A stretch of 64,000 nt of DNA from Sinorhizobium fredii USDA 257. GTDB taxonomy: Bacteria > Pseudomonadota > Alphaproteobacteria > Rhizobiales > Rhizobiaceae. A program made the translations under genes and the position numbers. The stretch covers positions 3,162,001 to 3,226,000 of the forward strand of contig NC_018000.1 in the NCBI RefSeq assembly GCF_000265205.3. Reading direction: 5' to 3'. Of the stretch, positions 1 through 64,000 are shown in pieces (position 1 is the stretch's first letter; each line of letters starts with the position of its first letter). The notes under the pieces are model-generated. The model made no database searches. It was given only the letters and a program-made list of their open reading frames with translations, and was not told the origin of the DNA.

Positions 1-5
1 GTGTC

Positions 6-2519
6 TTGGAGGATGTCGATGAAAGGCGCCGCGCTACCGAAGCGTTGCGTGAAAGCGAAGCGCGCTTCCGGGCAATAGCCGATGACGCACCGGTGATGAT
101 CTGGGTAGCCGACCCATCGGGCGACACGAGCTTTTTCAGCCGTTTGTGGCTGGAGACTACGGGACAATCGGAAGCCGAGGCACTCGGTTTCGGTTGGGTG
201 GACGTAATCCACCCGGATGACCGGGAGAAAGTGCAGGAAGCGTTTTTCAGCGCGACGGCGGGCAAGGCTCCCGTGCGAAGCGAATACCGATTGCGGCGGG
301 CCGATGGAAGCTGGGCGTGGGTGATAGATGTCGGTCAGCCCCGCTTTTCCGATGACGGAGCGTTCCTGGGATATGTCGGCTCGGTGCTCGACATCACGGA
401 ACGCCGTGCCGCCGAGCTCGCCCAGCAGGAATCGCAAGCCTTTATCAGAAGCATCTTCGACAGCAGTCCCGACTGTGTACGCGTGCTCGATCTCGAAGGG
501 CGACCGTTGCTCATGAACAAGGCTGGCCGGCGAATCTTCGGCTTGGCGGAAGGGGCGCCGCTCACAAAAACCACATGGGACATTGTCGGCAAGGACGCCG
601 ATGCACAAAAGGTTCTAGAGGGCTGGGCAAAAGTCAGGGCCGGCGAGACTGCTCGATTCGAGATTACTGTACGGGACGCCAACGACGAAGAAAGATGCAT
701 GGACGTGATCGCGGCTCCCATCATCGGGCGCGAAGGAAAGCCGGTCAGAATGCTTTCGATCTGGCGCGACATTACTGCTGCAAAGCGCGCCAGCGAGGAA
801 ATCAGCCGCGCGCAGAGGACGGCCGAAGCGGCGGCTGATCAGCTTTCCTCGGTTCTCGAGAGTACCATGGACAGCGTCATGCTCCTCGATCCCCGATGGC
901 GCATCCGCTATTTGAATGAGAACGCCAAGAGGCTCCTGCGGATCGGGGACGAGTCCTTGGGAAAAGTCTTCTGGAAACTGTTCCCAAAGGAAGGAAGGGG
1001 GAACTTTGCCAAGCGCTGCCAGGAGGTCATGAACCGCCGTGTCCGTTCCTTCTTCGAGGATTACTTGCCGTCTCTCGACCGCTGGATCGAAGCAAATGCC
1101 TCTCCCACGCAAGAAGGCATTTCCATTTTCTGCCGAGACATAACGGAGCATCGCCAGGCAGAGGAGGACAAGTTACTCGCACAGAAGCAGATGGCCCACT
1201 TGGCAAGGCACGATATGCTGACCGGGTTGGCAAACAGGATGTTCTTCCGGGAATGCTTCGATCGGGCACTCAGTGAGAAAGGTGCCGCCGGCCGCATGGC
1301 TGTGCTGTGCCTCGATCTCGACGGGTTCAAGGCGATCAACGATACGCTTGGGCATCCCGCCGGCGACGCCGTGTTGCGCCAGGTTTCTGCGCGGCTCGTC
1401 CAGTCTGTAAGACCCGCCGACGTCGTGGCGCGCCTCGGGGGTGATGAATTTGCCATCATACATCCCCTGGCAACGACCCACGATGACGCCGTTCGACTCG
1501 CTCGGCGGGTTATCGACACGCTTTGCGAGCCGTTCACAATAGAGGGCGTCAGCGCCACTGTCGGAGCGAGCGTCGGTATTGCATTTGCGCCGGACGACGG
1601 GACTTCCGCGGACGAACTGATCAAGGCAGCCGACATCGCCCTCTACAATGCCAAAGCCAGCGGGCGCGGCACTTACAAGCGCTTCGATTTGGCCATGCAT
1701 GCGCAGCTGCAGGCCCACCAGCAGGTAAAGATTGCGCTCAGAGGCGCGCTGCAAAGGAACGAATTCGAGCTGCATTATCAGCCGCTGATAAGCTTGAGAT
1801 CGCGCCGTGTAACGGGATGCGAAGCGCTCTTGCGGTGGCGCAATCCCGAAAGAGGTATGGTGGCGCCCTCGGAGTTCATCCCCATTGCTGAAGAAACCGG
1901 GCTGATCGTACCGATCGGCGAGTGGATTCTCGATCAGGCCTGTCGCCAGGCCGCACAATGGCCGGAGCGTGTCAGCATTGCCATCAATCTCTCACCGGTC
2001 CAGTTCAAGCACCGCAACCTCGTCAAGACAGTGGCCGACGCCCTGTCGGCTTCTCGCCTTACTCCCGCGCGCTTGCAATTGGAAATCACGGAATCGGTCC
2101 TGCTGGACGAGAGCGAACACAATATTCAACTGCTCCAGGAGTTGCGCGGCCTTGGTGTGAAAATAGCGATGGACGACTTCGGGACGGGCTATTCGTCGCT
2201 CGGTTACCTGAGAAGCTTCCCATTCGACAAAATCAAGGTGGATCAAGCCTTCGTTCGCGATCTTCCGCACGGCAAAGAGTCGCTCGCGATCGTCAAAGCC
2301 GTCGCCGGTCTTGGTCACAGCCTGGGCATGACGACGACGATCGAGGGGATTGAGACGGAGGCTCAGTTGGCCGCCGTGAACGCGGAGGGATTTCATGAGG
2401 TTCAGGGCTACATCTTTTCGCGTCCCGTGCCTCCATCGGAAATCTCCAAATTGATCGACGGCCCTCTCGAAACCGGCGGTGCACCATGTGTTTACCTTGC
2501 GAACGGCCCCCAGAGCTAG
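6..2519 (+). CDS. PAS-GGDEF-EAL cyclic-di-GMP signalling protein (5' end outside window)
   Basis: Multi-domain sensor predicted to make and/or degrade cyclic di-GMP. The frame is open to the left edge, so the true start probably lies upstream; the TTG at position 6 is only the first possible codon inside the window. Three PAS regions are visible (about residues 14-140, 145-265 and 285-390), then a GGDEF domain with an intact RLGGDEF active site near residue 478, then an EAL domain with EALLRW near residue 605 and the DDFGTGYSSL loop. Both catalytic domains look intact, so it may be bifunctional or use one domain for regulation. No membrane segment is visible in the part present, which suggests a cytoplasmic sensor. 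It precedes the response regulator and che operon on the same strand; cyclic di-GMP commonly controls pili and motility, so a link to the Tad locus is plausible. Confidence 0.93.
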   Translation: MEDVDERRRATEALRESEARFRAIADDAPVMIWVADPSGDTSFFSRLWLETTGQSEAEALGFGWVDVIHPDDREKVQEAFFSATAGKAPVRSEYRLRRADGSWAWVIDVGQPRFSDDGAFLGYVGSVLDITERRAAELAQQESQAFIRSIFDSSPDCVRVLDLEGRPLLMNKAGRRIFGLAEGAPLTKTTWDIVGKDADAQKVLEGWAKVRAGETARFEITVRDANDEERCMDVIAAPIIGREGKPVRMLSIWRDITAAKRASEEISRAQRTAEAAADQLSSVLESTMDSVMLLDPRWRIRYLNENAKRLLRIGDESLGKVFWKLFPKEGRGNFAKRCQEVMNRRVRSFFEDYLPSLDRWIEANASPTQEGISIFCRDITEHRQAEEDKLLAQKQMAHLARHDMLTGLANRMFFRECFDRALSEKGAAGRMAVLCLDLDGFKAINDTLGHPAGDAVLRQVSARLVQSVRPADVVARLGGDEFAIIHPLATTHDDAVRLARRVIDTLCEPFTIEGVSATVGASVGIAFAPDDGTSADELIKAADIALYNAKASGRGTYKRFDLAMHAQLQAHQQVKIALRGALQRNEFELHYQPLISLRSRRVTGCEALLRWRNPERGMVAPSEFIPIAEETGLIVPIGEWILDQACRQAAQWPERVSIAINLSPVQFKHRNLVKTVADALSASRLTPARLQLEITESVLLDESEHNIQLLQELRGLGVKIAMDDFGTGYSSLGYLRSFPFDKIKVDQAFVRDLPHGKESLAIVKAVAGLGHSLGMTTTIEGIETEAQLAAVNAEGFHEVQGYIFSRPVPPSEISKLIDGPLETGGAPCVYLANGPQS

Positions 2520-2634
2520 CTGCTGCATTTAGCCCTACACGTCTCCAGGCGTGTGTGGCACAATCTTGATACTACTGCGCATTGATTGGTAATGACGGGA
2601 ACGCATTCGCTGAGACGATCGTTAGTTGCAGACC

Positions 2635-2650
2635 GGCCAGCGGGCCGAAT
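2635..2650 (-). promoter_or_regulatory. 16-bp che/tad shared motif, copy 1
   Basis: Reverse-strand match to ATTCRGCCNGNTGGCY, 42 bp before the response-regulator start. Sequence seen, read on the minus strand: ATTCGGCCCGCTGGCC. Five further copies occur, all upstream of che or tad transcription units. The core GCC-N4-GGC is an inverted repeat, as expected for a dimeric regulator. Function is inferred. Confidence 0.55.
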
Positions 2651-2691
2651 TGATGGCCCGCGAGCGCCAGACAACCGGCGAGGAAAGCGTA

Positions 2692-3393
2692 ATGAATACC
2701 TCACGCGTCGCACTGATAGCCGATGATGATGAATTCTTCCGGATCGCGCTTGGCTTCATCTTGAAGAGCAAATTGCGGTTCACCGAGATTCTCGAAAGCG
2801 GCTCGCTCGATGAAGCTATTGAAAGGCTCAGCGAGCGCGAGGACATATCGCTGGCTTTGTTCGATTTGGCGATGCCGGGCATGCAAAGTGCTGCCAGCCT
2901 TGCCGCCGTGCGCGACATCCACCCGGATCTAAAGGTCGTCGTCGTCTCGGCATCGTCGCGCCGGTCGGACATTCTGTCTGCCCTCACTGCGGGCATAAAC
3001 GGCTATGTGCCAAAGGGCCTCGGCGCGAGCGAACTGGCCGAAGCAATTGGCGCGATTCTCAACGGCGCTGTCTACGTACCCCCGTCCATAGCGGGTCGGC
3101 CTTCTTCTTCCGAGGAAGCAGGGGTCTCTCAGGTCATCCGGGATACCCAGGACGAACGGGGCCATCGCACAATCGAATTCCTCACGCCGAGGCAGCGCGA
3201 GGTCCTCCTGCTCCTTGTACAGGGGTTCTCGAACAAGGAAATCGCCCGCAAGCTGAAACTCGGCGAGGGTACGGTGAAGATCCACATGGCAGCACTCTTC
3301 CGCAGTCTGCGGGTAAGAAACCGCCAGGAGGCCGCTGCCGCAGGAGCGCGCCTGTTACCCATGACCGAGAGCAGCAGTAGACCGGTCGGATAG
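2692..3393 (+). CDS. LuxR/NarL-family response regulator
   Basis: Two-domain response regulator of 233 residues. The N-terminal receiver has the acidic pocket (Asp11-13), phospho-acceptor Asp58 in LFDLAMPGM, the switch Ser in VVVSASS and the conserved Lys in YVPKG, so it should be phosphorylatable. The C-terminal LuxR-type helix-turn-helix begins at LTPRQREV and includes SNKEIARKL and GTVKIHM. The ATG at 2692 is chosen because GAGGAAAG lies 5-12 bases upstream; a longer in-frame start at 2626 lacks such a site. The gene sits just before the chemosensory operon and has the shared 16-bp motif upstream, so it is a reasonable candidate for the output regulator of the CheA here. That wiring is inference. 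Confidence 0.92.
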   Translation: MNTSRVALIADDDEFFRIALGFILKSKLRFTEILESGSLDEAIERLSEREDISLALFDLAMPGMQSAASLAAVRDIHPDLKVVVVSASSRRSDILSALTAGINGYVPKGLGASELAEAIGAILNGAVYVPPSIAGRPSSSEEAGVSQVIRDTQDERGHRTIEFLTPRQREVLLLLVQGFSNKEIARKLKLGEGTVKIHMAALFRSLRVRNRQEAAAAGARLLPMTESSSRPVG

Positions 3394-3404
3394 GCCGCCT
3401 GCTA

Positions 3405-3420
3405 AGCCATCCGGCCGAAT
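3405..3420 (-). promoter_or_regulatory. 16-bp che/tad shared motif, copy 2
   Basis: Reverse-strand copy, read as ATTCGGCCGGATGGCT, between the response regulator and cheR, 139 bp before the cheR start. It lies in a 165-bp gap that must carry the promoter of the che operon if that operon is not read through from the response regulator. Confidence 0.55.
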
Positions 3421-3558
3421 AGCCCAAATGCATGCGAGGACGTACTGACGACGGCAGAGCCACGAATTTAGGAAGAACATGCGCCAGCCTGTTTCGACAG
3501 CCAGCTTACCCGGACGCCCTCTTCGCGCCTGCGCGGCGAAAGAGGCAGGAGGCGTTCG

Positions 3559-4923
3559 GTGACAGGGCACGCGCTTCCGTCCAAGCTCGCTGACGAGGTC
3601 GCCTGCAGGGTCGGCCTCAGCCTTCCAACATCGCGAAAAGGCGCCGTCGCCTCGGCGATCGGCCGGGTTATGGCGCGGCGCGACATCGACGACAGCAGCC
3701 TATTTCTTAACCGGCTGGGGCTGGACCAGGACCTGACCGACGATGTCATCGCCGCGATCACGGTCGGAGAAACGTATTTCTTTCGGGATCCCGATCAATT
3801 CCAGCTGATATCGCAAGCAATCCTTCCGGAACTAAGGCGGCGGCGGCCCGACGGCTCTCTCGTGCGAATCTGGAGCATCGGCTGTGCAACGGGAGAGGAA
3901 CCCTACTCCCTTGCCATTCTCTGCGACGAGGAAGGTCTCCTGCAAGATGTTCGGATAAGTGCAGCCGACGTCTCCAGAAAGGCGCTCGCCGCGGCCAAGG
4001 CCGCAGAGTATGGCGAATGGTCGTTGAGGAATACGGACCGCAAGCTGAAGGACCGATATTTCACCTCAGGTGAGGGACGGTTTCGACTGAACGAACGATT
4101 GCGCCGGCAGGTCGATTTCGCTCACCTGAACCTTGGCGCAGTCGATCTACCGGCGCCGGAAAGGGGATTGGCTGACTTCGACTTGATCCTTTGCCGCAAC
4201 GTGCTCGTCTATCTCGATGCGAGTACGGTGCGGCGGATTGCGCGTCAGCTATTCGCCTGCCTTGCCGATGGCGGCTGGCTCTTGACGGCGCCGACCGATC
4301 CGCCCTTGTGGAAGTACGCCCCGTTCGAAACTTCCATCACGCCGGCGGGCGTTGTTTACCGGCGCATGATAGCTCATGGAGATACTCCCGGGGGCTCTAT
4401 CTCAGGCGTCGCCCCCATTCCATGCCAATCCAAAAGACCTGTCGCGCACGTGTCGGCCCCCCGAGCTTGCGTCACGGATGAGCAAAAAACGCCCGACGAC
4501 AAAGCCCTCAAGGCCATTGCCCGGCAAATCCGCTCGCGTTACGACATGGGTGAGACCCGGGAAGCTCAGCGCCTCGCTGCGCAGGCCGTTCAAAGTCATC
4601 CGCTCGCAGCGGAACTGCATTTCCTCCAGGGGCTCTCTCAGATGGCCGATGGGCAGACCGACGCGGCTGCGGCGGCGCTGCGACGGGTAGTCTATCTGGA
4701 CGGCAATATGGCGGCCGCGCAGTTCCTCCTCGGTGTCTGTCTCATGCACAGCGACCCGCAAGCGTCCCGGCGTGCGTTTGAAAACGTGCTGCATTTTTGC
4801 CTCTCTCGCCCGCCGCGCGAACGCGTCGCCCTGATGTCAGGGGCGACGGCTGGAGATCTGGCGGAGCGCGCACGGCGCGAGATCGGCAAAGTCCGGCGAG
4901 GGTGGGGGAGCGAACGCCCATGA
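3559..4923 (+). CDS. cheR: CheR-type chemoreceptor methyltransferase with TPR tail
   Basis: Predicted S-adenosylmethionine-dependent glutamate methyltransferase acting on the chemoreceptor. It has 454 residues: a CheR methyltransferase region over roughly the first 275, with the SAM-binding signature GCATGEEPYSL and the later LCRNVLVYLD, followed by a linker and tetratricopeptide-like repeats over about 325-440. Such TPR extensions are typical of CheR proteins in alternative (non-flagellar) pathways. The start is GTG, supported by AGGAGG a few bases upstream. The stop codon overlaps the cheW start (ATGA), indicating translational coupling. It is the first gene of a tightly packed operon cheR-cheW-mcp-cheA-cheB. 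Confidence 0.93.
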   Translation: MTGHALPSKLADEVACRVGLSLPTSRKGAVASAIGRVMARRDIDDSSLFLNRLGLDQDLTDDVIAAITVGETYFFRDPDQFQLISQAILPELRRRRPDGSLVRIWSIGCATGEEPYSLAILCDEEGLLQDVRISAADVSRKALAAAKAAEYGEWSLRNTDRKLKDRYFTSGEGRFRLNERLRRQVDFAHLNLGAVDLPAPERGLADFDLILCRNVLVYLDASTVRRIARQLFACLADGGWLLTAPTDPPLWKYAPFETSITPAGVVYRRMIAHGDTPGGSISGVAPIPCQSKRPVAHVSAPRACVTDEQKTPDDKALKAIARQIRSRYDMGETREAQRLAAQAVQSHPLAAELHFLQGLSQMADGQTDAAAAALRRVVYLDGNMAAAQFLLGVCLMHSDPQASRRAFENVLHFCLSRPPRERVALMSGATAGDLAERARREIGKVRRGWGSERP

Positions 4924-5582
4924 CGACACCTTCCCGCCCGGCCTCCCGGCCGGTCGACTGGACCGCCGTCAGAAGACGGATGGAGGCAGCGATAGAGCAG
5001 ACCGAAGTGCTTTTGGAAGCGGCACAGCCAGATGCGGCGGTGCGATACGAGCAATCACCGCGATCGGCCGGCGACGCGTTCGGCGGAAGAGAGCAAGCGG
5101 TCGGCCTTGTGACTTTCACACTATCGGATCGCCAGTTTGCCTTGGAGATCCTCTATGTTTGCGAAATCGTTTCGAAGCCACGCGTCAGTCCGCTGCCCGG
5201 AATGCCCTCGCACGCCTGTGGGGTTTATGAGTTGCGCGGGCAGTTGCTACCCGTCTTCGACCTGTGCGGACTGTTCGATCTCCCGCGGCCGGCCGCAACC
5301 GCCAGCGACTGGGCGATTGTATGCGGGCAAGCGCATCCCGAATTCTTGATCCTGTCCACGGCCGCCCCGGAAATAGTAACGCTCCCCCTGGAGGAAATCG
5401 GTGCGGCGGAGCCCGGCACGGGCGACAAGGCTTGGCATTGCGCAACGACGGAAACCGGCACGGTCATTCTGGACGGCCACCTTCTTTTGAACGATCGCCG
5501 ATTCTTTCTTGAGGACGAGCAGATCATCGCCAGCGGTGAGACGGAAAGGACCGAAATCCATGAGTCCCCGACTAACGAATAG
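4920..5582 (+). CDS. cheW: CheW-like chemotaxis coupling protein
   Basis: Adaptor of 220 residues that should connect the receptor to CheA. A CheW domain occupies about residues 60-190, seen in [13 protein letters not shown] and the later [13 protein letters not shown]. The N-terminal 60 residues are an extension not needed for the fold. The ATG at 4920 overlaps the cheR stop by 4 bases and is preferred to a longer open frame beginning at 4797, which would sit inside cheR. Its 3' end overlaps the start of the receptor gene by 23 bases, continuing the coupled arrangement of the operon. Confidence 0.9.
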
Positions 5583-7185
5583 TCTCTATGGCGCTTTGGG
5601 CTTGGCCATGCTGCTGTTCGTGGCCGCGTCGGCGCTGCTCGTCGGGTGGAGCTTTATTGCCCTGCAGCAGGTGCGAGCCGATCTTGCGGCGACATCGTCG
5701 CTTGGGACGCAACGCCTTGCCTACCAGCTGATCTATGTAGCCGGGCGCTTGGAAAGGGCGGAAGGCCCAGCCCGGATCGCTGCTGCCGATGAGCTTCGCG
5801 GCCTGATGGACCGCAACGAGCGGCTGCTTGCGAGTCTGGTCAATGGCGACGAAAGGTTCGGGCTGGAGGCAACGACGGATCCTGCTGCCCTCACGCAGCT
5901 GGAACAAGCCCGCCAACAATGGCGGGAACAGGTGAGGCCCGCTCTGGAAAGCGCTATCGCCAGCGCGCCGCTCGGGCACGAGGCACTGGATGAACTCGAC
6001 CCCAAGATCAGAGACTTTGCCGCGCGCATGGACGAATTGATCAATCGAATCGAGCATGCAGGAGTGGCTCGGCTCCAGCGCTCTCAATTGCTGCAACTGG
6101 GCTTTACGGTTCTCGCCGTTCTGATGCTGCTCCACGTGTTGCGGGTCGCGCGCCGCCTCGTCGCCCGCACGCGCAAGCTCGCCGGCGTGGCGGAAATGGT
6201 CAGCGCCGGTGACCTGACGCAGAAAGCTTCCGTAGAAGGCAGCGACGAACTCGCGGTCCTTGGCTTTTCCTTCAACGCAATGACGGCAAGGCTTGCCGGC
6301 ATGATCGACAATGAACGGAGCAGCAGGGAGAGGCTCGAAGAGCTGCTCGCCACGATCTCGGAAACGGCTCAACATCTTTCGTCATCCGCCGCCGAAATCC
6401 TCGCCGGAACCACGCAACAGGTCGAAGGCATGCGTGAGCAATCGTCGGCGGTCGCCCAGACGGTGACGAGCGTCGATGAGGTGCTCCAGACGTCGGAACA
6501 GGCGGCGCAGCGCGCGCAGCAGGTTGCTGCGTCGTACGATCAGGCCGTCAAGATCAGCAATGACGGCCGCAAAGCACTGGAAGATACCGTGCACGTGATG
6601 AACGCGGTGAGCGCCCGCACCGAAGGGATTGCCGGCGACATTCTTTCATTGGCGGAAAACAGCCTGGAAATCGGTGAGATCGTCACGGTCGTCGCCGAGA
6701 TCGCAGACCAAACGAACCTTTTGGCGCTGAATGCGGCTATCGAGGCATCGCGTGCAGGCGAGCACGGCAGGGGCTTCAGTGTCGTTGCCAGTGAGATCAG
6801 GACACTTGCTGACCAGTCGAAGTCCGCGACGACCCGAGTCCGTCGAATTCTGATGGAGATTCAGAAGGCGACGAATGCGGCGGTCATCGGCGCCGAGGAT
6901 GGCACGAAGAGTGTCAGCCGCGCCCTCGAGACGATGAACGAAGCGGGCGAAACGATCCGGCAACTCGAGGCGATCGTTGCCGATTCCGCGCGGTCGGTGA
7001 CCCAGATCGCCGCTTCGGCGGGCCAGCAAAGAGCGGGCATGAAGCAGATTCACGACGCGATGCATTACATCGAGCAAGCGAGCAGCCAGAATCTCTCGGC
7101 GATCCGGCAAGCCGAGGAGGCCGCGAAAGATCTCAACGAACTGGGCTCCAGGCTGAAGGAAATGCTCGCTGACCATGGCAACTGA
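5560..7185 (+). CDS. Methyl-accepting chemotaxis receptor
   Basis: Transmembrane chemoreceptor of 541 residues. Transmembrane segment 1 is near residues 12-35, a periplasmic region of about 150 residues follows, and segment 2 ([15 protein letters not shown]) leads into a HAMP domain. The C-terminal signalling domain carries the highly conserved hairpin tip with [19 protein letters not shown] and [15 protein letters not shown]. There is no C-terminal NWETF-like pentapeptide for tethering CheR or CheB. The ATG at 5560 follows ACGGAAAGGA and is preferred to an earlier in-frame start at 5509. The ligand is not identifiable. It is the only receptor in the operon and so likely the dedicated input. 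Confidence 0.93.
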
Positions 7186-9307
7186 CATGACCAAACCCGA
7201 CGAATTCGATCGTGAATTGCTGCAGATGTTCACTGAGGAAGTGAGGGAACGTGCATCCGACATGGAGCAGGCATTGCTCGCCATCGAGGACACCGGCGAG
7301 GCCGTCGAGAAACTCCGTCTGCAGGAACAGCTTCTAAGGACGGCGCACAGCCTCAAGGGCGCCGCCGGTCTGCTTCAAGTACGCGGCGTGGAGGCGATTT
7401 GTCACTGGATGGAAGAGATACTCTCCCTGACGGTGAATGAGCGGCTTGCGCTCGAAAAACCCCAGCTGGATCTTCTTCTGTCGGCCGCAGACGCAATCCA
7501 GGATGCGGCCCGCCTCTTGGAAATCGGCGAGATGCCTTCGCCGGCGCACGGCGAGAGCGTTGTCGATGCGTTGAAGGCTGCCGTGGCGGGAGGGGCGGAT
7601 CACGGCAGCGGCAAGCCGAATCTGCGTCCACCTCAGACGAGACAGGTACCCGTTCGCACCAGCGATACCGACGGCTCCATGCGCGTCTCCGCCGATCGTC
7701 TGGATACGCTTCTCTACAGGAGTGGCGAATTGTTGTCCTTTAACGCGATCATGCGGCGCCATGCCGAGGAGGCGTCACTGCTGCGCGAGCAGGCCAGAAA
7801 GCTACGGCGGGTAAGCCCCGAGTTTGCCGCACACGCGGCAGGTATCGAAAGCGGGCTGCGCCAGCTTGCGACATCGCTGCGAGGGGACATGAGACTGATG
7901 CACAGTGCCGCGACAGCACTTGATCACGAGGTACGGCACGCACGCACACAACCCTTTGCGCAGGCCTGCAAGGGGCTCGACCGTGTCGTGCGGGACATGG
8001 CGGCGGGATCGGGAAAATTGGCCGAACTTGAAATCAAGGGCGGAGAGATCGAGATCGATCGTTCCATTCTTTCGAGCCTGCAGGATTCGCTTCGCCACCT
8101 CGTGCGCAACGCAGTCGCGCATGGCATTCAGTCGCCCGAAGAACGCCGAAAGGCGGGAAAACCGGAAAGGGGAAGAGTCCTCATTGCAGCCGTCATCTCC
8201 GGAGACCGAATGCAGGTGCGTGTAGAGGATGACGGCCGCGGCCTGGATGTGGCTCGGCTCAGCAAGGCAGGGCCCGATCTGAAAGAGGTGAAAGACGAAG
8301 CCGAGCTCCTGCGGCGAGTTTTCGAGCCTGGCGTATCGACGTCGGCGAAGGTCACTAGCCTGTCAGGGCGCGGAATAGGCCTCGACATCGTCAAACGCAA
8401 TATCGAAACGCTGCGTGGCACGGCGGAAGTTTCGCAAGTATCGACGGGAGGCGCCGCCTTCACTCTTACAGTCCCCCTGACGCTGGCGACGGTGCGTGCA
8501 CTGGAGGTCATCGCCGGGGAGCATGTGTTCACGATCGACACGGCGTCGATCCAGCGGGTGATACGCATTGATGCGCCAGACTTCGCAATCTCTGAGGATA
8601 GGGGCATCGTCACCACCCCCACCGGCCCGATACCGTTCCTGGATCTTGCCAATTGGCTCGGACTGCGATCGGGCCGCGGCGATACCGGGCAGGCCGTGCC
8701 GGCGGTCGTGGTCGACGCTCCGGGCGGGCCGGTGGCGGTGCTCGTCGATGCTGTTGCCGGTGAGCAGGAACTCCTCGCACGCCCGCTCGGTCCGCGTCTC
8801 GCGAAAGTTCGTCGCTATAGCGCTGGCATGGTACTGGCCAACGGGCGCATTGCCCTCCTCCTGAACGTTGCAGCGCTCGCCGAGGCCGCCGCCGAGGCGC
8901 GGCCACCGGACGGCACAGCGGTGCCCGAGCCAGTTCCGGCCGCGCGTCGCAAGGTGCTCGTCGTGGACGATTCCAAATATGTACGAACGTTGGTGAGGCT
9001 CATCCTCGAGGGGGCAGGGTACGATGTCGCGATAGCAAGCAATGGCAAGGAGGCCTTCGAGCAGCTTCTTGAAGACGGTGCCGATATGGTCGTCGCGGAT
9101 GTCGACATGCCGTCCATGAATGGCTTCGAACTCACCGAGGCCATTCGTCAATCGGAGCGTTTCACCGACACGCCCGTTGTCCTCGTCACCGGCCGGGAAA
9201 CGCTTGAAGACAAGGTGCGGGGGCTGCGTGCTGGCGCAAACGCCTATCTGAGGAAGGATCAGTTCGATGCGCAGCACTTCCTGGAGACGATGCGCCGGGT
9301 CGTGTGA
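7175..9307 (+). CDS. cheA: CheA hybrid histidine kinase with C-terminal receiver
   Basis: Chemosensory kinase of 710 residues. Order of domains: HPt with phosphorylatable His58 in AHSLKGAAG; linker; dimerisation and HATPase region with [11 protein letters not shown] near residue 308, VEDDGRG and [10 protein letters not shown] near 400; a CheW-like regulatory domain at about 425-560; and a receiver at about 590-705 with VVDDSKYVR and an intact phospho-acceptor in [12 protein letters not shown]. No separate CheY-binding P2 domain is obvious. A fused receiver is common in alternative chemosensory systems, where it can act as a phosphate sink or intramolecular output. It overlaps the receptor gene by 11 bases. 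Its separate output target is probably the upstream LuxR-type regulator, by inference. Confidence 0.94.
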
Positions 9308-9315
9308 GGACGGGG

Positions 9316-10353
9316 ATGATACGTATTCTTCTTGCGACATCGACGCCCGACCTTGAAGAACGCGTCCGAAGGGCGGCTGAGGCCGACGCCGCCGTAGAGC
9401 TCGTGGGCGTCGCAAGAAGCGGCAAGGACGCGGTGAGGATGACCGGTAAACTCTTGCCGGACATCGTCGCCGTGGAACTCCGTGACGACGACACCGCCGA
9501 AACAGTCAGGGAGATCATGATCACCGCACCGACGCCAGTGGTCATGGTGGCCTACCAGGATGGTTCGCAGCTGGGAGCCATGTCCGCGCGCGCGCTCGAC
9601 TCGGGCGCGCTCGCGGTCATCCCGGCGCCGGCCGGGTCCGGCACGTCTCTCGAAAATGCGGCCCGCGAAAAGTTCCTGTCGACGATCAAGGCCATGGCGC
9701 AGGTCAAGGTCGTTCGCCAGTGGCGTAAGAAAACGCGCGGCGATTACGAGGTCAAAGAGGCACCGCAGCCTGCGGCCCAGATCGCGATCGTGGGCATCGC
9801 TGCCTCCACAGGAGGACCGTCCGCGATCCGTTCGATATTGAAGGATCTGTCCGCCAATTTTCCTGCACCCATCCTCATCGTGCAGCACATGTCGAACGGC
9901 TTCATCGAAGGCGTTGCCGCATCCCTCGACGCGACGATTGCGCTCAAGGTGAAAGTCGGTGCGAATGGCGAACGCCTGAGGCCCGGTACTGTCTACCTGG
10001 CCCCTGATGGCCATCAGCTCGGCGTCTCGGGCAAGTCGCGCCTACGTGTCGTGGACGACGATGCCATACAAGGCTTCAAGCCGTCCGGATCCTATCTATT
10101 CGGCTCGATTGCTCGCGCTTTCAAGGACGAGTCTCTTGCCGTCATCCTGACGGGGATGGGCGATGACGGCACCGAGGGCCTTCGGGCGCTGCACGTGGCG
10201 GGCGGGAAAGTGATCGCGCAGGATGAAGAAAGCTCCGTCGTCTTCGGAATGCCGAAATCGGCGATCTCGGCAGGTCTCGTCGATTTCGTCCTGCCGCTGG
10301 GCGATATCGCCGGGAAGATCGCTGCGCTGGCGAGCCGAACACGCGATCCTTGA
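9316..10353 (+). CDS. cheB: CheB methylesterase with degenerate receiver
   Basis: Predicted glutamate methylesterase/deamidase of the receptor, 345 residues. The C-terminal domain keeps the catalytic triad expected for CheB: Ser in GIAASTGGP near 165, His in QHMSNGF near 190, and Asp in GMGDDGTEG near 282. The N-terminal receiver is degenerate. The usual acidic pair after the first strand is replaced (ILLATSTPD), and the phospho-acceptor position reads VAVELRDDD, with Glu in place of Asp. Phosphorylation control is therefore probably lost or altered. The ATG at 9316 follows GAGGACGGGG; a GTG at 9304 overlaps the cheA stop and would add four residues. It ends the che operon and is convergent with tadC. 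Confidence 0.92.
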   Translation: MIRILLATSTPDLEERVRRAAEADAAVELVGVARSGKDAVRMTGKLLPDIVAVELRDDDTAETVREIMITAPTPVVMVAYQDGSQLGAMSARALDSGALAVIPAPAGSGTSLENAAREKFLSTIKAMAQVKVVRQWRKKTRGDYEVKEAPQPAAQIAIVGIAASTGGPSAIRSILKDLSANFPAPILIVQHMSNGFIEGVAASLDATIALKVKVGANGERLRPGTVYLAPDGHQLGVSGKSRLRVVDDDAIQGFKPSGSYLFGSIARAFKDESLAVILTGMGDDGTEGLRALHVAGGKVIAQDEESSVVFGMPKSAISAGLVDFVLPLGDIAGKIAALASRTRDP

Positions 10354-10464
10354 AAGCGAGGTGCGGCGCTCGGCATCGAACTTTACGCGCAGCGCCGCCC
10401 TTGCCCCACCCCAACTCTCGGCGTCCGGGCGCCGTATTCGTGAACAAACTGCTGCCGATCCCGC

Positions 10465-11433
10465 CTACAGACCCGTGATTTGAATGGCCGCCGGCGTGAT
10501 GATTACCGCAAATAGAACCGGCAGGAAGAATAGGATCATCGGCACGGTCAGCTTCGGGGGAAGCGCCGCGGCCTTCTTCTCCGCCTCGCTCATGCGCATG
10601 TCTCGGTTTTCCTGCGCCATCACCCGCAGCGCCTGGCCAAGCGGCGTCCCATATTTCTCCGCCTGGATCAGGCTGGTCACGACGGCGCGGACACCTTCTA
10701 CGCCGGTCCTCCGCCCCAGGTTCTCGAAAGCCTGCCGCCTGTCCTGCAGATAGGAAAGCTCGGCCGTCGTCAGCAGGATCTCCTCGGCCACCTCTGGCGA
10801 CTGTGCACCGATCTCCTCGCCCACTTTCCGAAGGGCGCTTTCGATGCCCATGCCGGATTCGACGGTGATCAACAGGAGGTCCAGCGCCTCCGGCCAGGAT
10901 CGGCGGATTACCTGCTGGCGCTTGGTGATCCTGTTCTGGATGAATATCGCCGGCGAGAAATAGCCGAGCGAACCAATAGCCCCGGCCATCGCAATGACCG
11001 CAATCAGCGGCGCCTCGGGCTGAAGGACGAGCAGCATATAAATGAGACAAGCGACAAAGAGCACAAGCGGAGCTATCAACCTGAAGGCAAGAAAGGTCGT
11101 GACCGGAGCACGACCGCGATAGCCGGCCATGCTCAGCTTGCGGAAGATTTCGCCATCCTCCGCCTGCTTGGCGAGATTGAAGCGATCGACAATCGCCTGG
11201 AAAAATCGCTTGGGCTCCGTGCGCAGGGACACCTTGCTCTTTTCGGCATTCAGCCGGATACGCTCACGCTGCCTGATGCGCTCCCGCTCGCTCTCCACCT
11301 TCCGCATCCGCTCCGCGAGAGTATCGCGGAAAACATAGGGCCATGAGACCGCCACGACGGCAGAAAAGGCGGCAATGCCAGCCAACATCGCGGAAAGCTG
11401 GTCAGGATCGGGGATGTGGGCGCCAAGGTTCAT
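10465..11433 (-). CDS. tadC: Tad pilus inner-membrane platform protein TadC
   Basis: Membrane component of the Tad/Flp pilus machine, 322 residues, of the type II secretion F-domain family (GspF/TadC). It has N-terminal hydrophobic segments, a cytoplasmic T2SSF region with ESGMGIESALRKVGEEIG and GVRAVVTSLIQAEKYGTPL, and a C-terminal membrane segment ending in TPAAIQITGL. It works with TadB as the platform on which the CpaF ATPase acts. Only 7 bp separate it from tadB upstream, so the two are co-transcribed at the end of the pilA-cpaF-tadB-tadC unit. It is convergent with cheB; the 111-bp gap between them contains no clear terminator. Confidence 0.92.
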   Translation of the reverse strand: MNLGAHIPDPDQLSAMLAGIAAFSAVVAVSWPYVFRDTLAERMRKVESERERIRQRERIRLNAEKSKVSLRTEPKRFFQAIVDRFNLAKQAEDGEIFRKLSMAGYRGRAPVTTFLAFRLIAPLVLFVACLIYMLLVLQPEAPLIAVIAMAGAIGSLGYFSPAIFIQNRITKRQQVIRRSWPEALDLLLITVESGMGIESALRKVGEEIGAQSPEVAEEILLTTAELSYLQDRRQAFENLGRRTGVEGVRAVVTSLIQAEKYGTPLGQALRVMAQENRDMRMSEAEKKAAALPPKLTVPMILFFLPVLFAVIITPAAIQITGL

Positions 11434-11440
11434 GTCGTTC

Positions 11441-12448
11441 TCAGAAATCGAAGTTGATCATTTTGCGCATGAGCAAAGTGCCTATGCTCATCCACAGGCC
11501 ACAGCCGACAAGCACCATCTTTCCGGCGAGAGTCGTGAACAGGAGCGACATGTAGTCGGGGCTGGTCAGATACACGGCGCCGGCGACGAAGAACGGCAAC
11601 GCGCCGATGATACCGGCGGAGGACTTCGCCTCCGCGCTCATGGCCTTGATCTTCGCCTTCATCTTCTTGCGCTCGCGCAGCACCTTGGAAAGGTTTCCAA
11701 GCGCCTCCGACAGGCTGCCACCGGTGCGGCTTTGAATTGTGATGACGATCGCGAAGAATTTGGCCTCGGGCAGGGGTATGCGATCGCACAGGCGCTCGAC
11801 GGCTTCGTCGACCGGCAGCCCCAGAGTCTGGTCCTGCGCGATGGTGAGGAATTCGCCCTTGACCGGCTCCTGCGCTTCCGCGGCAATCACCCTCAGGCAA
11901 TCGGTCATCGGCAGCCCTGCCTTGAGCCCCCGCACGATCACATCGACCGCGTTCGGAAACTCGGCAGTGAACCTCTTGAGCCGCATGTTGCGCTTCGTGT
12001 TCACATAGAGGTGCGGCAGGAACAGGCCGCCCGCGACGGCAAAGCCCAGTGTGGCGAGGGCGCCCAGTCCAAGGAGCGCTATCAGTACATAGGTGGCGAG
12101 GCCAGCGGCCGCGCAAACGAGCCAATAGGTTCTCGTCGACCAGCCGAGACCGGCCTGGCGGAGCCTGACGTCAAGCTTCGGCTTGCCGCCCTTGCGCGCA
12201 CGCGCCTTCTGCTGCTCGTCTATGTCGCGCAGCGTCTTTTCCACCGAGCGGCGACGGTCGCGGCGCTCCTCGTCGGCCGTTTCTGTCGCTTTGATTTCCG
12301 TGCGGCCGGCGACGCGCTCGAATCTTTGTCGATAGGCGCTGGCCTTAGCGGCCCGCGGATAGAACGCGGCGAGCATCAGGCCGCCGACGGAGGTCGACGC
12401 CAGAAAGAAGATGAGCACGGGAAACAGCGAAGCACTCAGCATGTCCAT
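11441..12448 (-). CDS. tadB: Tad pilus inner-membrane platform protein TadB
   Basis: Platform protein of 335 residues, paralogue of TadC. An N-terminal membrane anchor (LFPVLIFFLASTSVGGLML) is followed by a charged cytoplasmic region, two central membrane segments, and a T2SSF domain with LKAGLPMTDCLRVIAAEAQEP and SRTGGSLSEALGNLSKVL, then a C-terminal pair of membrane segments. The ATG at 12448 lies 45 bp from the cpaF stop. Operon position between cpaF and tadC is the standard Tad order. Confidence 0.92.
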   Translation of the reverse strand: MDMLSASLFPVLIFFLASTSVGGLMLAAFYPRAAKASAYRQRFERVAGRTEIKATETADEERRDRRRSVEKTLRDIDEQQKARARKGGKPKLDVRLRQAGLGWSTRTYWLVCAAAGLATYVLIALLGLGALATLGFAVAGGLFLPHLYVNTKRNMRLKRFTAEFPNAVDVIVRGLKAGLPMTDCLRVIAAEAQEPVKGEFLTIAQDQTLGLPVDEAVERLCDRIPLPEAKFFAIVITIQSRTGGSLSEALGNLSKVLRERKKMKAKIKAMSAEAKSSAGIIGALPFFVAGAVYLTSPDYMSLLFTTLAGKMVLVGCGLWMSIGTLLMRKMINFDF

Positions 12449-12492
12449 TCAGCCCTTTTTGAGATGCTGGGGGCGTCTCGGTGAAACGGCCG

Positions 12493-13917
<1,425 letters not shown>

Positions 13918-13967
13918 CGTTGTCGCTTCACTTGTCGTTGAGGTGTGTCTGCTCTTCAGATGCGATA

Positions 13968-13991
13968 GCGGAAGGCGATCATGCCTTCCGC
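13968..13991 (-). terminator. Stem-loop between pilA and cpaF
   Basis: Nine-base-pair perfect stem (GCGGAAGGC with GCCTTCCGC) and a 6-base loop just after pilA in the direction of transcription. There is no run of T after it, so it may be an attenuator or mRNA-stabilising element that lets pilin mRNA exceed cpaF mRNA, rather than a full terminator. Confidence 0.5.
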
Positions 13992-14026
13992 TTCGCTTGG
14001 CGACCGACGCTGTGATTTGGTCGCCT

Positions 14027-14188
14027 TTAGAGGGCAGCTGCGATCGCGTCGAACGCAGCGTCGACATCAGTGCCGACGGTCCGTACGGCGGTGATGATTG
14101 CTACGGCGATGAGGCCTGCGATCAGGCCGTATTCGATAGCCGTGGCACCGGATTCGTTGCGGACGAAGCGGACGAGAAGATTTTTCAT
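14027..14188 (-). CDS. pilA: Flp/Fap-type pilin
   Basis: Major pilin of a type IVb (Flp) pilus, 53 residues. The leader MKNLLVRFVRNESG ends in Gly14 and is followed by ATAIEY, matching the prepilin peptidase site with Glu at +5 and the Flp-typical Tyr at +6. The hydrophobic stretch GLIAGLIAVAIITAV forms the pilus core; the mature protein is about 39 residues. The ATG at 14188 has AAGGA upstream; longer open-frame extensions to 14389 are not supported. The prepilin peptidase CpaA is encoded at the other end of the locus. Two copies of the shared 16-bp motif lie in the divergent region upstream. Confidence 0.95.
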   Translation of the reverse strand: MKNLLVRFVRNESGATAIEYGLIAGLIAVAIITAVRTVGTDVDAAFDAIAAAL

Positions 14189-14316
14189 GAGACGATCCTT
14201 CAAGTGGGTTGAGGTAGCGCCGACGCCAAGTTCGGCATCACAGGTCGGGCCGGGATTTCTTTCGTTTCCCGCTTGCTGTGTGGCCTTGATATAGACTTTA
14301 TTAACCCTTCTGATCC

Positions 14317-14332
14317 ATTCAGCCTGATGGCC
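14317..14332 (+). promoter_or_regulatory. 16-bp che/tad shared motif, copy 3
   Basis: Reads ATTCAGCCTGATGGCC, 129 bp upstream of pilA in the region shared with the divergent secretin N-domain gene. It lies 35 bp (start to start) before copy 4 in the same orientation. Confidence 0.55.
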
Positions 14333-14351
14333 GATACTACTTCCGCGGTAG

Positions 14352-14367
14352 GATCGGCCTGTTGGCC
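14352..14367 (+). promoter_or_regulatory. 16-bp che/tad shared motif, copy 4
   Basis: Reads GATCGGCCTGTTGGCC, followed by TAGTCC, an extension also seen after copy 6. It lies 94 bp before the secretin N-domain gene and 164 bp from pilA. Confidence 0.5.
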
Positions 14368-14460
14368 TAGTCCAATCGTCCGGCCGCACTATCCTCTTGC
14401 TTTTGCCAGCCTTATTCGAACGGATGGCGCGTATCCGTTCACAGAGATCGGGAGCGAAAA

Positions 14461-14964
14461 ATGCGCGGGGTTCCGAGGCCTATAGGGGCAGGATGGCTTG
14501 TTCTCGCCTTGGTGGCCTGCACGGCCTTTGGCGCGGCGCAGGCGGCGGAAGATCGTCCGCCGAGCACGGCGCTGGAGCCGACCGGCCAGACCGAGGGCGT
14601 CGTCAAGGTCGTTGTCGATTTTGCAAGGCCGCTGATCCTCACCCGGCCGGCAAGCACGGTCATCATCGGCAATCCTGCCATCGCCCAGGCGACGCTCAGC
14701 GACGACAAGACTGTCATTCTGACCGGCAAGACGCCAGGATCGACGAACCTCATCGTCATGGATGCAGATGGTGCCGAGGTCGCCAACATCATCCTCGACG
14801 TTGTTGCAGCGGGCGGTCGCCTGATAACAGTTGACGGCGGCAGCGGCCGGTCGACCTACAGCTGCACGGAGCGTTGTGACCCGGTTCAATCCGGTGATGA
14901 AACGTCGACCCCTCCGCCGCCGAACAGCCCCGCTCCGCCGCTCAACGAAGGGGGCGAACCATGA
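14461..14964 (+). CDS. Secreted pilus-assembly N-domain protein (CpaC/RcpA N-terminal type)
   Basis: Secreted or periplasmic protein of 167 residues. A signal peptide (GAGWLVLALVACTAFGAAQAA) is followed by the domain found at the N-terminus of Tad secretins (PF13629 type): KVVVDFARPLILTRPASTV, IGNPAIAQATL, KTPGSTNLIVMD. It stops before any secretin barrel; the tail is Pro- and Ser-rich (PPPPNSPAPP). A usual CpaC protein is some 450-500 residues, so this is a stand-alone N-domain, not a complete secretin. It is divergent from pilA and convergent with the tadE gene (18-bp gap). It may help localise or gate a secretin encoded elsewhere; this is inference. Confidence 0.75.
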   Translation: MRGVPRPIGAGWLVLALVACTAFGAAQAAEDRPPSTALEPTGQTEGVVKVVVDFARPLILTRPASTVIIGNPAIAQATLSDDKTVILTGKTPGSTNLIVMDADGAEVANIILDVVAAGGRLITVDGGSGRSTYSCTERCDPVQSGDETSTPPPPNSPAPPLNEGGEP

Positions 14965-14982
14965 CCGGACTCGATCGATCGC

Positions 14983-15408
14983 TCAGCCGATCGGGATACG
15001 CCGCGAAAGGGCTAGGCTGAAAGGAGCCTCCGCCAGCCCGGGGATGAAAAACCTGAACGGGTAGCTGATCGACAAGACACGAAAATCAATCCCATCGACC
15101 GTTTGCTTGCTGACGGCAATTTGCAGCAGATCGGGATCGCCGCTGCCGAAATTGTCCCGCACGGCGCTCGCCAGCTTCGTCTGCGCCTCGCTGTCGGGCG
15201 CGTCGCGTGCGATCTGACCTATGAGCACCTGCCGGGCGGCAAAGTCGGCTGCATAGGACAGCTCGTTGCGCACGTAGAAAGCGCGGCCGAACTCGATGAC
15301 GCCAAGGATCAGCAGAAGCAGGGGCAAACAGACAATTGCGAACTCGACCGCCGTCGCGCCGGATTGGTTTCGCCAGGCGCGATGAAGGATGCGGAAAGAC
15401 AAGGTCAT
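14983..15408 (-). CDS. tadE: TadE-like pseudopilin
   Basis: Minor pilin-like protein of 141 residues in the Tad pathway. The N-terminal region RNQSGATAVEFAIV gives a prepilin-type cleavage site after Gly with Glu at +5, followed by a hydrophobic segment (CLPLLLLILGVIEFGRAFY). The start ATG at 15408 overlaps the stop of the upstream cpaE fusion gene (ATGA), so the two are translationally coupled. A longer frame to 15549 would run inside the upstream gene and is rejected. The protein should be processed by CpaA and take part in pilus assembly or anchoring. Confidence 0.88.
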   Translation of the reverse strand: MTLSFRILHRAWRNQSGATAVEFAIVCLPLLLLILGVIEFGRAFYVRNELSYAADFAARQVLIGQIARDAPDSEAQTKLASAVRDNFGSGDPDLLQIAVSKQTVDGIDFRVLSISYPFRFFIPGLAEAPFSLALSRRIPIG

Positions 15409-17147
15409 CGGACCTGTACCTGCATCAAGGAATTGAGCTGGAAGGGCGGAAGCGCCTCCGGCAGGGACATGGGCCGGTAATTCTTCGCCGCTTCGAGACG
15501 ATAGAATACGAGCTGCTGCGCCGCGTTCACGCAGGGTGTCGTCCCGCATTGCGGCGCCGCCTCAGGCTTGACATCAGCGTTTTCCGGGCAGGCGCAGTAA
15601 CGCTTCACCGGCGCCAGGGTGACATTGGCCGGCACGGCGCTTTGCGCCAGCGTCGACTGCAGCACCTTGTCGACCTGGGTCGCGCCGGGATCGGCCATGG
15701 CCGCTTGTGCCCCGGCGCGAAGCACGTGGTCGATCGTCATCCGCTCGTGCAGCGCCAGTGCAACATCGGCCATAGCGATGAGACCTAGCGCCAATACGGG
15801 CGCAAACAGCGCAAATTCCACAGCCGAGACCCCACTCTCGGACTTCTTCAACTCCTGCGCCTTCTTGCGAAGCCCGGCCGCTGCCTTCTGCTTTCGACGC
15901 TGCATGTATCTCTGCACCAGTCCTGGGAGCCCCTTCTTCCGCGTCCGCCTCTCCCTCGTGCCGCCGACCCGCCACGCAAGCGAGACGATGGCCTGCCCCG
16001 CCTTTGACTCGGGCGCCGACTCGATGATCAATTGGCCGTTATTGGCCGCCTTGCCGAACAGCTGCGGATCGAAAGGAACGCATACGCCTTCCTCCAGCCC
16101 GACTGCGGCAACGAAGTCCTTCGGCTTGATCTCTGCAAGCTTCGGCGTGTCTGTCCTATTCAGCACGAGTCTCGGTGGCGGATCGTTGGGGCGCGCCTTC
16201 TTCAGCAAATCGACCAGATTCTTCACGTTGCGCATCGAGGCCAAATCGGGCGTTGCGGTGATTACGATCTCGTCGGCCTCAAGCAGAATCTTTCGCGTCC
16301 ACTGCATCCAGATGTGCGGCAGATCGATCACGATTTGCCAGGAGCTGGACCGGGCGACATCGAGAAGATGGTCGACATGCTCCTCCTTGAGATAGAAGAA
16401 CCTGTTGAGGTCCGTTGTAGCAGGAAGCAGGTGCAGGTGCTCCGTGTAGGGCACCGCCAAACGTCGCAGCAGCACATCGTCCAGACGGTCGGGACTGCTC
16501 AGGACCTCCGTCATGCCTTGAACTGCCTCGACATCGAAATCGAGGCCGAGCGTGCCGAATTGAAGGTCGAGGTCGGCCACCAGCACATCGGCATCGACGC
16601 GCTTCGACATCGCATAGGCGACGTTGTGGGCGAGCGTCGAGGAACCGGTTCCGCCCTTGGCGCCGATAAAGGCGACGATGCGCCCGAGCTTCTCTTCGAC
16701 GGAGTCGCGAAAGCAGCGATGCACCGCCGCGACGAAGTCCATCGCTTCGAGCGGCATCACCAAGTAATCGCTGACGCCTGCATCCAGGAGCCTCTTGTAG
16801 AGGCCGACATCGTTAGAGCGGCCGACGACGAGAACCTTGGTGCCGGTGACGCACTCCATGGCGAGGGCTTCGAGCGCCATCATGAGACGATCCTCCTCGT
16901 CCGTGTCCTCGACGACGACGAGGTTCGGCGAAGTGACGCCGCCGTAAAGCGCCGTCGCCTCCTTTATCCCGCCTTGCTTGATCGTCACGGTGGCGCGCGT
17001 CATCCGGCGGTCGTTGGCCGCCGTGCGGACCGTCTCCGTCAACGCCTCTGAGCGGCAGAAGACGGCGACGTCTACCTTCGGGATGGACAAGAGCGGCGCA
17101 ACGGGCGCCCGCCGGGTCTCTTGGATATTGTTGCCGAGCTGTTTCAT
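15405..17147 (-). CDS. cpaE: CpaE-type ATPase fused to a TadE-like pseudopilin
   Basis: Protein of 580 residues. The N-terminal part is CpaE: a receiver-like domain (about 25-140) and a MinD/ParA-type ATPase with a deviant Walker A (FIGAKGGTGSSTLAHNVAYA) and VLVADLDLQFGTLGLDFDV. CpaE helps localise Tad pilus assembly. After a basic linker (about residues 405-430) comes a second module, SESGVSAVEFALFAPV, with a hydrophobic segment and about 130 further residues containing several Cys; this is a TadE/TadF-like pseudopilin with its own Gly/Glu(+5) cleavage site. The open frame is continuous, with no frame change at the junction. The ATG at 17147 is chosen over GTG 17156 because GGGAAAG lies just before it. 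It sits between cpaB and tadE. Confidence 0.85.
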   Translation of the reverse strand: MKQLGNNIQETRRAPVAPLLSIPKVDVAVFCRSEALTETVRTAANDRRMTRATVTIKQGGIKEATALYGGVTSPNLVVVEDTDEEDRLMMALEALAMECVTGTKVLVVGRSNDVGLYKRLLDAGVSDYLVMPLEAMDFVAAVHRCFRDSVEEKLGRIVAFIGAKGGTGSSTLAHNVAYAMSKRVDADVLVADLDLQFGTLGLDFDVEAVQGMTEVLSSPDRLDDVLLRRLAVPYTEHLHLLPATTDLNRFFYLKEEHVDHLLDVARSSSWQIVIDLPHIWMQWTRKILLEADEIVITATPDLASMRNVKNLVDLLKKARPNDPPPRLVLNRTDTPKLAEIKPKDFVAAVGLEEGVCVPFDPQLFGKAANNGQLIIESAPESKAGQAIVSLAWRVGGTRERRTRKKGLPGLVQRYMQRRKQKAAAGLRKKAQELKKSESGVSAVEFALFAPVLALGLIAMADVALALHERMTIDHVLRAGAQAAMADPGATQVDKVLQSTLAQSAVPANVTLAPVKRYCACPENADVKPEAAPQCGTTPCVNAAQQLVFYRLEAAKNYRPMSLPEALPPFQLNSLMQVQVR

Positions 17148-17172
17148 CTTTCCCACAATCCGTGAAAATCAA

Positions 17173-17964
17173 TCAGCTGCCACCGGAGCGGGACGGGACC
17201 TCGATCATCGAAAGTCGTCCACCACTAACAATGCGCACGACCCCTGGTCGGTTTCCTTCCGTCTCGACAACCGGCGCTTCGAGATTGTCGGCGACAGCCC
17301 GCAGCGCAAGCGACACGGTGCCGGAGGCTTCCGCCGCGGCGATGATGCCGATCTGCCCGGGGTCTGCTTCAAGCGTCGCGGTCTTGCCGACGACGGAGGT
17401 ACCATCGGCGCCCTCGGAAATGGTCTGATCGACCGCGAGCACCCGTATGTTGGAGAGGATCGCGCGGCTGACGACCTTACCGTCCTTTCCCGAGGAATCC
17501 GGCCGAGCGACGGTGTGGATTACGTCGACATGGTCGTTCGGCAGGATGAAGCCGCCGGCCGTGCTCTCCGCCGTGACGCGGACGGCGATCGCCCGTTTTC
17601 CCGAAGGCAGCATGCTGGACAGGAAACCGGCGCCGCGCTGGGCAAGCTTGTCTTCGCGGATAGGCTCTCCGGCGACGAAACTGCTCTGGGCGAGCAGCCC
17701 CTTGAGCGTCGCCACCGCGTCCGGCCGCGCGCTGCGGCTGATGAACACCGGCGGAATCTCGCCCTCCCACGCCTGCCAGCGCAGGTGGGTCTCATCGAGT
17801 GTCGTGCCGCGGGCCAGCTCGGCAGCGGCGACGAGCACCTCCTGGGTGGGGGCCCGTTGAACTTCGGCGGCTTCGACGGTCGGCGGATCGGTGAAGCCGA
17901 GCGCCAGCCAGGAGGCGGCACCGCCGGATGCGAGTGCGAGGAGGAGAATGACCAAGCGGATCAT
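17173..17964 (-). CDS. cpaB: Flp pilus assembly protein CpaB
   Basis: Periplasmic Tad component of 263 residues with an N-terminal signal/anchor (MIRLVILLLALASGGAASWL) and a SAF/CpaB domain: VLVAAAELARGTTLDETHLRWQ resembles the antifreeze-like SAF fold, followed by the RcpC/CpaB region with KRAIAVRVTAESTAGGFI and NDHVDVIHT. It probably supports the secretin or peptidoglycan passage. The ATG at 17964 places the signal peptide at the very N-terminus; a longer frame to 18069 would overlap cpaA and bury it. It lies 34 bp downstream of cpaA and 25 bp upstream of the cpaE fusion. Confidence 0.9.
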   Translation of the reverse strand: MIRLVILLLALASGGAASWLALGFTDPPTVEAAEVQRAPTQEVLVAAAELARGTTLDETHLRWQAWEGEIPPVFISRSARPDAVATLKGLLAQSSFVAGEPIREDKLAQRGAGFLSSMLPSGKRAIAVRVTAESTAGGFILPNDHVDVIHTVARPDSSGKDGKVVSRAILSNIRVLAVDQTISEGADGTSVVGKTATLEADPGQIGIIAAAEASGTVSLALRAVADNLEAPVVETEGNRPGVVRIVSGGRLSMIEVPSRSGGS

Positions 17965-17998
17965 GGCAGGACCTGTTTGTAAGGGGACTTCATTGCCT

Positions 17999-18511
17999 TC
18001 ATAGAAGGGCGGAGAACCAATGGCTTTCCGGCAGCAGCAGCAGCGCTGCGGGTGCCATCGCCGCACCATACGGAATGCCCGACTGCGGGGCGTGCAAGCG
18101 GCTCGACCAGGCTCGTTTCTGCAGGACGACCGGCAGCGGCACCTTGCGGAATTGCAGCAGCGAAAGCGTCAGAACCGCGCCAAGCACCGAAGCGTAGACG
18201 GCGAAGTGAAGGGCGAGGTCGGCACCGAGCCAGAGCACCGCGACCGGAAGCAGCTTTGCATCGCCCCCACCGATCCAGCCGAGTGCGAAAAACGTGAATG
18301 TGCAGGCGAGCACGGCGGAGGCTACGAGGATGCTCGACCAGATCGTCGAAAAATCGGCGCCGGCAAGCGGCGCGAGTACCGCGAAGGCGACCAGCAGAAA
18401 GCCGACGAGGCGGTTCGATATAGTCATCGTCGCCACGTCCTTGATGCCGGCATAGGTCATCGTTCCGGCAAAGAGTAAGAATGCGAGCCAAGCGGTAGTT
18501 GTGGAGATCAT
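17999..18511 (-). CDS. cpaA: Type IVb prepilin peptidase CpaA
   Basis: Membrane aspartic protease of 170 residues (A24 family) that cleaves the Flp pilin and TadE-like leaders. The two catalytic aspartates are visible in AGIKDVATMTISNRL and in GWIGGGDAKLLP, the GxGD motif. The protein is almost wholly hydrophobic with about six membrane segments and lacks the N-terminal methylase domain of PilD, as is usual for Tad systems. The ATG at 18511 (MISTTTAW) is chosen; a frame to 18580 adds 23 residues without support. It is the first gene of the cpaA-cpaB-cpaE-tadE unit and has two copies of the shared motif upstream. Confidence 0.92.
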   Translation of the reverse strand: MISTTTAWLAFLLFAGTMTYAGIKDVATMTISNRLVGFLLVAFAVLAPLAGADFSTIWSSILVASAVLACTFTFFALGWIGGGDAKLLPVAVLWLGADLALHFAVYASVLGAVLTLSLLQFRKVPLPVVLQKRAWSSRLHAPQSGIPYGAAMAPAALLLLPESHWFSALL

Positions 18512-18589
18512 CTCACGGGCGCCTTTCACGAGGGCCTGGAAGGCCGTTTCAAGTGCCGCGAAATATGCCGCCTGTAGCACCTGATCGCC

Positions 18590-18605
18590 ATTCGGCCTGA
18601 TGGCC
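18590..18605 (+). promoter_or_regulatory. 16-bp che/tad shared motif, copy 5
   Basis: Reads ATTCGGCCTGATGGCC in the divergent region between cpaA and the tadG-like gene, 79 bp from the cpaA start. Followed by TA as in copies 4 and 6. Confidence 0.55.
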
Positions 18606-18639
18606 TACGCGGACACTGCAAAACACATGGACAGGACTA

Positions 18640-18655
18640 GGCCAACCGGCTGAAT
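18640..18655 (-). promoter_or_regulatory. 16-bp che/tad shared motif, copy 6
   Basis: Minus-strand copy read as ATTCAGCCGGTTGGCC followed by TAGTCC, 64 bp before the tadG-like start and facing copy 5 across 34 bp. Confidence 0.55.
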
Positions 18656-18718
18656 CGCAACTGGCCCTGGGCCGGGATATATCCTCCGGCCTGAACACAA
18701 GCACTCCAGGACACTCGG

Positions 18719-20014
18719 ATGCGCAAAGGAAATAACGTCATCGAAGTCGAAAGATCGTCGCCGCGCCTATGGCGCCTCTCGCGCGCGTTCGTGAAGAATG
18801 ATGTCGGCGCGGTCGCCGTTATCGCGGCGATCGTGTTCCCCGTGCTGGTCGGCGCGATGGGGCTCGGGGCGGAAACTGGTTACTGGTATATGGAGCAGCG
18901 TCAACTGCAGCATGCGGCGGACGTCTCGGCCCATGCCGCAGCGATCCGCCATCGGGCGGGCGACCAGCAACCGGCGCTCCAGAGCACGGCGCTGAGGATC
19001 GCGAGCGCATCCGGCTATGCGCCCGGCACCCTGGCCGTCAGCACGAAGCCCGGACTGAGCGCAGGATCGAGCAAGATCACGGTCGAGCTGACGGAGACCC
19101 ATCCGCGCCTGTTTTCATCTGTTTTCGTCGGCGAGCCGGTGACGATCTCGGCCCGTGCGGTTGCCGAGGTCAAGGGTGGCTCGAAGGCTTGCGTGCTGGC
19201 CTTATCGGGCTCGGCGTCGGGCGCGGTGACCGTAACCGGCTCGACCCAGGTGCAATTGTCGGGCTGCAGCGTCGTCTCCAATTCGAATGCCGCCGACGCG
19301 TTCCTGATGAAGAACGGCAGCGCAATGATGTCGACCGACTGCGTCTATACCGTTGGCGAGGCCGTCACGACGACGGGCCTGACGATGACCGGCTGCAGCG
19401 AGCCCGTCGAACGCGTCCCACCGACCCCGGACCCTTTCGCGACCATCGCTGACCCGGACAGACTGCAGGTCCAGTTGCTTCCCTGTCGGACGCTGGACTA
19501 TGTCTCCTCCTTGACCTACGTGCTCGACCGCCTCGTGAGTGGTCTTCCTGCGATCCGGTTCTGCGGCGGGCTGGACATCAAGGGAACGATCACGCTGAAG
19601 CCTGGCCTCTACATCATCGACGGCGGCGATTTCACCGTGTCCGCGAATGCGAAACTGTCGGGTGAGGGCATCACCTTCTACTTCACGAATGGCGCGGCAG
19701 CAAAGCTGCTCGGCAATGGCGACATCGATCTAACTGCGCCGACAAGTGGGCCCCATGCCGGCCTGCTCTTCTTCGGAAGCCGCCGCGATGCGGGTGTGGT
19801 TCATCAGGTGACGGGCAACCTGGAATCCACGCTGGAAGGGAATTTGTACATCCCAACCGGCCGCATCGAGTTTACTGGCAACTCTACGGTCTCGGGCGGC
19901 TGCACCCAGATCGTCGCGAACGAGATCACCTTCACGGGCAACTCCACGATGGAAACCTGCGCCTCGCCGACGGACGAGATCATCGTCGGAGAGACGGTAT
20001 CGCTAATTGAGTAG
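18719..20014 (+). CDS. TadG-like pilus assembly protein
   Basis: Protein of 431 residues with an N-terminal Tad domain (Flp pilus-assembly TadE/G-like): KNDVGAVAVIAAIVFPVLVG forms a membrane segment after a TadG-type start, followed by ETGYWYMEQRQLQHAADVSAHAAA, the signature region of the family. The C-terminal two thirds is Gly/Thr/Asn-rich and looks like a beta-helical or beta-rich exported domain (repeated TFTGNST units near residues 385 and 405). It probably anchors or caps the pilus base at the periplasmic side. It is transcribed divergently from cpaA. Confidence 0.8.
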   Translation: MRKGNNVIEVERSSPRLWRLSRAFVKNDVGAVAVIAAIVFPVLVGAMGLGAETGYWYMEQRQLQHAADVSAHAAAIRHRAGDQQPALQSTALRIASASGYAPGTLAVSTKPGLSAGSSKITVELTETHPRLFSSVFVGEPVTISARAVAEVKGGSKACVLALSGSASGAVTVTGSTQVQLSGCSVVSNSNAADAFLMKNGSAMMSTDCVYTVGEAVTTTGLTMTGCSEPVERVPPTPDPFATIADPDRLQVQLLPCRTLDYVSSLTYVLDRLVSGLPAIRFCGGLDIKGTITLKPGLYIIDGGDFTVSANAKLSGEGITFYFTNGAAAKLLGNGDIDLTAPTSGPHAGLLFFGSRRDAGVVHQVTGNLESTLEGNLYIPTGRIEFTGNSTVSGGCTQIVANEITFTGNSTMETCASPTDEIIVGETVSLIE

Positions 20015-20223
20015 AAGAAGGCAGCAACGATAGCGGCTCGCCTCCGTCGCCGATCGCAACAACCCGGTAGGAAGCGTTGCCAATGACGGGAAAAGGGGTG
20101 GCTGGGATGCCGGGAGCGTTTCATGATCCCGATGCCGCAGCATACGCCCATCTACCGACCGATCAGCTATGCATACTCGCGCCAAATCTTCACAACACTG
20201 CTGCGACCGCGAAAGGCAGCGCC

Positions 20224-21069
20224 TCAATTCAGCGTCTCCACAAAACGGATGATATCGCCGATCATTCGGGCGTCCCAGAGATCGTTATGCCCCGATCCGT
20301 CGTAGATCAGCATCTGCTTTGGTTCGGGAGCAATGTCATATAGCGCCTCGCCGGAAGACAGCGGGATGATGGCATCGCGTCGGCCGTGGATAAAAAGCTT
20401 CGGTTGTCTCACGCCTGCTATTCTTAAATCAGAACGGAAGGGATCCTTTATAAGAATGGCAACCGGAAAGAACGGGTAGTGCGTCTGGGCGAGTGACAGG
20501 ACCGACAGGTAGGCAGAAACCAGAATGGCGGCGATGGCCGGTCTTTGCCGCGCCGTATGCACGGCTACGCCGCTTCCCAGCGATTGGCCCAGCACGACGA
20601 TCTCGCTTCCGGAGCGTGCCGACAGCCAATCGAACGCGGCAATGCCGTCGGTCAGTAGGCCGTGCTCACTCGGCGCGCCGGTTGATCCCGGATAGCCGCG
20701 ATAAGAAATTGCAAGGAGACCGATGTCCCGCGAGGCCAGCGCCTGAGCGAAAAAGCCATAGTTGTCGATCTGGTCAGCGTTGCCGAGAAAAAACAGCACC
20801 GACGGTTTGCCGGGTTTGCCTTGGCTGTAGAGTCCGTGAAGCGTCTCGCCGTCGGGCGTCTCGATAAAAGCATTCTCCCCCCAACTTGCTTGTTCCGGAG
20901 CCACTCCCGTTCTGGCGCCGGGATAGAGGAGGGCGCGCTGCGACACAAAGGTCAGGCCAACGAGCGAAACGTAAGCGAAAGCCCCGATCAGCGGCAACAT
21001 CAGCAGGAGTTTTGTGGCGCTCACGACAGGATCCACCGGCGGTTCCGTCAAAATAATTGGACGGGCCAT
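20224..21069 (-). CDS. Alpha/beta hydrolase (BEM46/ABHD-like)
   Basis: Membrane-anchored hydrolase of 281 residues. A membrane segment at about 20-40 precedes an alpha/beta hydrolase fold with the nucleophile elbow GQSLGSG, the acid in HGRRDAIIP and the catalytic His in SGHND. The segment YPGARTGVAP followed by TPDGETLHGLY is typical of the BEM46/YfhR group of lipid or peptide hydrolases. The substrate is unknown. The gene stands alone; upstream lies a 280-bp region shared with the PRC-barrel gene. No EcfG box could be found for it. Confidence 0.85.
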   Translation of the reverse strand: MARPIILTEPPVDPVVSATKLLLMLPLIGAFAYVSLVGLTFVSQRALLYPGARTGVAPEQASWGENAFIETPDGETLHGLYSQGKPGKPSVLFFLGNADQIDNYGFFAQALASRDIGLLAISYRGYPGSTGAPSEHGLLTDGIAAFDWLSARSGSEIVVLGQSLGSGVAVHTARQRPAIAAILVSAYLSVLSLAQTHYPFFPVAILIKDPFRSDLRIAGVRQPKLFIHGRRDAIIPLSSGEALYDIAPEPKQMLIYDGSGHNDLWDARMIGDIIRFVETLN

Positions 21070-21308
21070 CTTCGGACATTATGAACTGGCCCGATCGGTA
21101 TATCTCTGTTTAGTTCCGCCGTGACCAGGTGGCTACTTTTTCGTGGTCTGTCTGAGGAGGGACTTGGCTTCTTGCTCGCCCACCAGAGCGGGGAGCGATG
21201 CTTTACCTAGCAGCGTCCGATCTTATTCCCGAAGCCGAGGAGCATCAGTATCAGGAATCGTCGGCGATATCCGTCGCTGCCGGGTTTCCGTTTCAGACTT
21301 GCTTTCGG

Positions 21309-21333
21309 GGAACAACTTGTATGGAGGAGCGTT
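21309..21333 (+). promoter_or_regulatory. EcfG/RpoE2-type promoter of the PRC-barrel gene
   Basis: GGAAC, 16 bases, CGTT: an exact match to the general stress sigma-factor promoter of rhizobia. The start codon of the PRC-barrel gene follows 18 bp after the -10 element. Confidence 0.7.
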
Positions 21334-21351
21334 GGCCTAGCGAAAGGAGAA

Positions 21352-21726
21352 ATGATGATGGCCAACCCTGATCTGCATCAGTCTCATGACCTTATTGCCA
21401 GCGACCTGGTGATAGGGACCAACGTCTACGACATGAACGGCAATCACATCGGATCAATCGAGAGAATCATTCTCCAAAAACGAGGCGGCCGCGTAGCCTA
21501 TGCGGTGATGAGCTTCGGCGGGTTCTTGGGAATAGGACACGATCATTACCCGCTTCCCTGGCAGATGCTGGATTACAACACCGGCCTTGGCGGCTTCCAG
21601 GTGAACATCACGAAGGAACAAGTTGAAGGAGCTCCCAGATATCCTGCAGACCGGGAGTTTGACTGGAGTCCTGAGAGCGGCCGTCGCGTCTACGACTACT
21701 ACGGAATTCCGCCTTACTGGGTTTGA
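21352..21726 (+). CDS. PRC-barrel domain protein
   Basis: Small protein of 124 residues. A PRC-barrel fold spans about residues 15-95 (LVIGTNVYDMNGNHIGSIERI, then VMSFGGFLGIGHDHYPLPW). Such proteins are common in stress-induced gene sets of rhizobia and have unclear roles, possibly binding partners or RNA. AAGGAG is 5-10 bases before the ATG; three consecutive ATG codons at 21352, 21355 and 21358 are possible, the last out of line with the best spacing. It follows an EcfG-type promoter. Confidence 0.9.
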   Translation: MMMANPDLHQSHDLIASDLVIGTNVYDMNGNHIGSIERIILQKRGGRVAYAVMSFGGFLGIGHDHYPLPWQMLDYNTGLGGFQVNITKEQVEGAPRYPADREFDWSPESGRRVYDYYGIPPYWV

Positions 21727-21954
21727 TGTCTCGTCGGTGAGGCGATGCGCCGTCATGGCGCGGTAGCTGTGGCGCATGTGGGCGGCAGTATCGCCCGACT
21801 GGCCGGCAGCACTGTCGCCAGGTGGAACTGATATCTGACTTGCGGGTGACCTACGACCGCTTTTCGTCCGCCACGTTGCGAAACAACTTTACATCCACGG
21901 CGTCCTTTGATTTGTCAGGCACAGTCTTTCGTCTCGACCGCTTGGAGGAGCAGA

Positions 21955-22794
21955 ATGAAGTTGTTGCGTTACGGGCCTGAAGGGGCAGAAAAGCCGGGCG
22001 TTCTGGATAGTGCCGGCCGAATTCGCGATCTCTCGGCGGTGATCGCCGACGTCGCCGGTGAGGCGATCGCCGATTTCGGCTGGGCGCGCGGTCTCGACAT
22101 CGAGAGCCTTCCGGTGGTCGAGGGCGCGCCTCGGGTCGGCGCCTGCGTCGCCGGCAGTGGCAAGTTCATCTGCATCGGCCTCAACTACGCGGACCATGCG
22201 GCGGAATCCGGCCTCGAGGTCCCGCCGGAGCCGGTCGTCTTCATGAAGGCGACTTCGGCAATCGTCGGCCCGGACGACAATGTCATCATCCCGCGCGGCT
22301 CGGTTGCAACCGACTGGGAAGTCGAACTCGGCGTGGTGATCGGCAAGAAAGCCAAATACGTGTCGCGAGCCGAAGCGATGGACCATGTCGCCGGCTTTTG
22401 CGTCATTAACGACGTCTCGGAGCGTGATTTCCAGACGAAGCGCTCAGGCCAGTGGACCAAGGGCAAGTCCTGCGACTCCTTCGGTCCGACCGGTCCCTGG
22501 CTCGTCACCCGCGACGAGATAGCCGATCCGCAAAACCTCGCGATGTGGCTGAAGGTTAATGGTGACACCAAGCAGAATGGCTCGACCGAGACGATGGTCT
22601 ACGGCGTCGCCTATCTGGTCAGCTATCTTTCGCAGTTCATGACGCTGCATCCGGGCGACATCATCTCGACCGGTACGCCGCCCGGCGTCGGCATGGGCTT
22701 CAAGCCGCCGCAATATCTGAAGCCCGGCGACGTCATCGAACTCGGCATCGAGGGCCTCGGCACGCAGAAGCAGACGGTGGTTGCCGACGACTGA
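21955..22794 (+). CDS. Fumarylacetoacetate hydrolase family protein
   Basis: Enzyme of 279 residues in the FAH family, which cleaves or isomerises acylpyruvate-like compounds in aromatic or sugar-acid degradation. Visible family signatures: FICIGLNYADHAAESG, VVFMKATSAIVGPDD, metal-binding DWEVELGVVIG, NDVSERDFQTKRSGQW and PGDIISTGTPPGVGMG. The ATG at 21955 is preceded by GGAGGAGC and yields the usual N-terminus (MKLLRYG); an upstream in-frame start at 21907 has no ribosome site. The exact substrate cannot be read from the sequence. It stands alone between the PRC-barrel gene and an EamA transporter. Confidence 0.9.
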   Translation: MKLLRYGPEGAEKPGVLDSAGRIRDLSAVIADVAGEAIADFGWARGLDIESLPVVEGAPRVGACVAGSGKFICIGLNYADHAAESGLEVPPEPVVFMKATSAIVGPDDNVIIPRGSVATDWEVELGVVIGKKAKYVSRAEAMDHVAGFCVINDVSERDFQTKRSGQWTKGKSCDSFGPTGPWLVTRDEIADPQNLAMWLKVNGDTKQNGSTETMVYGVAYLVSYLSQFMTLHPGDIISTGTPPGVGMGFKPPQYLKPGDVIELGIEGLGTQKQTVVADD

Positions 22795-22831
22795 TCTGGC
22801 GGAGCAGGGATTGCGGCCGCCGCGGTATACC

Positions 22832-22859
22832 CCTTCTCCCCGTCACAACGGGGAGAAGG
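22832..22859. terminator. Palindromic repeat/terminator after the FAH gene
   Basis: Ten-base-pair perfect stem (CCTTCTCCCC with GGGGAGAAGG) and an 8-base loop. This type of CCTTCTCCCC palindrome is a familiar intergenic element of rhizobia; here it sits between two convergent genes and could terminate both. Confidence 0.6.
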
Positions 22860-22894
22860 TCGTGGCTGCGGATTGAGGGGCCATGAGGCTCCTG

Positions 22895-23806
22895 CTAGGC
22901 CTTCAGTCGCCCCTGCCGCTTGAGCTGCTGCTCGCGGAAGAAAATGAAGAGGCCGGAGGCGACGATCAGCCCGGCGCCGAGCACCATCGACAGGTGTGGC
23001 GTGTCGCCGAAGATCAGCCAGCCGAAGATGATCGCCCAGAAGAGCAGCGTGTATTGAAGCGGCGCGACCGTCACAGCATCGGCAAGCTTCAGCGCCCGGT
23101 TGACGAGAACATGGGCGAGCATCGCGACGACGCCGAGCAGGCAGAGGAGTGCTGTATCGACCGGCTTCAGCGGCGTCCAGTCGAAGGGCGCCCAGAGGAG
23201 GCCGGCTATCGCCGCTCCGACGAGCTGCCAGAAGGCGAGCGTCGCATCCGGCGTGCCACGCAGCGAGCGCCCGGACACCATCATGACGGCGAAGCACATG
23301 CTGCCGAGGATCGATATCAGCGCCGGCAGGGTGAAAGCCTGCGACGAAGGTTCCAACGCGATGATGACGCCGACGAAACCGATGGCGATCGCCGTCCAGC
23401 GCCGCCAGCCAACATGCTCCTTCAGCAGGAGCGGCGAGGCGGCCGCCACATAGATCGGAGCCGCCAGCCAATAGGTCATGACATCGGCAAGCGGCAGATA
23501 GACGACGGCGAAATAGAAGGCGAAAACCTCCGCAGTCGAAGCGACGACGCGGGCAAGCTGAAGTCCGGGCCGCTCCAGGGCGAGGAGCTTCTTCGGGCCG
23601 CTGACCCAGAGAAAGGGGGCAAGAAGGATCGCCGCGGCAAGACTGCGGATCAGCACCACCTGGCCGACCGAGTAGGTCGCCACCAGCCACTTGCCCATCA
23701 CATCGTTGAGCGAAAACATCAGCATGCCCAAGAGCATGACTAGCACGCCGGCGCGGGCGGCGTTTGATGCGGTGGATACGGCAGCGGGTGCGGTCTCGAC
23801 GGCCAT
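22895..23806 (-). CDS. EamA/DMT-family transporter
   Basis: Inner-membrane transporter of 303 residues with ten hydrophobic segments arranged as two EamA repeats, the drug/metabolite transporter plan (first repeat from AARAGVLVMLLGMLMFSLNDV, second from LPALISILGSMCFAVMMV). These proteins export or import small metabolites, and the substrate is unknown. The start at 23806 (MAVETAPA) has GAGGACT upstream; a longer frame to 23878 lacks one. The C-terminus is basic (QQLKRQGRLKA), as often seen. Convergent with the FAH gene. Confidence 0.88.
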   Translation of the reverse strand: MAVETAPAAVSTASNAARAGVLVMLLGMLMFSLNDVMGKWLVATYSVGQVVLIRSLAAAILLAPFLWVSGPKKLLALERPGLQLARVVASTAEVFAFYFAVVYLPLADVMTYWLAAPIYVAAASPLLLKEHVGWRRWTAIAIGFVGVIIALEPSSQAFTLPALISILGSMCFAVMMVSGRSLRGTPDATLAFWQLVGAAIAGLLWAPFDWTPLKPVDTALLCLLGVVAMLAHVLVNRALKLADAVTVAPLQYTLLFWAIIFGWLIFGDTPHLSMVLGAGLIVASGLFIFFREQQLKRQGRLKA

Positions 23807-23949
23807 GGCGGAGTCCTCGTGGGATGGGCAGCCATTGGCATATTCCGGCGCCGCAATCCATGCTTCGTTCTTGATCAACCCATCAGCGTTGCGAATGAGA
23901 CGTCAAATTGACCGGATCAGGGGAACGGGAGGGATAATCCGGTGATGCG

Positions 23950-25404
23950 CTAACCGGCCAACCGCATCTCGGTCGCGGTGAGGTCGCCGTAGAGCTCCGC
24001 GTATCTGGCCGCACTGCGGTGCCAGGAGCTGTCCGTCTTCATCCCCTGCCGTTGCAGCCCCTCCCAGATGCGCCGGTGCCGGTAGAGGTTGAAGGCGCGG
24101 CGCAGTGCCAGCCGCAATCCGTCCGTATCGACCGGGGAGAACTGTATTCCCGTGGCCGCTTGCGCCTGCAGGGCTGCGACATTGGCGTCGATGATCGTCT
24201 CCGAGAGGCCGCCGGTCCGCGCCACGACCGGCACGCAGCCATATCTGAGCGCGTATAGCTGCGTCAGGCCGCAGGGTTCGAAGCGGGAGGGAACGAGCAT
24301 GGCGTCTGCCCCGGCATGTATCTTGTGGGCGACCGTCTCCTCGTAGCCGAGCCATAGGGCTATATGTTGTGGAAAACGCCGGGCGGCGTCCAGGAAAGCG
24401 TGTTCGATCTCCGCGTCGCCATTCCCGTGGACGATCAGCCGGCCATCCATGGCAACGATTTCGTCGACGACGGCCGCCAAAAGATCCATGCCTTTCTGCC
24501 ATGTCAGCCTGTTGATGCTGGCGAAGACCGGGCCACTCGTCTGCGGCAGTCCGAAGAGCTCGAGCAGCGCCTCGCGATTTGGAAGCCGACGCAGAGGCGT
24601 TCTCGCCGAGTATTGATGTTCAATGTACGGATCTGCCGAAGGGTCCCAGACGTCGATATCGATGCCGTTGAGGATGCCGACTACGTCGTCATGACGCGCA
24701 TTGATCACGCCCTCAAGGCCCATTCCGAAGGTCGGCGACATGATTTCGCGCGCATAGGTGGGGCTGACCACGGTAATGGCATCCGCGGCCTGCAGGCCTC
24801 CCTTGAGGTATCCGAGATCACCATAATATTCGAGACAGTCGACGGAATAGGCCTCGTTCGGCAAGCCAAGCTCGGAGAACAGGTGGGCGGGAAACTGTCC
24901 TTGGAAGGCGATGTTATGTACGGTCAGGACGCGCGGAATCTGGACGTCGGCGTATTTGACGTAGACGAGGCTCAAGGCCGCATGCCAGTCGTGGGCGTGA
25001 ATGATGTCCGGTCGCCAGTGCTGCACGAAGCCGCCTGCGATTTGCGAGGCGACGAAGGAGAAGGCGGCGAAGCGCTTCCAGTTGTCCGGATAATCCACCC
25101 CATACTCGTCGGTGTAAGGACCGCCCGATCTATAGAAGAATCCCGGCGCATCGAGCACGAAAAGATCCAGCCCGCCGGCCCGTCCAGCAAGGAGCGTGGC
25201 GCTTTCCCCGAAAAGACAATCGTAGCGGGCGATCGGGGTTGCTCCGGCGTCGAGCGCCTCGACGACGGAACCGTACCCAGGCACGAGTGTGCGTGTGCGA
25301 ATCCCGTGCGATTTAAGCGCCTTGGGGAGCGAACCGGCAACATCCGCCAGCCCGCCGGTCTTCACAAAAGGGAAAATCTCGGCCGTCACGGAGAGAACGT
25401 TCAT
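23950..25404 (-). CDS. glgA: Glycogen synthase (ADP-glucose type)
   Basis: GT5 glycosyltransferase of 484 residues that extends glycogen using ADP-glucose. The N-terminal KTGGLADVAGSLP motif binds ADP-glucose; the C-terminal GT-B half carries RLTWQKGMDLL and PSRFEPCGLTQLYALRYG. Length matches the bacterial family (about 475-485). The ATG at 25404 (MNVLSVTAEIFPF) is the family start; a longer frame reaches 25476. It is not in a glgBC operon but alone, so it may be a second, stress-linked copy alongside the glgX and treZ genes 11 kb away. A weaker EcfG-type promoter lies upstream. Confidence 0.95.
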   Translation of the reverse strand: MNVLSVTAEIFPFVKTGGLADVAGSLPKALKSHGIRTRTLVPGYGSVVEALDAGATPIARYDCLFGESATLLAGRAGGLDLFVLDAPGFFYRSGGPYTDEYGVDYPDNWKRFAAFSFVASQIAGGFVQHWRPDIIHAHDWHAALSLVYVKYADVQIPRVLTVHNIAFQGQFPAHLFSELGLPNEAYSVDCLEYYGDLGYLKGGLQAADAITVVSPTYAREIMSPTFGMGLEGVINARHDDVVGILNGIDIDVWDPSADPYIEHQYSARTPLRRLPNREALLELFGLPQTSGPVFASINRLTWQKGMDLLAAVVDEIVAMDGRLIVHGNGDAEIEHAFLDAARRFPQHIALWLGYEETVAHKIHAGADAMLVPSRFEPCGLTQLYALRYGCVPVVARTGGLSETIIDANVAALQAQAATGIQFSPVDTDGLRLALRRAFNLYRHRRIWEGLQRQGMKTDSSWHRSAARYAELYGDLTATEMRLAG

Positions 25405-25471
25405 AGATTGCGTTTCCGGAAATCTGCATTGGCCTTGCTGGCCAATCGCCGCCCCACGTTGCAACTCCTTC

Positions 25472-25496
25472 AACACGAACCCGTGCGCAAAGTTCC
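25472..25496 (-). promoter_or_regulatory. Possible EcfG-type promoter of glgA
   Basis: On the minus strand: GGAAC, 16 bases, TGTT. The -35 is exact, while the -10 differs from CGTT by one base. It lies 67 bp before the glgA start. Confidence 0.4.
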
Positions 25497-25656
25497 GGCT
25501 TCGATTCGAAAATTTTTAGAAGGGCCGTTGCGGCGCAGCGACAGTGCCATTCTCTGGCGTATCTGCCGCCAACGACCTCAACACCGATCCGCTTTAAGCG
25601 TACAATCCGGGTAGTCGCGCGCTCGTTCGATGTAGCCAACATGAAGGAGACAGGTG

Positions 25657-26118
25657 ATGACTTTCAGCTTGATGAGCCCCGCCTTTGCCGAAGGCCAGAC
25701 AATACCGAAAAAGTACACACGCTTCGGCGAGAACATCTTTCCGCCACTGAAATGGACGGGTACGCCCGGTGGAACGCAGAGCTTCGCATTGGTCGTCGAA
25801 GATCCGGACGCCGTCAGAGGGGTGTTTCGCCATTGCGCCATCGTCAACATTCCCGGCAACTGGACCGAACTTTCTCAAGCCGTCGATACCGGACCGGAAC
25901 ATGCCATCAAATTCATCAGGAACGATTTCGGCAACGCCCGTTATGACGGACCGCAACCGCCGGCAGGAACGGGCGTGCATCACTATCACTTCAAGCTCGC
26001 TGCGCTGAACACCCGCAACATCTCGATCTCGGACGATGTCGGCGCAGCACAGGCCTGGGCCGAGGCCGGCAAGCACCGGATCGCAGAGGCGGATCTGATC
26101 GGCATCTATCAAGGCTGA
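25657..26118 (+). CDS. YbhB/YbcL-family (PEBP-like) protein
   Basis: Protein of 153 residues in the phosphatidylethanolamine-binding protein family as found in bacteria (YbhB/YbcL). Family features: [19 protein letters not shown], the ligand pocket residues in LVVEDPDA and the HC in [11 protein letters not shown], and [12 protein letters not shown]. No signal peptide is evident, so it is probably cytoplasmic. The role in bacteria is unclear; members bind small anionic ligands. The ATG at 25657 is preceded by AAGGAGACAG; an overlapping GTG at 25654 is less well placed. It lies 112 bp before the catalase gene. Confidence 0.9.
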
Positions 26119-26169
26119 ACGCACCGGGACGACGTCGACCGTTCGAGCTTTCGAAAATTCGGCGCCGGG

Positions 26170-26194
26170 GGAACCAACTTCGGCGGCCAAGGTT
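26170..26194 (+). promoter_or_regulatory. EcfG-type promoter of the catalase gene
   Basis: GGAAC, 16 bases, GGTT, ending 36 bp before the catalase start. The -10 differs from CGTT by one base and is the same variant as upstream of udgX. katC of Sinorhizobium meliloti is known to depend on RpoE2, which supports the call. Confidence 0.6.
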
Positions 26195-26230
26195 TCGTGC
26201 CCATTCCGTCCTCGCTCAAGGAGTGCTGCA

Positions 26231-28348
26231 ATGGCCAAGAAACCCTCCGCGCCGAACAATTCGAAGTCAGCCACCATCCATGATCAGAAAGCGACCCGCG
26301 GCAACGGCGGAGAGCTTCATCAGACTGCCGAAGGCGACACCCCCATCTTGACGACGGCGCAGGGCGGACCGGTGGCCGACGACCAGAACAGTCTGCGCGC
26401 CGGCGAACGCGGCCCGACATTGATCGAGGATTTCCATTTCCGTGAAAAGCTCTTCCATTTCGATCATGAGCGTATCCCGGAGCGCGTCGTGCACGCACGC
26501 GGCTATGGCGCGCATGGTTTCTTCGAGACCTATGAATCACTTGCCGCCTATACGCGGGCGGACCTGTTTCAGCGTCCCGGCGAGAAGACACCGGCCTTCG
26601 TTCGCTTCTCGACGGTCGCCGGCAGCAAGGGCTCCGTCGATCTTGCACGCGACGTGCGCGGCTTCGCGGTCAAAATCTACACCAAGGAGGGCAATTGGGA
26701 TCTGGTCGGCAACAACATCCCGGTTTTCTTCATCCAGGACGCGATCAAGTTTCCGGATGTCATTCACTCGGTGAAGCCGGAGCCCGATCGGGAGTTCCCG
26801 CAGGCCCAATCGGCCCATGACAATTTCTGGGACTTCATCAGCCTGACGCCGGAAAGCATGCATATGATCATGTGGGTCATGTCCGACCGGGCTATCCCGC
26901 GTTCCTTCCGCTTCATGGAGGGGTTCGGCGTTCACACCTTCCGCTTCGTCAATGCCAAGGACGAGTCGACCTTCGTCAAGTTCCACTGGAAACCGAAGCT
27001 CGGGCTGCAGTCCGTCGCCTGGAACGAGGCCCTGAAGATCAATGGTGCGGACCCCGACTTCCACCGGCGCGATCTTTGGGAAGCCATCCAGTCGGGCAAC
27101 TTCCCCGAGTGGGATCTCCACGTGCAGCTCTTCGATCAGAAGTTCGCCGACAAGTTCGACTTCGACATTCTCGATCCGACCAAGATCATTCCGGAGGAAG
27201 TCCTGCCGACGAAGCCGGTCGGGCGCCTGGTTCTCGACCGCATGCCGGAGAATTTCTTTGCCGAGACCGAACAGGTCGCCTTCATGACGCAGAACGTGCC
27301 GCCGGGCATCGACTTCAGCGATGATCCCCTGCTGCAGGGACGCAATTTTTCCTATCTCGACACGCAGTTGAAGCGGCTCGGCAGCCCGAACTTCACGCAT
27401 CTGCCGATCAACGCGCCCAAATGTCCCTTCCAGCACTTCCAGCAGGACGGCCATATGGCCATGCGCAACCCGGTCGGCCGGGTGAACTACCAGCCGAATT
27501 CCTGGGGCGAGGGACCGCGCGAGTCGCCGACGAAAGGCTTCCGGCATTTCGCGTCGGAAGAGCAGGGACCGAAGCTTCGCATTCGGGCGGAGAGCTTCGC
27601 CGATCACTACAGCCAGGCCCGCCAATTTTTCATCAGCCAGACCCCGCCCGAGCAGCGCCATATCGCCGATGCCCTGACCTTCGAATTGAGCAAGGTGCAG
27701 ACGCCGGTGATCCGCGAGCGGATGGTGTCCCATCTCCTCAACATCGACGAGACGCTTGGAAAGAAGGTGGCGCATGCTCTCGGATTGCCGACGATGCCGA
27801 AGCCGGCCGAAGCCGCCGTCGCCACGCGCCAGGACCTCAACCCGTCGCCGGCGCTCAGCATCATTGAGCGTGGTCCGAAGCGTTTCGAAGGTCGCAAACT
27901 CGGAATTCTGGCGACGGACGGCGCGGACGCCGCGCTTCTCAATGCTTTGATCACTGCGGTCGCGGAGCAAAAGGCGGCGTTTGAGCTCATCGCTCCGAAA
28001 GTCGGCGGCTTCACCGCCTCGGACGGAAAGCGGGTCGCAGCCCACCAGATGCTCGATGGCGGCCCATCCGTGCTCTACGACGCGGTGGTCCTACTTACGT
28101 CGCAAGAGGCGGCCGCCGATCTCATCGATGTCGCCACCGCCCGCGACTTCGTGGCGGACGCCTTCGCCCATTGCAAATATATCGGCTATGTGGGTACGGC
28201 GCTCCCCCTCATGCAGAGAGCCGGCATTGCCGAGTCTCTTGACGAGGGAACGATCGAGCTCACAGACGCCGGGAGCGTCGCCTCCTTCCTCAAGGAACTC
28301 GGCAAGCTGCGTGTCTGGGCGAGAGAGCCCGCCGTGAAGCTGAAGTAG
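26231..28348 (+). CDS. katC: Large-subunit monofunctional catalase (HPII/KatC type)
   Basis: Haem catalase of 705 residues that dismutates hydrogen peroxide. It is a clade 2 large-subunit enzyme: a catalase core (catalytic His in [13 protein letters not shown], Asn in [12 protein letters not shown], proximal Tyr in [12 protein letters not shown]) and a C-terminal flavodoxin/DJ-1-like domain of about 150 residues starting near [17 protein letters not shown]. The usual length of clade 2 enzymes is 700-750. In Sinorhizobium the homologue katC is stress-induced and sits beside a DNA ligase gene, as here (25-bp gap to the ligase). I use the Sinorhizobium symbol; katE would be the E. coli name. Confidence 0.95.
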
Positions 28349-28373
28349 GCCAGCGCCGGTAAGGGAGTGAAGG

Positions 28374-29468
28374 ATGCCGTCACCCGCGCATCGAAAATCG
28401 ACCAAGGAGGCCGGGAGCTTGCGCCCGACCGCAACGGCGAAGGCGGCCAGGGGAATGGGATCCCCCGCCGCCTTCCCGCTGCCTGTCAGCACGGCGCCGA
28501 TGGAGGCACGCTCCGCTACGGAGCTTCCGAGCGATGTGGTGTGGCAGTATGAGCCGAAATGGGACGGCTTCCGCTGCCTTGCTTTCAAGTCCGGCGAGGA
28601 GGTTGATCTCCGGGCAAAATCCGGCAAGCCGCTGGGACGTTTTTTCCCGGAGATCATCGCGCTCATGCGCCAGCTGGACGCCGCGCAATTCGTCGTCGAT
28701 GGTGAACTTGTGATCGAAGTCGATGGGCGTCTTTCCTTCGACGCCCTCCAGATGCGCCTGCATCCGGCGGCAAGCCGAGTCCAGAAGCTCTCGCAACAAA
28801 CGCCTGCGCGCCTCATCCTCTTCGACATGCTTGTCGACACGGACGGAGCAATCCTGACCGGCAGGCCTCTCGTCGCCCGGAGAGCGGCACTCGAAGCCTT
28901 CGCCGCAGAGAATTCCGGTGCGGCGCAGCTTGAGCTTTCGCCCTTCACCCTGGACCGGCATGAGGCCGAGCGCTGGCTCACCTCATGGGAAGCGGGCGCC
29001 ACCGACGGAGTCGTGGCAAAGCGGCGCGATGGGCCTTACGAGTGCGGCGAGCGGGCGATGCTGAAGGTCAAACGCCTGAAGACGGCGGATTGTGTCGTCG
29101 GCGGTTTCCGCTACGAGAGCGACAGCGAAGAGGTCGGTTCTCTCCTGCTTGGCCTTTACGACACGGACGGGACGCTCAACCATGTCGGCTTCACCGCAAC
29201 AATTTCCGACAAGGAGCGGCCGGCCTTGACGCGTCGGCTCGAGGCCTTGCGGGAGCCACCCGGTTTCACCGGCAAGGCGCCCGGCGGTCCGAGCCGCTGG
29301 AGTACGGAGCGCAGCGGCGAATGGGAACCGGTCCGCCCCGAATTGGTCGTAGAAGTGCGATTCGATCACGTCAGCAGCCGGCGCTTCCGTCACGGCACGA
29401 AGCTGATGCGCTGGCGGCCGGACAAGGATCCGCGCCAATGCACCTATGAGCAAATCGAGCCTCGATGA
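28374..29468 (+). CDS. ATP-dependent DNA ligase (LigC/LigD ligase-domain type)
   Basis: Stand-alone ATP-dependent DNA ligase of 364 residues. The nucleotidyltransferase motif I has catalytic Lys62 in YEPKWDGFR; further motifs are RAKSGKPL, FVVDGELVI, TDGVVAKR and LKVKRLKTADCVVGG, and an OB-fold follows to the end (VEVRFDHVSSRRFRHG). There is no polymerase or nuclease domain, so it is not full-length LigD. Rhizobia carry several Ku/LigD-type ligases for end joining, and no Ku gene is in the window. GGAG lies 6 bases before the ATG. Co-transcription with the upstream catalase (25-bp gap) would put this repair ligase under stress control. Confidence 0.92.
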   Translation: MPSPAHRKSTKEAGSLRPTATAKAARGMGSPAAFPLPVSTAPMEARSATELPSDVVWQYEPKWDGFRCLAFKSGEEVDLRAKSGKPLGRFFPEIIALMRQLDAAQFVVDGELVIEVDGRLSFDALQMRLHPAASRVQKLSQQTPARLILFDMLVDTDGAILTGRPLVARRAALEAFAAENSGAAQLELSPFTLDRHEAERWLTSWEAGATDGVVAKRRDGPYECGERAMLKVKRLKTADCVVGGFRYESDSEEVGSLLLGLYDTDGTLNHVGFTATISDKERPALTRRLEALREPPGFTGKAPGGPSRWSTERSGEWEPVRPELVVEVRFDHVSSRRFRHGTKLMRWRPDKDPRQCTYEQIEPR

Positions 29469-29473
29469 GGGGG

Positions 29474-30151
29474 CTAGAACTTGCGGCTGAGGAAAGGCGA
29501 GTTCTTTAGCCCAAAGCGCCAGGGATGCTCGACCGCCTTGGAAATCCCGACGCGAAGGCCGGCAGATACGGGCGGCCGCTTTGCCGTCGGGCTCAATCGA
29601 AACGGTTTTCGGTCGAGCGGCAAGCCATCTTCTTTCTTGCCGATCGCCAAGGCCTGACCGACCCGTCCCGGACCGGAACAGAGCAGTCTGTCCTGCGAAA
29701 CGCCGCGCCGCTCCCGCATCGTCTCCAGCCCCCATCTTGGCTCGATGGCGCGGATGAGCACGGCACTGCCGGGCAGGCAGACGAAATTCAGGCACCAGTG
29801 GAGGCCGTAGGATAGATAGACATAGGCATGTGCCGGCGGGCCGAACATCGAGCGGTTGCGGTTCGTGGCGCCGGTAAAACTGTGCGAGGCCGCATCGTCA
29901 GGCAGATAGGCTTCCGTCTCGACGATGATGCCGCCGACTTCGGAGAGCGCGAATTCCGCGCCGATCAGATCGGCGGCGACCGTAACGGCATCGCGTGCAA
30001 AGAAGCTGTCGTCCCACTGCAATCGATAGAGCTCCCCGATCTGTGCCGCTCCTATGTAGTCTCCCATTTCGCGCTCGCCAACGTTGCGCCCGGATTCCTG
30101 GCGCAGCCACTGAGAACTTTCCGCGAACATCCGAAGCATGTAGTGTGGCAT
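29474..30151 (-). CDS. DNA-3-methyladenine glycosylase (AAG/MPG family)
   Basis: Base-excision repair enzyme that removes alkylated purines. Family features: FFARDAVTVAADLIGAEF, IIVETEAYLPDDAASHSF with the catalytic Glu, GPPAHAYVYLSYGLHWCLNFV and LLCSGPGRVGQALAI. From the ATG at 30151 it is 225 residues; an internal ATG at 30067 would give 197 residues and is also compatible with the family. Neither start has a strong ribosome site. It is convergent with the DNA ligase (5-bp gap) and divergent from the DUF763 gene (27 bp), so these repair-related genes are packed together. Confidence 0.9.
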   Translation of the reverse strand: MPHYMLRMFAESSQWLRQESGRNVGEREMGDYIGAAQIGELYRLQWDDSFFARDAVTVAADLIGAEFALSEVGGIIVETEAYLPDDAASHSFTGATNRNRSMFGPPAHAYVYLSYGLHWCLNFVCLPGSAVLIRAIEPRWGLETMRERRGVSQDRLLCSGPGRVGQALAIGKKEDGLPLDRKPFRLSPTAKRPPVSAGLRVGISKAVEHPWRFGLKNSPFLSRKF

Positions 30152-30178
30152 CGGAGACCCAACCGAGGACCGGATAAA

Positions 30179-31468
30179 ATGGCGCAACGAGCAGGCAATG
30201 CGGATCTACCGCTGCATGGCGGCCGTGTTCCGAAATGGCTCGGCGACCGCATGACGCGGCTCGGCACGCTGATTACCGAGGCGATCGTCCACCATTACGG
30301 GCGCGATGAATTCCTGAGGCGGCTTGCCCACCCGTTCTGGTTCCAGTCCTTCGGCGCGGTCATGGGCATGGACTGGCATTCGTCGGGGATCACCACCAGC
30401 GTTATCGGCGCCTTGAAGCGCGGCCTCACGCCGCTCTCGGGCGAGCTTGGCATTCACGTCTGTGGCGGCCGCGGTCAACATTCCCGCAAGACGCCGGGCG
30501 AACTTATCGCGATCGGGGATCGCATCGGATTTAACGGTGCCGCGCTTGCCGATGCGAGCCGCCTCGTTGCCAAGGTCGACAGCGCCGCCGTTCAGGACGG
30601 CTTCGATCTTTATCTCCACGGCTTCATCGTCACCGACGACGCGAAATGGGTCGTCGTCCAGCAGGGCATGAACGGCGACCGGCGCCAGGCGAGACGCTAT
30701 CATTGGCTTTCCGAAGGCTTAGAAAGCTTCGTAGATTCGCCCCATGCGGCGATCGAGGGGCGCGGGCAGGGCAAGATCATCAATCTGGCGGACCGGCGCG
30801 CGGCGCGCTCGCGGGCAAGCCAGGTCGATCTCCTGAGCGCATTCGGGCCCGATGGGCTGGTGCGCGAGGTGGCGATGATCGAGTCTCGCGGACCCGCCTT
30901 GGCGGCTCCAGCTCAGTTGATACTGCCGCATCTCGTCATGCCGGCCCATCACGATGTGCGCGAAAGCGACGTGAACATGCGACGCCTGCACGCCAATTTT
31001 GCCGCCGCGGCCGATCGCGGGCCGAAGGATTTCGAGGAATTGCTTCTCGTGCCGGGCGTCGGCGCACGCACCGTCAAGGCGCTCGCCATGATTGCCGAGG
31101 TGGTCCACGGCACGCCGTGCCGCTTTTCCGATCCGGCCCGCTTTTCGCTGGCCCATGGCGGCAAGGACCGCCATCCCTTTCCGGTGCCGCTCAAGGTCTA
31201 TGACGAGACGATCAATGTGATGAAATCGGCGGTTGAGAAGGGGCGGCTCGGGCGAGAGGAAGAACTGGCCGCCTTGAGGCGACTCGACGAGCAGTCGCGC
31301 CGAATGGAGCGTTACGTCACCGGGCCGGACCTCAAGGAGATCGTTGCGGGCGAGTTCAGAAATTCGCCCCGTTTTGGCGGGCGGAGCGTGTTCGGCTGGG
31401 AGCGGGAGGCAGAAGTAGGTCAAAGGGACGATGCGGGTGCCGCCGTCAAAGGCCGCACCCGCAACTGA
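30179..31468 (+). CDS. DUF763 protein with a helix-hairpin-helix
   Basis: Protein of 429 residues matching the DUF763 family, whose function is not known. Recognisable parts: LPLHGGRVPKWLGDRM at the start, a central region with GGRGQHSRKTPGELI, IVTDDAKWVVVQQGMN, and near residue 285 ELLLVPGVGARTVKALA, a helix-hairpin-helix typical of non-specific DNA binding, followed by FSLAHGGKDRHPFPV. The ATG at 30179 gives the family N-terminus; an open frame extends far upstream but runs over the divergent glycosylase gene and is not credible. The context of ligase, glycosylase and, further on, UdgX suggests a role in DNA repair or maintenance; this is inference. Confidence 0.85.
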   Translation: MAQRAGNADLPLHGGRVPKWLGDRMTRLGTLITEAIVHHYGRDEFLRRLAHPFWFQSFGAVMGMDWHSSGITTSVIGALKRGLTPLSGELGIHVCGGRGQHSRKTPGELIAIGDRIGFNGAALADASRLVAKVDSAAVQDGFDLYLHGFIVTDDAKWVVVQQGMNGDRRQARRYHWLSEGLESFVDSPHAAIEGRGQGKIINLADRRAARSRASQVDLLSAFGPDGLVREVAMIESRGPALAAPAQLILPHLVMPAHHDVRESDVNMRRLHANFAAAADRGPKDFEELLLVPGVGARTVKALAMIAEVVHGTPCRFSDPARFSLAHGGKDRHPFPVPLKVYDETINVMKSAVEKGRLGREEELAALRRLDEQSRRMERYVTGPDLKEIVAGEFRNSPRFGGRSVFGWEREAEVGQRDDAGAAVKGRTRN

Positions 31469-31475
31469 GCTGACG

Positions 31476-31500
31476 GGAACAATCACCGTAGCGGTCGATT
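31476..31500 (+). promoter_or_regulatory. Weak EcfG-type promoter candidate
   Basis: GGAAC, 16 bases, GATT, 48 bp before the small gene at 31549. The -35 is exact and the -10 is poor. Confidence 0.3.
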
Positions 31501-31548
31501 AGAGTCGACGAGCGTTGCGAGACAGGCCCAAAGCTGAAGGAGGTTCCG

Positions 31549-31812
31549 GTGAGCGCTTCGAAGACCACGACCGATCACGACACGATCCGCAAATGGGCAG
31601 AGAGCCGCGACGGCCACCCGTCACGCGTCAAGGGGGCATCCGACGGCGGTTTGCTGCGCATCGACTTCGGCAAGCCTGAGCAGAGGCTGGAGGAAATCTC
31701 CTGGGAAGATTTTTTCAGGATTTTCGACGAGAACAAGCTGGCCTTCCTCTACCAGGACCAGACGGCGGACGGAAAAGTCAGCCGCTTCTTCAAGTTCATC
31801 GACCGCGACTGA
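31549..31812 (+). CDS. Small conserved-looking protein
   Basis: Hypothetical protein of 87 residues with a GTG start preceded by AAGGAGG at good spacing. It is acidic and aromatic-rich in the second half (EISWEDFFRIFDENKLAFLYQDQ, then SRFFKFIDRD) with no membrane segment or signal peptide. I do not recognise a named family, although similar small proteins accompany stress genes in rhizobia. It stands alone between DUF763 and a dispersed repeat. Confidence 0.75.
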   Translation: MSASKTTTDHDTIRKWAESRDGHPSRVKGASDGGLLRIDFGKPEQRLEEISWEDFFRIFDENKLAFLYQDQTADGKVSRFFKFIDRD

Positions 31813-31860
31813 GCGGCGCACCCACTTGGAACCCTTTCCTTGAGCGGCGGTTTCCCTGAG

Positions 31861-31955
31861 GCGCAGTGCGTTTGTCAGGCGCACAAAGATCGCTGTGGCA
31901 CCTTTGAATCGCTGCCTTTTTTTATCGGCTTCGATTTTAAGGAAACATGCAGTAG
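31861..31955 (+). repeat. Structured intergenic repeat, copy 1
   Basis: About 95 bp closely resembling 56499-56600. It starts with a hairpin (GTGCGTTT loop AGGCGCAC, two G:U pairs), then CTTTGAATCGCTGC, a T-rich tract, GGCTTCGATTTTAAGGAAACATGCAG. In the other copy the hairpin is perfectly paired, so stem pairing is kept while the sequence differs. It could be a small RNA, a mobile palindromic element or a 5' leader. Confidence 0.65.
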
Positions 31956-31971
31956 TCCATGGAAGGACTTC

Positions 31972-32151
31972 ATGATGCTCGCCATCAGAAAGACGGTCGC
32001 TGAGGAGGAAATCGAGGAGCGACGCCCACCGTTGTCCGAGGCCCGGCCGCGGGCAACGAAAGACCTTTTGCCCATGAAAGCCGAAGAGCGTGAAAACCTG
32101 GACGACCCGAAGTCGCTCTTCTGGCGCGGCGTGTGGATGGTCGTCTTCTAG
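31972..32151 (+). CDS. Small hypothetical protein downstream of the repeat
   Basis: Open frame of 59 residues starting ATGATG at 31972 with GGAAGGA upstream. It is highly charged (KTVAEEEIEERRPPLSEARP) and ends in an aromatic tail (FWRGVWMVVF). No family recognised. An in-frame extension back to 31840 would run through the repeat and is not believed. Moderate support only: good ribosome site, plausible composition. Confidence 0.5.
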   Translation: MMLAIRKTVAEEEIEERRPPLSEARPRATKDLLPMKAEERENLDDPKSLFWRGVWMVVF

Positions 32152-32188
32152 CGCCAATCGAGGCGGCGCCACGGGTGAACCTGGATCG

Positions 32189-32515
32189 CTACCGGGTCGC
32201 CATGAGCCTTTCGATCTCCTCCAGGCCCGCCTTCAGCTTCTGGATTTCCTCCCGCTTCTCGGCGACCACATCCTTTGCTGTTTCAATCCGGTCGGCGCCC
32301 GGCAGTGTGCCGATGGCGGTATGCGCCTCGGTCGCAATGGCATCGATTTCGGCCTCGAGTTCGGCGATACGTTCACGCATGTCAGTGATCTGTTGCCGTA
32401 CCGTCGTCTGCGATTGCTTTGCATGACGCGCCGACGCTTTGATTGGCTCGTCGACCCCCGGCGGATCGAGTGGGCGTGCAGTCGAGGAGGAACGGGTTTT
32501 TCCGTGCTTGCTCAT
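32189..32515 (-). CDS. Coiled-coil small protein under an EcfG-type promoter
   Basis: Protein of 108 residues. The N-terminal 40 residues are basic and probably disordered; the rest is a long amphipathic helix (QQITDMRERIAELEAEIDAI, then VVAEKREEIQKLKAGLEEIE) predicted as a coiled coil. No family name recognised. The ATG at 32515 is chosen because GGGAGACGAG precedes it; a longer frame to 32569 crosses the promoter. An exact EcfG-type promoter lies 25 bp upstream, so it is probably a general stress protein. Confidence 0.75.
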   Translation of the reverse strand: MSKHGKTRSSSTARPLDPPGVDEPIKASARHAKQSQTTVRQQITDMRERIAELEAEIDAIATEAHTAIGTLPGADRIETAKDVVAEKREEIQKLKAGLEEIERLMATR

Positions 32516-32539
32516 GGCTCGTCTCCCGTAAGCGCTCAT

Positions 32540-32564
32540 AACGTCAGGCAGCCGCCGTTGTTCC
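32540..32564 (-). promoter_or_regulatory. EcfG-type promoter of the coiled-coil gene
   Basis: On the minus strand: GGAAC, 16 bases, CGTT. Exact match; divergent from a second exact promoter 61 bp away. Confidence 0.7.
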
Positions 32565-32625
32565 CACAAGAGTAATGCACCACAGCAGGATGCGGATTTT
32601 CTCGCAGCTGTTTTTCAGGCGGACT

Positions 32626-32650
32626 GGAACTTCCTCTCGCGAAGGCCGTT
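32626..32650 (+). promoter_or_regulatory. EcfG-type promoter of the 32679 operon
   Basis: GGAAC, 16 bases, CGTT, exact. Twenty-eight bp before the start of the 71-residue gene that leads a likely three-gene unit (32679, DUF3175, GST). Confidence 0.72.
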
Positions 32651-32678
32651 TTCATGAATCATGTCCGGGAGGGAACCC

Positions 32679-32894
32679 ATGCATGCCGAAGAATGCCTGC
32701 AGCTTCATTTTGATCTGATGAGCGGTAGAGCGCTGCTCTCCTGCGGCGACAAGGACTATGTGTTGCCCGATTTTTACCCCACGAAGGAAACGGCAAGGAT
32801 CGCCGCCCAGAAATTCGCCTGGGAGAAGCTCGGCTGGAAGGACCGGGTGCGCGAATTTCGGCAGCCCTCCGAGTTGCCCGTGTGGCTGCGCTGA
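32679..32894 (+). CDS. Small stress-linked protein, lead gene of a DUF3175-GST unit
   Basis: Protein of 71 residues, no signal peptide or membrane segment: an N-terminal acidic part (HAEECLQLHFDLMSGRALL), then KETARIAAQKFAWEKLGWKD. No named family recognised. The ATG at 32679 is preceded by GGGAGGG at ideal spacing; the upstream in-frame ATG at 32661 lies inside the leader. The exact EcfG promoter upstream and the 15-bp gap to the DUF3175 gene suggest co-expression under stress. Confidence 0.75.
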   Translation: MHAEECLQLHFDLMSGRALLSCGDKDYVLPDFYPTKETARIAAQKFAWEKLGWKDRVREFRQPSELPVWLR

Positions 32895-32909
32895 ACCGCC
32901 CTAGGCCCG

Positions 32910-33209
32910 ATGCGCAAGAGCATTAAAAAGACGACGAAATGGTCGCAAGAGGTGACAGTGCATAGCAACGCACTGGACATCGAGCACGGCATTTTTGCTT
33001 CGGACGATCCGCGGAAGATTGCGCATTCACTGAAACGCTCGGCCGAAGCGAGCGACCGGCGTAAATCGAGCGCCTTTCGGTCCGCCATGTCGATGCTGAC
33101 CTTCTATATCAATAGGGCCGGGTCTGGATTGGACGACGAACAGAGGCGCGTCCTCGAAAAGGCGAAGGACGAACTCAGAAGGGATTTCGGGCGCGAGCCC
33201 AAAGGCTGA
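32910..33209 (+). CDS. DUF3175 family protein
   Basis: Protein of 99 residues that fits the DUF3175 family: KKTTKWSQEVTVHSNALDIE, FASDDPRKIAHSLKRSAEAS, and FRSAMSMLTFYINRAGSGL. The function of the family is unknown. It is basic at both ends and helical in the middle, with no membrane segment. Position between a stress-promoter-led small gene and a glutathione transferase (20-bp gap) suggests a shared transcript. Confidence 0.85.
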   Translation: MRKSIKKTTKWSQEVTVHSNALDIEHGIFASDDPRKIAHSLKRSAEASDRRKSSAFRSAMSMLTFYINRAGSGLDDEQRRVLEKAKDELRRDFGREPKG

Positions 33210-33229
33210 ATTGCAAACGAGGACCCCGG

Positions 33230-33952
33230 ATGACATTCAAACTCTATTACTGGGACGGAATTCCCGGCCGCGGCGAATTTGTGCGCCTCGCACTGGAGGA
33301 GGCGGGCGCCGACTATGTCGATGTGGCGCGGCAGCCGGGAGGTACGGGTGCGATGCTGAAGCTGATGAAAGATGCAGGGGGTGCGACCCCGCCCTTCGCG
33401 CCACCCTTCCTGATCGACGGAGAACTGGTTATTTCTCACGTCGCCAATATTTTGTTCTACCTCGGCCCGAGGCTGGGGCTGGCACCCGAGGAAGAGGGAC
33501 TCCGTCATGTGGCCAACGGCCTGCAACTGACGATCACCGATTGCGTTGCGGAGATCCACGACACGCACCATCCAATCGGCGTGTCGCTCTATTACGAGGA
33601 GCAGAAGCCGGAAGCGTCGAAGCGTGCGGCGAACTTTCTGAAGGAACGGCTGCCGAAGTATCTCGGCTATTTCGAACGTGTTCTCACCGAAAACCCCAAG
33701 GGCCGGAAGCATAGTGTCGGTGGGCAACTGAGCTATGTCGACTTATCGCTGTTCCAGCTGGTTGAGGGCCTGCGCTACGCATTTCCAAACGCCATGCGTG
33801 CCAACGAGGAGCATGTGCCGGCGCTGCTTGCGATGCACGATGCGGTTGCGGTGCGGCCGCGGATACGCAGCTATCTGGCCTCCAGCCGGCGATTGGCCTT
33901 CAACGAATCCTGTGTTTTCCGCCACTATCCCGAACTCGACCGACAGTCCTGA
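33230..33952 (+). CDS. Glutathione S-transferase
   Basis: Cytosolic glutathione transferase of 240 residues. The thioredoxin-like N-terminal domain starts KLYYWDGIPGRGEFVRLALEEAG, with the Tyr and Arg/Gly positions of Tyr-type transferases, and has the cis-Pro segment APPFLIDGELVISH. The helical C-terminal domain includes LSYVDLSLFQLVEGLRYAFP. The substrate is unknown; likely detoxification of electrophiles or peroxides. Ribosome site GAGGACCC is just upstream of the ATG. It is the third gene of the 32679 unit and convergent with udgX (5-bp gap). Confidence 0.9.
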   Translation: MTFKLYYWDGIPGRGEFVRLALEEAGADYVDVARQPGGTGAMLKLMKDAGGATPPFAPPFLIDGELVISHVANILFYLGPRLGLAPEEEGLRHVANGLQLTITDCVAEIHDTHHPIGVSLYYEEQKPEASKRAANFLKERLPKYLGYFERVLTENPKGRKHSVGGQLSYVDLSLFQLVEGLRYAFPNAMRANEEHVPALLAMHDAVAVRPRIRSYLASSRRLAFNESCVFRHYPELDRQS

Positions 33953-33957
33953 GCCGT

Positions 33958-34599
33958 TTAGTCGACATGGGCCGCGATCTTGGCGAGGTCCTTGACGAAG
34001 CGGTCGCGTTCGGCCGCCGCGTCCTCTCGGCTCTGGATCCTCAGCAGATAGGACGGATGGATCGTGACAAGAACCGGGTAGCCGGCGGGCGTGGCGATCA
34101 GGTCGCCGCGGTTCTTCATCACGCCGGCGCGGCGTCCCAAGAGCGATGAAAGCGCCGTAGCGCCAAGCGCGACGACGACCTCGGGGTGAAGCTTCTCAAG
34201 CTCCGCGCCGAGCCACCAGGAGCAGCGCTGGATCTCTCCTGCATTCGGTCGTGAATGCAGTCGGCGCTTGCCTCGTTGCTCGAACTTGAAATGCTTGACC
34301 GCATTGGTGAGATAGCAGCTTGTTCGATCAATACCCGCCTCATGCAGGCACTCGTCCAGAATGCGTCCGGCCGGCCCGACAAACGGTCGGCCCGCCAGAT
34401 CCTCACGATCGCCGGGCTGTTCGCCGACAAGGACGACGCGGGCCTTGCTGGGTCCTTCGCCAAACACCAGCTGCGTCGCATTCTTGTAGAGGTCGCAGCG
34501 CTCGCAGCCCTCGGCCTGTTTGCGCAGCGCTGCAATGGAGGGGGCCTCGGCGTACTCGCCGGAGAGGGCCGGACCCATTTTGACAGGTTCAGTCGGCAT
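33958..34599 (-). CDS. UdgX-type uracil-DNA glycosylase
   Basis: Uracil-DNA glycosylase superfamily member of 213 residues. Motif A is GEQPGDREDLAGRPFVGPAG and the late motif is TIHPSYLLR, both of family 4-like enzymes. Crucially, the insertion GKRRLHSRP matches the R-loop (KRRIH) of UdgX, whose His forms a covalent bond with the DNA after uracil removal. A CERC pair near the N-terminus and later Cys residues fit an iron-sulphur cluster. The ATG at 34599 is used; a TTG at 34608 has a better placed GAGG and may be the real start. An EcfG-type promoter lies just upstream, suggesting stress-induced repair. Confidence 0.87.
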   Translation of the reverse strand: MPTEPVKMGPALSGEYAEAPSIAALRKQAEGCERCDLYKNATQLVFGEGPSKARVVLVGEQPGDREDLAGRPFVGPAGRILDECLHEAGIDRTSCYLTNAVKHFKFEQRGKRRLHSRPNAGEIQRCSWWLGAELEKLHPEVVVALGATALSSLLGRRAGVMKNRGDLIATPAGYPVLVTIHPSYLLRIQSREDAAAERDRFVKDLAKIAAHVD

Positions 34600-34648
34600 G
34601 TGTTTCAAGGCGCTGGCCTCGGTCCCATGTCAATCGTGCAATGGACTA

Positions 34649-34673
34649 AACCGACAGGCTAGGGCCATGTTCC
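34649..34673 (-). promoter_or_regulatory. EcfG-type promoter of udgX
   Basis: On the minus strand: GGAAC, 16 bases, GGTT, the same -10 variant as before the catalase gene. It ends 40-50 bp before the possible starts. Confidence 0.55.
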
Positions 34674-34684
34674 GTCCCCCCAAG

Positions 34685-36460
34685 CTAATTATGCCGCACG
34701 GCAGCAACGATACCCGGCCCCGACAGTTCGGACCCGTCCAGAGTTTCGCCGCCGAAAATCGGTTCCCCATGGATCGGCGGAACGGACTGTCGCTCGGCCG
34801 AGAGATTGGCGCGCAACTCGAGCACCGGGCCGAACGACCAATCGATGGCGACAATGCCGTCACGGGCGGGATAGACCTCGAAACTCGGAAGATCGCATTG
34901 GCCCATCAGAGGTGCGATGTGCCGCTGCCGGATGTCGGCAAGTTGGCGGATGAAGGCGAGATGTTTCCTGCCGGCCTCGCTCTCCGCGCGTTCCCAGCAA
35001 AGCTTCGAAGCGGCAAAGGTTCGGGGATCAAGCGGATCGGGAAGATCATCGACCGTCTTGCCGCGCGGCATGCCGCCGAAATTCTCGGCCTCCCCTTGCC
35101 GCCCTCGACGAATGGCCTCGCCGAGGTCGCCCCGAAAATCGGCGAAGAACAGGAACGGCTGGGTTTCCCCATATTCCTCGCCCATGAAGAGCAGCGGAAT
35201 TTGCGGCGAGAGCATCAGCATTGCTGTCATCACCCGCAGCTGATCATTCCTGGCGAGCGAAGCGAGGCGCTCGCCGAAGGCCCGGTTGCCGATTTGATCG
35301 TGGTTCTGGAGGAAACTCACCCGCGCCTGCGGTGGCACCGTGCCTTCCGGCCGATGAGCCGCAGGTTTCTCGGTCGTTTCACTCGCGGCGAAGCCCTCAG
35401 TCATGGCTTCGCGCATCGCCTGCCACGGGCGCTTGGCGAAGGGACGATAGAAGCCCCGTGCCTCGCTTGTTGCGACAACATGGAGCCCGTGGTGGAAATC
35501 GTCGTTCCACCCGGCGGTGAAGTGCGCGATCGACCCGTCGCCATTGCGCCGCACGAGCTTGCGGCGGCGGGTCGCATCCTCGATCACGAGATGGACGCTG
35601 CGATCGACAAAAGTCTCGCGTACCTCGCGCGCCAGGACGGCAAGAAAATGCGGCTCGCTGGTGTCTCGTATCTGGTCCGTCGCATCGAGGCGCAGGCCGT
35701 CAAAGCGGAAGTCCCGGAGCCAATAGAGGGCGTTCTCGATGAAGAAGCGCCGCACCGCGGGCTCCTCGAAGGCGATCGAAGCCCCCCATGGGGTCGGCCG
35801 ATCGCCATTGAAGAAACGGCTGGCGTAGCGGGGGAGGCTGTTGCCCTCCGGTCCGAAGTGATTGTAGACGACGTCGAGCAGGATCATCATGTCGAGCCCG
35901 TGCGCCGCATCGATCAGCGCCTTGAGATCGTCGGGCGTCCCATAGACATGGTGCGGAGCATAGGGTAGAACGCCATCGTAGCCCCAGCCGCGCGAGCCCG
36001 GGAACTCGGCGACCGGCATGATCTCGATGGCGGTGATCCCCGCCTCGGCGAGATGCGGCAGCCGCCGAGCCGCCGCTCGAAAGGTGCCCTCCGGAGTAAA
36101 GCAGCCGACATGCAGCTCTGAGATGATCGCCTCTTCCCAAGGACGGCCGCGCCAGGAGGCCGCTTTCCACTCATAGGCCGAGTGATCGACGAGCACGGAC
36201 GGGCCGGAAGCTCCCTCCGCCTGGGCGCGGGAGGCGGGATCGGCAACGCGGGTCCCGTCGGAAAGCTCGAACCAGTAGCGGTCTCCCGCTCGCGCCCGGC
36301 CGGAGACCTCGAACCAGCCGCCGTCGAGCGCGCGCATGGCGTGCGGGGCGCCATTGAGAATGAGGCGAACCGCACGCTCGTCGGGCGCCCACAGGCGAAA
36401 ATGTGCATCATCGCCGGAGGTCAGGTCGGCGCCCCAGGTCTTCCGGACACGGCTGTGCAT
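34685..36460 (-). CDS. treZ: Malto-oligosyltrehalose trehalohydrolase
   Basis: GH13 enzyme of 591 residues that releases trehalose from maltooligosyl-trehalose. An N-terminal CBM48-like domain (RKTWGADLTSGDDAHFRLWAPDERAV) precedes the catalytic barrel: ILLDVVYNHFGPEG, nucleophile Asp in FDGLRLDATDQI, catalytic Glu in LVIEDATRRR, and NHDQIGNRAFGERL. The length is typical (580-610). The ATG at 36460 (MHSRVRKTWG) has AAGGGAAAG upstream; a frame to 36493 adds 11 residues. The partner synthase TreY is not in the window. It is divergent from glgX across 166 bp, linking glycogen breakdown to trehalose synthesis. Confidence 0.93.
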   Translation of the reverse strand: MHSRVRKTWGADLTSGDDAHFRLWAPDERAVRLILNGAPHAMRALDGGWFEVSGRARAGDRYWFELSDGTRVADPASRAQAEGASGPSVLVDHSAYEWKAASWRGRPWEEAIISELHVGCFTPEGTFRAAARRLPHLAEAGITAIEIMPVAEFPGSRGWGYDGVLPYAPHHVYGTPDDLKALIDAAHGLDMMILLDVVYNHFGPEGNSLPRYASRFFNGDRPTPWGASIAFEEPAVRRFFIENALYWLRDFRFDGLRLDATDQIRDTSEPHFLAVLAREVRETFVDRSVHLVIEDATRRRKLVRRNGDGSIAHFTAGWNDDFHHGLHVVATSEARGFYRPFAKRPWQAMREAMTEGFAASETTEKPAAHRPEGTVPPQARVSFLQNHDQIGNRAFGERLASLARNDQLRVMTAMLMLSPQIPLLFMGEEYGETQPFLFFADFRGDLGEAIRRGRQGEAENFGGMPRGKTVDDLPDPLDPRTFAASKLCWERAESEAGRKHLAFIRQLADIRQRHIAPLMGQCDLPSFEVYPARDGIVAIDWSFGPVLELRANLSAERQSVPPIHGEPIFGGETLDGSELSGPGIVAAVRHN

Positions 36461-36501
36461 TCGTCTTTCCCTTGCTGCTGTCGAGATCGGCAAGAGACGA
36501 A

Positions 36502-36527
36502 AACTGCCGGGATGCGTCGAAAGTTCC
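36502..36527 (-). promoter_or_regulatory. Weak EcfG-type promoter candidate for treZ
   Basis: On the minus strand: GGAAC, 17 bases, AGTT. Exact -35, one mismatch in the -10; 41 bp before the treZ start. Confidence 0.35.
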
Positions 36528-36557
36528 GCTGCACCCGTTCGTTGCCGAGGCTCGGCA

Positions 36558-36583
36558 GGAACAAAGTTGCCGCCATCGGCGTT
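36558..36583 (+). promoter_or_regulatory. EcfG-type promoter of glgX
   Basis: GGAAC, 17 bases, CGTT; exact elements, 43 bp before the glgX start. Spacing 17 is within the known range. Confidence 0.65.
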
Positions 36584-36626
36584 GCCCCCTCACTTCCAGG
36601 ACGCTGCAGGGGGCGCGACGACACGA

Positions 36627-38714
36627 ATGAATGTGGCTTTCTCCGAACTCGATTTCCTGAAGCCGGAGCTTGGCGCCGAATACACCGGCCAGGGCACGCA
36701 TTTCGCGATCTTTTCCGCGCATGCCGAGAAGATCGAACTTTGTCTCTTTTCCGAGGATGGCAGCAAGGAAACGGCCCGCCTGCCGCTGCCGAAGCGCGAA
36801 GGCGACATCTGGTCCGGATACATCGAAGGGCTCGGCCCAGGGACGCTTTACGGCTACCGCGCCTACGGGCCCTATGACCCGCATAACGGCCATCGTTTCA
36901 ACCCGAACAAGCTGCTCCTCGATCCTTATGCCAAGCAGGTGGCCGGTGAGTTCGTCTGGGACGACGCGCTGTTCGGCTACACGATCGGCAGCCAGGAGGG
37001 CGACCTTTCCTTCGACGAGCGCGATAGCGCCCCATACATGGTCAAGGGCGTCGTTCAGGATCCGAACTTCGACTGGGCCGGCGAAGAGGCGATCCGCCGG
37101 CCCTGGACGGAGACGATCATCTACGAGACCCACCTTCGCGGCATGACCATGACGCATCCGGACGTGCCGGACGAATTGCGCGGCACCTTCCTCGGCATGG
37201 CAAGCGACCCGATCATCGATCATCTGATGAAGCTCGGCGTCTCGGCGGTCGAGCTTCTGCCGGTGCAATATTTCCTCGACGACCGCTACCTCACCGAGCG
37301 AAGCCTCAGGAACTATTGGGGTTACCAGCCGCTCGGCTATTTCGCGCCGCATGCCCGCTACCTGAAGGGCACCAGGATCACCGAGTTCAAGACGATGGTG
37401 AAGCGCTTCCATGCCGCCGGCATCGAGGTTCTGATGGACGTCGTCTACAACCACACCGCCGAAGGTTCGGAGCAGGGGCCGACCCTCAGCTTCCGCGGCC
37501 TCGACAATCTCAGCTATTACCGCCAGTCGCCGGAGCAGCCCCGACATACTTATGACATGACCGGCACCGGCAATACGCTGAACGTGGCGCATCCCATGGT
37601 GCTGCGCATGGTGCTCGATAGCCTCCGTTATTGGGTGGGCGTCATGCACATCGACGGTTTCCGCTTCGATCTCGCGAGTGCCCTTGGGCGCGAATACATG
37701 GAGTTCGACCGGGAAGGCGGGTTCCTCGATGCGATCAGGCAAGATCCGATCCTGGCCGGCGTCAAGCTGATCGCCGAACCTTGGGATATCGGCGACGGCG
37801 GCTACCAGCTCGGCGGTTTTCCGCCGCCCTTCCGTGAGTGGAACGATCGCTTCCGCGACGATATCCGGCGCTTCTGGAAAGGAGATGGCGGCGTTGTGCC
37901 GGTGCTTGCCGAACGGCTCGCCGGCTCACCGGTCCAGTTCAACCATTCCGGCCGCGCCGCAACAAGCTCCGTCAACCTTTTGAGTGCGCATGACGGCTTC
38001 ACGCTGATGGATACGGTTTCCTACGCTGGAAAGCACAACGAGGCGAACGGCGAGGACAATCATGACGGCCACTCGGACAATCACTCCGACAATATGGGTG
38101 CCGAGGGGCCGACCGATGACCCCGAGATCGAGCAGGCGCGTCGGCGCCGCCGCTTTGCCATGCTTGCCACCCTGATGGTGAGCCAAGGCGTTCCGATGGT
38201 CCTCGGCGGCGACGAGCTCGGCAACAGCCAGAGCGGAAACAACAATGCCTATTGCCAGGACAACGAGATCGGCTGGCTTGATTGGAGCCGGTCGGACGAC
38301 GCCCTCCTCGCCTTCTGCCGCAAAATGATCGCTTTCCGGCGGGAGCACCCGGTGCTGCGTCAGGAGTACTTCCTGGAAGGTGCCACGGACGAGCACGGAC
38401 GCATCGAGATCGCCTGGTATAAGCCCGACGGCAGCCACATGGATGAGGCGGCATGGGGTGATGGCGAATTGCGCATCCTCGGTCTCTATCTCTGCCAGCT
38501 CTCCCCTGTCGAGGCGCCGGCGGGGGAGATATTCCTCGTCCTCAACGCCGGGGGCGACTGCGAAGTAGCGCTGCCCCCTGTGCACGGTTCGGAATGCTGG
38601 CTGTGGGCGCTCAACACGGCCGAGGAAGATGCCTTTGCCGGGTCCGTTGCCCACGATCGGGAAACGATCCCCGCGCAGAGCGTTGCCGCTTTCGTTCCGA
38701 AAGACCCCGGGTAA
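36627..38714 (+). CDS. glgX: Glycogen debranching enzyme GlgX
   Basis: GH13 isoamylase-type debranching enzyme of 695 residues that removes short branches from phosphorylase-trimmed glycogen. A CBM48 domain (LGAEYTGQGTHFAIFSAHAEKIELCLF) precedes the barrel with VLMDVVYNHTAEG, nucleophile Asp in IDGFRFDLASALGRE, catalytic Glu in KLIAEPWDIG and LSAHDGFTLMD. The ATG at 36627 gives the normal N-terminus; an open frame reaching back to 36336 overlaps treZ. The released maltooligosaccharides are substrates for the TreY/TreZ trehalose route, which fits the divergent treZ gene. Confidence 0.94.
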   Translation: MNVAFSELDFLKPELGAEYTGQGTHFAIFSAHAEKIELCLFSEDGSKETARLPLPKREGDIWSGYIEGLGPGTLYGYRAYGPYDPHNGHRFNPNKLLLDPYAKQVAGEFVWDDALFGYTIGSQEGDLSFDERDSAPYMVKGVVQDPNFDWAGEEAIRRPWTETIIYETHLRGMTMTHPDVPDELRGTFLGMASDPIIDHLMKLGVSAVELLPVQYFLDDRYLTERSLRNYWGYQPLGYFAPHARYLKGTRITEFKTMVKRFHAAGIEVLMDVVYNHTAEGSEQGPTLSFRGLDNLSYYRQSPEQPRHTYDMTGTGNTLNVAHPMVLRMVLDSLRYWVGVMHIDGFRFDLASALGREYMEFDREGGFLDAIRQDPILAGVKLIAEPWDIGDGGYQLGGFPPPFREWNDRFRDDIRRFWKGDGGVVPVLAERLAGSPVQFNHSGRAATSSVNLLSAHDGFTLMDTVSYAGKHNEANGEDNHDGHSDNHSDNMGAEGPTDDPEIEQARRRRRFAMLATLMVSQGVPMVLGGDELGNSQSGNNNAYCQDNEIGWLDWSRSDDALLAFCRKMIAFRREHPVLRQEYFLEGATDEHGRIEIAWYKPDGSHMDEAAWGDGELRILGLYLCQLSPVEAPAGEIFLVLNAGGDCEVALPPVHGSECWLWALNTAEEDAFAGSVAHDRETIPAQSVAAFVPKDPG

Positions 38715-38741
38715 GAGGGCTTCGAGCTGGAGCATGCGGGC

Positions 38742-38766
38742 GGAACATTCGAGAGCGAGCGGGATT
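38742..38766 (+). promoter_or_regulatory. Weak EcfG-type promoter candidate
   Basis: GGAAC, 16 bases, GATT, 53 bp before the small Pro-rich gene at 38820. Same -10 variant as at 31476-31500. Confidence 0.3.
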
Positions 38767-38819
38767 GTCGGAAGGAATGCATGGGATCATCCCATGTTTT
38801 CCGAGGAATGGAGGCAGGA

Positions 38820-38987
38820 ATGCAAAATCCGCGTGAGCCGGACCCGACCCCGCCACAACCGCCGCCCTGGGAGCCGGAACCGCCCATCGGCGAACCTGAA
38901 CCCGACCGCCTTCCGGACGAGGCGCCAGTACCGAATCCTGACGAGAATCCGCAGCCGCCCCAGTATGGCGGCGGCTCCGCCGAGTGA
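38820..38987 (+). CDS. Small Pro/Glu-rich protein
   Basis: Open frame of 55 residues, nearly half Pro, Glu and Asp (TPPQPPPWEPEPPIGEPEPD), probably disordered. GGAGG is placed 5 bases before the ATG at 38820; earlier in-frame ATG codons at 38781 and 38808 are possible. No family recognised. It lies between glgX and the DUF2934-type gene in the stress region. Confidence 0.55.
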   Translation: MQNPREPDPTPPQPPPWEPEPPIGEPEPDRLPDEAPVPNPDENPQPPQYGGGSAE

Positions 38988-39009
38988 TACTGGAATGGCT
39001 TTAAGCCAT

Positions 39010-39034
39010 GGAACAAATGGGCGGTCGTCCCGTT
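39010..39034 (+). promoter_or_regulatory. EcfG-type promoter of the DUF2934-type gene
   Basis: GGAAC, 16 bases, CGTT, exact; 40 bp before the start at 39075. It may also drive the CBS gene 83 bp further on. Confidence 0.7.
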
Positions 39035-39074
39035 TGAATTTTGCGACAAGGTGTTCAACAGCGAGGTAAGGGAC

Positions 39075-39320
39075 ATGGAAAACGACAGGGAAGAACTGAT
39101 CAAGCGCAGGGCTTACGCGATCTGGGAGCAGGAAGGTCGTCCGGACGGCCAGGACCTGCGCCACTGGGAGCAGGCAGCGCGGGAAATGCAGCGACAGGGT
39201 GCATCGAACCCGCATGGACGCGAGAACCTCGAAAGCGAGGGAACGACCAATGCCGTGTCGACCCCGAAGCCGCCTGCGCCGCGCGGAAAACCCGCCAGGA
39301 ACGGAGCGCGAGCGCACTGA
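39075..39320 (+). CDS. DUF2934-like small protein
   Basis: Protein of 81 residues. The N-terminal half (IKRRAYAIWEQEGRPDGQDL, then HWEQAAREM) matches the short DUF2934 motif found in many rhizobial stress proteins; the C-terminal half is disordered and basic (PKPPAPRGKPARNG). Function unknown. The ATG at 39075 follows AGGTAAGGGAC; an upstream in-frame start at 39051 lies between promoter and ribosome site. Confidence 0.8.
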   Translation: MENDREELIKRRAYAIWEQEGRPDGQDLRHWEQAAREMQRQGASNPHGRENLESEGTTNAVSTPKPPAPRGKPARNGARAH

Positions 39321-39403
39321 GACGTGGCTTCCCGCCGATCTGCTCCGGCCTAGCGGACGACTTGGCTGGAGCAGGCATCGCCTTCCAAGAAAGGAGTAGG
39401 ACA

Positions 39404-39841
39404 ATGCATGTATCGGAGATCATGACCAGAGACGTTCATATGGTTACCCCCAATGACACGATAAGAGAGGTGGCGCGGCAGATGGCCGACAACGACATCG
39501 GCTTCATGCCGGTCGAGGACCATGACCGCCTGGTCGGTATGGTTACCGATCGGGACATCGTCGTGCGGGGCGTGGCGGACGGGCTCGATCCGCAGGCGAA
39601 AGTGCGCGACGTGATGACAACCGACGTCAAATACTGCTTCGAGGACGAGGAAGTGGACGACGTGGCGCGGAACATGGGCGACATTCAGGTGCGGCGCCTG
39701 CCCGTGGTCAATCGCGACAAGCGCCTCGTCGGCATCGTGTCGCTGGCTGACGCCGCTCGCGAGCAACCCTCGGCTGCGGGCACGGGCCTGAAGGGCGTGA
39801 CCATGCCCGGTGGCGAGCACAATCAGGCCGAGCGGCACTGA
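39404..39841 (+). CDS. Tandem CBS-domain protein
   Basis: Protein of 145 residues made of two CBS domains (VSEIMTRDVHMVTPNDTIREV, GFMPVEDHDRLVGMVTDRDI, then VRDVMTTDVKYCFEDEEVDD and LPVVNRDKRLVGIVSLAD). Such stand-alone CBS pairs usually bind adenine nucleotides and act as energy or stress sensors for partner proteins. AAGGAG is 8 bases before the ATG at 39404; an open frame extending back to 39041 overlaps the DUF2934 gene and is rejected. Likely in one unit with the genes on both sides. Confidence 0.9.
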   Translation: MHVSEIMTRDVHMVTPNDTIREVARQMADNDIGFMPVEDHDRLVGMVTDRDIVVRGVADGLDPQAKVRDVMTTDVKYCFEDEEVDDVARNMGDIQVRRLPVVNRDKRLVGIVSLADAAREQPSAAGTGLKGVTMPGGEHNQAERH

Positions 39842-39898
39842 CACATCTCTCGCGAGAATCGGATTGGCGCCCTTCGGGGCGCCGACCAGGAGGGCAGC

Positions 39899-40384
39899 AT
39901 GCCGCAGAAACAGGATAACGGAGATCCCGGGAAGCGTGGCCCCGCCGCGCAGCGCCCACATCGGGCATCGCCGTCGCCCGATGTGTCGTGGCCGGCGCGT
40001 CGCGTAGGCCCGCAGCCGCAAACGACGGGAGAGCGCCAACAGGCGACGCCGGAAAGCGCTTCCGGCGAAGACCATATAGCCGATGCTTCGGACGTCGGCA
40101 GCGGCGCACAGGACTTCCGTGCTGAGATGTCGGTTGACCCGCCACAACCGTCCCCACGCGATTACAGCGGCGGCAGTAAACCGATCAGGCCGAAACATCA
40201 CGATAGCCGGAGCGTCGAGGAGGCCCCAACCCAGGAGTATCAGGAAAATAGTGACGACGGCACGGGTGGAGATGCCTGGAACAGGGTCCTCGGCAATACG
40301 ACCAATGCCGGGATGCTTCGCTTGCTCGCTGCGATCGGCCTCTTCATTCTCGTGTCGGGGGCCTTCTTCTGGCTCGTCACTTGA
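39899..40384 (+). CDS. Disordered protein with a C-terminal membrane anchor
   Basis: Protein of 161 residues. The first 125 residues are rich in Pro, Gln, Ser and charged residues and look disordered; the C-terminus is one membrane segment (MLRLLAAIGLFILVSGAFFWLVT). AGGAGGG is well placed before the ATG. No family recognised. It lies between the CBS and DUF6766 genes (40-bp gap to the latter), so it may be a membrane-linked stress protein. Confidence 0.65.
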   Translation: MPQKQDNGDPGKRGPAAQRPHRASPSPDVSWPARRVGPQPQTTGERQQATPESASGEDHIADASDVGSGAQDFRAEMSVDPPQPSPRDYSGGSKPIRPKHHDSRSVEEAPTQEYQENSDDGTGGDAWNRVLGNTTNAGMLRLLAAIGLFILVSGAFFWLVT

Positions 40385-40424
40385 GGGTTGGGGGGACACG
40401 AACCGGAACGGGCGGAGAAAATGA

Positions 40425-41087
40425 ATGTCGTTCTTGCGTGACAATGGACTGAGCATAACGCTGACCATCTTCACCGCTGCAACCATCGCAGGCATGATCT
40501 TCGCCGGCACGAATGCCTTCAATCAAGAGGCGATCATGCATGGCGAGCCGACTGTAACCGTCGCCAATTATCTCGCCACCGGACATTTCCTGTCCGCGCT
40601 CTTCGAAAACTGGGAAAGCGAGTTTCTGCAGATGGCGGCGTATGTCTGCCTCACGGCCTTTCTCTACCAGCGCGGCTCGGCCGAATCCAAGGACCCAGAC
40701 GCTCCCTCGACGGACGTGGACGAGGATCCTCGCAAGAAGAAGAACGATCTAAAGGCCCCCTGGGCGGTTCGGCAAGGGCAACTGGTTAGGACGCTTTATT
40801 CCTACTCGTTGGGCATTGTCCTTGCAGGGCTGTTCGTCCTGAGCTTTGTTTTCCACCTGCGCGCCAGCGCCGCGGCCGGAAACATCGAGGCGATGCGCCA
40901 CGGCGCGCCGCCTGTCGACCTCTGGACGCGACTGGCGGATGCCGAGTTCTGGTTCGAGTGCTTTCAGAACTGGCAATCGGAGTTCCTCTCCACCTTGCTG
41001 CTGGTCCTGCTCTCCATTTTCCTACGTTTTCGTGGATCGCCGGAGTCCAAACCGGTCGCGGCTCCGCATGCTGCAACCGGAAAGTAG
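40425..41087 (+). CDS. DUF6766 family membrane protein with duplicated halves
   Basis: Membrane protein of 220 residues with about four hydrophobic segments. It contains an internal duplication: NWESEFLQMAAYVCLTAFLY with RGSAESK near residues 62-88 and NWQSEFLSTLLLVLLSIFLR with RGSPESK near 186-211. This arrangement is typical of the DUF6766 family, of unknown function. A charged cytoplasmic loop (DVDEDPRKKKNDLKAPWAVR) separates the halves. It is followed by a strong bidirectional terminator. Confidence 0.8.
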   Translation: MSFLRDNGLSITLTIFTAATIAGMIFAGTNAFNQEAIMHGEPTVTVANYLATGHFLSALFENWESEFLQMAAYVCLTAFLYQRGSAESKDPDAPSTDVDEDPRKKKNDLKAPWAVRQGQLVRTLYSYSLGIVLAGLFVLSFVFHLRASAAAGNIEAMRHGAPPVDLWTRLADAEFWFECFQNWQSEFLSTLLLVLLSIFLRFRGSPESKPVAAPHAATGK

Positions 41088-41110
41088 GCGGCCGCCAGCC
41101 CGATTCGCTT

Positions 41111-41140
41111 CGGCGTTCCGACACTGATGTCGGAACGCCG
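41111..41140. terminator. Strong bidirectional stem-loop
   Basis: Thirteen-base-pair perfect stem (CGGCGTTCCGACA with TGTCGGAACGCCG) and a CTGA loop between convergent genes. No long T-run, but the position fits a terminator for both. Confidence 0.7.
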
Positions 41141-41167
41141 ATATCGTATGCGGTGCAGGTGCGCCGG

Positions 41168-41617
41168 TTACTGCTGTGCGGGGGCCTGCTGCGCCGGCGC
41201 GCTGCTCTGAAGTTTTTCCTCGACCTTCTTGGCCAGAGCCGGATCGTTCTGTGCGGCCGTCAGAATCGTGGTGTATTCCTCGACCGATATGTTCGGGGAA
41301 GCCTCTACGGCCTTGACCATCTGCTGGCTGGCTTCGCTCTGCAGCTTTTCCTTTGCAGCTGCATCCTGCGTCGCCCCGATCTTTGCGGAGTATTCCTGCC
41401 GGACCTTGTCGACTTGGAGATAGGCGACTGCGAAGGCCTCGATCTTCTGTTCGCTGATGGGGCCGCCCTTGGCGCCCGTCTGTGCCGGGGCCTGTGGGGC
41501 CGGCTGTGTTGCCTCTGCCTGGGCGAGTTCCAGCGCCGATGCCGGGCTGATGACCATCAGGCTGAAGACTGCAGCGGTCAGCGATGCAACGGGGGTGTAA
41601 CGAGTGATCATATTCAT
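41168..41617 (-). CDS. DUF4168 secreted protein
   Basis: Exported protein of 149 residues. Signal peptide VASLTAAVFSLMVISPASAL; then a Gln/Pro/Ala-rich linker, and a DUF4168 region (EQKIEAFAVAYLQVDKVRQEY, then EKLQSEASQQMVKAVEASPN, VEEYTTILTAAQNDPALAKK) that is helical. It ends in an Ala/Gln/Pro tail. The role of DUF4168 is unknown; members are periplasmic. GAAGAGGA precedes the ATG. The gene stands alone. Confidence 0.85.
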   Translation of the reverse strand: MNMITRYTPVASLTAAVFSLMVISPASALELAQAEATQPAPQAPAQTGAKGGPISEQKIEAFAVAYLQVDKVRQEYSAKIGATQDAAAKEKLQSEASQQMVKAVEASPNISVEEYTTILTAAQNDPALAKKVEEKLQSSAPAQQAPAQQ

Positions 41618-41853
41618 TCCTCTTCGACGTGCATGTCGTGATCGGCAGCAATACCGCCTTGCTCAACCGCTCCGTGTTGAATCGCGACGGAGCGGCGATC
41701 GACCATGTCGCCCTCAGAAGTGCTCGGTTAGGCAATGTCGGGGCAATTTGCTGACCATTGCGCGGCAGCTTTGTGGCCGGCGAGCCTTTCAAAGCGTAAA
41801 AATAGATACAGCCAGAGGTGGCGGCAGTCGGCGTCGGTTTCAGGGTCCGGACC

Positions 41854-42663
41854 CTAGTTCACACGCTTGCTGGCTCGGATCGCGTAACGGTGCTGGCTCC
41901 GTCGCGCGAGTCCCTTGAAGAAGTTCCAGTTCTTCGCCTGCGTCCGATGAATCTCGTCCAGATCGGTGTCGACATCAATGTCCATGAAGCCGGTGGCACG
42001 GAGAAGTTCGACGACGGCCTCGGCGCGTGCCCCGTCGGAGAAGTAGACGCGGGAGAGGATGTTTCGATGGGTTTCCATCATCTCGCGTGAGTGCATGAGT
42101 GCATCCGGCTTGAAAATCCCCACGCGCTGTCCCCAGTTGCTGAATTTCGAGAACAGCCGCTCCAGCGCACTCGTACTGACGAAATCGCCATCGACGATCA
42201 GAAGCGTGCCGCCGGGTTTGAGTACGCGCAGCCATTCGGCGAAGGCTGCGGCCGGATCGACCAGCGTCCAGACCAGATGCCTGTTGACGATCACGTCGTA
42301 ATGATCGTCCGGCTCCATTGTGCTTTCCGCATCGCCGATGCGGAAAGTGATGGCCCGCTTGCGGTTTCTTGCCTTCTGTCGCGCCCGTTCAAGCATGGGC
42401 TCGGCCCAGTCCAGCCCGGTGACCCTGAAGCCGAGGTCGTCGAGCAGATGCGAGATGACGCCAGTGCCGCTGGCGAGGTCGAGTGTAGCGCGACCATCGC
42501 CGCGACCGAGATGGCGCAGGAAAAGGCGATGCCAGGCGGCGCGCTCTTCTTCGGAGAAGATCTCGTGTCCCGGTGAGAGATCGAAAGTGGCGGCACGTTC
42601 TGACCAATAGGCCTTGATTTCATCGCGAAGATCGTAGTTCCGGCCCGCCGTCACGTCGCTCAT
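41854..42663 (-). CDS. Class I SAM-dependent methyltransferase
   Basis: Methyltransferase of 269 residues. The SAM-binding motif I is TLDLASGTGVISHLL, with acidic loop TGLDWAEPML, motif II in DVIVNRHLVWTL and motif III in LRVLKPGGTLLIVDGDF. The substrate is not evident; the Methyltransf_11/UbiE-like group covers small molecules and cofactors. It is divergent from the iron ABC operon, 106 bp away, and could share the iron-responsive site, which would suggest a role tied to siderophore or metal metabolism. That is inference. Confidence 0.85.
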   Translation of the reverse strand: MSDVTAGRNYDLRDEIKAYWSERAATFDLSPGHEIFSEEERAAWHRLFLRHLGRGDGRATLDLASGTGVISHLLDDLGFRVTGLDWAEPMLERARQKARNRKRAITFRIGDAESTMEPDDHYDVIVNRHLVWTLVDPAAAFAEWLRVLKPGGTLLIVDGDFVSTSALERLFSKFSNWGQRVGIFKPDALMHSREMMETHRNILSRVYFSDGARAEAVVELLRATGFMDIDVDTDLDEIHRTQAKNWNFFKGLARRSQHRYAIRASKRVN

Positions 42664-42711
42664 TCTTGTCCAGTCCCCTCCCGGTTTGGAAGCGTTCTAA
42701 AAGATATATGT

Positions 42712-42726
42712 TGACTGGTAAAGTCA
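42712..42726. promoter_or_regulatory. RirA-type iron-responsive operator
   Basis: TGACTGGTAAAGTCA: TGA-N9-TCA, with a perfect 5-bp inverted repeat. This is the iron-responsive operator bound by RirA in Rhizobium and Sinorhizobium. It lies 44 bp before the first binding-protein gene, in the gap shared with the methyltransferase. Confidence 0.65.
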
Positions 42727-42769
42727 TGAAATATTAGAAGGCAGCGGTTTTCCAAAGGAGCAGGGATCA

Positions 42770-43903
42770 ATGAAGGTTTTCAACAGGGTGGCCGCCGCGG
42801 CCATGGGCCTGTGCGTCCTATTTTCAAGTGCTGCGCTCGCTGAAACGGTCAAGGTGAAGGACATCACCGGCCGCGAGGTCGAGGTCAGCGTCCCCGTCAA
42901 GCACGTGATCTTGGGCGAAGGACGGCAGATATATTTCGTCGGCGCCCTGGACAAGGACGAGCCCTTCAAGCGCGTCGTCGGCTGGCGCGACGACCTGGCG
43001 AAGGCCGATCCGGAAACCTATGCCGCCTATCTCGCCAAGTATCCGGACATCGCCAAGCTGCCGGCCTTCGGCGGCATGAAGGACGGAACCTTCGATATCG
43101 AGCAGGCGGTCGCGCTGAAACCCGACGTCATGCTGATGAACATCGATGCGAAGACGGCGACGGAAGAGGCCGGCTATATCGAAAAGCTCGAGAAGGTCGG
43201 CATTCCGCTCGTCTATGTCGATTTCCGCGAAAAGCCGATGGAAAACACCGAACCGAGCATGCGCCTGATCGGCAAGCTGTTCGGCGAGGAGGATAAGGCC
43301 GAAGAATTCATCAAGTTCCGCGCCGACAGCATCGCCGAGGTGACCGACGTTCTGGCCAAGGCCAATCCGAAGAAGCCGCTCGTCTTCGTCGAGCGCGCCG
43401 GCGGCTATTCCGACGATTGCTGCATGTCGTTCGGCGATGAGAATTTCGGCAAGATGGTCGAGTTCGCCGGCGGTACCAACATGGCCAAGGACATCATTCC
43501 GGGTACGTTCGGTACGGTAAATCCGGAGCAGATCATCGCATCGAACCCGGACCAGATCATCATCACCGGTGGCAACTGGGAAGGCTACGTGCCGGGCGGC
43601 AACTGGGTCGGCGTCGGCTATGGCGCCGACGAGAAGGAAGCGTTCCGCAAGCTCGAGAACCTCACCAAGCGCCCGGCCTTCACCGATGTGAAGGCGGTGA
43701 AAGAAGGCAATGTCCACGCCATCTGGCACCAATTCTACAACAATCCGTATCAGTTCGTCGCCATCCAGCAGATTGCCAAGTGGCTGCATCCGGACCTCTT
43801 CAAGGATATCGACCCGGAGGCGACGTTCAAGGAGTTGCACGAACGCTTCTTGCCACTGCCTTACAAGAGCGGCTACTTCGTGTCGCTGAATGTCGGCCAG
43901 TAA
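42770..43903 (+). CDS. Iron/siderophore ABC transporter substrate-binding protein 1
   Basis: Periplasmic binding protein of 377 residues (TroA/FepB-like fold). Signal peptide MKVFNRVAAAAMGLCVLFSS with cleavage near ALAE; domain start VKVKDITGREVEVSVPVKHV, and the FepB-type segments ALKPDVMLMN, TFGTVNPEQIIASNPDQIII and HAIWHQFYNNPYQFVAIQQI. It probably delivers ferric siderophore or another iron chelate to the permease. AAGGAGCAGGG precedes the ATG. It is followed by a terminator and then by a paralogous binding-protein gene, so much of its mRNA may be monocistronic. The RirA-type box upstream suggests iron repression. Confidence 0.9.
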   Translation: MKVFNRVAAAAMGLCVLFSSAALAETVKVKDITGREVEVSVPVKHVILGEGRQIYFVGALDKDEPFKRVVGWRDDLAKADPETYAAYLAKYPDIAKLPAFGGMKDGTFDIEQAVALKPDVMLMNIDAKTATEEAGYIEKLEKVGIPLVYVDFREKPMENTEPSMRLIGKLFGEEDKAEEFIKFRADSIAEVTDVLAKANPKKPLVFVERAGGYSDDCCMSFGDENFGKMVEFAGGTNMAKDIIPGTFGTVNPEQIIASNPDQIIITGGNWEGYVPGGNWVGVGYGADEKEAFRKLENLTKRPAFTDVKAVKEGNVHAIWHQFYNNPYQFVAIQQIAKWLHPDLFKDIDPEATFKELHERFLPLPYKSGYFVSLNVGQ

Positions 43904-43910
43904 AAGTCCA

Positions 43911-43942
43911 GATCGGAGGGCGAAAGCCCTCCGATCGTTTTT
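43911..43942 (+). terminator. Rho-independent terminator between the two binding-protein genes
   Basis: Eleven-base-pair stem (GATCGGAGGGC with GCCCTCCGATC), GAAA tetraloop and GTTTTT. A classical terminator inside the operon, which would raise the dose of the first binding protein over the downstream genes. Confidence 0.85.
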
Positions 43943-43956
43943 GACGAGGTTTTGCA

Positions 43957-45093
43957 ATGCGGATCCTGAGCTGTGTTCTCCTGACGCTTGTCGCAGCAGT
44001 GCTGGTGGCGTCGACCTCCGTCGCGGCCGAAATCACCGATGTCACCGGCCGCAAGGTCGAGATCGAGCTTCCGGCCAAGCGGATCCTGCTCGGCGAGGCG
44101 CGCCAGATCCACGTGGCGGCGGCGCTGAAGGGCAAGCATGTCTTCGACACGATCGTCGGCTGGCGCGACGATCTGATCAAGAAGGATCCGGATTCCTATG
44201 ACGGCTATCGCGAGCGCTTCCCGGCGATCGAGAAGCTGCCGCGCTTCGGCTATATCCCGAGCGGCGATTTCAGCCTCGAGGCGGCGATCGCGCTGAAGCC
44301 GGACGTGCTGACGCTGAACCTGGAAGCCCAGCAGGCCATCGAGGAATCGGGCTTCATCGACAGGGCAGCAGCCGCTGGCATCGCCGTCGTCTATCTCGAT
44401 TTCCGCGTCGACCCGGCGAAGAACAGCGAGAGATCCGTCGAGATCCTCGGCCAGATATTCGGCGCCGAAGCGCGGGCCAAGGAATTCATCGAATACAGGC
44501 GCGCCCAGATCGCCGTCGTCACCGAACGGCTCGCCAAAGCCGGCGCGATCGCGCGACCAAAAGTGTTCATCGAGCGCTCTCCCGGCATAACCGGCGAATT
44601 TGCCTGCTGCCGGACCTTCGGGCCGGCGAACTTCGGCGAGATGGTGGAGAAGGCCGGCGGCCACAATGTCGGCTCTGATGTGATCACCGCGACCTTCGGC
44701 GATCTCAATCCCGAGCAGCTGGTCGTTGCGAACCCAGATCATGTGATCGTCACCGGCAGCAACTGGTCGGCCGAGTCCGACGTCAATCAGTTCGTCAGCG
44801 TCGGCCGCGGCGCCGATCCTGACGCCGCGCGCGAGCGGCTGAAGGGGCTGATGCAGAGGCCGGCCTTTGCCGCGCTGGACGCGGTGAAGGCGGGCAGGGT
44901 GCATGCGGTCTGGCATCAGTTCTACGGCGCGCCCTACGAGTTCGTGCCGATCCAGCAGTTCGCCAAATGGTTTCATCCGGCGCTTTTCGCCGATATCGAT
45001 CCGGACCGAACGTTCCGAGAATTCCACGAGAAGTTCCAGCCGATCGCCTATCGGCCCGGCTATTTCGTCTCGCTGTCGGATGGAGGTGAATGA
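43957..45093 (+). CDS. Iron/siderophore ABC transporter substrate-binding protein 2
   Basis: Second periplasmic binding protein of 378 residues, a tandem paralogue of the preceding one along its whole length (same ITDVTGRKVEIELPAKRILL start, TFGDLNPEQLVVANPDHVIV, HAVWHQFYGAPYEFVPIQQF). Signal peptide LLTLVAAVLVASTSVAA. Only 14 bp separate it from the terminator stem, so its own ribosome binding is in the sequence GACGAGG after the T-run. It overlaps the permease start by 4 bases. Two binding proteins sharing one permease suggest two related ligands. Confidence 0.9.
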   Translation: MRILSCVLLTLVAAVLVASTSVAAEITDVTGRKVEIELPAKRILLGEARQIHVAAALKGKHVFDTIVGWRDDLIKKDPDSYDGYRERFPAIEKLPRFGYIPSGDFSLEAAIALKPDVLTLNLEAQQAIEESGFIDRAAAAGIAVVYLDFRVDPAKNSERSVEILGQIFGAEARAKEFIEYRRAQIAVVTERLAKAGAIARPKVFIERSPGITGEFACCRTFGPANFGEMVEKAGGHNVGSDVITATFGDLNPEQLVVANPDHVIVTGSNWSAESDVNQFVSVGRGADPDAARERLKGLMQRPAFAALDAVKAGRVHAVWHQFYGAPYEFVPIQQFAKWFHPALFADIDPDRTFREFHEKFQPIAYRPGYFVSLSDGGE

Positions 45094-46160
45094 TGGTCGC
45101 GATCGCCGATGAAATCGCCGGTGTCGAAGGGCGTGGCCGCTACCGCGCCCTTGTTGCACGCCGGCTGCTGATCCTTTCCGGCCTTATCGCCGCTTTGTTT
45201 CTCTCGGTTGCGGTCGACATGGCGCTCGGACCGGCGAACTATCCACTTGCCGATGTCCTGACGGCGCTGTTCCGGTCCGAAACGGTGAGCGACCAGCTTC
45301 GCGTGGTGATCTGGGACATCCGCATGCCGATCGCGCTGATGGCAGTGACGGTCGGGGCGTCGCTGTCGGTCGCGGGCGCCCAGATGCAGACGATCCTCGC
45401 CAATCCGCTGGCGAGCCCATTCACGCTCGGCATCTCCGCAGCCGCCGGCTTCGGCGCGGCACTCGGCCTCGTCGCCGGCGTCGCGATCTTTCCCGTTGCC
45501 GTTCATTACATGGTACCGCTCAACGCCTTCCTGATGGCGATGCTGGCGGCGCTCTTCATCCATTTCGCCTCGACCATGCGCGGGGTAACCGTCGAGACGA
45601 TCGTGCTTCTCGGCATTGCCCTCGTCTTCACCTTCAATGCGGCGCTGTCGCTGCTCGAATACCTCGCTTCCGAACAGGCGCTCGCCGCTGTCGTCTTCTG
45701 GACCATGGGCAGCCTCACCAAGGCAACCTGGCCGAAGGTCTGGATCACCGCGGCCGTACTGGTTTTTGCCGTGCCGCTTTTTGCCCGCCATGCCTGGGCG
45801 CTGACGGCGCTCAGGCTCGGCGACGACAAGGCAGCGAGCTTCGGCATCAATGTCCGCCGGCTCAGGCTCGAGACGATGCTGACGGTCAGCCTGCTGGCGG
45901 CGATCCCGGTCTCCTTCGTCGGCACGGTCGGCTTCGTCGGCCTCGTCGGCCCGCATATCGCCCGCATGCTGGTCGGCGAAGACCAGCGTTTCTTCCTGCC
46001 GGCCTCGGTGCTCTGCGGCGCGCTCTTGCTTTCGACGACCTCCGTCGTCAGCAAGATGATCATTCCAGGCGCGGTGCTGCCGATCGGCATCATCACGGCG
46101 CTCGTCGGCGTTCCGTTCTTCTTCGTACTGATCTTCACCAACAGGAGGCGGGCATGGTAG
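45090..46160 (+). CDS. FecCD-family iron ABC permease
   Basis: Inner-membrane permease of 356 residues with about nine or ten membrane segments. Family marks: VIWDIRMPIALMAVTVGASL, SVAGAQMQTILANPLASPF, FVGTVGFVGLVGPHIARMLVG and the C-terminal VLPIGIITALVGVPFFFVLI. Only one permease gene is present, so it must form a homodimer. GGAGG lies just before the ATGATG start, which overlaps the upstream stop. It overlaps the ATPase start by 7 bases. Confidence 0.93.
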   Translation: MMVAIADEIAGVEGRGRYRALVARRLLILSGLIAALFLSVAVDMALGPANYPLADVLTALFRSETVSDQLRVVIWDIRMPIALMAVTVGASLSVAGAQMQTILANPLASPFTLGISAAAGFGAALGLVAGVAIFPVAVHYMVPLNAFLMAMLAALFIHFASTMRGVTVETIVLLGIALVFTFNAALSLLEYLASEQALAAVVFWTMGSLTKATWPKVWITAAVLVFAVPLFARHAWALTALRLGDDKAASFGINVRRLRLETMLTVSLLAAIPVSFVGTVGFVGLVGPHIARMLVGEDQRFFLPASVLCGALLLSTTSVVSKMIIPGAVLPIGIITALVGVPFFFVLIFTNRRRAW

Positions 46161-46915
46161 CCATCAGGCTCGACAAGGTCGGCGCCACCTACGCGCGGCG
46201 AACCGTGCTGTCGAACATCAATACGGGTGAGCTCAGAGGCGGGCGCCTGACCGCGGTCATCGGGCCGAATGCGGCCGGCAAATCGACGCTCTTCAAGCGC
46301 ATTGCCGGTCTGGCAGCCGGTCCCGGTCTCGTCCACCTTACCGATACGGAGAAGGGCCGGGAGACGATCTGCTACATGCCGCAGGACACCGGCGCCAATG
46401 CGGTGCTGACGGTCTACGAATCCGTCCTGCTGTCGGCCAAGCAGGGTTCCGGCTGGAAGGTGAAGGACGACGAGCTTGCCGAAATCGACCGGGTGCTTGC
46501 GGCACTGAGGATCGACGACCTGGCATTTCGCGGGCTCGGCGAGCTTTCCGGTGGCCAGCGACAGCTCGTATCGATCGCCCAGGCGTTGGTTCGCCAGCCC
46601 GAGATCCTGCTGATGGACGAACCGACCTCGGCGCTCGATCTGTTTCGCCAGATCGAAGTGCTCGGCTTCATGAAGCGACTGTCCGGTCAATCGGGCATGG
46701 CGGTGCTGATCGCGTTGCACGATCTGAACCACGCGCTACGCTATTGCGACGATACGATCGTCATCAGCGATGGCTCGGTGGCGGCGAGCGGCCCGACCGA
46801 GGCGGTGATCACCGCCGACATGCTCAAATCCGTCTACCGTGTCGAAGCCCGCGTCGAGGCCTGTTCGCTCGGCCGACCCGTCATCATCGTCGACGATTCC
46901 ATTCCTCTCCGGTGA
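46154..46915 (+). CDS. Iron ABC transporter ATPase
   Basis: ATP-binding subunit of 253 residues (FecE/FepC type). Walker A GPNAAGKSTLFK, Q-loop CYMPQDTG, signature ELSGGQRQLVSIAQAL, Walker B EILLMDEPTSALD and switch His in LIALHDLNHALRYCD. It completes the four-gene uptake cassette. A long perfect stem-loop follows the stop at once. Confidence 0.94.
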   Translation: MVAIRLDKVGATYARRTVLSNINTGELRGGRLTAVIGPNAAGKSTLFKRIAGLAAGPGLVHLTDTEKGRETICYMPQDTGANAVLTVYESVLLSAKQGSGWKVKDDELAEIDRVLAALRIDDLAFRGLGELSGGQRQLVSIAQALVRQPEILLMDEPTSALDLFRQIEVLGFMKRLSGQSGMAVLIALHDLNHALRYCDDTIVISDGSVAASGPTEAVITADMLKSVYRVEARVEACSLGRPVIIVDDSIPLR

Positions 46916-46916
46916 A

Positions 46917-46953
46917 CTCCGGTGGTCGCACCGACGCGGTGCGACCACCGGAG
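46917..46953. terminator. Long bidirectional terminator hairpin
   Basis: Sixteen-base-pair perfect stem (CTCCGGTGGTCGCACC with its complement) around GACGC, starting 1 base after the ATPase stop codon and 12 bp from the end of the convergent ABC ATPase gene. Probably terminates both operons. Confidence 0.8.
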
Positions 46954-46965
46954 CATAGCACCGCC

Positions 46966-48012
46966 TCAGTTGACTCTTGTTCCCTGCGCAGAAAACAGAT
47001 GCAGCTTCGCGAGATTCGGGGCGATATGCACTGGCTGACCGGGTTCGAGATCGATCCGGTCGCGCAACACCAGGTTGGCATCCGCCGATCCGAGCTTCAC
47101 GAGGACGTGCGTTTCGGAGCCGGTCGGTTCGACGACCGACACCGTCGCCGGCACGCCGTCGGTGGCGATGGCGAGATGTTCCGGGCGGACGCCATAGACT
47201 TCCGCCTGAGCGCCCCGATAATCGGCAGGCAGCGGCAGCGAGAGGCCGTCACGCGTGACGAACCGACCATCGCCGATCGCGCCCTCGAAAAGGTTCATTG
47301 CCGGCGAGCCGATGAAGGTCGCGACGAAGGTGTTGACCGGACGGTCGTAAAGCTCGAGCGGCTTGCCGATCTGCTCGACCTTGCCGCCGCGCATCACGAC
47401 GATCCGGTCCGCCATGGTCATCGCTTCGATCTGGTCGTGAGTGACATAGACGGTCGTCGTCTTCAGACGCTGGTGCAGGTCCTTGATCTCGGCCCGCATG
47501 GTGACGCGCAGCTTGGCGTCGAGGTTCGACAATGGTTCGTCGAACAGGAAGACCTGCGGATGGCGGACGATCGCCCGCCCCATGGCGACGCGCTGGCGCT
47601 GGCCGCCCGACAATTGCTTCGGCAGGCGATCGAGAAAGGGTTCGAGGGCAAGGATGTCGGCCGCCTCCCGGACGCGTTTCTCGATTGCCGCCTTGCCTTC
47701 GCCCTTGAGCTTCAGCGCGAAGCCCATGTTCTCGGCGACCGTCATATGCGGATAGAGCGCATAGCTCTGGAACACCATGGCGATGTCGCGCTCCTTTGGC
47801 GCCACGTCATTGACGACGCGGCCGCCGATACGGATCTCGCCGGCGCTGATGTCCTCGAGCCCGGCGAGCATGCGCAACAGGGTCGACTTGCCACAGCCGG
47901 AGGGACCGACGAGCGTGACGAACTCGCCATCTTCGATATCAACCGAGACGCCGTGGATCACCGGCACGGCGCCGTACTGCTTGCGCACCTGTTCGATCGT
48001 GACGGATGCCAT
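46966..48012 (-). CDS. Sugar ABC transporter ATPase (MalK/UgpC type)
   Basis: ATP-binding subunit of 348 residues for a carbohydrate importer. Walker A GPSGCGKSTLLRM, Q-loop MVFQSYALYPHMTV, signature QLSGGQRQRVAMGRA, Walker B VFLFDEPLSNLD, and switch His in YVTHDQIEAM; the last 110 residues form the OB/TOBE domain typical of MalK (VYGVRPEHLAI). It is the last gene of the lacI-ABC-GH32 operon, 18 bp after the hydrolase gene. Confidence 0.93.
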   Translation of the reverse strand: MASVTIEQVRKQYGAVPVIHGVSVDIEDGEFVTLVGPSGCGKSTLLRMLAGLEDISAGEIRIGGRVVNDVAPKERDIAMVFQSYALYPHMTVAENMGFALKLKGEGKAAIEKRVREAADILALEPFLDRLPKQLSGGQRQRVAMGRAIVRHPQVFLFDEPLSNLDAKLRVTMRAEIKDLHQRLKTTTVYVTHDQIEAMTMADRIVVMRGGKVEQIGKPLELYDRPVNTFVATFIGSPAMNLFEGAIGDGRFVTRDGLSLPLPADYRGAQAEVYGVRPEHLAIATDGVPATVSVVEPTGSETHVLVKLGSADANLVLRDRIDLEPGQPVHIAPNLAKLHLFSAQGTRVN

Positions 48013-48030
48013 GGGTTTCCTCCCTTCGTT

Positions 48031-49749
48031 TCAGAGCTTGAGCTGCCAGATGCTGGCGGCTGCGACATTGCCTTTTGGCGCGATCAGACGCGCCGAGCGA
48101 ACGCCCTCGAATCCCGGCAGGCGCTTCGTGCCCGTCCAGCGGCCGTTGTCGGCGAAAACCTCGATCGAGCCCTTGTCAAGGAAGATGCGCAGCATCGAGG
48201 GGCGCGCCCCCATCGCGATGTAGCGGGGCAGCCATTTTCCGTCCGGCACGTCGTAGAGGATGCTCAGGCCCTCGTGATCCAGCCTGAGGCCGAGTTCGAC
48301 TTCCGGATGCTCGAATTCGATGTCGAAGTCTGCCCCGGTCACTGCCAGATCGAGGACGATCTCGACGGCTCCGTTGCCAAGCTCGACCGTTTCGCCGGTA
48401 ACCAGCCGGTTCTCGTCGACAAGCTGCTGGCGCAGGCTGTCGACGGCCTCGACCGGAGGCGTGAGCAGCGCACCGTCCTTGAGCAGGACGCGCCGGGGGA
48501 GCGTCATGGCCGCCGGGAAATCGATCTTCTTGGAGATGTCCGTCCAGTTCGCAAGCCATGCGATCCCCACTGGGCCGTCACGGTCGACGAAGGCCTGCAA
48601 GGCATAGGCGTCGGTCCCGAAATCGAGTTCCTGTTCAAATTCCTTGTCAAAGCTCCGGCCATCGAAGCGGCCGACGGTCGCGATGGTGATGTTGCGGCGG
48701 CCGGTCGCCGGATCGCGGCTGGTCAAGAGGCCGAAGACGAGCGCCCAACGGGTTTGCGGATCATCGGCCGGGCCGAGCGGCACGATGCATGGGCATTCGG
48801 CTGCTGTCATGCCGAAACGGTCCTCGCGGTGCAGGATCCCGACGAAGCTCCAACCGCCCGCCGCGTCCAGATCGGCCGTCTCATAGAGCAGGATGACGCC
48901 GCCGGCGTGGTCGCGGCTGCCGAGAAGCATTTTCCAGCGGCCGTCCGGCGCCTTGACCACATAGGGGTCGCGAAAGTCGAGTGTCAGGTCCAGGTCCGCC
49001 GGGCGCTCGGGAAGAATGATCTCGGCGGGGCCGACCGTGATCTGGTCGCGACTGATAGTAGTCAATTGGATCTGCTCCTCCGGCGCGCGATCCTTGACCT
49101 GCTCGGTGAAGAAGACGCGGATGCCCGGCTCCTCACCCGCAAGTGGAATGGCCGAACCGGAGAACGCGCCGCCGCGGCCATCCGCACGCGCTAAAAGTTC
49201 CGTCGAGGGGAAGAGGAAGATCGGCAGGTGCGTCCAGCGCAGATAGTCTTCTGAGACCGCATGGCCCCAATGCATCGTGTTCCAGCGCAGGCTATGCGGA
49301 TAGTGCTGATAGAAGAGATGAACCTTGTCGCCGAAGCGGCCGAAGCCGTTCGGGTCGTTCATCCAGCCGAAGGGCGGGCGGAAGTGGTAGCTGTCGGGAA
49401 TGGCGGGTGCGGCATTCGCTTCGCCACTGAAAAGCACATGAATACCTTTGTCCAGGACGTCTCTCTCCGAGAAGGCATAGACCACCGAAAGGAGCGTCGT
49501 TGCGGCATCATAGGTGAGTGTCGTTTCACCGCCGGCATCGAGCACCAGTGTCTGGAACTCAAATTCCTCGGCGTTGTGCGCTGTGAGCCGGGCGATTTCG
49601 CGCCCTTCCTGGCTGGCGCGCAGCTCTGCCGGCGTTCCCGCGTCGGCGGCCTTCACCCACGCATGAATTGTAGTGCCAACGCGAAGGATGGCGCTCAGTG
49701 TCTTACCGCCGGCGCCGAGAAGCGAGGAGGGGTTTGCATGAGTTGTCAT
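48031..49749 (-). CDS. GH32 beta-fructosidase
   Basis: Glycoside hydrolase family 32 enzyme of 572 residues (sucrase, levanase or inulinase group). Family motifs: FGWMNDPNGFGRFGDKVHLF with the nucleophile Asp, LDFRDPYV (the RDP motif) and AAECPCIVPLG with the acid/base Glu. An N-terminal extension of about 115 residues precedes the propeller, and a C-terminal beta-sandwich follows. There is no signal peptide, so the substrate is hydrolysed in the cytoplasm after ABC import: probably sucrose, a raffinose-type sugar or fructo-oligosaccharide. It lies 3 bp from the permease gene, inside the transport operon. Confidence 0.92.
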   Translation of the reverse strand: MTTHANPSSLLGAGGKTLSAILRVGTTIHAWVKAADAGTPAELRASQEGREIARLTAHNAEEFEFQTLVLDAGGETTLTYDAATTLLSVVYAFSERDVLDKGIHVLFSGEANAAPAIPDSYHFRPPFGWMNDPNGFGRFGDKVHLFYQHYPHSLRWNTMHWGHAVSEDYLRWTHLPIFLFPSTELLARADGRGGAFSGSAIPLAGEEPGIRVFFTEQVKDRAPEEQIQLTTISRDQITVGPAEIILPERPADLDLTLDFRDPYVVKAPDGRWKMLLGSRDHAGGVILLYETADLDAAGGWSFVGILHREDRFGMTAAECPCIVPLGPADDPQTRWALVFGLLTSRDPATGRRNITIATVGRFDGRSFDKEFEQELDFGTDAYALQAFVDRDGPVGIAWLANWTDISKKIDFPAAMTLPRRVLLKDGALLTPPVEAVDSLRQQLVDENRLVTGETVELGNGAVEIVLDLAVTGADFDIEFEHPEVELGLRLDHEGLSILYDVPDGKWLPRYIAMGARPSMLRIFLDKGSIEVFADNGRWTGTKRLPGFEGVRSARLIAPKGNVAAASIWQLKL

Positions 49750-49752
49750 TGA

Positions 49753-50646
49753 TCAACCTTTCACGGCGGAGCCAACGAAGGAGCTTACGAACCAGCGCTG
49801 GAAAACGAGATAGAGGGCGAGGATGGGGATCATCATCAGGACGGATGCTGCCATGGCTCGATCCCAATAAATGCTGTCCTGTCCGAAGAAGGTTGCGATG
49901 GCGACGGAGATCGGCCGGGCATAATCGGTCTGAGTCACCAGGATCGGCCAGAGATACTGGTTCCAGCTCTCTATCCCCATGAGGATGGAGACGGTGGCGA
50001 GGGCCGGCAGGCTCAGTGGCAGGAAGATCGACCGGTAAATGCGGAACACCGACGCGCCGTCCATCTCGGCCGCTTCGAAGAGCTCCTTCGGAAGCTGGGC
50101 GAAGAACTGGTAGAACAGGAAGATGTAGAGTGGACTTGCGACCCAGGGCACGATCTGCACCGTGAAGGTATCGGTTATACCCGCGCGCGACACCATGATG
50201 ACGAGCGGCATGATGATGCTCTCCTGCGGTATGACGTAGAGCGCGATGACGAGGGAAAGGATCAGCGCACGGCCGCGCAGCGAGCCCCAGGCGAGCACGA
50301 AGCCGGCCATCGAATTGATGATCAGACCGGCGCCGACAGTGGTCGCCAGGATGATTAGCGAATTCAGGAGATAGCGGCCGAAGGCAAGTTCGCCGGAGAG
50401 GTTGCCGACCTCCGCGAAATTCGAGAGCGTCGGGTTCGACACCCAGAAGGCGCGGAAGCTGCCCATGTCGGCCAGGATCTGGAAGCGGTCGTCCTTAAGG
50501 CTGGCAATAACGAGCATGAAGAGTGGCGAGACGATCACGAGGGCGATGACGAAGATGCAGGCCGTCTGGACGATGCGCAGCGAACCGATCGCTGAGCGCT
50601 CGCGCTTTGCCTCAGTCTCGAATGTGGAAATGACGAGATCAGACAT
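49753..50646 (-). CDS. Sugar ABC permease (MalG type)
   Basis: Inner-membrane permease of 297 residues with six membrane segments. The EAA loop that docks to the ATPase is PKELFEAAEMDGASVFRIYR. The N-terminus is short and basic before segment 1 (ACIFVIALVIVSPLFMLVIA). It overlaps the other permease gene by 8 bases. Confidence 0.92.
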   Translation of the reverse strand: MSDLVISTFETEAKRERSAIGSLRIVQTACIFVIALVIVSPLFMLVIASLKDDRFQILADMGSFRAFWVSNPTLSNFAEVGNLSGELAFGRYLLNSLIILATTVGAGLIINSMAGFVLAWGSLRGRALILSLVIALYVIPQESIIMPLVIMVSRAGITDTFTVQIVPWVASPLYIFLFYQFFAQLPKELFEAAEMDGASVFRIYRSIFLPLSLPALATVSILMGIESWNQYLWPILVTQTDYARPISVAIATFFGQDSIYWDRAMAASVLMMIPILALYLVFQRWFVSSFVGSAVKG

Positions 50647-51577
50647 CGAAACGCCTCAGAAGTTGACGCTGCACGAGCGCGATGATGAGAACGATCACGA
50701 ACAGAATGACCGAGACGGCCGAGGCATAGCCGAGCTTCTGCTCTTCGAAGCCGGCGCGCACCATGTAGTGAACGACGGTTTCGGTGCTGCTCTTGGGGCC
50801 ACCCTGGGTGAGGATCGCGACCTGCGTGTAGAGCTTGAACGCCTGGATTGTCGTGATGACCAGCACGAAGACGTGCGTAGGCCTCAAGCCAGGCATGGTG
50901 ACGTGCCAGAAGCGCTGGAAGGCATTGGCGCCGTCGATCCGGGCCGCGTCATAGAGCTCATCCGGAATGCCCTGAAGGCCGGCGAGGTAGACGATCATCT
51001 GGAAGCCATAGGCTTGCCAGGCGGAGAGCAGCACGATCGAGAACATCGCCCAGTTGGGGTCACCCAGCCAGTCGATTGGCTGGATGCGGCCGCCGGAAAG
51101 AAAGCCGATGATCTGGTTTAGTGGCCCCGTCGGGTATTGGAACAGCGTTCCCCATATCACGCAGACGACGACCATCGAAGTGATCGCAGGCAGGAAGAAC
51201 AGCCCGCGGAAGAAATTACGCAATGGCAGCTTCTGGTGCAAGAGCAAGGCGGTCGCGAAGGCCAGCCCGCATTGCACCGGCAGGATCCAGAAGGTGAAGC
51301 GCGAAACGTTCCAGAGCGACGTCCAGAACAGGTCGTCCTTGAAGATCCGCAGGAAATTGGTCAAGCCGATGAAGCGGACGGGTGTCGGACGCGGCACCAA
51401 GGGTTGATTGGTCATCGCCGTCCAGAACGACAGAAGGAAGGGCACGATCAGGAAGATCGTCAGCAGCGCCACGGCGGGCGCGAGCATGCCGATCTCCTGG
51501 AACAGGCGCCCTCTGTCCCTGCGCCGGGCAGGGCGCGCGAGCGCCGTTGCCGGCAGCGCCGGTTGCTGCAAGGTCAT
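50639..51577 (-). CDS. Sugar ABC permease (MalF type)
   Basis: Inner-membrane permease of 312 residues with six membrane segments and the EAA loop PDELYDAARIDGANAFQRFW. The ATG at 51577 has GAGGAGGAG upstream; a longer frame to 51676 adds a low-complexity Ala/Arg stretch without a ribosome site. It pairs with the MalG-type permease next to it. Confidence 0.92.
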   Translation of the reverse strand: MTLQQPALPATALARPARRRDRGRLFQEIGMLAPAVALLTIFLIVPFLLSFWTAMTNQPLVPRPTPVRFIGLTNFLRIFKDDLFWTSLWNVSRFTFWILPVQCGLAFATALLLHQKLPLRNFFRGLFFLPAITSMVVVCVIWGTLFQYPTGPLNQIIGFLSGGRIQPIDWLGDPNWAMFSIVLLSAWQAYGFQMIVYLAGLQGIPDELYDAARIDGANAFQRFWHVTMPGLRPTHVFVLVITTIQAFKLYTQVAILTQGGPKSSTETVVHYMVRAGFEEQKLGYASAVSVILFVIVLIIALVQRQLLRRFDV

Positions 51578-51679
51578 GATCTCCTCCTCACTAATCGCGT
51601 CATCTGTCGCCGGCCGTGCGACGACGGCCATCGGTCGCGCGGGCCTCGCGGCATGCGCGGCCGCGAGGCCGCTCATTCG

Positions 51680-52975
51680 TTATTGCTGTTCGTCGAAGGG
51701 CGGGTAGCCGTCGTTTTCCTCGATGTCCTCGTCGATCTTCTCGGCCGCGGCGGTTAGCGCCGCCTTGACGTCGCCGCCATTGAAGATCTCATCGACGGCG
51801 CCCATGAAGGCGGAGGTGATCGTCGGGTAAGCCGGATGCGGCGGCCGTGCGACCGCGGTCTTGGAGGCCTGCTCGAAGGCGAGGGCCATTGGACCGCCGG
51901 CGCTATACAATGGCGAATCCGCGGCAAAGCTCTTCAGGCCGGGATAAGCGGAATCATCCCGCGCGTAATCGCGATACTGCTTGTCCTTGAGCATGAAGCT
52001 CAAGAACTTGCCGGCGATGTCCGGATGCTCGGAGGCGGTCGTGATCCCCCAGATCCAGGTTCCGTTCGGGCTGGCGCCCTTCGGGCCGAACTTCGGCAGC
52101 GGCATGACGACGATGTCGTCCTTCATCGAGGCTGCGGCTTCCGCGTAGAACCAATGGCCACCGAATGCGAGCGCCGCAGGATGCCCTTCGGCAAAGAACT
52201 GGTTGGTGCCGGAGGACTGCGGCACGACCCAACCGTTCTTGACCCATTTCTGCATCATCGTCAGCGCATCGACGCAGGGATCGCTATCGAGCGTTCCCAC
52301 CGACTTCCAGGTCTTGCGGTCGATCAGGTCGCAGCCCGCCGATTGCAGGATCGGGCCGTAGGCATAGGTGATCCACTCGGTCTTGATGCCGTAGCCGCGG
52401 AATGTGTCGATCGGCCACTTGACCCCTTCGAGCTTCGACAGCTTTTCGAGATAGCCCTCGAATTCCTCGCGCGTCCACGCATCGCCCACCCCTTTCGGGA
52501 TGCGGGCGCCAATCGCTTCGAGGTATTTCCTGTTGCCGTAAAGGACGACCGAGGAGTCGGTGAGGCCGACGGCGTAGAGATCCTTGTCGATCGGATAGGT
52601 ACCCTGCGCGACGTTGGACTCGGTCATGTCGTCGAGAATGTCCTGGTCAATCAAAGGCTTGATCGGCTGGAGGTAGCCCGACCAGACATAGTTTGCGAGG
52701 AACGGCGCGTCGAGTTCCATGAGATCCGGCAACTGCTTGGACATAACGGCGGCGCTGAACTTCTCATTATAGGCGTCGTGCGGCGCGTAGATCAGCTCGA
52801 TGTCCACGTCCGGATTGGCCGCCTCGAAGCGCTTGGCAACCTCGCCGTAGGTGGTGACCCAGCCGGGGTCGCCCTGATGCATCATATGAATCACGGTCTT
52901 CGCCTCGGCATGGCTCATGACGACGCCAAAGGCCGCGGATGCCACAAGCATTGAAAGTAAACGATTACCCATCAT
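51680..52975 (-). CDS. Sugar ABC transporter substrate-binding protein
   Basis: Periplasmic extracellular-solute-binding protein family 1, 431 residues. Signal peptide LLSMLVASAAFGVVMSHAEA. Domain marks: VAKRFEAANPDVDIELIYAP, MELDAPFLANYVWSGYLQP, and late SAFMGAVDEIFNGGDVKAAL. The ATG at 52975 is five bases from GAGGAGGAG and is preferred to a GTG at 52981. The ligand is probably the fructose-containing sugar cleaved by the GH32 enzyme of the same operon. It lies 41 bp after lacI. Confidence 0.92.
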   Translation of the reverse strand: MMGNRLLSMLVASAAFGVVMSHAEAKTVIHMMHQGDPGWVTTYGEVAKRFEAANPDVDIELIYAPHDAYNEKFSAAVMSKQLPDLMELDAPFLANYVWSGYLQPIKPLIDQDILDDMTESNVAQGTYPIDKDLYAVGLTDSSVVLYGNRKYLEAIGARIPKGVGDAWTREEFEGYLEKLSKLEGVKWPIDTFRGYGIKTEWITYAYGPILQSAGCDLIDRKTWKSVGTLDSDPCVDALTMMQKWVKNGWVVPQSSGTNQFFAEGHPAALAFGGHWFYAEAAASMKDDIVVMPLPKFGPKGASPNGTWIWGITTASEHPDIAGKFLSFMLKDKQYRDYARDDSAYPGLKSFAADSPLYSAGGPMALAFEQASKTAVARPPHPAYPTITSAFMGAVDEIFNGGDVKAALTAAAEKIDEDIEENDGYPPFDEQQ

Positions 52976-53016
52976 AGTCACTCCTCCTCAACGGGTTTTT
53001 CACTCTGAAACTGTAT

Positions 53017-54021
53017 TCAAACGGATGACCGCTCCACCAATTGAAACGGCAGCTTTCGCACCTCGCCCGGCGCCGCATCGCTGGTCAGCAGAATGTCGGC
53101 CGCCATACGTCCCATCGCGCGATGCGGCAGGGCCATGGTCGTCAGAGGCGGATCGAGGCGAGAGGCGATGTCCACCTGATTGTCGAAGCTGGCGACGGCG
53201 ACATCATCCGGGATTTGTGCTCCGACTCGTCTGAGTGCGGCATATACTTCCATCGCGACGCGGTCGTTGCCGCACAGGATCGCGTCAGGCCGCTCCGTGC
53301 CGCTCATCAAATTGGTAACATGGGAAAGGACGAGGCTATGCGCCCTGTCGCTATAAATCGCGCGGCGCACCGCCGGCAGCACTTGGGAACCGACACCATC
53401 GAGCCCGGCATCGGCCAGAGCCTGGCGAAAACCGGCCTCGCGCAGTTCGCCGGCGAGCAGGCCCGGCAGGTTGATGAAAACGATGCTGCGGCGCCCGGCA
53501 TCGATCAGGTAGCTGGTGATCTCGTGGGCGGCGCCGACCTCGTCTGGCACCAGCGACGTCACCCGGTCGTTCGCATCGCGGCAATTGATCATCACGCCGA
53601 CCGTGCCGGTAAATTCTTCCGGTAGCGAGACGACCTTGTGATACATGGCCGCATAGGCGATCGCTCGCGGCCGGAAACGGCGGACTTCCTCGACGACGGA
53701 GGCGATGTCACGGCGGCCGGAGAGCGTCATCGCGAAGACGGCCATATCGGAGGTCCGGGCGGCGCCGTCGAGTCCCCGGATGATTTCGGTTGCAAAGGGC
53801 GAGGTGATCAATTCATCGGCAACGACGCCAATCAGCGGCATCCAGCCTTGGCGCATGCTGCGCGCGGCGAGATTGGTGACGTAGCCGAGTTCCTCGGCGA
53901 TCTCCTTGATGCGCTGCCGCGTATCGTCCGACATGCGGGCCGAGCCGCCGTGCAGGGCGCCCGAAACCGTCTTGACGGAAACGCCCGCGCGCTCGGCTAT
54001 GTCGCTCAAAGAAATCGTCAA
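53017..54021 (-). CDS. LacI-family transcriptional regulator
   Basis: Repressor of 334 residues. The N-terminal helix-turn-helix is SLSDIAERAGVSVKTVSGAL followed by the hinge VTNLAARSMRQG, and a periplasmic-binding-protein-like effector domain follows (PLIGVVADELITSPFATEI through PDDVAVASFDNQVDIASRL). The start codon appears to be TTG at 54021 with AAGGAA 5-10 bases upstream; no ATG fits the helix-turn-helix. It is the first gene of the sugar-uptake and GH32 operon, so it probably controls itself and the genes downstream through the operator just upstream, and it responds to the sugar. Confidence 0.92.
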   Translation of the reverse strand: MTISLSDIAERAGVSVKTVSGALHGGSARMSDDTRQRIKEIAEELGYVTNLAARSMRQGWMPLIGVVADELITSPFATEIIRGLDGAARTSDMAVFAMTLSGRRDIASVVEEVRRFRPRAIAYAAMYHKVVSLPEEFTGTVGVMINCRDANDRVTSLVPDEVGAAHEITSYLIDAGRRSIVFINLPGLLAGELREAGFRQALADAGLDGVGSQVLPAVRRAIYSDRAHSLVLSHVTNLMSGTERPDAILCGNDRVAMEVYAALRRVGAQIPDDVAVASFDNQVDIASRLDPPLTTMALPHRAMGRMAADILLTSDAAPGEVRKLPFQLVERSSV

Positions 54022-54029
54022 GACAGTTC

Positions 54030-54051
54030 CTTGGGTTAACGATTACTCAAG
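54030..54051. promoter_or_regulatory. LacI-family operator
   Basis: Twenty-two-base imperfect palindrome from CTTGGGTTAAC to GATTACTCAAG with the central CG typical of LacI/GalR operators; 8 of 11 positions pair. It ends 8 bp before the lacI start codon, so binding would block the ribosome-site region and the promoter. Confidence 0.65.
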
Positions 54052-54328
54052 CTAATACCACCGCCCACGGGCCAGAGTCAACCGCCGAGGGTGCCTGTTC
54101 ATACGGTCTGCTGCGTCCGCCGCTGCTGGCGAGTGGAGCAACAAGAGCCGCTCGTGACGATGCAACTTCCGCGGCAGAGCACCAAGGCCATATCTCTTAC
54201 GCTTTTCCCCGTTCTGGCCTATATTAGGAAGCATGAATTTCGACGAAAGGTAGAAGTGGGCAGGGAAAGCCCTGGCGTGGACCATCCTCCCGCTTTAGCC
54301 CGGTCGCGAACCAGAGGCCTGACGGCGA

Positions 54329-55699
54329 ATGTCCCGAATCCTCACCCTGGTGCTGTTCCTGCTGTCGGCCTTCGCGTTTCCAGTTCCATCTGTATCCGCG
54401 GCCGAGCGCGTCGCATTGGTCCTGCATGTGAACGGCGCCATCAGTCCGGCGACGGCCGAATATGTGATCCGGGGATTGCAGCGCGCCGAGGATCGCGGTG
54501 TGGCGCTGGTGGTTCTGCAGATGGATACGCCCGGCGGCCTCGACACGTCGATGCGGGACATCATCCGCGCCATCCTCGACTCCTCCGTGCCCGTCGCCAG
54601 TTTCGTCGCGCCGAGCGGCGCGAGGGCGGCGAGCGCCGGGACTTATATTCTTTACGCAAGCCATGTGGCGGCGATGGCGCCGGGAACCAATCTAGGCGCC
54701 GCGACACCGATCGCCATCGGGGGAGGGCTGTTCGGCGGCGACGAAGAGGACGGCGGCAAAGAGGCGTCCGACGAGCAAGGCAAGCCCGACGCTCCCAAGC
54801 AACCAACGAATGCCGGTGAGGCAAAACTGATCAACGATGCGGTGGCCTATATTCGCGGGCTTGCGGAATTGCGAAACCGCAACGCCGATTGGGCCGAGAA
54901 GGCGGTGCGCGAGGCCGCCAGCCTCTCTTCGGTCGCGGCGGTACGCGAGAAGGCTGTCGATTTCACGGCCGTTACCGTCGAGGACCTCCTGAAGCAAGCC
55001 CATGGCCGGACGGTCCGCATCGGCCAGGCCGATAACCGGCTCGATACGGCGGGGCTCTCCATCGAGGACGTGCTTCCCGACTGGCGCACGCGCCTGCTCT
55101 CGGTGATCACCGATCCAAACGTCGCGCTGCTGCTGATGATCGTCGGCATCTACGGGTTGATCTTCGAGTTCCTGACGCCCGGCACCGTGGTGCCGGGCAC
55201 GATCGGCGGTATCAGCCTCCTGCTCGGTCTCTACGCCCTGGCGGTGCTGCCGGTAAGCTATGCCGGCATCGGCCTGATCATGCTCGGCGTGGCGTTGCTG
55301 GTGGCCGAGGCGCACGCGCCGTCCTTTGGCGTCCTCGGGCTCGGCGGCGGGGTTGCCATCGTGCTCGGTGCCGCAATTCTGTTCGACACCGACGTACCGG
55401 GGTTGCAGGTGTCCTGGCCGGTTCTCGGCGGCGTGGCGATCGCAAGCCTGGCCTTCAGCTTCATTGTCGCCCGTCTCGCATTCGTTTCCCGCCGGCACAA
55501 GGTCGCCACGGGGGCCGAGCAGATGATCGGTATTTTCGGCAAGGTCGACACCTGGGCGGGCGCGGCGGGTTACGTCATCGCGCATGGGGAGCGCTGGAGC
55601 GCAGTGAGCAGCGAGCCGCTCGGCCCCGGCGAGGACGTGATGGTCGTCGGCCGCGACGGGTTGACGCTCGAAGTCGAGCGCCGAGCAAAACGAAGCTAG
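54329..55699 (+). CDS. NfeD-family membrane serine protease (long form)
   Basis: Membrane protein of 456 residues. Signal/anchor at 1-24, then a ClpP-like protease domain with catalytic Ser102 in [10 protein letters not shown] and a Lys in [18 protein letters not shown]; then four or five membrane segments (about 260-390) and a C-terminal OB fold of about 65 residues ([12 protein letters not shown] to [10 protein letters not shown]). A Gly/Glu/Asp-rich insertion sits at about 130-160. Long NfeD proteins typically pair with a slipin encoded next door, as here (16 bp), and cleave its hydrophobic C-terminus. The role is probably membrane quality control. Confidence 0.9.
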
Positions 55700-55715
55700 G
55701 AAGGGGAGGAAATTG

Positions 55716-56489
55716 ATGCCCTTGTTTGGAAGTCTTGTTCCGCTCGCCGCGGCTCTGTTTCTTCTGCTGATCGTCATCGCCTATGCGATCCGGATCCTCC
55801 GGGAATACGAGCGCGGCGTCATCTTCACCCTCGGCCGCTTCACCGGCGTCAAGGGGCCGGGTCTCATCCTGCTCGTTCCCTATGTGCAACAGATGGTGCG
55901 CGTCGATCTCAGGACCCGGGTGCTCGACGTGCCGAGTCAGGACGTTATCTCGCATGACAACGTTTCGGTCCGGGTCAGTGCTGTCATCTACTTTCGCGTG
56001 ATCGATGCGGAGAAATCGACGATCCAGGTCGAGGACTTCATGGCGGCGACGAGCCAGCTGGCCCAGACGACCTTGCGATCGGTGCTCGGCAAGCACGACC
56101 TCGACGAGATGCTGGCGGAGCGCGACCGGCTAAACGACGACATCCAGAAGATCCTCGACGTGCAGACTGATGCCTGGGGCATCAAGGTCGCGACCGTCGA
56201 GATCAAGCATGTCGACATCAACGAATCGATGATCCGGGCGATCGCCCGCCAGGCGGAGGCCGAACGCGAGCGGCGCGCCAAGGTCATCAATGCCGAGGGT
56301 GAGCAGCAGGCGGCGGCGAAACTGCTCGAGGCGGCGCAAATCCTTGCTCGCCAGCCACAGGCCATGCAGTTGCGCTACCTGAGCACGCTCAACGTCATCG
56401 CCGGCGAGAAGAATTCGACGATCATTTTCCCCTTCCCGATGGAACTCGCCGAGCTGCTCGCAGCCAAGACCGGAGGGCAGACCAAGTAG
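55716..56489 (+). CDS. Slipin (stomatin/prohibitin SPFH family)
   Basis: Membrane-anchored SPFH protein of 257 residues. One membrane segment ([20 protein letters not shown]) is followed by the SPFH domain: [40 protein letters not shown] and the long helix [20 protein letters not shown], ending in ELLAAKTGG. It oligomerises into membrane microdomain complexes. The ATG at 55716 has GGGGAGG upstream; an overlapping TTG at 55713 is less likely. Pair with NfeD. Confidence 0.92.
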
Positions 56490-56498
56490 ACGACTACA

Positions 56499-56600
56499 GC
56501 GCCGTGCGTCTTATCAGACGCACAAAGGACGCTGTAAGACTTTGAAGCGCTGCATGTTTTTCTCCTCAAAGCGGCTTCGATTTAAGGAGACATGCAGCAG
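56499..56600 (+). repeat. Structured intergenic repeat, copy 2
   Basis: About 102 bp resembling 31861-31955. Begins with a perfect hairpin GTGCGTCT-TATC-AGACGCAC, then CTTTGAAGCGCTGCATGTTT, and ends AAGGAGACATGCAGCAG; CTGCATGT and ACATGCAG can pair around the middle. It begins 9 bp after the slipin stop codon. Confidence 0.65.
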
Positions 56601-56619
56601 CGGCCGGACCGTCACCGCG

Positions 56620-57009
56620 TCACATGACCATCTTCCGCGCAACTTTCTCGGTCAGGTCTTCCTGCTCTTCGCTCACGCGCTTTGCCGTCTGGGTGGCAAG
56701 CTGCGCGCCGATCCGCGTGAATCGCTCAGCCTCGTCGGAATAGTCCTCGAAGGCATCGCGCCAGAAGCTGCAGTAAAGGTCGAAACCATCGCGCGCATAG
56801 TCCGACGCGAGCAGTTCCTCCCAAAGCTGGAGATGATGCTCGCTGCGGCTCTGCATGAAGCTGAGCGCCTCGATCTGACCGCGCAAGGCCGTCTGCAGTA
56901 TGTCCGCCTGGAAACGTGCCATCGAAAGCAGCAGCGATCGCCCTTCAGGCCCCACGGGCCATTGGGGCCAGATCGCCGGAGCAAGTGTGTCAGACATTTT
57001 CTTCGACAT
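56620..57009 (-). CDS. Phasin-like small protein
   Basis: Protein of 129 residues. It is mostly helical and amphipathic with no membrane segment: FQADILQTALRGQIEALSFM, RSEHHLQLWEELLASDYARD and EEQEDLTEKVARKMVM. This resembles phasins or similar granule/stress proteins of alphaproteobacteria, but the match is weak and no family is named with confidence. The ATG at 57009 has AAGGAGG at ideal spacing; a frame to 57063 has no site. Confidence 0.65.
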   Translation of the reverse strand: MSKKMSDTLAPAIWPQWPVGPEGRSLLLSMARFQADILQTALRGQIEALSFMQSRSEHHLQLWEELLASDYARDGFDLYCSFWRDAFEDYSDEAERFTRIGAQLATQTAKRVSEEQEDLTEKVARKMVM

Positions 57010-57300
57010 CGCAGAACCTCCTTTTCTGCAGCATCTCGCTGTCTCATCGCAAACCGAAATCATGCATGACGACCGATCACGTAATTCGGAAAGTGCTGGG
57101 CGCCCTCGTCGCGGGCGTGGATTGGCGGTGTCTTTTAGGGACCAAGCTAAGGTGGCCGGTCCGTGCGATCATTGATCGGTGTCAATTGTAAGCGCACGAC
57201 CTTCGCCGCAGCCACCTCCCGCCTTGACCTTGGTCAAGGCCGGTCCGATCCCTCTGGCATAGACTAGAGCATTTAGATCGCTTGATGAAGGGATTGATTC

Positions 57301-57348
57301 ATGTTCATCAGGGAAATGACCGAAGCGGAGTGCCTCACCGTCGTCGCG
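57301..57348 (+). pseudogene. 5' remnant of a PPOX-type flavoprotein gene
   Basis: The frame starts MFIREMTEAECLTVVA, the typical beginning of pyridoxamine-5'-phosphate-oxidase-like flavoproteins (usual next residues are RNRVGRLAC). After about 16 residues similarity stops and the frame continues into unrelated sequence. AAGGG is upstream of the ATG. This looks like a native gene cut by the accessory DNA to the right, placing the junction near 57348. Confidence 0.55.
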
Positions 57349-57506
57349 CCGGTGACGAAGTCAGCTTATAGTGAAGCAAACTCTGACCACGCCGATTCAC
57401 CCTTGGCGAAGCAGATTCACGAAGAGCAAAGCAGGCCCGGCACGAACCCGTTGCCACGGTCATTTCTGGGGCATGCGGAAGGCCATCCGGGGCCTCACGC
57501 CAGACA

Positions 57507-57556
57507 CTTGCCTTCTAAGCAGGTTGTCGCAGGTTCGAGTCCTGCAGGGGTCGCCA
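57507..57556 (+). tRNA. tRNA-Arg(TCT) 3' fragment
   Basis: A tRNA 3' half: anticodon stem and 7-base loop CTTCTAA (anticodon TCT, Arg), variable bases, T-arm GCAGG-TTCGAGT-CCTGC, acceptor strand AGGGGTC, discriminator G and encoded CCA. The upstream bases cannot form the D-arm or 5' acceptor strand, so it is partial. Such 3' fragments are typical left-overs of site-specific integration at tRNA genes, or of a decayed phage tRNA. Confidence 0.7.
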
Positions 57557-57566
57557 TCTACTTTCT

Positions 57567-58862
57567 TGTCCAGACCGGAGACATAGGTAACAGAACGTAC
57601 CTAAGACATGGGTGACAACCTCGTGCCGAACGGGTTGTCGATGGTTTGCAGGGTTCTCTGCTCCAGGTCGATATATCCGAGATCATAATGCATGAAGCTG
57701 ACGAGCCAAATGCCGTCGTCGACTTCCTTGATTCCGAGGTGCTGGCCGGCCAGCACCGTCGAGATGTTGATCTTCTTGCGGTAGATGCAGATGCGGCCAC
57801 AATTGGTGACGAGCGCATCTCGATCGTGGAATGGATAGTCGATCTCCGGCAGGCCGGTATAGGTACGCTTTGATGCTGTATAGATGTCTGCGGGCGCCTT
57901 CATCGCCAGCGCCTCGTGCGGCCGCTCCTGATTGAATTCACTAACGAATGCATCGAAGCGGGCCTGCTGCTGGAGAATGTTTCTGCCGGGCGGTCGGGTG
58001 GCCTCCTTCTTCAGCGTCAGGTGCATGCGCTCATGCCGGCCGTTCTGTTGGGGACGGCCCGGCCTGATGCGCTCGAGCGCGATGCCGAGCCTCAGCCACC
58101 AGACCGACAGCTTCGAGAGATTGTAGAGCCCGTTTGGCGAGGCAAACGGCAGGCCATTGTCGCTTCTTATGGCGGCTGGCAATCCGTGTTCGACAAACAG
58201 CCGCCGGAAGGCATCGAAGACCGCTGCTTCGCGCGTCGATTCAAAGGCTTCGCAGGCGAAGAGGTAACGCGAAGCCTGATCGGTCACCGTCAGCGGGTAA
58301 CAGTACTGGCCGTTGCCGAGCTTGAACTCGCCCTTGAAGTCGGCGCACCACAGGTCGTTTGGCATGAGCGCCTGCGATAGGGCCGTTCCTTCGGCCCGGT
58401 GACGTTGCCGCTTGCGGGCATGGGCGACCAGTCCGTGCCGGTCGAGAACCGCGTGCACCGTGCTCTTGGACGGCACGCGCACGTCGCCGGCCAATCGTTT
58501 CACCAGCAGTTCTCGGATCTTGCGTGCGCCCCAGTGCGGTTTCTCCTTCTTGAGGCGCACGATCATCGCCTCGACTGGTCCGGGCAACTGGTTCGCGTAA
58601 CGCACCGGTCGCCTGGACCGATCCGTCAGCGCCTCCAGTCCGTCTTCCCTGTAGCGGTTGAAGATTTTGTAGCCGGTCTTGCGCGAGATGCCGAACTCCC
58701 GGCACACATCGCTCATGCCTTCGCCCTCAAGCAGGCGGGCGACAAATCGTAGACGTTCCTCCATCACCGAAGTCTCTTTCCACGGCATCAACACCTCCGC
58801 CAAAGCGGAAAGTGTTACCCATGTCTCCGGTACGAAACGTCACCTATCTCTCAGGTCGGGCA
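57567..58862 (-). mobile_element. IS481-family insertion sequence
   Basis: Element of 1,296 bp. The ends carry long imperfect inverted repeats of about 49 bp, beginning TGTCC and TGCCC and sharing ATAGGT, CGTAC and AGACATGGGT. It encodes one transposase. No convincing target duplication is seen: only TCT flanks both ends. It lies 10 bp after the tRNA fragment and abuts the truncated phage-like gene on the right, so the insertion was probably accompanied by loss of flanking DNA. Confidence 0.85.
57601..58788 (-). CDS. IS481-family transposase
   Basis: DDE transposase of 395 residues. N-terminal helix-turn-helix (GMSDVCREFGISRKTGYKIF), then an rve integrase core with the triad in LWCADFKGEF, AIRSDNGLPF and QQNGRHERMH, followed by the C-terminal domain ending near YRKKINISTVLAGQ. 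The ATG at 58788 is preceded by GGAGGTG; a frame to 58803 adds five residues. Reading frame is intact, so it may be active. Confidence 0.92.
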   Translation of the reverse strand: MPWKETSVMEERLRFVARLLEGEGMSDVCREFGISRKTGYKIFNRYREDGLEALTDRSRRPVRYANQLPGPVEAMIVRLKKEKPHWGARKIRELLVKRLAGDVRVPSKSTVHAVLDRHGLVAHARKRQRHRAEGTALSQALMPNDLWCADFKGEFKLGNGQYCYPLTVTDQASRYLFACEAFESTREAAVFDAFRRLFVEHGLPAAIRSDNGLPFASPNGLYNLSKLSVWWLRLGIALERIRPGRPQQNGRHERMHLTLKKEATRPPGRNILQQQARFDAFVSEFNQERPHEALAMKAPADIYTASKRTYTGLPEIDYPFHDRDALVTNCGRICIYRKKINISTVLAGQHLGIKEVDDGIWLVSFMHYDLGYIDLEQRTLQTIDNPFGTRLSPMS

Positions 58863-59384
58863 TCTGACCATTCGCAGGGCATCGACCCGAAGAAGATCGA
58901 CGCCGTCCATGGATACGCTCTCGAAGGCGTCCCGACATGCGGCCTCACGATCGCCACGCAGAAGCTGATCAAGGGCGATTACGCCGGCAATCCTGACGTG
59001 CTCCTGGGCACCATTCCGAAGCCGCCGATTCTCGCAGCACTGGCCAAGCTTAGGGCAAAGCCGGCCCGAGAAGACCGCGTCCGAAAGCGCGAGATGCTCG
59101 AGGCGATGTAGCCGGCCGACGCGCCTGTCGACCGGTCACCCGAGGTCATGGCGCGCGTTCGCGCCGGGCTCAATCAGTTCTGCCAGGAACATGCCGCGTC
59201 GAAGTTGGCGGCCGGCGGCATCATCGTTCAAGAGCCTCTGTCACCAGAGCGCGCCGACGAGTTGGCCCGCATGCTGTCATTGCCGGACGCCAAGGAAATC
59301 AGCGCCGAGCAGATGGCGTACCGGCGCAAGGTGCAGGCGGACATAGAAGCGGCGGAGCCCCCAGCAGAGGACCAAGCGGCATGA
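58863..59384 (+). pseudogene. Phage-like gene, 5'-truncated by the IS and with an in-frame amber codon
   Basis: One frame runs from the edge of the IS to 59384 with a single TAG at 59109-59111. Before it the frame reads ...KKIDAVHGYALEGVPTCG...KREMLEAM, and after it PADAPVDRSPEVMARV...EPPAEDQAA. Codon use and composition are similar on both sides, so it was once one gene. The 5' end is missing. The downstream end overlaps the start of the GcrA-like gene (ATGA), as in an operon. No family recognised. An intact product would need read-through of the amber codon. Confidence 0.6.
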
Positions 59385-59671
59385 CCATCCAGCACCGCAC
59401 CGTCGACATCGAGGCTGCGTCGAAGCTCTGGAAGGACGATCTATCAGCTTCGTAGATCGCAAAGCGTTTCGGCGTCTCTCGCAACGTCATCGTTGGGATC
59501 GCATTTCGAAATCGTGCGTTTTTCCCGGAGAAACAAAGATGTAGGAGTACTAGGCCCCAGAAGGCCGAACCGCCTCGAAGGAAGGTCGAAACGCGCAAGC
59601 TGTACACTCCGCACGAGAGAGAACCAGTCCCGGTCTCAGATTATGATGTGAAGCGTTTGCCATATGCAAAG

Positions 59672-61097
59672 GGTTGTGTCCCGTCGAGTGGTGTAACTCG
59701 GCGGTAGCGAAGCCGCTCGGGAGCGCGCCCTCAACAGCGCTGTAGCGAGGGAGCGGCTAGCAGCGGTCATCGATGTTCCCCGGTAGGGTCGGGTTGCTCA
59801 CACCAACCTGATTCGAAGGAAGCACCGATGACCGATGCCATGATGAACCTGCGCATGCTCGTGGAGAAGACCCCCGACGCCGATATTCTGCGCGAGATGA
59901 TCGGCTTTGCCGCTGAACGGCTGATGGAGATGGAGGTGGGTGCCTCCACCGGCGCCGGCTATGGCGAGAAGAACCCGTTGCGCACGGCCCAGCGCAACGG
60001 ATATCGCGACCGGGACTGGGAGACGCGAGCCGGCACCGTCGAGCTGCGCATCCCCAAGCTCAGGAAAGGCACCTACTTCCCTTCGTTCCTGGAGCCGCGG
60101 CGCATGGCTGAGAAGGCGCTGACGGCGGTGATCCAGGAGGCTTACATTCAGGGCATCTCGACCCGCTCGGTCGACGACCTGGTCAAGGCCATGGGCATGA
60201 GCGGCGTCTCCAAGAGCCAGGTCAGCCGGCTCTGCGAGGAGATCGACGGCAAGGTGAAGGCCTTTTCTCGACCGGCCGATCGAGGGCGACTGGCCATATC
60301 TGTGGGTCGATGCCACCTACCTGAAGGTGCGCCGCGGCGGCCGCATCGTCTCCGTCGCTGTGATCATCGCCGTCGGCGTCAACACGGACGGCCGGCGCGA
60401 GGTGCTGGGCATGGAGGTCGGCACATCGGAAGCCGAGCCGATCTGGACAGAGTTCCTGCGCAAGCTAACTCGGCGTGGCCTGCGCGGCGTCAGGCTCGTC
60501 GTTTCCGATGCCCACGAAGGCATCAAGGCGGCGGTTTCCAAAGTTCTGTGCGCCACCTGGCAGCGCTGCAGGGTTCATTTCGCTCGCAACGTGCTGGCGC
60601 ATGCCGGAAAGAGTGGCCGTCGTGTCGTGTCGGCCTTCATTGCCACCGCCTTCGCCCAGGAGACGGCAGAGGCGGCAAGCCTGCAATGGCGCGCCGTCGC
60701 CGACCAGATCCGCCCGAAAGTGCCGAAGCTCGCCGCCATCATGGACGAGGCCGAGCACGACGTCCTCGCCTACATGAGCTTCCCCAAGGAGCACCGCGTC
60801 AAGCTACACTCGATCAATCCGATCGAGCGACTCAATGGCGAGATCAAGCGGCGCACCGAGGTCGTTGGCATCTTTCCCAACGACGATGCCATCGTCCGCC
60901 TCGTCGGCGCATTGCTGCTTGAACAAAATGACGAGTGGGCCGTGCAGCGGGCTCGCTACATGACACTGGAAACTATTAGCCAGATGAGTGATGATCCGCT
61001 CATCAGCCTGCCGGCAGTGGCACGCTGATCAGTCCGGCCTACGCCGGAGAGCACGGCGACCAAAGCCGTCAGTTACACCACTCCAGTGGGCACGATC
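59672..61097 (+). mobile_element. IS256-family element with a 9-bp target duplication
   Basis: Element of 1,426 bp inside the GcrA-like gene. The direct repeat TATGCAAAG flanks it at 59663-59671 and 61098-61106, and removing the element plus one copy restores the host frame exactly. Imperfect inverted repeats of about 27 bp end in AGTGGTGTAACT on both sides. Its transposase is frameshifted, so the copy is probably immobile on its own. Confidence 0.9.
59828..61028 (+). pseudogene. IS256-family transposase, frameshifted
   Basis: Mutator-type transposase, about 399 residues when corrected. The first part ([20 protein letters not shown] ... [11 protein letters not shown]) is in one frame, and the rest ([35 protein letters not shown], carrying the DDE residues) is in the next. 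The shift is at the TTTT run 60263-60266: with three T the frame is continuous. AAGGAAG precedes the ATG. IS256 members normally use a single frame, so this is a mutation, not programmed frameshifting. Confidence 0.85.
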
Positions 61098-61308
61098 TAT
61101 GCAAAGCGTCTAGAGGATTTGCTTCCCTGCGAATGCAAGTGGCCCCTCAACAACGGCGGCCCATATCTTTTCTGCGCAGCCAAGGCTGCCGGGACATACT
61201 GCCAACACCATCAATCTAGATCGCTATCAAGCTACCGCACCAAGAAGCAGGGGTGATCATGCCGGCTGATAGGTGCGCAACGTTAACACAGACTAGCGAG
61301 GGACAAGC

Positions 61309-61775
61309 ATGAAGAGATCACGTTGGTATGAGATCAGGGCAGCCCCAGGCTATCAGCGCATGGCGGCCGCCGACGATCGGCTACCGGAAAGCCGACGCAT
61401 GGAGTCGATCATTGAGCGGAACTGCCGCAAGGATCGCTTCGACATCTTCATGCCGTCGTTTTACCGGGAGTTGAGGCACCATCGGACGCACCAGGTCATC
61501 CAGAAACGGTTCCATTTCTTGTCGGATATGCCTTAGTCAACCTGCCGCGGCTGAACTTCGAAGAGCTCCGCAGGGTCGACTGTGTCGTGTGCTTCCTCCG
61601 CGGCGGCGCAGGGTACGGCCCGCTCGAATTCCCCGACGGCACAATCGAAGATCTGTACTTCGCCGAGCACGAGCGCCGACAGGCCTTTCTCTACGAACAG
61701 CATTGCAGGAAGGCCCGACCGCTGCCGAAAGTTCACACTCGGCGCATTGGAGAAATGCGCCGTTTTCTCGGATAG
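61309..61775 (+). pseudogene. NusG-like antitermination gene with a one-base deletion
   Basis: The first frame begins KRSRWYEIRAAPGYQRMAAA and ends at a TAG (61534-61536) just after QKRF. In the neighbouring frame the same DNA continues PFLVGYALVNLPRLNFEELR ... HTRRIGEMRRFLG to 61775. Adding one G in the GG near 61506 would give QKRVPFLVGYALVNLP, which fits the NGN domain of NusG proteins (WY start, FDIFMPSF, PFLVGY). Phages of alphaproteobacteria often carry NusG-like antiterminators. GAGGGA precedes the ATG. There is no KOW domain. Confidence 0.6.
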
Positions 61776-61962
61776 CCGAGAACGCTTGTTCCTCATCCAT
61801 TTGAGCTAACCCGGTGTATTTTGAGCGCTTTCCGTGCTCGGAGCGTTCCACGGCTGTTCTTGGCTATTTCAAGTTTTGCTGAATCCGCCCCAGCTCAAAC
61901 TGGGTAGATAAGGGCCTAGTGGCTGGTGGGATTGATTCCCGTTCGCCTCATCCGCAGCCCGT

Positions 61963-62151
61963 TTACTCTTCCCAAAGCATTTCCATGATCTCGTCGGGCG
62001 ATTCCTTAACCTGGAGCGTGACGGAGACCCCGCCTTTAACAGAGCAGGTGACGAGCGTGGTGCTCCGATGGCCTTCGACGCGTTGGAAGTGCATGACAGT
62101 GTCCATGTTCACGAAGATCGGCCCATTGTTGTCGTGCAATTTTAGCCACAT
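61963..62151 (-). CDS. Small phage-type protein
   Basis: Protein of 62 residues: MWLKLHDNNGPIFVNMDTVM, FQRVEG, TLVTCSVKGGVSVTLQVKES and EIMEMLWEE. The pattern (a beta-rich core with an acidic end) is like small phage or FlbD-type proteins, but the family is not certain. The ATG at 62151 has AAGGG upstream; a start at 62181 has none. It is on the minus strand between the NusG-like remnant and a frameshifted membrane-protein gene. Confidence 0.6.
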   Translation of the reverse strand: MWLKLHDNNGPIFVNMDTVMHFQRVEGHRSTTLVTCSVKGGVSVTLQVKESPDEIMEMLWEE

Positions 62152-62261
62152 GCGTTCGCCCTTTCTAATGTAGTGGTTCATTTAGAATACCACAGAAGAG
62201 GACCCAATTTCGGGGAGTGGCATGCTCGAGAAATGGAGCAGCCCGGGTTGGCTCGCCGGTC

Positions 62262-62663
62262 TCATAAGCTGGATCTAGGCAACCTCCCCACGACATCGAA
62301 GCGAGAGCAGGTGCTGGCAGCCGCCACGACATCCAGCTTATCACCGACCTGGTATCCGTCCTCGGGCACACCGAGCGTCACCGACGCCCTCGCAAGAATA
62401 GGTCTGTCCTTTGTGCGTCCTGGTAAACATGATTGTGCCCACCGTGATGGTCTTGCGGCGCCCCGTGTCAAAGCCTCCCCGCGTCCTAACAGCCACGTCT
62501 CTATCGGCGACGCTGGTAACGGTTCCAATAGAGTGAGGGAAGTTATCACGCGCCAACTCTGAAAGGCATAATAGAGAGCGAAGAAGATCGCTGCACTGCC
62601 GAGAAGTATGCCTGGGAACGCAAAGCGGAGAGCCTTTCGGTCTTTATCAACAACGTCAGTCAT
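62262..62663 (-). pseudogene. Frameshifted membrane protein (DUF3592-like)
   Basis: The frame starts MTDVVDKDRKALRFAFPGIL with a membrane segment (GSAAIFFALYYAFQSW). It then reads meaningless sequence in the same frame, while the neighbouring frame reads RDNFPHSIGTVTSVADRDVA and GRRKTITVGTIMFTRTHKGQ, which resembles DUF3592; the first frame resumes with LGVPEDGYQVGDKLDVVAAA. A CG duplication near TGGCGCG and a second compensating indel would explain it. GAGGGG precedes the ATG at 62663. Decayed gene, moderate confidence. Confidence 0.45.
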
Positions 62664-62941
62664 TTGCGCCCCTCGATTGAGGCGCAAACCTAAACCACCA
62701 CTCGGGCTCAGCCAAGCGGTGAGGCAACGAGTAATTGCGACACCCGATGACCGTCGTCTATGCGGTAGGGTGGTCGCCTTCACAGAAGTCGAATTATCGT
62801 GGCAATGATTAAGGCGACGAAAGTAGGGGCACGATAAGGAGTGTCCCCCATTCTAGCCTAGACCATCCTTTCGGTCGGTCCGGGATGTTCAGCAGCATCT
62901 CAAGAAGATCAAACACGGGATCCGCTTCAGCCGTGTCATAA

Positions 62942-63016
62942 CGCAGTCAGGGCAACTGGTAAGCCGCGTGGCTCATAACCACGAAAGACCGGGTTCGATT
63001 CCCGGGCCTGCATCCA
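62942..63016 (+). tRNA. Divergent tRNA with CAT anticodon
   Basis: Near-complete cloverleaf of 75 bases. The anticodon arm CGTGG-CTCATAA-CCACG and the T-arm CCGGG-TTCGATT-CCCGG are perfectly paired, the D-arm has GGC/GCC and a GG in the loop (AACTGGTAA), and CCA is encoded. Only 5 of 7 acceptor pairs form (CGCAGTC with GCCTGCA). CAT could be Met or lysidine-modified Ile. Position 8 is not T. It lies in the phage-like region, so it is probably a phage tRNA. Confidence 0.6.
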
Positions 63017-63053
63017 AATTCGACGAATGCCTTCCCGCGTCAGGAGGTGAAGC

Positions 63054-63263
63054 ATGCCCTACCGTGTAGTTGAATACGATTCTGGCCCCAAGGATATGCC
63101 GGGCATGGAAGCACTCCTCAACGCCTGGGCGGCAGAGGGGTATTCGCTCCATCAGGCAGTTCGGGAAAGCACATACCGATGGGTGCTGATCTTCTCCTCA
63201 ACGATCCTGCATTTGCGCGCCGGGCAGGTAAACCTTGGATCCGACGCGCTTTCCATCGAGTAA
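63054..63263 (+). CDS. Small phage-type protein (DUF4177-like)
   Basis: Protein of 69 residues starting MPYRVVEYDSGPKDMPGMEA, then LNAWAAEGYSLHQAV and WVLIFSSTI. This resembles the short DUF4177 proteins of phages and plasmids. AGGAGG is 6 bases before the ATG, the best ribosome site in this part. It follows the tRNA by 37 bp. An overlapping minus-strand frame (63198-63380) makes the last 20 residues uncertain. Confidence 0.65.
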   Translation: MPYRVVEYDSGPKDMPGMEALLNAWAAEGYSLHQAVRESTYRWVLIFSSTILHLRAGQVNLGSDALSIE

Positions 63264-63380
63264 GGATCCCTCGACCAATAGATAGGCCGATATACCGAGG
63301 ATGGAGAGCAGTAGAATGCTCACCGGCAGCCCTGCTGAAGAGCGATGATCAGGTTCTTGGAAGTTCTTTCGACCTACCAT
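63198..63380 (-). CDS. Possible small membrane protein
   Basis: Open frame of 60 residues with one membrane segment (LPVSILLLSILGISAYLLVE) and a basic tail. No good ribosome site at the ATG 63380, and it overlaps the end of the DUF4177-like gene by 66 bases. The hydrophobic segment followed by a charged tail is typical of phage-encoded membrane proteins, but the evidence is thin. Confidence 0.3.
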   Translation of the reverse strand: MVGRKNFQEPDHRSSAGLPVSILLLSILGISAYLLVEGSLLDGKRVGSKVYLPGAQMQDR

Positions 63381-63675
63381 GGCCGGAACCATTTTGCACA
63401 TACGAGAGCGACGCCGCCACGCGGGCTCTTCCCGCCAGACGGCCTGACTGGTCAACAAAGTTCGAAGCTCTGTAGCAAGTTGGGATTATACCACGCTCGC
63501 CGGAGCGCCGCGCGGGATCACAGGTGGTGAGGCAGATGACTGCCGCAACTTGTTCGCCGTATGTTCATAGCTATTTCAGACGCACAAAAGCCGCCCAACT
63601 GAGCTAAGTCCGGACATCGCCAGGGCTCAAATCGCCCATGCTTGCGGCACCTGCCAGCTCAGGGTCGCGTGACGA
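63264..63675. other. Stretch with little recognisable content
   Basis: Apart from the doubtful minus-strand frame at 63198-63380, no gene, RNA or repeat was recognised here. A 23-residue frame at 63537-63608 has no support. Confidence 0.5.
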
Positions 63676-63846
63676 TCACTCTCCGTCACGCACACGTTGC
63701 CGGTATCGCTCCCGGTCCTCTTCGGTCGCCCCTGTGGAGAGGTCCTCGCCCGGCTGCATGCGCTGTGCGACCGGAAGCCAAGGCCGACCAGGGTTCTCTT
63801 GGGTCCATAGCTTCTTCGCGCGCTTTTCTATTTCGGGATCGTCCAC
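63676..63846 (-). CDS. Small phage-type protein, 56 residues
   Basis: Short gene with a GTG start preceded by AGGAGG at 5 bases. The product is DDPEIEKRAKKLWTQENPGR, then PWLPVAQRMQPGEDL, then EEDRERYRQRVRDGE: charged, helical, with a short DUF2934-like RA-LW-E-GRP pattern. It is transcribed opposite to the DUF2280-type gene at the window end. Small size, but ribosome site and composition support it. Confidence 0.6.
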   Translation of the reverse strand: MDDPEIEKRAKKLWTQENPGRPWLPVAQRMQPGEDLSTGATEEDRERYRQRVRDGE

Positions 63847-63923
63847 CGTCGCCTCCTGTGCAGGGAGATCATATCAGGGCGCTACAGCGGGCACGAGCCA
63901 CCTTGATGGAGCCTTTAAAGAGC

Positions 63924-64000
63924 AATGGCCAATCCGAAGTATTCCGACGAGGTGAAGACCTATGTCGTCCAGGCACTAGCTTGCTTCGATAGCCCTGCCG
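63924..64000 (+). CDS. Start of a DUF2280-like phage gene (3' end outside window)
   Basis: The frame begins MANPKYSDEVKTYVVQALAC and continues FDSPA to the edge. DUF2280 proteins of phages start with a very similar VKtfIVqALACfDtP pattern and are often encoded just before the terminase genes. AAAGAG is the only possible ribosome site. If correct, the phage packaging genes should follow to the right of the window. Confidence 0.6.

What the first reader, a model, noticed from the sequence alone, without database searches (positions are those of the whole stretch)
2635..18655. A 16-bp motif found six times, only at che and tad promoters
ATTCRGCCNGNTGGCY occurs at 2635, 3405, 14317, 14352, 18590 and 18640 (16 bp each; copies at 2635, 3405 and 18640 on the minus strand; copy 4 starts GATC). 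The sites precede the LuxR-type regulator, the che operon, the pilA/secretin-N-domain pair and the cpaA/tadG pair. Every one is in a non-coding gap, and pairs occur at the two divergent regions. The GCC-N4-GGC core is an inverted repeat. The simplest view is a binding site for one regulator, possibly the LuxR-type response regulator itself, making chemosensory signalling and Tad pilus genes one autoregulated regulon.
Basis: partly seen in the sequence, partly recalled or inferred. Interest (0 to 1): 0.8.

Follow-up and report, generated by a model that had tools for sequence, protein, structure and literature searches.

The report
Shared switch site for pilus and chemosensors
A short DNA landing site, kept at the same promoters in many root-nodule bacteria and their relatives, most likely lets one signal-activated regulator switch on a surface-attachment pilus together with the chemosensory genes beside it, which bears on how these bacteria decide to stick to surfaces.

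Summary
The motif is real: five exact copies and one with 2 mismatches lie where stated, in intergenic gaps; shuffles give 0.02 exact copies per window. The genome (Sinorhizobium, near S. fredii) holds 8 exact copies, 5 of them here.

The site is kept at pilA, cpaA and tadG in 22 of 22 loci (Sinorhizobium, Mesorhizobium, Nitratireductor, Chelativorans) and at cheR in 20 of 21. It points one way relative to its gene, with a -10-like hexamer about 22 bp downstream: class II activator geometry.

The likely binder is the neighbouring NarL-type response regulator (RR). The site follows RR orthologues into other settings: Microvirga Tad loci without che, an RND efflux operon in 12 of 12 sampled genomes of one genus, palindromic forms at kinase or cellulose genes. 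It is scarce (4 of 56) in Tad loci without an RR hit.

The RR's own upstream copy is poorly kept (5 of 22), so RR autoregulation is not supported; control of the che operon is. No binding, start-site or expression data were available. CheA as phosphodonor is inference.

The parts
14317..14332 (+). site 3, pilA-proximal operator (reads toward pilA on the minus strand)
   Evidence: exact match; site in 22 of 22 loci, scores 22.0-26.6
14288..14293 (-). -10-like hexamer TATATC of the pilA promoter, 23 bp from the site
   Evidence: sequence; spacing analysis
14352..14367 (+). site 4, pilA-distal operator, 35 bp upstream of site 3 (GATC start, 2 mismatches)
   Evidence: second site scoring 14 or more in 19 of 22 loci
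18590..18605 (+). site 5, cpaA operator (reads toward cpaA)
   Evidence: exact; 22 of 22 loci at 18.9 or more; best R1 hit of the genome
18562..18567 (-). -10-like hexamer CATATT of the cpaA promoter, 22 bp from the site
18640..18655 (-). site 6, tadG operator (reads toward tadG)
   Evidence: exact; 22 of 22 loci at 15.9 or more
18678..18683 (+). -10-like hexamer TATATC of the tadG promoter, 22 bp from the site
3405..3420 (-). site 2, che-operon (cheR) operator, between the RR gene and cheR
   Evidence: exact; 20 of 21 loci with a CheR match at 12.9 or more
3443..3448 (+). weak -10-like hexamer TACTGA, 22 bp from site 2
   Evidence: its class score is low (0.13)
2635..2650 (-). site 1, marginal copy upstream of the RR gene
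   Evidence: exact but 13 or more in only 5 of 22 loci; not listed by R1
2692..3393 (+). NarL/LuxR-type response regulator (receiver + GerE domain), proposed binder
   Evidence: Pfam PF00072 and PF00196; nearest solved structure NarL; start codon chosen by me
1..2519 (+). PAS-GGDEF-EAL protein (1087 aa in all, starts before the window)
   Evidence: L033:11257-14520
3559..4923 (+). cheR
4980..5582 (+). cheW
5560..7185 (+). chemoreceptor (HAMP, MCP signalling domain)
7187..9307 (+). cheA with C-terminal receiver domain
9316..10353 (+). cheB
10465..11433 (-). tadC (T2SSF)
11441..12448 (-). tadB (T2SSF)
12493..14067 (-). cpaF/tadA ATPase
14027..14188 (-). pilA/flp pilin
14461..14964 (+). secretin N-domain-only protein (cpaC-like)
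14983..15408 (-). tadE
15405..17147 (-). cpaE ATPase followed by a TadE domain
17173..18069 (-). cpaB/rcpC
17999..18511 (-). cpaA prepilin peptidase (start ATG 18511 by inspection)
18719..20014 (+). tadG

Best explanation
The motif is the operator of the NarL/LuxR-type response regulator encoded at 2692-3393. The phosphorylated RR would bind as a dimer to the inverted repeat TAGGCC-N4-GGCC(G/T)A. At the pilA, cpaA, tadG and cheR promoters the site is held about 22 bp upstream of a -10-like hexamer, so that its centre is near -44 and it takes the place of a -35 element: the RR would recruit RNA polymerase as a class II activator. pilA has a second, weaker site 35 bp further upstream. The result is one regulon: the flp-2-type Tad pilus operons (pilA-cpaF-tadB-tadC, cpaA-cpaB-cpaE-tadE, tadG) and the che operon, so that the chemosensory genes are themselves a target. 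Shown here: the sites, their conservation, orientation and spacing, and their co-occurrence with RR orthologues in unrelated gene settings. Inferred: binding, activation, the start sites, and that the neighbouring CheA supplies the phosphoryl group (no separate histidine kinase gene lies next to the RR in this window, unlike in several relatives).
For: Exact copies far above chance. PWM hits at pilA, cpaA and tadG in 22 of 22 loci, at cheR in 20 of 21 loci with a CheR match. A -10-like hexamer at spacer 22 (pilA 23): 0 of 20000 random phase shifts reach the observed mean, with 7 or with 5 promoter classes. Genome-wide R1: the 9 hits with E<0.3 are the sites at pilA (two), cpaA, tadG and cheR, the two at 470 kb and the two at 2560 kb. 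RR link: the PWM, built before these loci were seen, found the site in 11 of 11 RR loci of genus g27; with G192, whose RR is cut by a contig end, all 12 have site - MFP - RND in order, and the site is the best R1 hit in 12 of 12 (R1 contains three g27 sites, so this ranking is partly by construction). Microvirga L068-L070: RR, Tad genes and sites, no CheA hit in the fetched stretch. Perfect TAGGCC-N4-GGCCTA three times in 15 RR loci against 0.1 in shuffles, upstream of HK-RR (L168) and at the RR stop codon (L165, L166). Tad loci: 23 of 24 with RR have a hit of 16 or more, 4 of 56 without RR. In genus genomes 27 of 28 with RR have an exact copy within 25.5 kb of it; the 28th, G018, has R1 sites beside its flp-2 cpaE. 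Recognition helix and receiver acid residues are kept among the Sinorhizobium and Phyllobacteriaceae RRs.
Against: No binding, expression or start-site data. The cheR and g27 -10-like hexamers are weak; in g27 spacer 38 scores better than 22, and at the two 470-kb classes spacer 20 or 1 does. The -10 weights were recalled, not trained. The rows are related, so counts and Fisher values are not independent. Two genomes without a detected RR keep sites: G023 (99% complete, a pair 34 bp apart before a cytochrome b561 gene) and G030 (70% complete). Several RR orthologue loci show no convincing site: of the 17 non-g27 RR loci only 2 had a hit of 16 or more. 12 of the 24 order genomes with the 18-mer had no RR at E<=1e-38, one of them (G192) only because the RR is cut. 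The 18-mer was written, so it is not blind to g27.
Confidence: 0.8

Rival explanations
1. The site is bound by a different regulator (for example a VisNR-like LuxR protein or another factor encoded elsewhere), and the RR is only a passenger of the cluster.
For: No binding data. G023 and G030 keep sites without a detected RR. Papers that hold both VisN and Tad pili exist for Liberibacter (search listing only).
Against: The site goes with RR orthologues into Tad-without-che, RND-efflux, kinase and cellulose settings; the RR is the one DNA-binding protein that I saw in all of them. The other Tad locus of the genus (CpaE about 40% alike) has no R1 hit at E<=0.3 on its contig in G005, G018, G023, G026 and G029.
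Confidence: 0.12
2. The site is bound by the RR, but as a repressor site rather than a class II activator site.
For: A dimer over the -35 region could equally exclude RNA polymerase; P. aeruginosa PprB activates tad but represses its own gene (PMC6821963, passages).
Against: The hexamers that a -35 element would occupy do not look like TTGACA (sequence), which suits promoters that need an activator; the second site upstream of the first at pilA also suits activation.
Confidence: 0.15
3. The motif is a GC-rich hairpin, terminator or mobile repeat rather than an operator.
For: GGCC-N4-GGCC could form a short stem; in L165 and L166 the perfect palindrome starts at the RR stop codon.
Against: Four of the six copies sit between divergent genes (pilA/cpaC-like, cpaA/tadG) where no transcript should end, no T-run follows them, the -10 spacing is fixed, and exact copies are few in the genome.
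Confidence: 0.03

Closest known systems
PprA-PprB control of the tad locus in Pseudomonas aeruginosa
   Same: A response regulator directly controls Tad pilus genes (passages of PMC6821963).
   Different: The PprB site quoted there is GGCTAATAC, not GGCC-N4-GGCC; no che operon is named as a target in the passages I saw; PprB represses its own gene, whereas RR autoregulation is not supported here.
S. meliloti flp-2 Tad cluster with the adjacent ACF chemosensory cluster on pSymA
   Same: Same genes and operons (pilA2-cpaF2-sma1564-sma1562; cpaA2-cpaB2-cpaE2-sma1572) beside cheR, cheB, cheW, mcpS and cheA-REC (passages of PMC10934763 and PMC8429497).
   Different: Those passages leave open when the cluster is expressed and whether the che system controls the pili; they name no response regulator or operator, and 'luxr' occurs 0 times in the main text of PMC10934763.
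NarL / ErdR-type response regulators
   Same: Receiver plus GerE helix-turn-helix; best NCBIfam hits are NarL and ErdR, far below their cut-offs; NarL is the nearest solved structure.
   Different: Operator GGCC-N4-GGCC; the NarL heptamer site is recalled, not looked up.

Membership tests
NarL/FixJ (LuxR-type) response regulator | receiver domain and C-terminal GerE domain | tested here: met
   PF00072 and PF00196 above cut-off
NarL/FixJ (LuxR-type) response regulator | acidic pocket and phospho-acceptor Asp | tested here: met
   ADDDEF and FDL(A/T)MPG kept in all 22 rows of Sinorhizobium and Phyllobacteriaceae (window, L044-L064); two Microvirga rows (L068, L069) differ in the pocket
NarL/FixJ (LuxR-type) response regulator | binds an inverted repeat as a dimer | not testable with these tools
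   the site is an inverted repeat; binding not measured
PprB-type tad regulation | PprB recognition site (GGCTAATAC) at the promoters | not tested
   the conserved element found is GGCC-N4-GGCC; no search for the PprB site was run
ACF chemosensory class | cheR, cheB, cheW, one receptor, cheA fused to a receiver domain, no cheY in the operon | tested here: inconclusive
   gene content fits and the S. meliloti counterpart is called ACF (PMC8429497 passage); no class-specific model was run
Tad/Flp (type IVc) pilus | Flp pilin, CpaF ATPase, TadB/TadC, CpaA, CpaB, CpaE, TadE/G | tested here: met
Tad/Flp (type IVc) pilus | own outer-membrane secretin | tested here: not met
   only a 167-aa secretin N-domain protein at 14461-14964 among the 20 genes scanned
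class II activated promoter | activator site over the -35 region at fixed distance from the -10 element | tested here: inconclusive
   spacer 22 (pilA 23) at pilA, tadG, cpaA and cheR, weaker in g27; start sites and activation not measured

The most novel reading that the evidence does not exclude
An ACF chemosensory array has captured a NarL-type regulator: CheA, not a dedicated histidine kinase, phosphorylates the RR, which switches on both the Tad pilus and the chemosensory array itself, a positive loop that makes surface attachment an all-or-none decision. The RR belongs to a Rhizobiales family that carries its own operator (TAGGCC-N4-GGCCTA) from target to target (Tad pili, RND efflux, cellulose genes).
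Probability: 0.35. Interest if true: 0.72.

Novelty: new variant of a known kind. Interest (0 to 1): 0.55.

Why it matters
It gives a concrete, mutable operator and a named candidate regulator for the flp-2 Tad pili of rhizobia. A 2024 paper on S. [quoted passage not shown] If right, a chemosensory array would act through transcription of a pilus and of itself instead of through a motor. The regulator family also shows how one operator can be moved between very different targets.

Tried and rejected
Terminator or repeat reading: rejected (see rivals). RR autoregulation: the 2635 copy is not kept. Decayed pilA copy: I first took the 2560-kb site (L032) for a pilA remnant; one search showed that 7 of the 20 fetched regions have a like promoter site before a homologue (57-86%) of the 118-aa gene, so it is better read as a promoter of that gene, perhaps copied from pilA. 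Recurring R1 hits L217-L220 are coding and were dropped; L214, L216 and L222 were also labelled coding. Those labels come from my own crude ORF caller, which also marked some likely promoter sites as inside short ORFs. The repeat finder on L165, L166 and L170 gave mostly chance palindromes. A search for a published GGCC palindrome of a NarL-family regulator gave 4 papers, none on this by title (listing). Genes were called by my own script, which took the wrong strand in the GC-rich g27 loci; these were redone by ORF composition. Limits: one search kept the best 80 of 502 confirmed relatives; saw 397 genomes drawn from a larger order; one search printed 30 of the 80 loci. No structure prediction was run.
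Full report
Observation. Shuffles of the window give 0.02 exact copies. In the whole genome (7.03 Mb) there are 8 exact copies, and 0 for the pattern read backwards; with up to one mismatch 34 against 9. The window is from a Sinorhizobium close to S. fredii: the best named match of TadC is S. fredii USDA 205, 95%.

Setting. The genes are PAS-GGDEF-EAL, the response regulator (RR), cheR, cheW, a chemoreceptor, cheA with a receiver domain, cheB, then tadC, tadB, cpaF and pilA on the minus strand, a secretin-N-domain protein, tadE, cpaE with a TadE domain, cpaB, cpaA, and tadG. This matches the flp-2 cluster with the ACF chemosensory cluster described for S. meliloti pSymA (passages of PMC10934763 and PMC8429497).

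Conservation. In the window and 21 named loci (L044-L064) a 12-seed weight matrix finds the pilA-proximal, cpaA and tadG sites in 22 of 22 (scores at least 22.0, 18.9 and 15.9), a second pilA site of 14 or more in 19 of 22, and the cheR site in 20 of 21 loci with a CheR match (12.9 or more; L064 has none, L059 has no CheR match). The site upstream of the RR reaches 13 in 5 of 22 and 14 only in the window. In L058 the TadG entry is a differently placed tadG copy. The seeds come from these loci, so the scores are not blind; the matrix was not given the positions or the spacing.

Geometry. All six copies point the same way relative to the gene served. Read toward the gene the consensus is CTAGGCCATCNGGCYGAAT. 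A -10-like hexamer follows at spacer 22 for tadG, cpaA and cheR and 23 for pilA. Averaged over seven promoter classes the peak is at 22, and 0 of 20000 random phase shifts reach it, likewise with five classes. The cheR and g27 hexamers are weak, and in g27 (38), the Excalibur class (20) and the small-ORF class (1) another spacer scores best. The centre of the palindrome then lies near -44 if the start is about 7 bases behind the hexamer (inference). No TTGACA-like element is present at the -35 place in the window sequences (by eye).

Who binds. The RR has an orthologue (E<=1e-38) in 29 of 397 genomes of the order. I fetched the surroundings of the 28 outside this genome. All 11 loci of genus g27 carry a site of 16 or more; of the other 17, two do. 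In g27 the genes are quite different: site, membrane-fusion protein, AcrB-type RND pump, RR, and a convergent dCache hybrid kinase. With G192, where a contig end cuts the RR, 12 of 12 have site, MFP and RND in that order, and this site is the best model hit in each of the 12 genomes (model R1 holds three g27 sites). Microvirga loci L068-L070 have RR, Tad genes and sites but no CheA hit in the fetched stretch; two of them keep a pilA site pair 34-35 bp apart, at lower scores (14.5-15.5). In three of five f2 genomes a palindromic form precedes a dCache hybrid kinase followed by the RR; in L165 and L166 (two of three f42 loci) perfect palindromes start at the RR stop codon, in L165 upstream of bcsS and a cellulose-synthase-like gene. 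Over 15 such loci there are 3 perfect and 6 at-most-one-mismatch palindromes, against 0.1 and 1.1 in shuffles. In Tad loci, 23 of 24 with the RR have a hit of 16 or more (L068 falls just short), and 4 of 56 without; one shuffle of L065-L123 (1.02 Mb) gave 4 hits, so the 4 are about what chance gives.

Genus survey. 28 of 33 genomes have the RR at over 300 bits. 93 exact motif matches occur in the 33 genomes, 2 for the reversed pattern. 48 of the 93 lie within 25.5 kb of the RR, in 27 of the 28; G018 has model hits next to its flp-2 cpaE instead. 39 lie elsewhere in RR-bearing genomes and 6 in the five genomes without the RR. The five genomes that I compared for the second, flp-1-like Tad locus (G005, G018, G023, G026, G029) have no R1 hit at E<=0.3 on that contig. 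Of 20 further regions that I read, seven have the site before a homologue of the 118-aa gene, two have it upstream of an Excalibur gene (in L210 with a YbjQ-like ORF between), one before a second flp copy (L212), one before a serralysin-like protease (L215). Seven were labelled coding (L214, L216-L220, L222), one is an intergenic hit without a clear target (L221), and L205 (G023, no RR) keeps a site pair before a cytochrome b561 gene.

Interpretation. I think the RR is the binder (about 0.85), as a class II activator (about 0.7), making pilus and che genes one regulon. The loop is onto the che operon, not onto the RR gene. Phosphorylation by CheA is a guess from the lack of a neighbouring kinase gene in this window while several relatives have one. 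Papers: of PMC10934763, PMC8429497, PMC6821963 and PMC3616915 I saw passages only; the other papers only as search listings. In the held library the listings of my searches showed no report of this operator or regulator that I could recognise; most subscription papers are not held.

Noticed in passing
window 14461-14964 and 15405-17147: The Tad locus has only a 167-aa secretin N-domain protein, no secretin, and its CpaE carries a C-terminal TadE domain.
   Followed up: partly
L031:9739-10618 (genome C1 about 470 kb): Two exact sites facing each other between an Excalibur-domain gene and a 34-codon ORF, beside SNF2/RapA-like and DEAD helicases; an Excalibur gene lies downstream of a site in L210 and L211 too.
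   Followed up: partly
L032:9580-10200: A promoter very like that of pilA, with two sites, precedes a conserved 118-aa gene of no Pfam family; homologues with the site in L203, L204, L206-L209 and L213.
   Followed up: partly
window about 3479-3562: By eye, a 27-codon ORF between the cheR promoter and cheR seems to overlap the cheR start codon, as in translational coupling.
   Followed up: no
L165:10310-14058: RR orthologue upstream of bcsS and a cellulose-synthase-like gene, with a perfect palindrome at the RR stop codon.
   Followed up: partly
L170:2981-13255 and L171: RR orthologue between a large hybrid kinase (weak dCache match in L170) and a roughly 2000-aa protein; in L170 this has animal-haem-peroxidase and RTX repeats. 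No convincing site found there.
   Followed up: no
L205:1943-2010: G023, no RR detected, keeps a pilA-type site pair.
   Followed up: partly
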